IMG/VR virus record: IMGVR_UViG_3300027969_000436 | Coordinates: 1 to 23,227 of that record | Length of the DNA stretch: 23,227 nt | Source of the DNA: a virus | Reading direction: 5' to 3' (one strand) | In this document: piece by piece, positions 1 through 23,227 of the stretch | How the letters are laid out: every line of letters begins with the position of its first letter | How positions within the stretch are numbered: position 1 is the stretch's first letter | Position numbers and translations under genes: made by a program | Notes under the pieces: generated by a model | Seen by the model: the letters and a program-made list of their open reading frames with translations, nothing else | Database searches by the model: none | What the model was told of the DNA's origin: nothing

Positions 1-143
1 TACATACTACAGATATTAGAGGTAGAGAACAGTTTCACGTAGCGGATTATAGTGCTCCTACAGAGAATTTTGTAGATATCGATACTACTAGTAGATCAGA
101 GTTTGAAGTATTTCAAGAATTAAGACAAAAATTGAGTTTATGA
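1..143 (+). CDS. APS kinase-like protein, C-terminal end only
   Basis: An open frame runs in from the left edge (codons from position 3) and stops at TGA 141-143, giving the last 46 residues of a protein. The end reads like the C-terminus of adenylylsulfate (APS) kinases: a YSAPTENFVDIDTT stretch corresponds to the family's 'YE.P..P.lv..T' segment and is followed by an amphipathic helix. The P-loop and catalytic residues lie outside the window, so the call rests on this short match and on context: the next genes are a HxGH nucleotidyltransferase and a DUF2061 protein, both often seen beside APS kinases. APS kinase phosphorylates APS to PAPS, the sulfuryl donor for sulfotransferases such as the two encoded downstream. 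Its stop overlaps the next start (ATGA). Another small P-loop kinase remains possible. Confidence 0.45.
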   Translation, partial: HTTDIRGREQFHVADYSAPTENFVDIDTTSRSEFEVFQELRQKLSL

Positions 144-526
144 AAAATATATTAGCAAAAGGCAACAGTAATGGTAAAGGTCATGCAATGTTTATCGGTA
201 GATGGCAACCTTGGCATGATGGACATCGCTGGTTAATAGACCAGGCTTTAAGCGAAGGTAAAAAGGTACTACTATGTATTAGGGATGTAGAGCCTGATGA
301 GAAAAATCCCTGGACTGCACATGAGGTTCTAATGAATCTTGCTACAGTCTTAATAGATCTAGTATCTGAAGGAAAAATAAAGATTATTATTATTCCTGAT
401 ATTGAATCGGTAAATATTGGCAGAGGAATCGGGTATGATGTTATAGAGCACGTACCACCACAAGAGATTCATGATATCTCTGCTACTCAAATTAGAGAGC
501 AAATGAAAAAAGAGGGCAAATTATGA
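140..526 (+). CDS. HxGH-family nucleotidyltransferase (cytidylyltransferase-like)
   Basis: A 128-residue protein of the HxGH nucleotidylyl transferase superfamily. The nucleotide-binding signature GRWQPWHDGH is at residues 20-29, and the second signature ISATQIR, which contacts the triphosphate, is at 113-119. The family transfers NMP from an NTP to a phosphate- or sulfate-like acceptor; NMN adenylyltransferase, PPAT and ATP sulfurylase all belong to this fold. Residues about 45-60 (CIRDVEPDEKNPWTAHEV) resemble phage and marine bacterial homologues that occur next to APS kinase. The substrate cannot be read from sequence; a minimal ATP-sulfurylase-like role feeding APS kinase is attractive but unproven. 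ATG 140 overlaps the upstream stop by four bases. A second Met at 188 begins just before the first motif and could be the true start. The stop overlaps the next gene by four bases, so the genes are probably translationally coupled. Confidence 0.8.
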   Translation: MKNILAKGNSNGKGHAMFIGRWQPWHDGHRWLIDQALSEGKKVLLCIRDVEPDEKNPWTAHEVLMNLATVLIDLVSEGKIKIIIIPDIESVNIGRGIGYDVIEHVPPQEIHDISATQIREQMKKEGKL

Positions 527-1095
527 GTTTTAATTTTGACTATACTGGATACTTTGATGTGTCCGAGATGAAAGCTAAACTAGCTAACGTTGGAGAAGAA
601 ATCTGGTCAGAGCATACTATTAGACAAAGTATCTTTGGTGCACATAAGCATACAGAGACTGTAGAGTTGATTTGGGATATTGATTCTATTTACGAAAACG
701 TAAAAGGAAAGGTACATTCGAACTTTTATAAGTTTGATATCCAGACTCTACTAGACGGATTACAGCCAATATACGAAGCCAAGTACGGTAAAGGAGAGTT
801 TATCCGAGTATTACTAGTTAAGTTAAAGAAGCAATCTAGAATTAAACCGCATATAGATAATACTGACAGTCTAGAGTTTTGTAAAAGGACACATATTGCA
901 TTAATAACGAATCCGGAGGTTATTTTTAGAGTCGGAGGAGAGGAAAAATATATGCAAGAGGGAGAAATCTGGGAGATTAATAATCAGAATATGCATTCAG
1001 TAGAAAATAATAGTGATCTAGATAGGATTCATTTTATTATAGATTTTGCTATAAGAGAACATAAGAATAGCAAAAAAACGAAATCATTGGTATGA
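523..1095 (+). CDS. Aspartyl/asparaginyl beta-hydroxylase-like Fe(II)/2-oxoglutarate dioxygenase
   Basis: A 190-residue protein with the double-stranded beta-helix dioxygenase signature of the AspH family. The iron ligands are H110 and D112 (PHID) and H158 (HSVEN), and R168 (RIHFIID) is the expected 2-oxoglutarate anchor. The intervening THIALIT and GEIWEINN segments are also typical of AspH domains. The family hydroxylates Asp/Asn side chains in proteins, and related enzymes act on small molecules or peptides; the substrate here is unknown. It lies in an overlapping gene string with the nucleotidyltransferase and DUF2061 genes. Its last residues, KTKSLV, belong to the K-[ST]-L-[LIV] C-terminal tail shared with four downstream proteins. 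The first 90 residues have no motif I recognise. Confidence 0.8.
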   Translation: MSFNFDYTGYFDVSEMKAKLANVGEEIWSEHTIRQSIFGAHKHTETVELIWDIDSIYENVKGKVHSNFYKFDIQTLLDGLQPIYEAKYGKGEFIRVLLVKLKKQSRIKPHIDNTDSLEFCKRTHIALITNPEVIFRVGGEEKYMQEGEIWEINNQNMHSVENNSDLDRIHFIIDFAIREHKNSKKTKSLV

Positions 1096-1301
1096 TAGTA
1101 GAGAAAAAACGACATATAGCTAAGACAGTCAGCTATAGAATTGTAAGCACCTTAATAGGATTTTTAATTATGTGGCTGATAAGCGGTTCAATTAAGGTAG
1201 GAGCTGCATTCGGAATAGCAGAGTTAGTGTATAAACCGATTCAGTACTATATTCATGAAAGAATATGGTATAAATGGATTAAATACGGACTCAGGAAGTA
1301 A
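1092..1301 (+). CDS. DUF2061 small membrane protein
   Basis: A 69-residue protein matching the DUF2061 pattern: a basic start (KKRHIAKTVSYR), a hydrophobic segment at about residues 15-31, a second weaker hydrophobic stretch at about 36-48 (GAAFGIAELVYKP), and an aromatic-rich end (YYIHERIWYKWIKYG). It is probably an inner-membrane protein with one or two spans. DUF2061 has no established activity but is frequently encoded next to or fused with sulfate-activation genes, which fits the probable APS kinase upstream. ATG 1092 overlaps the preceding stop by four bases. It does not carry the shared C-terminal tail of its neighbours, ending in YGLRK. It closes the first overlapping gene string; a TATTTAT-type candidate promoter follows. 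Confidence 0.75.
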   Translation: MIVEKKRHIAKTVSYRIVSTLIGFLIMWLISGSIKVGAAFGIAELVYKPIQYYIHERIWYKWIKYGLRK

Positions 1302-1311
1302 AATTACAAAC

Positions 1312-1326
1312 TATTTATGTATAAAG
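1312..1326 (+). promoter_or_regulatory. Candidate late promoter, TATTTAT type
   Basis: TATTTATGTATAAAG begins 25 bases before the ATG at 1337. It contains a dyad (TTTAT-GT-ATAAA), so it could be read on either strand. The same TATTTAT core lies 24-33 bases before the ATGs at 5794, 6340, 9036 and 9619. Promoter function is inferred from recurrence and position, not from a known sigma consensus. Confidence 0.45.
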
Positions 1327-1336
1327 AGATAAGCTA

Positions 1337-2854
1337 ATGAGAACATTATTAATAGGTTCGGACTTTATGTACGACAGAGACGGTAATTTAAAGCCAATTG
1401 AAATCAATACATCTGTTGGTTGGCACTATAATAAACTAGAGAGTAATGAAGAAGCTTTAGATTTGAGCGGGCTTACGGCTTTCATTTCAGAACGTAGTTT
1501 CAACAAGATCGTATATATCGGCAACATTAGTCATTTGAATACTACACTGAAAACCTTTACTGCAGGATTATCTTTAGAATACGAATACTTTAAAGTAACA
1601 GAAGGAAGTCTTACTGTACCGTTTGTAGAAGATACCGAAACTACCCTTATTATAAGAAGTGCCTACGACACTACAGCTATTGTAGACAGTACGTACTGTC
1701 GAGATAAAGTAGAGTTTCTTAAGCTAATAAAAGACCAGACTTTTGGATTTCAATTTGCATATTTAGATAGCGATAGCAATCTTACTAACTATATTACGAG
1801 TATAGCAGATAATGGACAACACCCTAATTTTATTTTAAAAGCTAGATATCCAAACTACGATAAAAGCCAGTACCCTAAATTATTTAAAGTTACTAATCAA
1901 CAAGAATTGGATGTAGTCTTAAGTACTTTAACAGAGGACTATTTCTTAATGGAATTCTTATTCAATCCCTCTACTTTACTAGGAGATCATCTTCAGTTAA
2001 AAAGAGGTTTATCTTTACTATACCCTCCTACTTTAGAATCTATACCTCTAGGAGGCTATACAACATTCTGTACAGACGTTGTAACAGGAGAAAAGCAATA
2101 CGATACCGAGACTTTCGAGTTAATATCTTCTAAGAATGCTTACATAACTGCCGACTTCACCCATAAACTTCCTAAATTAGAACAAACCGACTTAGTAGTT
2201 ATGGCAGACGGAACTACAAAATCAGCAGCAGACTTACAAGTTGGAGATCTTATTAAGACTATTGATATTCCAAATCCGTTTAATGTAGGTAACTACGACG
2301 AAACTGCAAATTATAAAATTACAGTCGATGAGTTAGAAGCCGGAACTACGTATTCGACTAACAAGATACTAAAAAAAGCTACAATTAATACTTGGTGCCC
2401 TATAACAAAGTTGAACTTTACTGACGCAACAGATTGGCTTGACACAGAAGGTTCAAAGTACTTAGCTGTAAAGAATAATGAAGTTAGGTTTTTATCTATT
2501 AGACCGAACTCTCCGGAAGAGAATACTTTAGCAATAGGGGATACAGTCTTATTACTAGATGCTTCAAACTTAGAGACTCCTACGTTTGTAGAAAAAGTAG
2601 TTGCAAGTATAGAAACAATATCTCAGTTCTTTGGCGGGTACATTATTGAAGTAGAAAGAGAGCATTTATTCTTAACTAGAGCTTCGGCAGAAGACAATAC
2701 TTCTTTTGTAGCTATTGAACACAACGCTGCACCTTGTTATGAAGGATACTATAGCGGATGTAATTACAGTGTATACTGTAGTAAGAGTACCCCGCTTTGC
2801 TGTGGTTCAACTTACACCTGCAGATCAGGCTGCAACAACTGCCCTCAACCTTAA
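1337..2854 (+). CDS. Multidomain protein: ATP-grasp-like segments, Hint-like domain, Cys-rich tail
   Basis: A 505-residue protein of unknown role. Residues 8-27 (GSDFMYDRDGNLKPIEINTS) resemble the metal-binding 'D...EIN' loop near the C-terminus of ATP-grasp enzymes, but here it sits at the N-terminus. Residues about 165-210 (FILKARYP, then a 'vtnqqEL..vl' helix and FLMEFL) resemble the ATP-grasp nucleotide-binding subdomain, so a permuted or degenerate ATP-grasp fold is possible. Residues about 286-463 look like a Hint (hedgehog/intein) domain: VVMADGTTK at 287-295, DLQVGD at 299-304, IIEVEREHLFLT at 436-447 and a terminal HN at 462-463. The usual N-terminal Cys/Ser nucleophile is not visible, so self-splicing is unlikely. 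The last 39 residues hold eight Cys (467, 475, 481, 488, 489, 495, 499, 502), suggesting disulfides or metal binding. A candidate promoter precedes it. It could be a virion or secreted protein. The fold assignments are pattern recognition only. Confidence 0.65.
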   Translation: MRTLLIGSDFMYDRDGNLKPIEINTSVGWHYNKLESNEEALDLSGLTAFISERSFNKIVYIGNISHLNTTLKTFTAGLSLEYEYFKVTEGSLTVPFVEDTETTLIIRSAYDTTAIVDSTYCRDKVEFLKLIKDQTFGFQFAYLDSDSNLTNYITSIADNGQHPNFILKARYPNYDKSQYPKLFKVTNQQELDVVLSTLTEDYFLMEFLFNPSTLLGDHLQLKRGLSLLYPPTLESIPLGGYTTFCTDVVTGEKQYDTETFELISSKNAYITADFTHKLPKLEQTDLVVMADGTTKSAADLQVGDLIKTIDIPNPFNVGNYDETANYKITVDELEAGTTYSTNKILKKATINTWCPITKLNFTDATDWLDTEGSKYLAVKNNEVRFLSIRPNSPEENTLAIGDTVLLLDASNLETPTFVEKVVASIETISQFFGGYIIEVEREHLFLTRASAEDNTSFVAIEHNAAPCYEGYYSGCNYSVYCSKSTPLCCGSTYTCRSGCNNCPQP

Positions 2855-2876
2855 CCTATATATAAAAAATTATAAA

Positions 2877-2954
2877 ATGACAAATACAGAAAAAGGATCT
2901 ATAAATCAAGTAATGACAGTAATCGGGAGTCTTATAATTACTGCTAATTCTTAA
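2877..2954 (+). CDS. Possible 25-residue small protein
   Basis: A short frame begins at ATG 2877 directly after an A-rich leader (TAAAAAATTATAAA), the leader style of real genes in this window. It encodes MTNTEKGSINQVMTVIGSLI followed by ITANS, with a short hydrophobic stretch in the second half. The frame is open further upstream to 2715, but that part overlaps the Cys-rich end of the preceding gene in another frame and is most likely spurious. The space between 2854 and 2972 is otherwise empty. No homologue is recognised and the protein may not exist. Confidence 0.3.
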   Translation: MTNTEKGSINQVMTVIGSLIITANS

Positions 2955-2971
2955 ATGGATCAGTAAACGTT

Positions 2972-3250
2972 ATGTTCGATAAAATAAAAGAAATAGCACA
3001 GTCGTGGATAATTGCATCTAATCCAACTGTTAGACAAAAAGAACTAGCTCAACAAAGGTATAATATCTGTGTAGGGTGTAAGTACTATGGAGAGGCTAGA
3101 CCTATTACAGGAGAAGAGTATTGTATAGATTGTTTATGTCCTTTAGATAAAAAAGTATTTTCTCCAAAAATCGATGCATGTCCTAGGCATTTTTGGTTAC
3201 AAATAGAAGAAGAGTATTTTAAAGAAAAGAATACTAAGACACTTCTATAA
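2972..3250 (+). CDS. Small zinc-ribbon-like protein with shared C-terminal tail
   Basis: A 92-residue protein with cysteines spaced as metal ligands: C33-x2-C36, then C51-x2-C54-x-C56-P, and C70-P followed by H73. This is a small zinc-ribbon or treble-clef pattern of a kind common in marine phage genomes without assigned function. The N-terminal 30 residues are predicted helical (FDKIKEIAQSW, RQKELAQQRYNIC). It may bind nucleic acid or a protein partner; nothing here decides which. It is followed after eight bases by the first sulfotransferase-like gene. Its last residues, NTKTLL, are the clearest example of the K-[ST]-L-[LIV] tail shared with four other proteins in the block, which suggests it works with those enzymes. 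Confidence 0.7.
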   Translation: MFDKIKEIAQSWIIASNPTVRQKELAQQRYNICVGCKYYGEARPITGEEYCIDCLCPLDKKVFSPKIDACPRHFWLQIEEEYFKEKNTKTLL

Positions 3251-3258
3251 AAAAAGTT

Positions 3259-3861
3259 ATGAGATTATTAATGCTATATACGCCACGTTGCGGCTCTACC
3301 TCTATCTTAAAGTACTTTGAAAAAATAAATCCAGAGTATACTATAATTAGTCAACCCTGGTCTCCTTTAGTCGCTGAATTAGAAGCAAAGAATAAAGTAG
3401 AGTACACTCAAATCGTATCTAGCAAGAACGTATTTGTAAAATCAGCTATCGGATTGTTTTTTTATAAGCAAATTCCCTACGAAGCTGTTAAACAGGACTT
3501 TGACAAAATTCTTGTATTGTCGAGAAGGAATCACAAAGAACAAACTGAAAGCCTAGCATATGCTGCTAAGCACAATTCTTTCCTGGAACCCACTAGATAT
3601 CTTATTGATGAAAAGTTAGACTTTTTCATGGATGAAATGGATAAGGTACTGTTAGATGAGAAGAGCAGAATCCAAGAACTAGAAGAGCATCTAAATGCTA
3701 AGGTTTTCTACTACGAAGACTTATACTATAATAGCTTCGACAACTTATTTAAGTATTTGGAGATAGAACATGTTGAAGAATACTTTAAGATGTTTTTAGA
3801 TATTAAAAATAGATATAGGTTAGATAGTGCCTCTACAAAAAATATAAAATCTTTAATATAA
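3259..3861 (+). CDS. Sulfotransferase-like protein 1
   Basis: A 200-residue protein with the PAPS-dependent sulfotransferase layout. The N-terminal beta strand and 5'-phosphosulfate loop are at residues 3-14 (LLMLYTPRCGST). The 3'-phosphate-binding strand and helix are at about 84-102, with R89 and S98 in RRNHKEQTES. A later YYEDLYYNSFDNLFKYL segment (151-167) is shared with the second sulfotransferase-like gene at 4421. The family moves a sulfuryl group from PAPS to a hydroxyl or amine of a sugar, protein or small molecule; the acceptor is unknown. At about 200 residues it is shorter than typical enzymes (about 250-300) but keeps both cofactor motifs. The probable APS kinase at the window start would supply PAPS. 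It ends in NIKSLI, a variant of the shared C-terminal tail. It may be a soluble cytoplasmic enzyme, since no signal peptide is evident. Confidence 0.75.
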   Translation: MRLLMLYTPRCGSTSILKYFEKINPEYTIISQPWSPLVAELEAKNKVEYTQIVSSKNVFVKSAIGLFFYKQIPYEAVKQDFDKILVLSRRNHKEQTESLAYAAKHNSFLEPTRYLIDEKLDFFMDEMDKVLLDEKSRIQELEEHLNAKVFYYEDLYYNSFDNLFKYLEIEHVEEYFKMFLDIKNRYRLDSASTKNIKSLI

Positions 3862-3869
3862 AATTTAGA

Positions 3870-4424
3870 ATGCAATTTATAAAAACATTTAAAGATTTTT
3901 TAAATAAAAATGAGTGTGAAGTTATCATTAATGAAAATTCTAAAAAAGAATTAGAAAATGGAAATATAGGAAGTAATCTCAGCTTACAAGAACTTAAAAA
4001 AATAAGAGACGCAAAAATAGTTAGAATTGAAAATGAAATTTTGCAATCAAAGTTAGAAGCTTTACTAAAAGAAGAAATTAAATTAAAAGGGTATGAACTA
4101 GGTCCTATTAATAAATTTCAATTTATAAAATATGATATTGGAGGACACTATGATTGGCATAGTGATTCTGGAGATGGTGAGATATTTAGAGATAGATTTT
4201 ACACAGCTGTAATACAATTAAATAATGATTATGAAGGCGGAGATTTATTATATAAAGAATCAAATATGTTAGAATATACTTTTGAAAAGGGTATTGGAAA
4301 TTTATTTATTTTTAATTCAAATTTACTACACAAAGTAACACCAATAACAAACGGTAGTAGGTTTTCATTAGTAACCTGGATTACTTTAAAACGAAATAAT
4401 TCAGATAAAAAAACTTTACTGTGA
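3870..4424 (+). CDS. Prolyl-4-hydroxylase-like 2-oxoglutarate/Fe(II) oxygenase
   Basis: A 184-residue dioxygenase of the P4H/PKHD type. The iron-binding HxD is H97-S-D99 (YDWHSDSG), the distal ligand is H154 (LLHKVTPI) and the 2-oxoglutarate anchor is R164 (GSRFSLVTWI). The GGDLLY turn at 123-128 is also family-typical. It differs from the AspH-like enzyme upstream in motif spacing and surrounding sequence, so the block holds two unrelated dioxygenase types. The substrate is not deducible. The gene is markedly more AT-rich than its neighbours: by hand count about 15 G/C in the 90 bases at 3871-3960, against about 19 of 60 at 3601-3660. This suggests recent acquisition. It nevertheless ends in DKKTLL, the tail shared with flanking genes. 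It sits between the two sulfotransferase paralogues, and its stop overlaps the next start (GTGA). Confidence 0.85.
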   Translation: MQFIKTFKDFLNKNECEVIINENSKKELENGNIGSNLSLQELKKIRDAKIVRIENEILQSKLEALLKEEIKLKGYELGPINKFQFIKYDIGGHYDWHSDSGDGEIFRDRFYTAVIQLNNDYEGGDLLYKESNMLEYTFEKGIGNLFIFNSNLLHKVTPITNGSRFSLVTWITLKRNNSDKKTLL

Positions 4425-4981
4425 TTATAACAATTTTAGCAGAGCCTAGATCTGGTTCGACTAATTTAGCAAATTGGTTTTGTTCTAAGCAAGACTTTAC
4501 TGTCCTGTTTGAACCAATGACAAATTCAAAGATGAAATGGTTCAAAGGCAGTACGCCGCCTTCTGAGTGGAAATACTCTACAGAACACTTACTTGTAAAA
4601 GAGATCTTAGGTAATGGATTGCATTTTAATGAGTTAATTTCAATCTCTGATAAAGTAATACTATTGTACAGAGAGAATGAAAGAGAGCAGTTAGATTCAT
4701 GGATAAATGCTACTATTGAAAATAATTGGGGAGATCAATGGGTGTACAGTAGTTTAAAAAATGAAAAAGAAGAGAAATCTTTTAAAGAAGTAAAAAGAGT
4801 TTTTAAAGAACATTATTTAGCTAAGGATTATTTTAGAGTATCTTACGAAGAACTATACTACGGTAGCGGTTTTAAAAGAGTATTAGAGTATTTAAGTATT
4901 GAAGGCCTAGAAAACATAGGATTTCCCTACGGAAAAAAGTACAGAATCAACTTAGAAACTAATATTAAAACTCTACTATGA
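4421..4981 (+). CDS. Sulfotransferase-like protein 2 (GTG start)
   Basis: A 186-residue paralogue of the protein at 3259. The 5'-phosphosulfate loop is at residues 9-14 (PRSGST). The 3'-phosphate motif is at 84-93 (RENEREQLDS), aligning with RRNHKEQTES of the first copy as R-x-N-x-x-E-Q-x-x-S. A VSYEELYYGSGFKRVLEYL segment matches the corresponding part of the first copy. The start is GTG 4421, overlapping the upstream stop as GTGA; no ATG is available before the phosphosulfate loop in this frame. It probably uses PAPS to sulfate an unknown acceptor. The two copies are diverged enough to suggest separate acceptors or a heterodimer rather than a recent duplication. It ends in NIKTLL, the shared tail, and overlaps the SGNH hydrolase gene by four bases (ATGA). 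Confidence 0.75.
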   Translation: MIITILAEPRSGSTNLANWFCSKQDFTVLFEPMTNSKMKWFKGSTPPSEWKYSTEHLLVKEILGNGLHFNELISISDKVILLYRENEREQLDSWINATIENNWGDQWVYSSLKNEKEEKSFKEVKRVFKEHYLAKDYFRVSYEELYYGSGFKRVLEYLSIEGLENIGFPYGKKYRINLETNIKTLL

Positions 4982-5730
4982 TAAAATATTGGACACCAGA
5001 TACGTTTGAAGTATCTTCCTATAAGTGGAAGTTAGAAGCAAGAAAAAGTAAAGTGTATAAGACATCAGGATCTGATAACTCAGGAGAAAACACTTACACT
5101 TATAACTCTTTAGGATTTAGAGGAGATGAACCTACTAGAGAAGGATTTAAGGTAATGTCTTTAGGCTGTTCACATACAGAAGGAGTAGGAGTAGATGATA
5201 ATAAAACCTGGTCACATCAACTCTGTAAACTAATACCTAACGCAGTAGATTTAAACTTCGGATTCGGAGGTAGAAGTAGCGATTACGTTTCAAGATGTTT
5301 ATTAACATATTACGACTTAATTAAACCAGACTTGGTTTTAATAATGTATCCAAACCAAGATAGAAGAGACTACTATACTAATGAAGGAGGAGTTGAACCT
5401 TTTGCATGGAATCCTTGGGGGTACTTTAAAGAAGACCCCGCAGGAAGAGAGACATACCATCATTTATCTAATATTACTAATAAAGAAGATGGAACTGTTA
5501 ACTGGTATAAGAACCACTTATTGATTAAATATTTTTTACAGACTAAAAATACTCCGTTTGTATGGAATGGAGCCCATGTATATAAAGCTATAGAAGAACC
5601 TAATCGATTTGACGATGATTATAGGAATTATAGAGACTATGGATCAGATGGTGCACATCCTGGCCCTGAACACAACAGAATCTATGCAAATAACCTATAT
5701 AATTTCTTAAAAGAAAATAAAATACTGTAA
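4978..5730 (+). CDS. SGNH/GDSL-family hydrolase
   Basis: A 250-residue protein with the SGNH hydrolase blocks in order: the nucleophile motif LGCSHTEG with S65, the block II glycines in FGFGGRSSDY (94-103), the block III Asn in MYPNQDRR (N126), and the catalytic Asp/His pair in DGAHPG (D224, H227). The NSLGFRGDEP segment (43-52) just before the nucleophile is common in this family. SGNH enzymes remove acyl groups from carbohydrates, lipids or peptides; a phage enzyme could deacetylate host surface glycan or edit a modified product of the block. It begins by ATGA overlap with the sulfotransferase gene, so it belongs to the same transcription unit. It ends in ENKIL, which only partly resembles the neighbours' C-terminal tail. 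No signal peptide is visible. Confidence 0.85.
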   Translation: MIKYWTPDTFEVSSYKWKLEARKSKVYKTSGSDNSGENTYTYNSLGFRGDEPTREGFKVMSLGCSHTEGVGVDDNKTWSHQLCKLIPNAVDLNFGFGGRSSDYVSRCLLTYYDLIKPDLVLIMYPNQDRRDYYTNEGGVEPFAWNPWGYFKEDPAGRETYHHLSNITNKEDGTVNWYKNHLLIKYFLQTKNTPFVWNGAHVYKAIEEPNRFDDDYRNYRDYGSDGAHPGPEHNRIYANNLYNFLKENKIL

Positions 5731-5758
5731 GAAGTTAGTTAATTCTTTAAAATAGTTA

Positions 5759-5773
5759 TATATTTATATAATA
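5759..5773 (+). promoter_or_regulatory. Candidate late promoter, TATTTAT type
   Basis: TATATTTATATAATA lies in the 63-base gap after the SGNH gene. The TATTTATATA core starts at 5761, 33 bases before ATG 5794. The gap contains no other gene. The site would start the unit that carries the two small proteins and possibly contribute to sheath transcription. Confidence 0.5.
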
Positions 5774-5793
5774 CAACACCAAAATTTAATTAT

Positions 5794-6030
5794 ATGTTAT
5801 TCGGAATCATTATTGTAGTAGTAGCAGTAGCTGTTGCTTACTTACTAAACAAGTCTAAGATCTCTAAAGCTATTGAAAACGCAAAGGAAGCGATTACTCC
5901 AGCAGTTGAAGAAGTAGTAGAAGTAGTAGAAAAGGTAGAAAAGGTAGCTCCTAAGAATGAAGTAGCGAAAAAAGCTTCAAAAGCAGCTAAAGACGCTAAA
6001 GCAATAGTTAAACAAGCAAAAAAGAAGTAA
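5794..6030 (+). CDS. Small membrane-anchored Lys/Ala/Glu-rich protein
   Basis: A 78-residue protein with two parts. Residues 2-18 are a hydrophobic segment (LFGIIIVVVAVAVAYLL), a likely N-terminal membrane anchor or uncleaved signal. The rest is a charged, low-complexity helix: a Glu/Val part (EEVVEVVEKVEKV) followed by a Lys/Ala part ending in QAKKK. The second part resembles histone-H1-like basic tails, but the resemblance may be only compositional. No family is recognised. It follows a candidate late promoter and is one base from the next gene, so it is probably made late with the tail genes. Possible roles are a membrane-associated assembly or lysis accessory, or a virion DNA-associated peptide. 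Nothing in the sequence decides between these. Confidence 0.65.
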   Translation: MLFGIIIVVVAVAVAYLLNKSKISKAIENAKEAITPAVEEVVEVVEKVEKVAPKNEVAKKASKAAKDAKAIVKQAKKK

Positions 6031-6031
6031 A

Positions 6032-6286
6032 ATGTCAGAAAAAGTTACGTTAACACAGGAAGAACTTAAAGAGTTCCAAGGTCTTAGAGAAGAAATCTTC
6101 GAAACAATCGGAGTTTTAGGTGATTTAAATTACAAAAAGACTCTTTTAGAGTTTGAGATTGAGAATTTAAACAGTATTATTAAGCAGAACGCTTTAAAAG
6201 AAAAAGCCCTATTGACAGGGTTTGGCACTAAGTACGGTAATGGTTCTATCGACGTAGAAACCGGCGTTATCACACCAATACAATAA
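6032..6286 (+). CDS. Small coiled-coil protein, function unknown
   Basis: An 84-residue protein. Residues 6-60 are predicted helical with heptad-like hydrophobics (LTQEELKEFQGLREEIFETI, then LLEFEIENLNSIIKQ), so a coiled-coil dimer is likely. The C-terminal part (YGNGSIDVETGVITPIQ) looks like a short beta hairpin. Similar small coiled-coil genes lie near the tail sheath gene in marine T4-like phages, but I know no assigned function. The start follows the upstream stop by one base, and a candidate promoter for the sheath gene follows within 30 bases of its stop. It may be a structural or assembly accessory. Confidence 0.65.
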   Translation: MSEKVTLTQEELKEFQGLREEIFETIGVLGDLNYKKTLLEFEIENLNSIIKQNALKEKALLTGFGTKYGNGSIDVETGVITPIQ

Positions 6287-6310
6287 ATTAGGTTTTGCCA
6301 TCATTACCAG

Positions 6311-6331
6311 CTATTTATTATCAGAAATAAA
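6311..6331 (+). promoter_or_regulatory. Candidate late promoter before the sheath gene
   Basis: CTATTTATTATC at 6311-6322 carries the recurrent TATTTAT core 28 bases before the sheath ATG. TTTATT (6314-6319) and AATAAA (6326-6331) form an inverted repeat with a six-base spacer. Strong expression is expected for the sheath, the major tail protein. Confidence 0.5.
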
Positions 6332-6339
6332 CACATAAA

Positions 6340-8112
6340 ATGGCAGAAGCATTAATTAGTCCTGGCGTTTTCCTTAGAGAAAACGACCTTTCTCAAATAA
6401 CAGCAGGTCCAATTACAGTAGGATCGGCTTTAATCGGCCCTACAGTAGTAGGAAAAGTGAATATCCCAACCCTTGTAACTTCATACTCAGAGTATAAAGC
6501 TAAGTACGGAACTACTTTCATTTCTGGAGGTAATACACAAGAGTACTTAACTTCTCAAGCAGCTTACAACTACTTCCAACAAGGAGGTACTTCGTTGTTA
6601 GTAACGAGAGTAGCGAGTGGTTCTTATACTGCAGCTACTTCTTCTACAGTTGTTAATAGCTTAGGTTCAGCTTCTTTCCAAATAAGTACTTTATCAGTAG
6701 GTACAGTGATGAATAATAGCCAAGGCGCTACTACAGCAACTAACGGCTTGTTACCTTCTGGTTCTGCTGACAACGTTAGATGGCAGATCTCTCAAGCTGA
6801 TTCGGCTTCAGGGTACTTTACTCTACTTGTTAGACAAGGAAATGATTACACACAAGGACAAACAGTATTAGAAACCTGGACTAATTTATCTCTAGATCCA
6901 AATCAAAACAACTATATTGCATACGTAATTGGAGATCAAGATCAAAGAGTGGCTTATGATGAAAGCGGTGCTGCTTATTTAAATATAACAGGCAGTTACC
7001 CTAACAGATCTAATTATATTAGAGTATCTAGCGTATATTTTCCAACACCAAACTACTTAGATCCGCAAGGTCGAGCATATGCGGCTTATACAGCTTCTAT
7101 TCCTTTAAACGGTAGCGGATCTGCAAACGGTAGCTTTGGTGGTGCAACTGGTGCTTTATACGGAGGTTTATTATCAAACGGAAGTGCTTCTGTTGCATTA
7201 AATTTATTCGAACAAATTCCAACAGTAGCTGCAACAGCTGCTGCTAACAATATTCAAGGTCTAGTTAATAATGACTACGACGTCGCAATTAGCTTACTTG
7301 CAAATTCAGATGCCTATGCTTATAACGCAATTTACGCACCAGGTATTACTAATCAGAACGCTGCAAGTCAAGTATCTACTTTATTAAGCACGGTTCAAAA
7401 CCGCGGTGATGCTATTGCAGTAGTTGACATGGTTGGATACAATCAAAATATTACAGCAGTAACTACTGGAGCTCAATCTTACGATAATTCATACGGTGCT
7501 ACATATTGGCCTTGGGTTCAAGTAAGATCCCAAGAAACAGGTAGATTAAACTTCGTACCGGCCTCTACTATTATCCCAGGAGTATATGAATACAATGATA
7601 AAGTATCTGCTGAGTGGTTTGCACCTGCAGGTCTTAACAGAGGAGGTTTACCAACAGTAATCCAGCCAGAAAGAAGATTAACAGTAGCACAAAGAAACAC
7701 TTTATATACAGGTAAAGTAAACCCAATCGCAGTATTCCCAGGTCAAGGTACAGTAGTATATGGTCAAAAGACTTTACAAGCTAGAGCTTCTGCTTTAGAT
7801 AGAGTAAATGTAAGACGTTTATTAATCGCATTGAAGGGATATATTGGTCAAATTGCAGAAACATTAGTATTTGAACAAAATACTGCTGTAACTAGAAATA
7901 AATTCTTATCTCAAGTTAACCCTTACTTAGAGTATGTACAACAGAGACAAGGTTTATATGCATTCAGAGTGGTAATGGACGAAACCAATAACACACCAGA
8001 TGTAATCGATAGAAACTTACTTGTAGGTGCTATCTACTTACAGCCAACTAGAACAGCTGAATACATCCAATTAGATTTCAACGTATTACCAACTGGAGTA
8101 ACATTCGGTTAA
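6340..8112 (+). CDS. 18: Contractile tail sheath protein (T4 gp18-like)
   Basis: A 590-residue tail sheath protein, a little shorter than T4 gp18 (659). The N-terminus (ISPGVFLRENDLSQ, then GPTVVGKVNIPTLVTSYSEY) is the conserved sheath start. The C-terminal third contains the conserved sheath core: the WFAPAGLNRGG loop, NPIAVFPGQGTVVYGQKTL, a long helix (RRLLIALKGYIGQIAETLVF) and the final IQLDFNVLPTGVTF strand that donates to neighbouring subunits. The middle region, residues about 120-290, is Ser/Gly/Thr/Asn-rich and is probably the variable surface domain. The protein forms the helical contractile sleeve around the tail tube. A TATTTAT-type site precedes it, and the tail tube gene follows after one intervening gene. 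AGA is the usual Arg codon, with a few CGN codons. Confidence in the family is high. Confidence 0.95.
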   Translation: MAEALISPGVFLRENDLSQITAGPITVGSALIGPTVVGKVNIPTLVTSYSEYKAKYGTTFISGGNTQEYLTSQAAYNYFQQGGTSLLVTRVASGSYTAATSSTVVNSLGSASFQISTLSVGTVMNNSQGATTATNGLLPSGSADNVRWQISQADSASGYFTLLVRQGNDYTQGQTVLETWTNLSLDPNQNNYIAYVIGDQDQRVAYDESGAAYLNITGSYPNRSNYIRVSSVYFPTPNYLDPQGRAYAAYTASIPLNGSGSANGSFGGATGALYGGLLSNGSASVALNLFEQIPTVAATAAANNIQGLVNNDYDVAISLLANSDAYAYNAIYAPGITNQNAASQVSTLLSTVQNRGDAIAVVDMVGYNQNITAVTTGAQSYDNSYGATYWPWVQVRSQETGRLNFVPASTIIPGVYEYNDKVSAEWFAPAGLNRGGLPTVIQPERRLTVAQRNTLYTGKVNPIAVFPGQGTVVYGQKTLQARASALDRVNVRRLLIALKGYIGQIAETLVFEQNTAVTRNKFLSQVNPYLEYVQQRQGLYAFRVVMDETNNTPDVIDRNLLVGAIYLQPTRTAEYIQLDFNVLPTGVTFG

Positions 8113-8134
8113 TAAAGAATAAAAAAACAACTCG

Positions 8135-8992
8135 ATGAAGAATAATACAAAAGTTAGATTACATTTATCTAAGCAATTGTTTGAATCTCTGACAAAAGAG
8201 ATTCTTAAAGAAGCAAAAGCTAACGACGGTTATACTGTAGCAGTTAAACAACCTAAGACACCGAAGCAATCTAAGTCTCAAGCAACTTCTCCGGAAGTTC
8301 AAAAAACTGACGCCGAAGCGATGATGGGAGAAGTACATGCTCAAGCAGATACTAAGAAGATGGAGAAGATGAAAGAAATGGAGATGAATGTAGCAGAAGA
8401 AGGTCAATTAAACGAAATAGATCCAGCTACATCTTGGGAAGCTATCGCAGCAGGTATGGCAGCTATTGGATTAGCACCTCTTGCTATCGATAAAATGCAC
8501 AAGTGGTGGGAGAAAAAACACCCAAAAAGTTTTAAAGCAGCTCAAAAACTTAGCGGTGCTATAGATAAACAGATGGGAGGCAACACACCTGGTCAAGGAC
8601 ATGGTGTTGATACAAGTAAAACTTTTGGTCCACAAAACGAAATCTCTAGCGAAGGTATTGCAGCATTAGTTGGTTTAATTCCAGGAGTAGTCCTTACAGC
8701 AGCTATCATTAAGGATATCGTAGCATATATGAAAGATAATAACCTTAAAGGTATTGACGGTTTTAAGCAAGCTTATAAAGCTGTAGGCGGTGCTGCTTCT
8801 GCACACATGGATAGAAAAGTAGGCGGTAATCAACCAGGAGAAACACATTCAGTAAATCCAGGTAAGACTTTCGGTCCGAATGAAGATACTTTAAAGGAAT
8901 ATGAGCACCATTACGAAGTAAGAAACGGTGAATGCCGTAGATATAATGACGAAGGTGAATATACAGTAGTTTCCATGCATCATTGCCGTTAA
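8135..8992 (+). CDS. Protein with tandem ~75-80-residue duplication, between sheath and tube genes
   Basis: A 285-residue protein I do not recognise. Residues 1-30 are a basic amphipathic helix ending ILKEAKAN. Residues 35-85 are charged and low in complexity (Lys/Gln/Met/Glu). Two units follow, 93-167 and 168-249. Each starts NEI...S-x-E-x-IAA, has a hydrophobic segment (about 103-118 and 174-198), a charged linker, and ends in GGN-x-PG-x-x-H-x-V-x-x-x-KTFGP. The tail (250-285) is His/Glu/Arg-rich with two Cys. LKE|A at 24-27 and LNE at 92-94 resemble the (L/I)xE sites cut by the T4 prohead protease, so it could be an internal capsid protein with a cleaved leader. That is speculative, since both motifs are short and the genes around it are tail genes. 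The two hydrophobic segments could also be membrane-active. Confidence 0.7.
   Translation: MKNNTKVRLHLSKQLFESLTKEILKEAKANDGYTVAVKQPKTPKQSKSQATSPEVQKTDAEAMMGEVHAQADTKKMEKMKEMEMNVAEEGQLNEIDPATSWEAIAAGMAAIGLAPLAIDKMHKWWEKKHPKSFKAAQKLSGAIDKQMGGNTPGQGHGVDTSKTFGPQNEISSEGIAALVGLIPGVVLTAAIIKDIVAYMKDNNLKGIDGFKQAYKAVGGAASAHMDRKVGGNQPGETHSVNPGKTFGPNEDTLKEYEHHYEVRNGECRRYNDEGEYTVVSMHHCR
8411..8881 (+). repeat. Diverged tandem duplication within the 8135 gene
   Basis: Unit 1 (8411-8635) and unit 2 (8636-8881) encode the same order of elements: NEI start, IAA helix, hydrophobic segment, charged linker and a GGNxPG...KTFGP end. The ends align as GGNTPGQGHGVDTSKTFGP and GGNQPGETHSVNPGKTFGP. The units are diverged at the DNA level, so this is an old duplication retained at the protein level. 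Confidence 0.7.
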
Positions 8993-9011
8993 TAAGTTTT
9001 GCATTAATAGA

Positions 9012-9023
9012 TATTTATATAAA
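9012..9023 (+). promoter_or_regulatory. Candidate late promoter before the tail tube gene
   Basis: TATTTATATAAA starts 24 bases before ATG 9036 in a 43-base gap. TTTATATAAA is a perfect ten-base palindrome, so direction cannot be deduced from the site alone. The leader downstream is A-rich (ACATAGAATAAA). Confidence 0.5.
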
Positions 9024-9035
9024 ACATAGAATAAA

Positions 9036-9521
9036 ATGCCAGTATTAGATCCAAATGAAATTATGTTTACGGCCTTTGAACCAACCGTTCAGAACCGTTT
9101 CATCATGTATATTGACGGTATCCCTTCATTTATGATCAAAAGTGCAACTGCACCAAACATCAACTTGAACGAAGTTAAAATCGACCATATCAACGTTTAC
9201 CGTAAGATTAAGGGTAAGGCTGAGTGGCAAGATATGACTTTAAACTTATACAACCCAATCTCTCCTTCAGGTCAACAAGCCGTAATGGAGTGGATTCGTT
9301 TATCACATGAATCAGTAACTGGCCGTGATGGTTATTCTGACTTCTACAAAAAAGACCTTAACTTATCTATCTTAGGACCAGTAGGCGATGTAGTATCAGA
9401 GTGGATTATCAAAGGAGCTTTCGTTAAGACATCAAACTTTGGTTCTTACGATTGGTCTAATCAAGACGCTATCACAATTGAATTAGGTATAGGAATGGAT
9501 TATTGTATCCTTAACTACTAA
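9036..9521 (+). CDS. 19: Tail tube protein (T4 gp19-like)
   Basis: A 161-residue tail tube protein, the same size class as T4 gp19 (163). Typical features are the N-terminal ...NRFIMYIDGIPSFMIKSA strand pair, the WQDMTLNLYNPISPSGQQ loop, an MEWIRLSHE helix, a GRDGYSDFYKKDLNLSIL segment, and the terminal GSYDWSNQDAITIELGI strand. It forms stacked hexameric rings inside the sheath and is the channel for DNA. The gene has its own candidate promoter and is followed by the clearest terminator in the window, so it may be transcribed as a short abundant message. All four Arg codons are CGT, whereas neighbouring genes mainly use AGA. This fits codon selection for very high expression. Confidence 0.93.
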   Translation: MPVLDPNEIMFTAFEPTVQNRFIMYIDGIPSFMIKSATAPNINLNEVKIDHINVYRKIKGKAEWQDMTLNLYNPISPSGQQAVMEWIRLSHESVTGRDGYSDFYKKDLNLSILGPVGDVVSEWIIKGAFVKTSNFGSYDWSNQDAITIELGIGMDYCILNY

Positions 9522-9539
9522 TCGATTAAGAATATTAAG

Positions 9540-9566
9540 AAAGCCGCCTTTTTGGCGGTTTTTTTA
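9540..9566 (+). terminator. Rho-independent terminator after the tail tube gene
   Basis: CCGCC (9544-9548) pairs with GGCGG (9554-9558) across a five-T loop. The stem is extended by a G-T pair and A-T pairs on the outer side, and a T tract runs from 9559 to 9565. It lies 18 bases after the tube stop codon. It would separate tube transcription from the gp26/tape-measure unit, which has its own candidate promoter just downstream. Confidence 0.9.
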
Positions 9567-9588
9567 TGTAAAAAAGCTATATCTTAGA

Positions 9589-9600
9589 TATTTATTGATA
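9589..9600 (+). promoter_or_regulatory. Candidate late promoter before the gp26-like gene
   Basis: TATTTATTGATA starts 30 bases before ATG 9619 and immediately follows the terminator at 9540-9566. This is the arrangement expected if a new transcript starts here. The core matches the recurrent TATTTAT motif. Confidence 0.5.
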
Positions 9601-9618
9601 TATAACTAAATTAAGATT

Positions 9619-10383
9619 ATGGAAAACCAACCAAAAATGAGTCTCCCTACAGAGACTGTTGAACTACCTTCAAAAGGACTTTTGTATCCTTTAGAGAATC
9701 CTTTATCTTCTGGCAAAATCGAAATGAAATACATGACTGCTAAAGAAGAGGATATTTTATCTAATCAAAACTATATCCGTCAAGGAGTAGTATTTGATAA
9801 ATTATTTCAATCCCTTATTGTATCTAAAATTAACTACGACGACTTAACAGTAGGTGATAAAAATGCAATTTTAATTGCAGCACGTATTTTAGGTTACGGT
9901 AAAGACTACCAAACTAAGTATCCTCATCCGATTACAGGAGAGGAAGAGCTTATTACTATCGATCTTGCAGAAATAAAGAATAAAGAAGTTGATTACGATT
10001 TATGTAAGAATTTAAATGAGTTTACATTCACCTTACCTCAGTCTAAAAACGAAATTATTTTTAAAATACTAACTCATAGAGATGAAAAGCAGATTGAAAT
10101 TGAATTAAAGGGACTTAAAAAAATTAACTTATCTGCAGACGTTACTACAAGACTAAAACAATCTATCGTATCAATTAACGGTAGTAGAGACAAGAAAGAC
10201 ATTAGAGAGTTTGTAGATACCTACTTATTAGCTACCGATGCTAGAGCTTTAAGAAATTATATGAGAAAAATAACTCCAGACCTAAACTTAACTTTTACTT
10301 TTGTCGGTTCAGACGGCTACACACAGGAGGGTGTAGATCTACCAATAGAAGCTTCCTTTTTTTATCCTTCCACAGGAGTATAG
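9619..10383 (+). CDS. 26: T4 gp26-like protein, putative frameshifted tail assembly chaperone
   Basis: A 254-residue protein resembling the T4 baseplate gp26 family. The start is VELPSKGLLYPLENPLSSG, then a KYMTAKEEDILSNQNYIRQG segment, a helix with FDKLFQSLI, and NAILIAARILGYGKDY. T4 gp26 (208 residues) is needed for baseplate hub assembly. Here the gene lies between tail tube and tape measure genes, the place where many tailed phages encode a tail assembly chaperone pair made by ribosomal frameshifting. Near its 3' end is a run of seven T (10357-10363) read TTT TTT T. In the +1 frame a coding sequence with no start codon of its own continues to 10648. I infer a short 254-residue form and a frameshifted form of about 342 residues. 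The stop is TAG 10381-10383. Confidence 0.8.
   Translation: MENQPKMSLPTETVELPSKGLLYPLENPLSSGKIEMKYMTAKEEDILSNQNYIRQGVVFDKLFQSLIVSKINYDDLTVGDKNAILIAARILGYGKDYQTKYPHPITGEEELITIDLAEIKNKEVDYDLCKNLNEFTFTLPQSKNEIIFKILTHRDEKQIEIELKGLKKINLSADVTTRLKQSIVSINGSRDKKDIREFVDTYLLATDARALRNYMRKITPDLNLTFTFVGSDGYTQEGVDLPIEASFFYPSTGV
10357..10363 (+). promoter_or_regulatory. Putative +1 ribosomal frameshift site (T7 run)
   Basis: In the gp26-like frame the codons are TCC TTT TTT TAT. A Phe-tRNA on the second TTT can slip forward by one base onto another TTT with full pairing, entering the frame that is open from 10349 to 10648. Slippage must occur between 10349 (the upstream in-frame stop ends at 10348) and the zero-frame stop at 10381. 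The only other simple explanation is a one-base homopolymer error. Confidence 0.55.
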
Positions 10384-10648
10384 ATCCGCTCTCTTTACCC
10401 AAATACATGAGATAGTATTCTACGGAAAAGGAGGTTATAATTGGGAGACTGTATATAATATGCCTATTTGGCTACGTAATTTCACTTATAAAACTATGAA
10501 TGATTTTTACGAAAAACAGCAAGAAGCAAACGATCAAGCTAGTAACAAAGGAAAATTAGTTACAGCTAATAAACCTCTAGCAAAACCAGGAATTCCAAAC
10601 TCAACTAAAGCAATACCTACATATACGAGCAAAGTGTCTAAAAAATAG
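10364..10648 (+). CDS. Frameshift-encoded C-terminal extension of the gp26-like protein
   Basis: In the +1 frame 94 codons run from the T7 slip site to the stop at 10648. From about 10379 the sequence looks strongly protein-like: YRSALFTQIHEIVFYGKGGY, then NWETVYNMPIWLRNFTYKTM, then a charged helix and a Pro/Lys/Thr-rich end. There is no ATG, GTG or TTG in frame between the slip site and GTA 10415, and the first ATG is 10460, in the middle of the YNMPIWLR segment. An independent 62-residue protein starting at 10460 would lose the best conserved-looking part. I therefore prefer expression as a fusion to the gp26-like protein (about 248 + 94 residues). By analogy with lambda G/GT, the extension would recruit the tape measure protein encoded next. 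A cryptic independent start is the alternative. Confidence 0.6.
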   Translation: MLPQEYRSALFTQIHEIVFYGKGGYNWETVYNMPIWLRNFTYKTMNDFYEKQQEANDQASNKGKLVTANKPLAKPGIPNSTKAIPTYTSKVSKK

Positions 10649-10658
10649 GCACTTTCTC

Positions 10659-10668
10659 TATTTATATA
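10659..10668 (+). promoter_or_regulatory. Candidate late promoter at the tape measure gene
   Basis: TATTTATATA ends one base before the first possible ATG (10670) of the tape measure gene. If this is a -10-type element, transcripts would begin after that ATG, and translation from this promoter would have to start at the next in-frame ATG, 10694 (35 bases from the motif start, similar to the other sites). Confidence 0.4.
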
Positions 10669-10669
10669 C

Positions 10670-13009
10670 ATGGACTTACTACGTAAATTTTACATGGCTA
10701 CTTCAACTGGTGGTGGCGGAAATACTTCTGACGAAGCTGGAAAGACTAATGAAAAATTTGAACAGTTAAAAGAAACAGTAGAAATACTAAAAGATTCTTT
10801 TGAGAGTATAGGCAGACTTCTTAAAGACGAAATTAACGATAACCTATCGGATGCTGCTAGACAGACTAGAGATTGGGGAAAATCAGTTGCTTCTGGTATT
10901 AATAAAGATCTTCAGAGCATGGCTAAATCTAGCCAAGATATCTTAAAAACACAGATAGCTATAGCAGACGGGTCTATTAAGGAAAGAGATATAACTAAGC
11001 AAAAAAACGAATTTTTAAAGAGAACTGCACAAGCAGAGATAGATATTAAAAATGCTCGAAAGAACCAATTAATCTCTGCAAGCACTTTCCTTAAGATGAC
11101 AAGAGAGCTTAAAGAAAAGCAGAAAGAACAATTAGCAGTATATGCACAGCAAGAGATGTACGCAAGAAAGATCGAATCTTCTATGGGTAATCTCGGTAAA
11201 ATCTTTAAAGGTCTTGCACAAGTACCTATTGTAGGACAACTTGTCAATGCAGAAAAGATTCTTGAAAAAATGCAAAAAGCAGCCGGTGAAGGGAAAGGGC
11301 AGCTTGGAGTAATGGGCGCTGGAATAAAAGAAACTTTTAAAACAGCAGGCGATAGCTTAACAGACCTTACAACAGTCCTCCCTGGTATAGTGACTGGATT
11401 TATTGCTCTTGCTAAATTAGCTGCCGACTTTGAATCTAAACAGTTTGAAACAGCTAAAAATTTAGGAGTTAGTGTAGCTAGAGGAAAAGAATTAAGGACT
11501 GGTTTCATAGAGCTTGCAAAAGCTAACTTACAATTAGGTGTAACTGCCGATCAATTAGAAAAATCATACGAAGGTGTACAGAATCAGTTAGGGTTTATTG
11601 TTAAACAAAGTCAAGAGTTTAACTTAAGTACCGCTCTAATTGAAAGACGTACTGGCGCTTCTGCTGAAAGTATGGCATTACTACAGTTTGCTGCTAAAAA
11701 ATCAGGAGATACTCTAATGGGAACTTATAAAACCATCTCAGGTATTACTAAAGAAACTGGTGCAAGAGTTAAATTAGAATTATCAGAAAAGCAGGTACTA
11801 GAAGAAGTCGGCAAAGTATCTGCAACCGTATATCAAAATTTTAGAGGTAATTATAAAGAGTTAACAGGAGCAGTAATACAAGCCAAAGCATTAGGTACTA
11901 CTCTTGATAAAATTAATGCAACTCAAGATCAGTTTTTAGATTTTGAAACTAGTATACAAAAGCAATTTGAAGCCGAAGTACTAACAGGCGAAAATTTAGA
12001 GTTATCTAAAGCAAGACAGCTTGCCCTTTCTCATGATACTAAAGGGCTAATGGTAGAGCTTAATAGACTTATCGGCGATAATGCAAAATGGAATCAATTA
12101 GATTCTATCTCACAGAGAGCTAAAGCGGAAGCCATAGGTATGAGTAGAGATTCAATTGCAGAAATGTTCAGAGATCAAGAAAAAGCAAAAGTACTAGGTG
12201 AAGCTGCAGGCGCTGATTTACGTACTCAGTATGATATACTAGTTGCACAACACAAAACAAGACAGCAAATAGTAGCTACATTAGGAGAAGAAGCAGTAAA
12301 TAGTGCACAACAAGCCTCAGTATCAGAAAAACTTGCTGCTACAATGGATGCTATTAAAAATTCTATTGCACAAATGGCAACTGTACTGCTTCCAATGATT
12401 ACTAAAGTCGCTGATTGGTTAGCTAACATGAAAAATCTTAAAACAGTATTTGCAGGCATTGTCGGTCTATTAGCAGCAGCAGCATCATATAGCTTTGCTA
12501 TAAAAACAGCAAACGCTATAAACTTAGCAATGAGTAGGCAAGAGCTTAGTACAATGGCCTCTCGTTTAGCAGGGGAAACAGCTATAGCGACAACAAAAGC
12601 TGCTGGTGCAGCAAGTTCTGTAACAGCAGGATCAGCCTATTTAGGGCCAGGCGCTATAGCAGTAGGTGCAGCAGCATTCGCAACGTTAATGGGGTACTTA
12701 GCCTATAATTCATCAATGAGCGGAATGGATAGTTTAGGAGCTCCAGGGGATACCGGTGCTAGCGGAGCAGGAGGAGGAGGCGAAACAACTGCAATGCCTA
12801 GCAGTACTACCTCAATACCTAGCACTGGTATGAGCGCTGCATCAACTCCAGCTTCTTCAACTGCAAGTAGTTCAACCTCTTATACACCTTCAGGAACAAA
12901 TGTAACTTCTGGAAACGGTAAAAGTACAGGAGATGTTTATATAGATGGAGCTAAAATAGGTCAAATTATCTTTAAAAATGCTAATCAACAGCAATTAAAC
13001 GTAGTCTAA
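10670..13009 (+). CDS. Tail tape measure protein (T4 gp29 position)
   Basis: A 779-residue protein, or 771 if it starts at ATG 10694, which the promoter-like motif at 10659-10668 favours. Residues about 20-190 are charged, coiled-coil-prone helices. Hydrophobic segments occur at about 236-256 (VLPGIVTGFIALAKLAADF), 593-612 (FAGIVGLLAAAASYSFAI) and 661-680 (AIAVGAAAFATLMGYLAY). A Gly/Ser/Thr-rich linker (about 690-750) leads to a final beta-like end (DVYIDGAKIGQIIF). Long helical sequence with membrane-compatible segments, placed after the frameshifted chaperone-like gene and before baseplate genes, is typical of tape measure proteins, which set tail length and are expelled into the host envelope. 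At the usual ~0.15 nm per residue it would specify a tail of roughly 115 nm. There is no obvious peptidase domain. T4 order places gp29 just before gp48 and gp54, consistent with this gene. Confidence 0.78.
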   Translation: MDLLRKFYMATSTGGGGNTSDEAGKTNEKFEQLKETVEILKDSFESIGRLLKDEINDNLSDAARQTRDWGKSVASGINKDLQSMAKSSQDILKTQIAIADGSIKERDITKQKNEFLKRTAQAEIDIKNARKNQLISASTFLKMTRELKEKQKEQLAVYAQQEMYARKIESSMGNLGKIFKGLAQVPIVGQLVNAEKILEKMQKAAGEGKGQLGVMGAGIKETFKTAGDSLTDLTTVLPGIVTGFIALAKLAADFESKQFETAKNLGVSVARGKELRTGFIELAKANLQLGVTADQLEKSYEGVQNQLGFIVKQSQEFNLSTALIERRTGASAESMALLQFAAKKSGDTLMGTYKTISGITKETGARVKLELSEKQVLEEVGKVSATVYQNFRGNYKELTGAVIQAKALGTTLDKINATQDQFLDFETSIQKQFEAEVLTGENLELSKARQLALSHDTKGLMVELNRLIGDNAKWNQLDSISQRAKAEAIGMSRDSIAEMFRDQEKAKVLGEAAGADLRTQYDILVAQHKTRQQIVATLGEEAVNSAQQASVSEKLAATMDAIKNSIAQMATVLLPMITKVADWLANMKNLKTVFAGIVGLLAAAASYSFAIKTANAINLAMSRQELSTMASRLAGETAIATTKAAGAASSVTAGSAYLGPGAIAVGAAAFATLMGYLAYNSSMSGMDSLGAPGDTGASGAGGGGETTAMPSSTTSIPSTGMSAASTPASSTASSSTSYTPSGTNVTSGNGKSTGDVYIDGAKIGQIIFKNANQQQLNVV

Positions 13010-13010
13010 A

Positions 13011-13241
13011 ATGTCAGTATTAGGTCAAATAAAGAATTCGCAGTTAAGTAAGCAAGGTAAAACTAACCTTACAGGACAGTTCGAAGGAACTCCTCAAAAC
13101 GTAGCGACAGTATTAAGAGGCTCTTCCGTTCTTTTAGCTTCCTCTGTAATCCCTGTAAGTCAGAATCCACTAGACGTTACTTATGGCGCAAAACCACAAC
13201 CAACATATTTAGATTTCTTAAAAGCCTCTAATAAATCATAA
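13011..13241 (+). CDS. Small baseplate-region protein, function unknown
   Basis: A 76-residue protein starting one base after the tape measure stop and ending one base before the next start, so it belongs to the same unit. It is polar, with a Gln/Ser/Asn-rich first half and a beta-prone VLLASSVIPVSQNPLDVTYG segment at about 40-59. No family is recognised. The VIPVSQNPLDV stretch vaguely echoes AVIPVTQVYNPANTI in the 618-residue protein that follows, but too weakly to claim relatedness. Its position suggests a minor virion component or adaptor at the tape measure/baseplate junction. Confidence 0.6.
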   Translation: MSVLGQIKNSQLSKQGKTNLTGQFEGTPQNVATVLRGSSVLLASSVIPVSQNPLDVTYGAKPQPTYLDFLKASNKS

Positions 13242-13242
13242 G

Positions 13243-15099
13243 ATGCCGTTAATTAACTTCAAGACAAACCTTACTAGCTTACGATTTGGCATGGATCAGC
13301 CTGGAGGCGGAGATAGCGGTCAACCATTTATTCAAGCTCCTATTGAGACTGTTAATACCCCTACGGATTTTAAAGACTTTTATGAGCTTAATAGAACTAG
13401 CTTAGATTACCCAGTAAGAGGGGGAGCGATAAGCTCTCTAGTAAATGGAACATATACTACTAAGGCAGCAGTAATAGATACTGAACGTATAAAGAGGTTT
13501 TTTAAATCTGCACCACAAGGTACTGCTTTTATACAAAAACAAAAAGGATTACAGTTAACTAATCCTAAAACTCAAGTACCTAATTCATTACAGTTTGTAG
13601 GATTATCCTTAGGCAATGCAGTTATACCCGTTACACAAGTATACAATCCCGCAAATACTATTGCACAGGTAGGTGTTCAAGGTACTGGAACTCACTTTAA
13701 TAGACACGGTAATAGCCCTAGTGTATATGAATCTGTACGACAAACTTATCAATACATTGTAGGTGCACCTCAAAACAATACAACAGCCACTAATAGACTT
13801 TCTATTTTACGTGCTTTAAAGTTAATAAGCAATAAAAACTTTCTTGTAAGCTCAGATACAACTTATGCTATAGGAATTGACCCTCTTCTAGTAGATAGAT
13901 TAGGTATTTCATCTATACAAAATCAATTATTCAATTATCCAGGAGGTCCAGGCTCTACTTACGGAGATGGCTTTACAAGAATTTTTAGATATACAGATAC
14001 CGATGCTGCAAAAATAGAATACACTAATGGATTTACTGTAGCAGGAATTCAACGCCCTTACTCTGCTATAGCATTTACATATCAACAGCTTGCTGCACAA
14101 GATACTCGTACAACTAATCCTGGATCACCAACTCAGGCTAAGATTCAAGACTTTAGAAAGCAAACAAACGACGGACAAACACCAGTTATTCCGTACAATG
14201 CGGATAACTACGGAGCTAAAACCGATATAGTTACAAGGTTAAATATTGGTAATCCAGGCGCACCTAGAGCTAGAGTTAACTATACTGATACTACTAATAA
14301 TACCGGTGTAGATAAGTTAAATGCTTTAGCACCTTTTTACTTTAATACAAGCAATCAAAAGCCTTGGGATCTAGAAGACGATAAGGGAAATCTTTTAGCT
14401 ACAAACGATATTATAAAATTTGCTTTTGAGTGTATAGATAACGATGATCCTGACGGGTCAACTGCTGCAGCTTTAGTTTTCAGAGCTTTTCTAGATGGCC
14501 AAATTAGTGATAGTAATCAAGCTAGTTATAATACGTTTAAGTATGTGGGTAGAGGTGAGACTTTTAGAACTTACCAAGGATTTGATAGAAGTATTGGCTT
14601 TAGCTTTAAAATGTTTGCGCAAAGTAGACAAGAACTTAAACCAATGTATCAAAAGCTAAATCATCTCGTATCACAAGTGTATCCTGACTATTCTGCAACT
14701 TATAATTTAATGCGCGGAAGTGTTGTTAAATTGACAATTGGTGATTATCTTTATAGAGTACCGGGTTTTTTAGAGAGTGTAAACGTGACTATTGATAATG
14801 GTAACACGCCTTGGGAAATTCAATTAAACGAATTTATAAACTCAGGAGATCCTGCTACTACTGCTCAAGCCTTTCGAACTGAAGCAACAACAGGTATTAA
14901 GCAAGGAGAAGATGACGTAAGACAATTACCTCATATGGTTTCAGTACAATGTAGCTTTAAACCTATTATGGATATATTACCGCGAAGAGTAACTCTAAAT
15001 AACAACTTTGTACCGTTGCTTGCAAATAACGGAGATTTCTTACAATCAACCGCAGTAGTAGCTCAAGGTGTTATTAACCAAGCAAGTCAAACACAGTAA
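13243..15099 (+). CDS. Baseplate protein, putative tube initiator (T4 gp48/gp54 position)
   Basis: A 618-residue protein with Gly/Asn/Thr-rich, beta-dominated sequence and no signal peptide. The C-terminal 200 residues are the most family-like: FKYVGRGETFRTYQGFDRSI, a helix (SRQELKPMYQKLNHLVSQVY), GDYLYRVPGFLESVNVTID, TPWEIQLNEF, and LPHMVSVQCSFKPIMDILPR. The same string of elements (approach to a membrane-distal beta barrel, 'PG.l.s.n.t.D...WEi', then 'LP..v.v...F.pI') occurs in tube-like baseplate proteins of contractile phages. Together with its place directly after the tape measure, this suggests a tube initiator or central spike adaptor equivalent to T4 gp48/gp54. It is much longer than either (T4 gp48 364, gp54 320), so domain insertions or a fusion are possible. 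The Gly-rich region at about 225-260 has no assignable domain. Confidence 0.6.
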   Translation: MPLINFKTNLTSLRFGMDQPGGGDSGQPFIQAPIETVNTPTDFKDFYELNRTSLDYPVRGGAISSLVNGTYTTKAAVIDTERIKRFFKSAPQGTAFIQKQKGLQLTNPKTQVPNSLQFVGLSLGNAVIPVTQVYNPANTIAQVGVQGTGTHFNRHGNSPSVYESVRQTYQYIVGAPQNNTTATNRLSILRALKLISNKNFLVSSDTTYAIGIDPLLVDRLGISSIQNQLFNYPGGPGSTYGDGFTRIFRYTDTDAAKIEYTNGFTVAGIQRPYSAIAFTYQQLAAQDTRTTNPGSPTQAKIQDFRKQTNDGQTPVIPYNADNYGAKTDIVTRLNIGNPGAPRARVNYTDTTNNTGVDKLNALAPFYFNTSNQKPWDLEDDKGNLLATNDIIKFAFECIDNDDPDGSTAAALVFRAFLDGQISDSNQASYNTFKYVGRGETFRTYQGFDRSIGFSFKMFAQSRQELKPMYQKLNHLVSQVYPDYSATYNLMRGSVVKLTIGDYLYRVPGFLESVNVTIDNGNTPWEIQLNEFINSGDPATTAQAFRTEATTGIKQGEDDVRQLPHMVSVQCSFKPIMDILPRRVTLNNNFVPLLANNGDFLQSTAVVAQGVINQASQTQ

Positions 15100-15101
15100 T
15101 A

Positions 15102-15410
15102 ATGCAATCAAGATATAAAAATATACCTGTCACAAGACTAAATTTAACCGGAAGTACTTACTACGAGACTAACATCTACCCAGAAGTACAGCCAACTAAT
15201 TCTGATTATTATGTTATTACAACAGTTAATGATCGATTAGATTTAATCGCACAAGACTTCTATCAGGATTCAAGTCTGTGGTGGGTTATTGCATCAGCAA
15301 ACGCTTTACCCGGGGATTCAATATACCCTCCTATTGGTATTCAATTAAGAATTCCAATCAACCTTAAAATAATACTAAACAATTATAATTCTGTAAATAA
15401 TGGATTCTAA
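15102..15410 (+). CDS. 53: LysM-like baseplate wedge protein (gp53-like)
   Basis: A 102-residue protein with a LysM-like core: TVNDRLDLIAQDFYQDSSLW, then WVIASANAL and PIGIQLRIP. This is the 'd.ld.iA..fYgd..lWwvIa.aN.l..p..i..G..l.iP' pattern seen in T4 gp53 and in P2 gpX. In T4, gp53 links baseplate wedges; P2 gpX sits at the hub. At 102 residues it is about half the length of T4 gp53 (196) and nearer to gpX. It starts two bases after the 618-residue gene and overlaps the hub gene by eleven bases, so the three are probably translationally coupled in a baseplate unit. The symbol follows the T4 equivalent and is tentative. Confidence 0.65.
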   Translation: MQSRYKNIPVTRLNLTGSTYYETNIYPEVQPTNSDYYVITTVNDRLDLIAQDFYQDSSLWWVIASANALPGDSIYPPIGIQLRIPINLKIILNNYNSVNNGF

Positions 15411-18400
15411 TATAAAATTATCCAATGTTCTCGGCGCTCCTTTTCGAAGCTATGTCTTATCTCAGTTTGATATAAGAGCTAATCGTAACAGTACTGGCGG
15501 AACAGCAGAAAATAAAAGGGGTCTTGAAGAGGTTTTATTTTTAGCCAATAAAACAGCATGGGTACGTCTTGCATCCTCTGTTAATGTAATTGGTAGAACT
15601 TTAGAAAAAATTAATGAGAATGAAAAAGCAGCTAAGCCATACGACGTTACAACTAAGCAAATATATAATGCTCTAGGAACAGGACTACTTGATAAAGAAG
15701 ATAGTTTAGCACAGGATTGGATACTTGAAGCAGGCACTTCTGTACAAGTTGGGGACGGGATTAACTTAAGAGAAGGAATAAGTGCAGATAATAGAGCAAA
15801 TCTTACAGGTGTTACATTAGGTGCTTACGGTCTCGGAGGTACGACAGAACTAGGATTTGTTCCAATGCCTGGTCTAACTTCTGTAACAATAGAAACTTTA
15901 GGACGTTTAGGTTCATTAAGACAAGCTACCGTTAATTTTAGAGTTAACAATTTAAACCAGCTTAATGTTATTGAAGCTCTTTATTTTAGGTTAGGTTATT
16001 CTATGATACTCGAATGGGGACATACACAGTACTACCTTAATGACGGTACCTTTCAAACAGATAATATATACGGAATTGAAGGGCTTTTTAATGATAATTT
16101 AAGAAAAGAAGATATAATAACTAAAATTAATACCAAGACGAGAGAGACAGACGGAAATTACGGAGGAATGTACGGTATAGTAACCGGATTTAACTTTAAT
16201 GCCACTCAAGATGGAGGCTACGACTGTACTGTAAAGTTGATAGGTCATGGTGCTATAATGGATTCAACGAAAGCAAATCAATCCTATACTTTACCAGCTG
16301 GACAGATTGAAGAATATGAAAGACTTCAAGAGTATATCTTAAAACAGATAGCTATACAGAAAAAAATTAACGAAGATCTTGCAGCTCAATTAGCTGCCGG
16401 ATCTGCAAATGCACAAGTAAAACCTGCAGAGCCTCCAGAAGCTGCATCAACATCTCTTACCGAGCTTTATAAGCTTATACATAAGTACATACATAAGGAG
16501 AGTACATATACCTATACAAAGTTTTTAATTGAATACGGATTTCCAATACCTACTGTAGAGGCCTTAGAAGCTAAAGCATTTGGAAGTATAGACGGACCTC
16601 TTTCTGGCACCGAATGGGTCGTCTTTATCCCAGATAGTGCGTTTAATGTATTTACAGATCCAGCCGTAAAAGCAGGATATATTAAAAAGTTCGCAGGCTT
16701 TTATATAAGACACCTTACTGAATTTTTAAGAGTACAAACTTCAGACACCTTAGGTGCAAGCTTAGATCTTACTGTACTTAATAGACTACTAAAAGAAGCA
16801 ACATTTGGATATGACGATGGAACAGGTAAAGAGACTGACGCATTAGATTTATTTTTTGATTTAAAAGGTTCATATTTAAATAAAGCGATAGGAGCTATAG
16901 CTACTTACCAACTCGGTCCAAAGGGTAGAGAAGTACCTATTCCTGGTAAGATAGAAGGAACTACAGGCTACGAGGGTTGGCCAGACTTAGTTAGTACAAC
17001 GTACGGAACTCGATACGACAAACCGTTTTATCAGGAAGATAACCCGAATTCCACAGTAGAGCAGTATATTGTAGGATATGTTGACCTAAAGATAACAGTA
17101 AACGTGCCTGCAGAATGGGTTAACTATTCACCTACCGCAAATCAAGTAACTACTGCAATAGATCAATGGCTTGGAGGAGCCAATTCAGTGATTTATCCTG
17201 CGATAAGTCTAAAACATAATGGCAATAAAAAAGCCAATAGTGTCGCCCCTATTTTAGATAATGACTTTACAATTACTGCAACCTGGACCGGTATCAAAGT
17301 ACCTAACGTTGCGTATAACGGCCCAAAAGAGCAAGCAGATGTTACTGCCGATTTTAAAGGAAAGGAATACCCAGCAATTACCCGCGCTAATAATGTAGCT
17401 CCATCAGTACCCGTTACACTAACTATAACTACTAATAACCTTACTCCTTTTTACGATTTTAAAGTAAACGGTAAGAAGTATGACGCAACCGGTAATAGAG
17501 CTACTTCAGCAAATACCGGAACTGCAGACACTACTATAACACAGGCGGATATAGCTCAAACAAAATCTCCTGAAGGATTTAGTTCCGCTTTACAAGCCAT
17601 GCTTACAATCGTACAAGCACAAGCACAAGCAGCAGCATTAAAGAAGACAGGAGTCTATGTACATGATATCTTAGAAACTACAAGAAAGTTTTATACAGAT
17701 GGAGCTCTAAATAATGTCTTTGATGCAACAGGTAAAACAACTAACCCAGACTTTACAATAGTTAAAGGTGAAAATTTTACAGAATTTAAGTTATTAAATT
17801 ATGCAATAAAAGGCTTTAGTAGTGCTATAATAGGGGATAGCTCAGTAGAGACGTATAAGAAAGTTGATGCTGTAGATTTTAAAGCCCTTTGCAAAGCTTA
17901 TGTTATAAAATACAAACAGGGCGGAGTAGAAGGTGTTGTAAATGATGTTAGATCTCCAACATACATAACTCTCGGATACTTACTTGCGTTTTTAAATAAT
18001 ATGTGTTTAATTTACGATTCTAACCAATCTCGTAAAACAGGTGCACCAGCTGTAAGTACAAACCCAATAGGCACTAAAAAGCATCCTTTTATTTACATTG
18101 ATTTTAATCCAACAACTAATTTTTGCTTTACTATACCTCAACAGTTTTCTATAGATCCTACTATATGTATGATCCCTATGCAAAAAGGTCAAAAATACTA
18201 TAGAAAACTTTTTACTACTGATGAGATTATAAAAAAACTTTCCCCACCGCTTTTTAATACAGAGACAAATAACGTAGTAACACAAGACCTTGAAAAAGGA
18301 GGAGCAAGTTTTACGACAAATGATGGAACAGATTCTGCTAAATATAAAGGCAATCTAATGAGTATACTTGTAAATACACAGTACCTATTAGATCTATGCC

Positions 18401-19896
18401 TTAATATGTCAAGAAACGATCCTGAACATGCAGTCAACCTTAAGCCTTTTTTAGATCAAATTCTAATAGATATTAATAAGTGTTTAGGAGGAGTAAACTC
18501 TTTTAGAGTTAGTTATCTAGATGAATCTAATACGATACAAATAGTAGATGACCAATGGGTACCTTTAAAAGATACAGTATTAAGTCAGACAGAACAAGGT
18601 GCAAAAAATGCTACTACTCCCGTAACTTCCGGACAATTACCTTTAGACGGATCTATTATTGCATCTCCAGAAGCACCAGGATCAATATCAATAGTAGGAA
18701 CAAAGAGTATAACGAGAGAATTTCGCCTTAATACTGTAATTTCTTCTAAATTAGCAAGTAAAATTGCAATATCTGCACAAGCAGAAACAGGATCAGTAAA
18801 CTCTAAAGACCATTCTCCGTATAGCCACTTAAATACGTTTTATGAAGATAGGTATTCCCGATCAAAAGAAGATCCTACTATAGGAAATAATGCTACTGTA
18901 GTAAACAAAAGCGGAGCTACTTCTGACCAGGAAGCAGCAGATTTATTTAATAGTCACGTACAATGTTTATATGGTAAATTTGAAGGGTATAACCCTAAAA
19001 ATATCGAAGCCGCTAAGAACTACTACCTTGAAAGAATGTCTAAAGCAAAATCATCAAATCCCCTAACTAGTGCCTCTCCGTACATACCTCTTGAGTTAGA
19101 GTTGACAGTAGACGGTATAAGCGGTATAATGATGATGAATGGTTTTACTGTTCCAAATGATAGGTTGCCTTATACCTACCAAGGAGAAGGCGGTAAGACT
19201 AAAATTGCCTTTATTGTAACTGGGTTAGTACATACTATTCAAAATAATGAATGGCTAACTAAGATAAAAGGACAGATGATAAAATTAAAAACACCAGTAC
19301 TAATAGAAACACCTGGAAAAAGATCAGATGCCTTACAAATATCTTTAGCTTCTATAACTACACTAAGCGATGAATTTAACAGCAAGTACCCGTGGAGTGC
19401 TGGCTTTATTAGTTATGTAATGAAACAGGCAGGAGTAAGTAATTTTCCTTATAATTCGTATCATAGTGAATATGCGCAAGCTCTAAGAAGTAAACCTAAC
19501 GGCTGGCAGGTCTTAGATCCAGGTAAGACCAAAATTCAAGCAGGAGATCTAGTAGTAGCAAATAGAAATGGAAATACTCTGACTTTTACGACCAGAACTT
19601 GGTCGGGAGCAGGTCATGGAGATATTATAACTGCTGTAAACGGTAACGTAGCTACAGGAATTGGAGGTAATGTGGGTAATACTGTAGGGAAAAAGAGTCT
19701 TGCATTAAGTGGAGGGCAGTTAGGAAAAACTGATTACTTTGTAGTACTTAGACCTCCTCAAGGTGATACAACTAGCATAGTAAATAAAGCATTAGCAGAG
19801 TATGATTTATGGCATACAAATAAATGGAAGGAGACATCGCCAGATGCTTTACCTTATTTAAGAGAATATTATAAAATAATAGGTATAACTATATAG
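15400..19896 (+). CDS. Large baseplate hub protein with C-terminal DUF2272-like cell-wall domain
   Basis: A 1498-residue protein. Residues about 158-215 (SVTIETLGRLGSLRQATVNF, then LNQLNVIEALYFRLGYSMIL, EWGHTQYY) resemble the gp27/gpD-type hub domain that forms the trimeric ring under the tube. Residues about 560-720 are a beta-rich, Thr/Asn/Ala-rich stretch, probably one or two Ig-like insertions. Residues about 880-1120 contain further hub-like sequence (IYIDFNPTTNFCFT, LLDLCLNMSRNDPEH, INKCLGGVNSF). Residues about 1310-1470 match the DUF2272 pattern: YPWSAGFISYVMKQAG (1330-1345), YNSYHSEYAQAL with H1355, AGDLVVANRNG, GHGDII with H1406/D1408, and IGGNVGNTVGKKSLAL. DUF2272 is related to NlpC/P60-type peptidases, but Ser1333 stands where those have a catalytic Cys, so hydrolysis of cell wall is probable rather than shown. 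It would replace the separate T4 gp27 plus gp5 lysozyme. It overlaps the preceding gene. Confidence 0.75.
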   Translation: MDSNIKLSNVLGAPFRSYVLSQFDIRANRNSTGGTAENKRGLEEVLFLANKTAWVRLASSVNVIGRTLEKINENEKAAKPYDVTTKQIYNALGTGLLDKEDSLAQDWILEAGTSVQVGDGINLREGISADNRANLTGVTLGAYGLGGTTELGFVPMPGLTSVTIETLGRLGSLRQATVNFRVNNLNQLNVIEALYFRLGYSMILEWGHTQYYLNDGTFQTDNIYGIEGLFNDNLRKEDIITKINTKTRETDGNYGGMYGIVTGFNFNATQDGGYDCTVKLIGHGAIMDSTKANQSYTLPAGQIEEYERLQEYILKQIAIQKKINEDLAAQLAAGSANAQVKPAEPPEAASTSLTELYKLIHKYIHKESTYTYTKFLIEYGFPIPTVEALEAKAFGSIDGPLSGTEWVVFIPDSAFNVFTDPAVKAGYIKKFAGFYIRHLTEFLRVQTSDTLGASLDLTVLNRLLKEATFGYDDGTGKETDALDLFFDLKGSYLNKAIGAIATYQLGPKGREVPIPGKIEGTTGYEGWPDLVSTTYGTRYDKPFYQEDNPNSTVEQYIVGYVDLKITVNVPAEWVNYSPTANQVTTAIDQWLGGANSVIYPAISLKHNGNKKANSVAPILDNDFTITATWTGIKVPNVAYNGPKEQADVTADFKGKEYPAITRANNVAPSVPVTLTITTNNLTPFYDFKVNGKKYDATGNRATSANTGTADTTITQADIAQTKSPEGFSSALQAMLTIVQAQAQAAALKKTGVYVHDILETTRKFYTDGALNNVFDATGKTTNPDFTIVKGENFTEFKLLNYAIKGFSSAIIGDSSVETYKKVDAVDFKALCKAYVIKYKQGGVEGVVNDVRSPTYITLGYLLAFLNNMCLIYDSNQSRKTGAPAVSTNPIGTKKHPFIYIDFNPTTNFCFTIPQQFSIDPTICMIPMQKGQKYYRKLFTTDEIIKKLSPPLFNTETNNVVTQDLEKGGASFTTNDGTDSAKYKGNLMSILVNTQYLLDLCLNMSRNDPEHAVNLKPFLDQILIDINKCLGGVNSFRVSYLDESNTIQIVDDQWVPLKDTVLSQTEQGAKNATTPVTSGQLPLDGSIIASPEAPGSISIVGTKSITREFRLNTVISSKLASKIAISAQAETGSVNSKDHSPYSHLNTFYEDRYSRSKEDPTIGNNATVVNKSGATSDQEAADLFNSHVQCLYGKFEGYNPKNIEAAKNYYLERMSKAKSSNPLTSASPYIPLELELTVDGISGIMMMNGFTVPNDRLPYTYQGEGGKTKIAFIVTGLVHTIQNNEWLTKIKGQMIKLKTPVLIETPGKRSDALQISLASITTLSDEFNSKYPWSAGFISYVMKQAGVSNFPYNSYHSEYAQALRSKPNGWQVLDPGKTKIQAGDLVVANRNGNTLTFTTRTWSGAGHGDIITAVNGNVATGIGGNVGNTVGKKSLALSGGQLGKTDYFVVLRPPQGDTTSIVNKALAEYDLWHTNKWKETSPDALPYLREYYKIIGITI

Positions 19897-19899
19897 AGT

Positions 19900-20583
19900 A
19901 TGTCGTTAAAGTATTATCCATTGAGTAGAGTAGAGACAAACAAGTATACTAGAGGTAATGAATTTGTATTACCTGACGGAACTACCTATGCCGGGAGATA
20001 TTATGCAACTTACAATAACAAATTTTTTACAGGTATAACTCCAGCCTTAGGAACAAATATAGAATTAATTCCGATAAGCCTTTTTAGGGCACGTAATAAG
20101 ACTAATACTGTTCTTACCAATCCTATTAATAATATAACTGTAATACCTAGTTCTTCTGCTGCTTATGATCAAGCAAATAGACAACTTGCCGGTAGTTTAA
20201 TAGAATTAAACCCTTACATACCTATACCAATAGATGGTGATTACGCAAGAGGTTATTTTACAAGGTACTTTGCTAAAAAAGTATCTGGAACAGGGTTTAT
20301 TATGGAGATTTCAGAGCAAGACTGGGCTCAAGTAGGAAATGGAAATGTTGATAAGGGACTACTATCGTACGAAACTGCAGATATGCTTTGGCAATTAACA
20401 GGACCAACGTACGATACAAGAAAATCTCAGTATCAAATTATAGGAGGGGTTTACACTACTAATAAACGTGTAACAGAAGCAAAACAAAAAAGCTTTAGAG
20501 GTATTGTAGAGTATATTGGAGGGGATTATACTAAATTTGCAAAAATAACTGAAGTATCAGTTGCTACTTCGGGAAGTATGTAG
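19900..20583 (+). CDS. Putative virion protein, function unknown
   Basis: A 227-residue protein starting three bases after the hub gene, so it is co-transcribed with it. The opening part (RGNEFVLPDGTTYAGRYYAT, then FFTGITPALGTNIELIPI) has a 'lpdG..Y.G.Y......f.TG..p..g...l.pi' pattern that I have seen in baseplate-region proteins of marine myoviruses. Residues 110-200 are aromatic- and Gly-rich (DGDYARGYFTRYFAKK, WQLTGPTYDTRKSQYQIIGG). No enzyme motif, membrane segment or signal peptide is evident. A late virion or baseplate wedge role is inferred from position only. It is the last of the tail genes in the window; a promoter-like dyad follows its stop codon. Confidence 0.65.
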   Translation: MSLKYYPLSRVETNKYTRGNEFVLPDGTTYAGRYYATYNNKFFTGITPALGTNIELIPISLFRARNKTNTVLTNPINNITVIPSSSAAYDQANRQLAGSLIELNPYIPIPIDGDYARGYFTRYFAKKVSGTGFIMEISEQDWAQVGNGNVDKGLLSYETADMLWQLTGPTYDTRKSQYQIIGGVYTTNKRVTEAKQKSFRGIVEYIGGDYTKFAKITEVSVATSGSM

Positions 20584-20585
20584 TA

Positions 20586-20600
20586 TATTTACTGTAAATA
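20586..20600 (+). promoter_or_regulatory. TATTTAC-T-GTAAATA dyad before the polymerase-like gene
   Basis: A perfect seven-base inverted repeat with one central base begins five bases after the upstream stop (TAG 20581-20583) and 21 bases before ATG 20607. One arm is a one-base variant of the TATTTAT motif. It could be a variant promoter or a repressor-type operator. It is not a terminator, since it has no GC stem or T tract. Confidence 0.35.
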
Positions 20601-20606
20601 AAAGTT

Positions 20607-21902
20607 ATGTATTTCATTGTTGAGACCGAAGAACAGCTTTCACAGCTGCCTAGACCTGAAAAATGCTTTGTTGAGTTAATGGCTCTTTCTGAACATACTC
20701 ATCCAGCTTTAACTACACCGTGCGTCTTATACTATAATGATTTTAAGAAAGGATATATTATTCCAATTAACCATTCAGAAGCCTTTTCCCTCTCTATCGA
20801 TCAAATTCAGACCTTTTTAAAAGGTATCCCTAAAATATACTTATTAGATAAAAAATGGCATTCTTATTTTTTAAATCTAACTAACGGAATTGATTTATTC
20901 TTTACTGTACTTGATATAGAAGGTAAAATTCCAGACGTACAATGCTATACACCTGTACATTTAGACTACTACGAGAAGTTTAAATATTCCTCACAGGTAA
21001 ATACCTTTATTCCGATCTCAAAGCATTACGAAAGATGTGAATGTATGTTTGAAATGGTTAAAGACTATGCAGGAAGAGAGTCAAATGCTGAATGGCAGAA
21101 CAAATACACTGAAGTGTATAAATGGGTAGAAGAGCAGGGAATCTTAGTAGATGAAAAGCTCTTTGATAAGTACTTTGAAACTCCTTGGAAAGGGAGATCT
21201 TTAAGGGATAGTAGGGTTTATTCGAGTTATAACCTGTATAATATTACTTCACGTCCTACTAACGCATTTAATAGTATAAACTTCCTTGCTTTTAATAAAG
21301 AAAATGGCTCTAGAACGGCTTTTATACCGGAAAACGATGCTTTTGTAGAGTTTGATTTTGACGGATATCATTTAAGGTTGATTGCCAATAAAATGGGAAC
21401 TGAAATACCGCAAAATGAGTCAATTCACGAGTATTTAGGTAAGCAGTACTTTGAAAAAGACGAATTAACGTCTGAAGAATATCAAGAAGCTAAGAAAATT
21501 ACGTTCAGACAGATGTATAACGGAGTAGAGGATGAGTATAAGCACATTGAATTCTTTAAAGACGTAGCAATCGCAGTAGATGCCATGTGGACTACCTATA
21601 AAGGAAGCGGTTTTTTGGAATTACCGAATAAAAGAAGACTTACACTAGAGAATGCTAATCCTCAAAAGCTATTTAACTACTATATTCAATGTTTAGAGAC
21701 AGTAAACAACGTTAAAAAACTAGATAAGCTAAAAAGCTATCTTCAAGATAAACAAAGCAAAGTGCTTTTAGTTGTATACGATTCGATATTAATTGATTAT
21801 GCAGCATCAGACGGAAAAGGTACCCTATCTCATATTAAAGATATCCTAGAAGCGGATAGATTTAAGGTAAAGGCTAAAAAAAGCAATAACTATAACTTTT
21901 AA
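20607..21902 (+). CDS. Diverged family-A DNA-polymerase-like protein
   Basis: A 431-residue protein whose C-terminal half carries the three motifs of PolA-type polymerases in order. Motif A is DFDGYHLRLIA with D250 (Pol I DYSQIELR, D705). Motif B is KKITFRQMYNG with K296, F300, Y304, at the same spacing as K758/F762/Y766. Motif C is VVYDSILID with D392 (Pol I VHDEL, D882). Several residues are altered: the steric-gate Glu of motif A is H255, the O-helix Arg four residues before the Lys is Tyr, and motif C has Tyr-Asp-Ser instead of His-Asp-Glu. The N-terminal 200 residues do not show the exonuclease motifs I would expect. It may be a specialised or inactive polymerase. The usual T4-type replicase is family B, so this would be additional. 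It lies between tail genes and gp32. Confidence 0.68.
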   Translation: MYFIVETEEQLSQLPRPEKCFVELMALSEHTHPALTTPCVLYYNDFKKGYIIPINHSEAFSLSIDQIQTFLKGIPKIYLLDKKWHSYFLNLTNGIDLFFTVLDIEGKIPDVQCYTPVHLDYYEKFKYSSQVNTFIPISKHYERCECMFEMVKDYAGRESNAEWQNKYTEVYKWVEEQGILVDEKLFDKYFETPWKGRSLRDSRVYSSYNLYNITSRPTNAFNSINFLAFNKENGSRTAFIPENDAFVEFDFDGYHLRLIANKMGTEIPQNESIHEYLGKQYFEKDELTSEEYQEAKKITFRQMYNGVEDEYKHIEFFKDVAIAVDAMWTTYKGSGFLELPNKRRLTLENANPQKLFNYYIQCLETVNNVKKLDKLKSYLQDKQSKVLLVVYDSILIDYAASDGKGTLSHIKDILEADRFKVKAKKSNNYNF

Positions 21903-21916
21903 CACTAAGAACGAAC

Positions 21917-21924
21917 TATTTATT
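21917..21924 (+). promoter_or_regulatory. TATTTATT motif immediately before ATG 21925
   Basis: The recurrent core is present but ends directly at the start codon, too close to act as a promoter for that ATG, unless transcription serves the next gene. It may be coincidental in AT-rich DNA, and is recorded because it occupies the intergenic gap. Confidence 0.2.
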
Positions 21925-22344
21925 ATGGAATTTATACAGTTAACACAAGATCAATTGAAGAATAAGTTATTTTGCACATTCTCTCCTAAAGACAAGCTAG
22001 AAGAGGTTTTAGATACGATTAAATCCGAATACGTAATCATGTACGGAAAGATATTTGTATTAGAATCTGAAGATTCTGATGAATTTTTGTGCACTTACAA
22101 TATTGAAGTTCAAAGTACTAATACAAGAGTACTTCCAAATACAATACTTTTACATAGAAAGAAGGAAACTAATACGTTATACACGATTAACAGTTTAAAC
22201 CTTCTAATTAAATCCCTAAACGAGGGAATCTTAGACACGTCCTTTAGAGTAGAGTGGCAGAATTACAGAAATACTGTACTTCTAACTCAAGGCGACGACT
22301 TAAGAAAACTTTCTACAAAAATCCACAAAATAGTTAACTTATAA
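21925..22344 (+). CDS. Conserved-looking hypothetical protein upstream of gp32
   Basis: A 139-residue acidic-to-neutral protein. It has an N-terminal helix (TQDQLKNKLFCTF), a beta-rich middle (YVIMYGKIFVLESED, FLCTYNIEVQS, NTILLHRKKETNTLYTINSL) and a C-terminal WQNYRNTVLLT strand and helix. The HRKKETNTLYTINSLNLLI segment looks like a conserved core. I do not recognise the family. In T4, gp33 and gp59 lie just upstream of gp32, but I see no motif to support either assignment. It starts 22 bases after the polymerase-like gene and may share its transcript. A role in replication or recombination is possible from position only. Confidence 0.65.
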   Translation: MEFIQLTQDQLKNKLFCTFSPKDKLEEVLDTIKSEYVIMYGKIFVLESEDSDEFLCTYNIEVQSTNTRVLPNTILLHRKKETNTLYTINSLNLLIKSLNEGILDTSFRVEWQNYRNTVLLTQGDDLRKLSTKIHKIVNL

Positions 22345-22363
22345 GTTGCTAGTTCGGATTTTT
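22317..22363 (+). other. Nested inverted repeats between the 21925 gene and gp32
   Basis: AAAAATCC (22317-22324) is complementary to GGATTTTT (22356-22363). Inside that loop AACTTATAAGTT (22336-22347) is a perfect palindrome spanning the stop codon. A T tract (22359-22365) follows the outer arm. This could be a weak terminator or an RNA structure in the gp32 leader. The stems are AT-rich, so stability is doubtful. Confidence 0.3.
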
Positions 22364-22411
22364 TTACTTACATTTCCTTATAAAGTAAATTTTAAACTAA
22401 AACAATAAGTT

Positions 22412-23227
22412 ATGGCAATGGACCTATCTGCGATTAAGTCGAAACTTAACTCGTTACAGAACCAAAAGTCAGGCGGTCAAAAAAGAGACATGTCCTTGAT
22501 CTTATGGAAACCTACTGTGGGTAAACACAGCGTTCGTATCGTTCCTGCAACATGGGACAGATCAAATCCTTTTAAGGAAGTATTAGTACATTACGGTATT
22601 GGTAACCGTACTATGATTTCATTAGTTAACTTCGGTGAAAAAGATCCAATTGTTGAATTTGCTAAGCAATTAGCTACAGCAGGAGATAAAGAGAACTGGG
22701 TTATGTCTAAGAAATTAGAACCTAAGATGCGTGTATTCGCTCCTGTCATCGTTAGAGGTGAAGAAGAGAAGGGCGTACGCTTATGGGAGTTCGGTAAGCA
22801 AATTTATGCTGAATTATTATCATTAGCTGACGATCCTGATGTAGGAGATTACACAGACGTAATTGAGGGTCGTGATATTACGATCGAAACTACCGATGCA
22901 GCTGCTAACGGTACTGGTTATAACCAATCTAAAGTACGTGTTCGTACTAAAACTACTCCTTTATCAGAAGAAGCAGCAGAAGTAGAAAAGTGGTTAAATA
23001 CTCAACCAGAGGTATTCACTATCTTTAAGAAATATTCTTATGATGAGATGAAAGAATCTTTGTTAAGTTGGCTACACCCTGAAGCTGCTACTGATGAACC
23101 AGCAACTCCAGCTGCACCTACTGCACCCGTAGTAGAAGCACCAGCTCCTGCTAATAAACCAGCATCGTTTGCTTTAAACGCTAAACCTAAAGCAAGCATT
23201 GACGACGAGTTCGACGAATTATTTAAA
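22412..23227 (+). CDS. 32: Single-stranded DNA binding protein gp32-like, 3' end cut by window
   Basis: The first 272 residues are present; the frame is open at the window end, which lies within the acidic tail. The N-terminal SAIKSKLNSLQNQ basic helix corresponds to the gp32 cooperativity (LAST-type) region. The core has the gp32 pattern: LWKPTVGKHSVRIVP, then KMRVFAPVIVRGEEEKGVRL, WEFGKQIYAELLSLADDPDV and YNQSKVRVRTKTTPL. A Pro/Ala linker (about 230-258) leads to the acidic tip SIDDEFDELF, which recruits replication partners. No Cys occurs in the visible sequence, so the T4 zinc site is absent. CGN Arg codons are frequent, a mark of high expression as in the tail tube gene. Start 22412 is chosen; a second ATG at 22418 is possible. 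The 67-base leader is A/T-rich and holds the nested repeats just described. Confidence 0.92.
   Translation, partial: MAMDLSAIKSKLNSLQNQKSGGQKRDMSLILWKPTVGKHSVRIVPATWDRSNPFKEVLVHYGIGNRTMISLVNFGEKDPIVEFAKQLATAGDKENWVMSKKLEPKMRVFAPVIVRGEEEKGVRLWEFGKQIYAELLSLADDPDVGDYTDVIEGRDITIETTDAAANGTGYNQSKVRVRTKTTPLSEEAAEVEKWLNTQPEVFTIFKKYSYDEMKESLLSWLHPEAATDEPATPAAPTAPVVEAPAPANKPASFALNAKPKASIDDEFDELFK

Follow-up and report, generated by a model that had tools for sequence, protein, structure and literature searches.

What do several enzymes of different families, encoded almost side by side on one viral genome, gain by ending in the same few residues? The question is posed by a 23,227-nucleotide stretch of DNA (positions 1 to 23,227 of IMG/VR virus record IMGVR_UViG_3300027969_000436, hereafter the window), for which a preliminary description had proposed that five accessory proteins share a C-terminal tail, K-[ST]-L-[LIV], that is kept as protein and not as a DNA repeat. 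Translation, combined with inspection of the final 15 bases of each gene, places all five tails exactly where they had been reported (Table 1), with codons that are indeed unlike among the five genes; within the window's 26 non-overlapping open reading frame (ORF) calls, the tag is limited to these five. The SGNH/GDSL-like hydrolase likewise proves to be the partial case that it was said to be, ending in ENKIL and belonging to a family in which 2 of 129 members have the strict tail and 58 of 129 a looser one. The further claim that only the two sulfotransferases are homologous holds in part: these two form one sequence family and the other three proteins fall into three other families, but the AspH-like and P4H-like enzymes, which match different Pfam families, belong to what we take to be one fold superfamily, so that 'unrelated' applies to sequence only. 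The name of sulfotransferase 1 derives from the earlier reading of the sequence and from an RxGSTS-type N-terminus, Pfam giving no match.

Table 1. Tagged genes, their neighbours and the parts of the partner protein, in order along the window.
Feature	Position	Strand	Match or basis	C-terminal tail and tag
Nucleotidyltransferase-like protein (neighbour)	140..526	+	PF01467, 1.2e-5	untagged
AspH-like 2OG oxygenase	523..1095	+	PF05118, 1.9e-15	tag KKTKSLV at 1072-1092
DUF2061 membrane protein (neighbour)	1092..1301	+	PF09834, 9.9e-17	untagged
Partner protein, 505 aa: predicted ATP-grasp-like part, Hint domain and Cys-rich tail	1337..2854	+	AF2 (mean pLDDT 83.5), Foldseek	untagged
Partner, predicted ATP-grasp-like part (residues 1-270)	1337..2146	+	Foldseek matches to glutathione synthetase, E ~1e-4	
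Partner, predicted Hint domain (residues 277-463)	2165..2725	+	Foldseek match to BIL2 6y75, E 2.3e-8	
Partner, variable Cys-rich tail peptide (42 residues, 8 Cys), presumed released	2726..2851	+	low pLDDT	
Zinc ribbon protein	2972..3250	+	conserved CxxC...CxxC.C...C	...EKNTKTLL; tag KNTKTLL at 3227-3247
Sulfotransferase-like protein 1	3259..3861	+		...TKNIKSLI; tag KNIKSLI at 3838-3858
P4H-like 2OG-Fe(II) oxygenase	3870..4424	+	PF13640, 1.7e-13	...NSDKKTLL; tag SDKKTLL at 4401-4421
Sulfotransferase-like protein 2	4421..4981	+		...ETNIKTLL; tag TNIKTLL at 4958-4978
SGNH/GDSL-like hydrolase	4978..5730	+	PF13472, 0.0015 (below cut-off)	partial tag

Comparison with related loci strongly supports a shared C-terminal tag that is kept as protein. 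Across 218 such loci, the motif K[ST]L[LIVMF] stands at the end of 289 among 2,694 non-redundant ORFs. The rate of the motif at internal positions (100 in 524,195) predicts 0.51, and shuffling the final ten residues 1,000 times gives a mean of 2.07 (maximum 8), shuffling being one of the controls that the preliminary description had put forward. For the window itself, the internal rate gives P ~8e-15 for at least five tagged genes out of an assumed 23. The tag is also broad, appearing in 27 of 629 sequence families that include 2OG oxygenases, sulfotransferases, radical SAM enzymes, glycosyltransferases, the zinc ribbon protein and others; when each family is represented by a single random member, 13.8 of 629 are tagged versus 0.12 expected. 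Genes were called mechanically as longest ORFs, those cut at tile borders being excluded, and families are single-linkage BLAST groups, such that old superfamilies, the 2OG oxygenases for example, are split into several. Family counts left out pattern loci L010-L017, tiled contigs and control-phage loci; the zinc-ribbon set comprises 78 new loci among the 80 matches listed, and the radical SAM set 71 new loci among the 80 listed.

The tag extends over some seven residues, with the consensus K-x2-[KN]-[TS]-[LI]-[IL]-COOH: the conserved positions are -7 and -4 (Lys) and -3 (Thr/Ser), and most of the 580 tails close with L/I followed by I/L. A looser tail rule, with a background of 6/224 ORFs in the Flavobacterium phage immuto and 6/233 in contig G007, takes in 85 of 99 zinc ribbon family members; the Trp halogenase and SET families carry only this looser form (strict tail in 0/23 and 0/13 members, respectively). 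Hydrophobic C-termini can act as degrons, and a signal that limits enzyme lifetime might look somewhat like this one. The conserved Lys and Thr/Ser positions nevertheless exceed a mere hydrophobic end, and sampled homologues in phages that lack the partner gene described below are without the tag, which makes degradation a very improbable role. Degrons of the ssrA/tmRNA type end in -LAA and can be rejected from the residues found at the last two positions.

Is it the peptide that is conserved, or the DNA beneath it? Tag Ser is encoded by both TCN and AGY codons at background frequencies, Leu and Thr codons lie near background, and 273 tagged ends use 114 different DNAs; this codon use indicates that selection acts on the peptide, and it rules out a DNA repeat or recombination site. 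Features that might speak for similarity at the DNA level, including a translation signal at gene junctions, are the tight spacing of tagged genes (47% overlap the next ORF, versus 33%) and a skew toward AAA for tag Lys (95% versus 81%) and ATA for the final Ile (78% versus 42%). Set against the codon diversity, and against tagged genes that also lie on the opposite strand (G008 82549-84321; G010 10569-11474 and 16543-17769), they leave a DNA-based origin with almost no probability.

The preliminary description had advised looking for a receptor gene that is conserved wherever the tag occurs, and one clear candidate emerges in the ATP-grasp-Hint protein encoded between the AspH-like and zinc ribbon genes (the partner). 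We considered loci with full flanks (at least 20.9 kb), a length reached by 23 of the 71 radical SAM loci and by 22 partner loci. The partner gene is present at all 23 of the former, which were found independently via the radical SAM enzyme and hold 18 distinct partner sequences, and at least two tagged ORFs are present at all 22 of the latter, again with 18 distinct partners. The zinc ribbon occurs at 17 of the 23 radical SAM loci; the absence of a zinc ribbon call from the other six eliminates it as a universal receptor. The nucleotidyltransferase-like and DUF2061 families are each present at 35 of 80 non-redundant loci.

The tag is nearly confined to loci of this kind, which belong to uncultured phages. 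Zinc ribbons are untagged in three phages that have no partner call (L132-L134, L146, L151), and contig G007 (167 kb) carries no partner gene and no strict tag among its 233 ORFs. The strict tag is found in none of the 224 ORFs of the related phage immuto and in none of 151 ORFs flanking five halogenase homologues from cultured or single-cell phage regions, and 12 of 12 P4H homologues sampled from cultured phages lack it. Cultured phages yielded two weak matches to the zinc ribbon, and a search of the cultured-phage collection with one partner sequence as query gave no match. Untagged homologues, which the preliminary description had considered damaging to the idea of a tag, therefore exist, but mainly where the partner gene is absent. 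Five distinct zinc ribbons adjoining the partner also break the rule, three with odd hydrophobic ends and two (L034, L150) with no tag. The association with the partner gene could reflect a shared cassette instead of binding.

We read the partner as a probable self-processing precursor, in which a predicted ATP-grasp-like part and a predicted Hint domain precede a variable, disulfide-rich tail peptide. Residues E22, N24, K168 and R223 of the ATP-grasp-like part are invariant in a 45-row partner alignment; a sequence-profile search of PDB sequences returned no ATP-grasp protein. Residues 276-465 of the AF2 model align with BIL2 6y75 at a Z score of 15.4, a second Hint/BIL match reaching 13.8, and the terminal His-Asn pair of the domain (H462 and N463, encoded at 2720-2725) is kept in 45/45 rows. 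The predicted fold and this pair are shared with BIL/Hint domains, whereas the splicing-position Cys is not, nor do those domains have an ATP-grasp-like part ahead and a Cys-rich peptide behind. Residue 280, which aligns with intein residue 1, is Lys in 35 rows, His in 9, Gln in 1 and Cys in none, and the lack of an N-terminal Cys/Ser nucleophile in all 45 sets the domain apart from protein-splicing inteins. The 185 partner ORFs with His-Asn (duplicates included) provide 84 distinct short tails, those longer than 75 residues, S74-type ones among them, having been left out of the count. Every one of the 84 has an even number of Cys, namely 6, 8 or 10 in 83 and none in one. In some versions of the partner, an S74-like domain replaces the Cys-rich end. 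Two contig scans, with a sensitivity limited by the search pattern, gave 38 and 12 stretches that matched the pattern, none of which was confirmed as a cellular relative of the partner or the radical SAM enzyme.

Given this arrangement, we consider the chances about even that the tag is a real C-terminal recognition tag on the enzymes of one phage pathway, built round the self-processing partner and docking them there. Consistent with an accessible address, the tails lie outside the conserved fold in family alignments, that of the P4H-like enzyme included, and the single tail that was modelled is disordered. The preliminary description had proposed structure prediction as a check on docking, and here the result went the other way: in an AF2 model of a read-through fusion between partner and zinc ribbon, the tag was left unplaced, with pLDDT <50. 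Tag variants of unrelated families within one contig resemble each other at chance level (largest z 1.76), and co-variation thus gives no sign of a phage-specific receptor. PDZ domains recognize ligands of the form [ST]-x-hydrophobic-COOH, which the tag fits with T/S at -3 and L/I at -1 from the end. A phage PDZ protein of the PDZ_6 type was rejected as receptor, PDZ_6 being found in 0 of 16 phage contigs as compared with 14 of 14 control genomes.

The same observations bear on a different possibility, that a host factor is what binds the tag, or that the tag directs enzymes to the membrane, an assembly site or the virion interior, the precursor gene being merely a co-traveller in the cassette. 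A receptor that is invariant between these phages would be expected to leave no co-variation, and the unplaced tag and missing PDZ_6 domains fit it too; encapsulins offer a precedent for short C-terminal targeting peptides (PMC8346489). The same zinc ribbon is nonetheless untagged in phages without the partner gene, and the related immuto is devoid of the strict tag; partner-less phages without tags argue against a host receptor, since it would serve them too. We therefore regard this explanation as unlikely, if still the most serious rival to docking on the partner.

The ATP-grasp-like part of the partner suggests yet another role, in which the tagged C-terminus is a substrate and an amino acid or the released peptide is ligated to its free carboxylate. 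ATP-grasp enzymes ligate carboxylates, some of them at protein C-termini, and the position of the tag at the exact protein end, together with the glutathione-synthetase-like prediction and the four invariant residues, agrees with such chemistry. The fold match is weak, however, and we see no evident reason for such a joint in at least a dozen enzyme families; we hold ligation to be improbable.

Returning to docking on the partner, the locus as a whole is best read as a hitherto undescribed pathway through which the phage would produce a disulfide-rich, self-released peptide and decorate it. The Hint domain would cleave solely at its own C-terminal Asn, thereby freeing the variable tail peptide, which the tagged hydroxylases, sulfotransferases, radical SAM enzymes and glycosyltransferases would decorate, joined by the Trp halogenase and SET proteins with their looser tails. 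A link between the Trp halogenase and tail composition (2.84 versus 1.12 Trp per tail) is uncorrected for descent and carries limited weight. The tag, as an exposed, flexible end, would keep the enzymes at one shared docking site, for which the precursor's folded part is the likeliest place, and a new enzyme could be recruited into the pathway by acquiring the tag.

How far does this scheme resemble known systems? In RiPP pathways, tailoring enzymes cluster round a ribosomally made precursor whose Cys-rich end varies, and in familiar examples it is the precursor's leader that binds the enzymes. At the gene level, both an enzyme cluster and a variable precursor tail are present here, modification of the tail being putative; the difference is that the short peptide sits on the enzymes themselves and that the precursor contains folded domains, one ATP-grasp-like and one Hint. 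More tentatively, then, we suggest an assembly line of the RiPP type in which recognition is reversed: portable tags on the enzymes would dock on a folded, self-cleaving ATP-grasp-Hint precursor that releases a 6-, 8- or 10-Cys peptide bearing hydroxyl, sulfate, halogen or sugar, modifications much like those of conotoxins, with enzymes swapped by gain or loss of the tag. The peroxisomal signal PTS1 is similarly a C-terminal address, a few residues long and ending in a free carboxylate, that can be carried by one enzyme or by another unrelated to it. It differs in that the present proteins belong to bacterial viruses, with no known organelle or Pex5-type receptor, and in that their motif is longer and has a conserved Lys at -7.

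Encapsulin targeting or cargo-loading peptides are likewise short C-terminal peptides that occur on enzymes of different families and bring them to a single partner whose gene is close by. Their TVGSL-type motif (PMC8346489) is unlike K-x2-[KN]-[TS]-[LI]-[IL], and the constant neighbour here is an ATP-grasp-Hint protein instead of an HK97-fold shell protein; no shell gene is known as the partner, although the phages should encode capsid proteins. Cargo loading, one of the roles put forward in the preliminary description, is neither supported nor contradicted by these data. Jumbo cyanophages also carry halogenases, 2OG oxygenases and carbamoyltransferases in clusters, which are interpreted in that study as a secondary-metabolite or polysaccharide system (PMC7824862); the five phage regions around halogenase homologues discussed above, which exclude the S-SSM6a cluster itself, differ in lacking the strict tag. 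Searches of the open-access literature listed no paper that, judged from title and abstract, deals with the tag or with a precursor of the ATP-grasp-Hint kind.

If the proposed mechanism is true, a seven-residue address tied to one partner gene would constitute a new and genetically simple design for an enzyme assembly line, as well as a ready tool for bringing enzymes to a substrate. It also provides a sequence handle, in that any phage protein with this tail that adjoins an ATP-grasp-Hint gene becomes a candidate pathway member. The probable product, a disulfide-rich peptide that is made in infection and decorated, would be a new type of phage molecule, with adhesin tip, superinfection block and weapon against competitors as roles open to testing.

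Collagen-like fibres were considered as a common substrate of the hydroxylases and rejected, since Gly-X-Y runs of at least 10 occur in only 3 of 2,694 ORFs and contain no Pro. Among the whole contigs G016, G002, G001 and G008 and the genome of immuto, G001 was the one with more Gly-X-Y runs.

The preliminary description had placed a shared C-terminal tail on five accessory proteins of the window, a 23,227-base phage sequence from IMG/VR, and had reported that its codons differ; the window sequence confirms both, the five ends being written in five different codon sets. Viral contigs were scanned five times with four baits (sulfotransferase 1; the untagged window protein at 1337-2854, used twice; the zinc ribbon; and a radical SAM enzyme from a neighbour cluster). 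Counting the window itself, the scans yielded 218 loci (3.38 Mb) with 2,694 non-redundant ORF ends. The strict tail, K[ST]L[LIVMF], forms the exact C-terminus of 289 of these ORFs. Its frequency inside proteins (100 in 524,195 positions) predicts 0.51 such ends, and 1,000 shuffles of the ten C-terminal residues give an expectation of 2.07 (maximum 8), which bears out the enrichment proposed earlier as a check. The tagged ends are spread over 27 of 629 sequence families, and drawing a single random member from each of the 629 gives 13.8 tagged against 0.12 expected. Under a looser rule the 89 families with at least five members are bimodal: 24 are at least 60% tagged, 55 at most 15%, and 10 lie between. 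Position by position, 580 ends of tagged families (80 non-redundant loci) give this consensus: at -7, K (43%); at -4, K (62%) or N (17%); at -3, T (39%) or S (22%); at -2, L (68%) or I (20%); and at -1, I (65%) or L (22%). A half-degenerate case is the SGNH-like hydrolase family (n=129), with the strict tail in 2 members and the looser tail in 58; is this family in transition, or is its tail a weaker, secondary version of the tag?

Within 273 tagged ends, Ser is encoded by TCN and AGY codons at background proportions (entropy 2.24 versus 2.26 bits), Leu and Thr codons are near background, and the 12-base tag DNA takes 114 different forms; the background Ser codons and this variety uphold the view that the tag is kept as protein and not as a DNA repeat. 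Two codons are biased, Lys AAA (95% versus 81% background) and the final Ile ATA (78% versus 42%), the latter fitting overlap with the start codon of the next gene, and genes on the opposite strand are tagged as well. Judged from its codons, selection on the tag acts at the peptide level.

By Pfam, strict tails occur on Asp/Asn hydroxylase-like and other 2OG-Fe(II) oxygenases, radical SAM enzymes with and without SPASM, GT90, a PLOD-type glycosyltransferase domain and UDP-sugar dehydrogenase; one tagged sulfotransferase family matches PF00685 below cut-off, and neither sulfotransferase-like protein of the window matches a Pfam family. Among 75 radical SAM ORFs from the 71 new loci of that scan, 60 carry the strict and all 75 the looser tail. 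Trp halogenases (19/23) and SET proteins (10/13) carry the looser tail and never the strict one (0/23 and 0/13). Enzymes of these kinds can decorate peptides, and several could act on sugars too. An untagged APS kinase (6.5e-17), an enzyme that provides the sulfate donor, likely supplies the sulfotransferases. A NodU/CmcH-type carbamoyltransferase near the cluster of tagged genes is mostly untagged (12% looser tails).

The commonest neighbour is the family of the untagged 505-residue window protein, an ATP-grasp-like and Hint protein (hereafter the partner), found in 72 of 80 non-redundant loci. Because the partner or the zinc ribbon served as bait in some of the scans, the fair measure of association is the radical SAM scan, in which the partner is present in 23 of 23 full-flank loci (22 by clustering and one divergent copy identified by eye; 18 distinct sequences at 95% identity) and the zinc ribbon in 17. 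All 22 full-flank loci found via the partner, again with 18 distinct partners, hold at least two tagged ORFs by the looser rule. A tblastn search of the cultured-phage collection with one partner member gave no match.

Along contigs, the strict tag, here K[ST][LI][LIVMFY], is seldom found beyond the cassette of tagged genes and partner, ending 1/229, 4/228, 6/204 and 6/202 ORFs in G002, G001, G008 and G010, respectively; two of the six in G008 lie away from the cassette. Of the ORFs lying less than 2 kb from the partner gene 31% bear it, against 0.4% at 8-10 kb. The contig of the window's own phage (G016, by a 100% match of sulfotransferase 1) ends inside the cassette and has strict tags in 2/142 ORFs. 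The tagged window genes lie upstream of the tail sheath gene. The closest relative of this sheath is that of Flavobacterium phage immuto, with 53% identity across 96%, which makes a host among the Bacteroidota probable; immuto itself has no strict tag in 224 ORF calls.

Coordinates of features in the window and related sequences
Feature	Sequence	Position	Loci
AspH-like enzyme, tagged	window	523-1095	
Partner	window	1337-2854	
Zinc ribbon, tagged	window	2972-3250	
Sulfotransferase 1, tagged	window	3259-3861	
P4H-like enzyme, tagged	window	3870-4424	
Sulfotransferase 2, tagged	window	4421-4981	
SGNH-like hydrolase	window	4978-5730	
APS kinase, untagged, near cassette	L054 and family	1202-1636	23/80
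Carbamoyltransferase	L085 and family	6009-7673	26/80
Strict tags away from cassette	G008	82549-84321; 149315-150061	
Partner with S74-like end	L077	7222-9171	
Partners with second Hint domain	L148; L149; L152	10189-12117; 11922-13847; 10292-12556	
Partner with Cys-less tail and adjacent untagged zinc ribbon	L150	235-468; 2267-3664	
Fibre-like proteins	G001	101178-111916; 148809-151139	
Fibre-like protein	L005	18392-20203	

Loci found via the zinc ribbon hold the partner gene in 72 of 78 cases. One of the six others is a tagged 5.7 kb fragment (L123); the remaining five, representing three phages (L132/L133/L134, L146 and L151), have untagged zinc ribbons that stop at the zinc finger (CPKKFWTK, CPKGKWKK, CPKKYWKV). 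Three of these five loci show their neighbourhood, and in them the zinc-ribbon gene immediately precedes a tail sheath gene belonging to the same family as the window's; the whole 167 kb contig of one of the three (G007) has neither partner gene nor strict tag in 233 ORFs. Over distinct zinc ribbons, 90 have partner and tag, 5 partner without tag (three with odd hydrophobic ends, two with none), 3 neither, and 1, on a 6.9 kb fragment, tag without partner (Fisher P 0.0014, uncorrected for descent). Among cultured phages, all 12 P4H homologues picked from 40 listed hits among 345 records end without the tag. Five regions that surround halogenase homologues (of 85 records), from cultured or single-cell phages, contain no strict tail in 151 ORFs. 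Tailless homologues, which the preliminary description had set against its own reading, therefore do exist among zinc ribbons and P4H proteins of phages without the partner, but the five zinc ribbons above lack the tail with the partner present.

The AF2 model of the partner (mean pLDDT 83.5, pTM 0.79) places a Hint domain at residues 276-465, matching the bacterial intein-like (BIL) domains of Tetrahymena (BIL2; Foldseek 2.3e-8, VIA Z 15.4) and Clostridium (Z 13.8), and an N-terminal part that resembles glutathione synthetases more weakly (1e-4), in which E22, N24, K168 and R223 do not vary over 45 rows. Searching PDB sequences with a profile found nothing significant. The His-Asn at 462-463 is invariant (45/45 rows) and the splicing-Cys position is occupied by Lys, His or Gln. 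General intein chemistry without the splicing Cys leaves C-terminal cleavage, so this alone would remain in the partner. Behind the His-Asn comes a variable tail. The 84 distinct tails counted (at most 75 residues, median 35.5) are enriched 14-fold in Cys, 3.2-fold in Pro and 2.6-fold in Trp. Their Cys count is 6 in 49, 8 in 32, 10 in 2 and none in 1, always even, which suggests disulfide pairing. Trp averages 2.84 in 19 tails from Trp halogenase loci versus 1.12 in 65 others, a difference whose P=3e-6 is untrustworthy as such, since the halogenase loci seem to come from a single group of related phages.

Both the tag and its association with the partner are firmly established, and the pattern of presence and absence suggests that it is read by the ATP-grasp-Hint protein or something always accompanying it. 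The tag follows the folded part of the enzymes, from which a variable-length linker separates it in the P4H family, and the one tail modelled was disordered in AF2, which fits an exposed docking peptide that would recruit the enzymes. The conserved receptor gene envisaged earlier has a candidate in the partner, to which docking is inferred. An AF2 read-through fusion of partner and zinc ribbon, with few paired sequences (13/70 rows), left the tag unplaced. Within contigs, variants of the tag show no co-variation (largest z 1.76 over 1,402 pairs from 489 tails in 80 loci). We give docking about an even chance; of the alternatives, a host receptor reading the tag ranks first, the tagged C-terminus as a ligation substrate second and a degron third. 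Short targeting peptides at the C-terminus are known, PTS1 and ssrA among them. Encapsulin cargo is also described as carrying such peptides (PMC8346489). Jumbo cyanophages carry clusters of halogenase, 2OG oxygenases and carbamoyltransferases, described as secondary-metabolite or polysaccharide systems (PMC7824862); the cultured relatives examined carry no tag. Paper searches of an open-access collection listed nothing describing the tag or the ATP-grasp-Hint-Cys-rich architecture.

Several partners depart from the common form. Some (L077 and about a dozen relatives among L078-L096, L101, L119 and L126) have a longer Cys/Tyr-rich middle followed by an S74-like domain (E 0.0021 in L077, below cut-off); with such a C-terminus, as in tail fibres, could the partner be a virion component? 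Three carry a second canonical-looking Hint domain behind the Cys-rich stretch (starts CFIGEAM, CFPAGTK or CFVAGTK; ends LVHN), and L152 apparently a third. At L150 only EGFFK, with no Cys, follows the His-Asn; the adjacent zinc ribbon is untagged, although the strict tag still ends three further ORFs there. Fibre-like proteins in G001 and L005 contain very long Gly-Thr-Ser/Gly-Ser-Asn collagen-like runs with almost no Pro.
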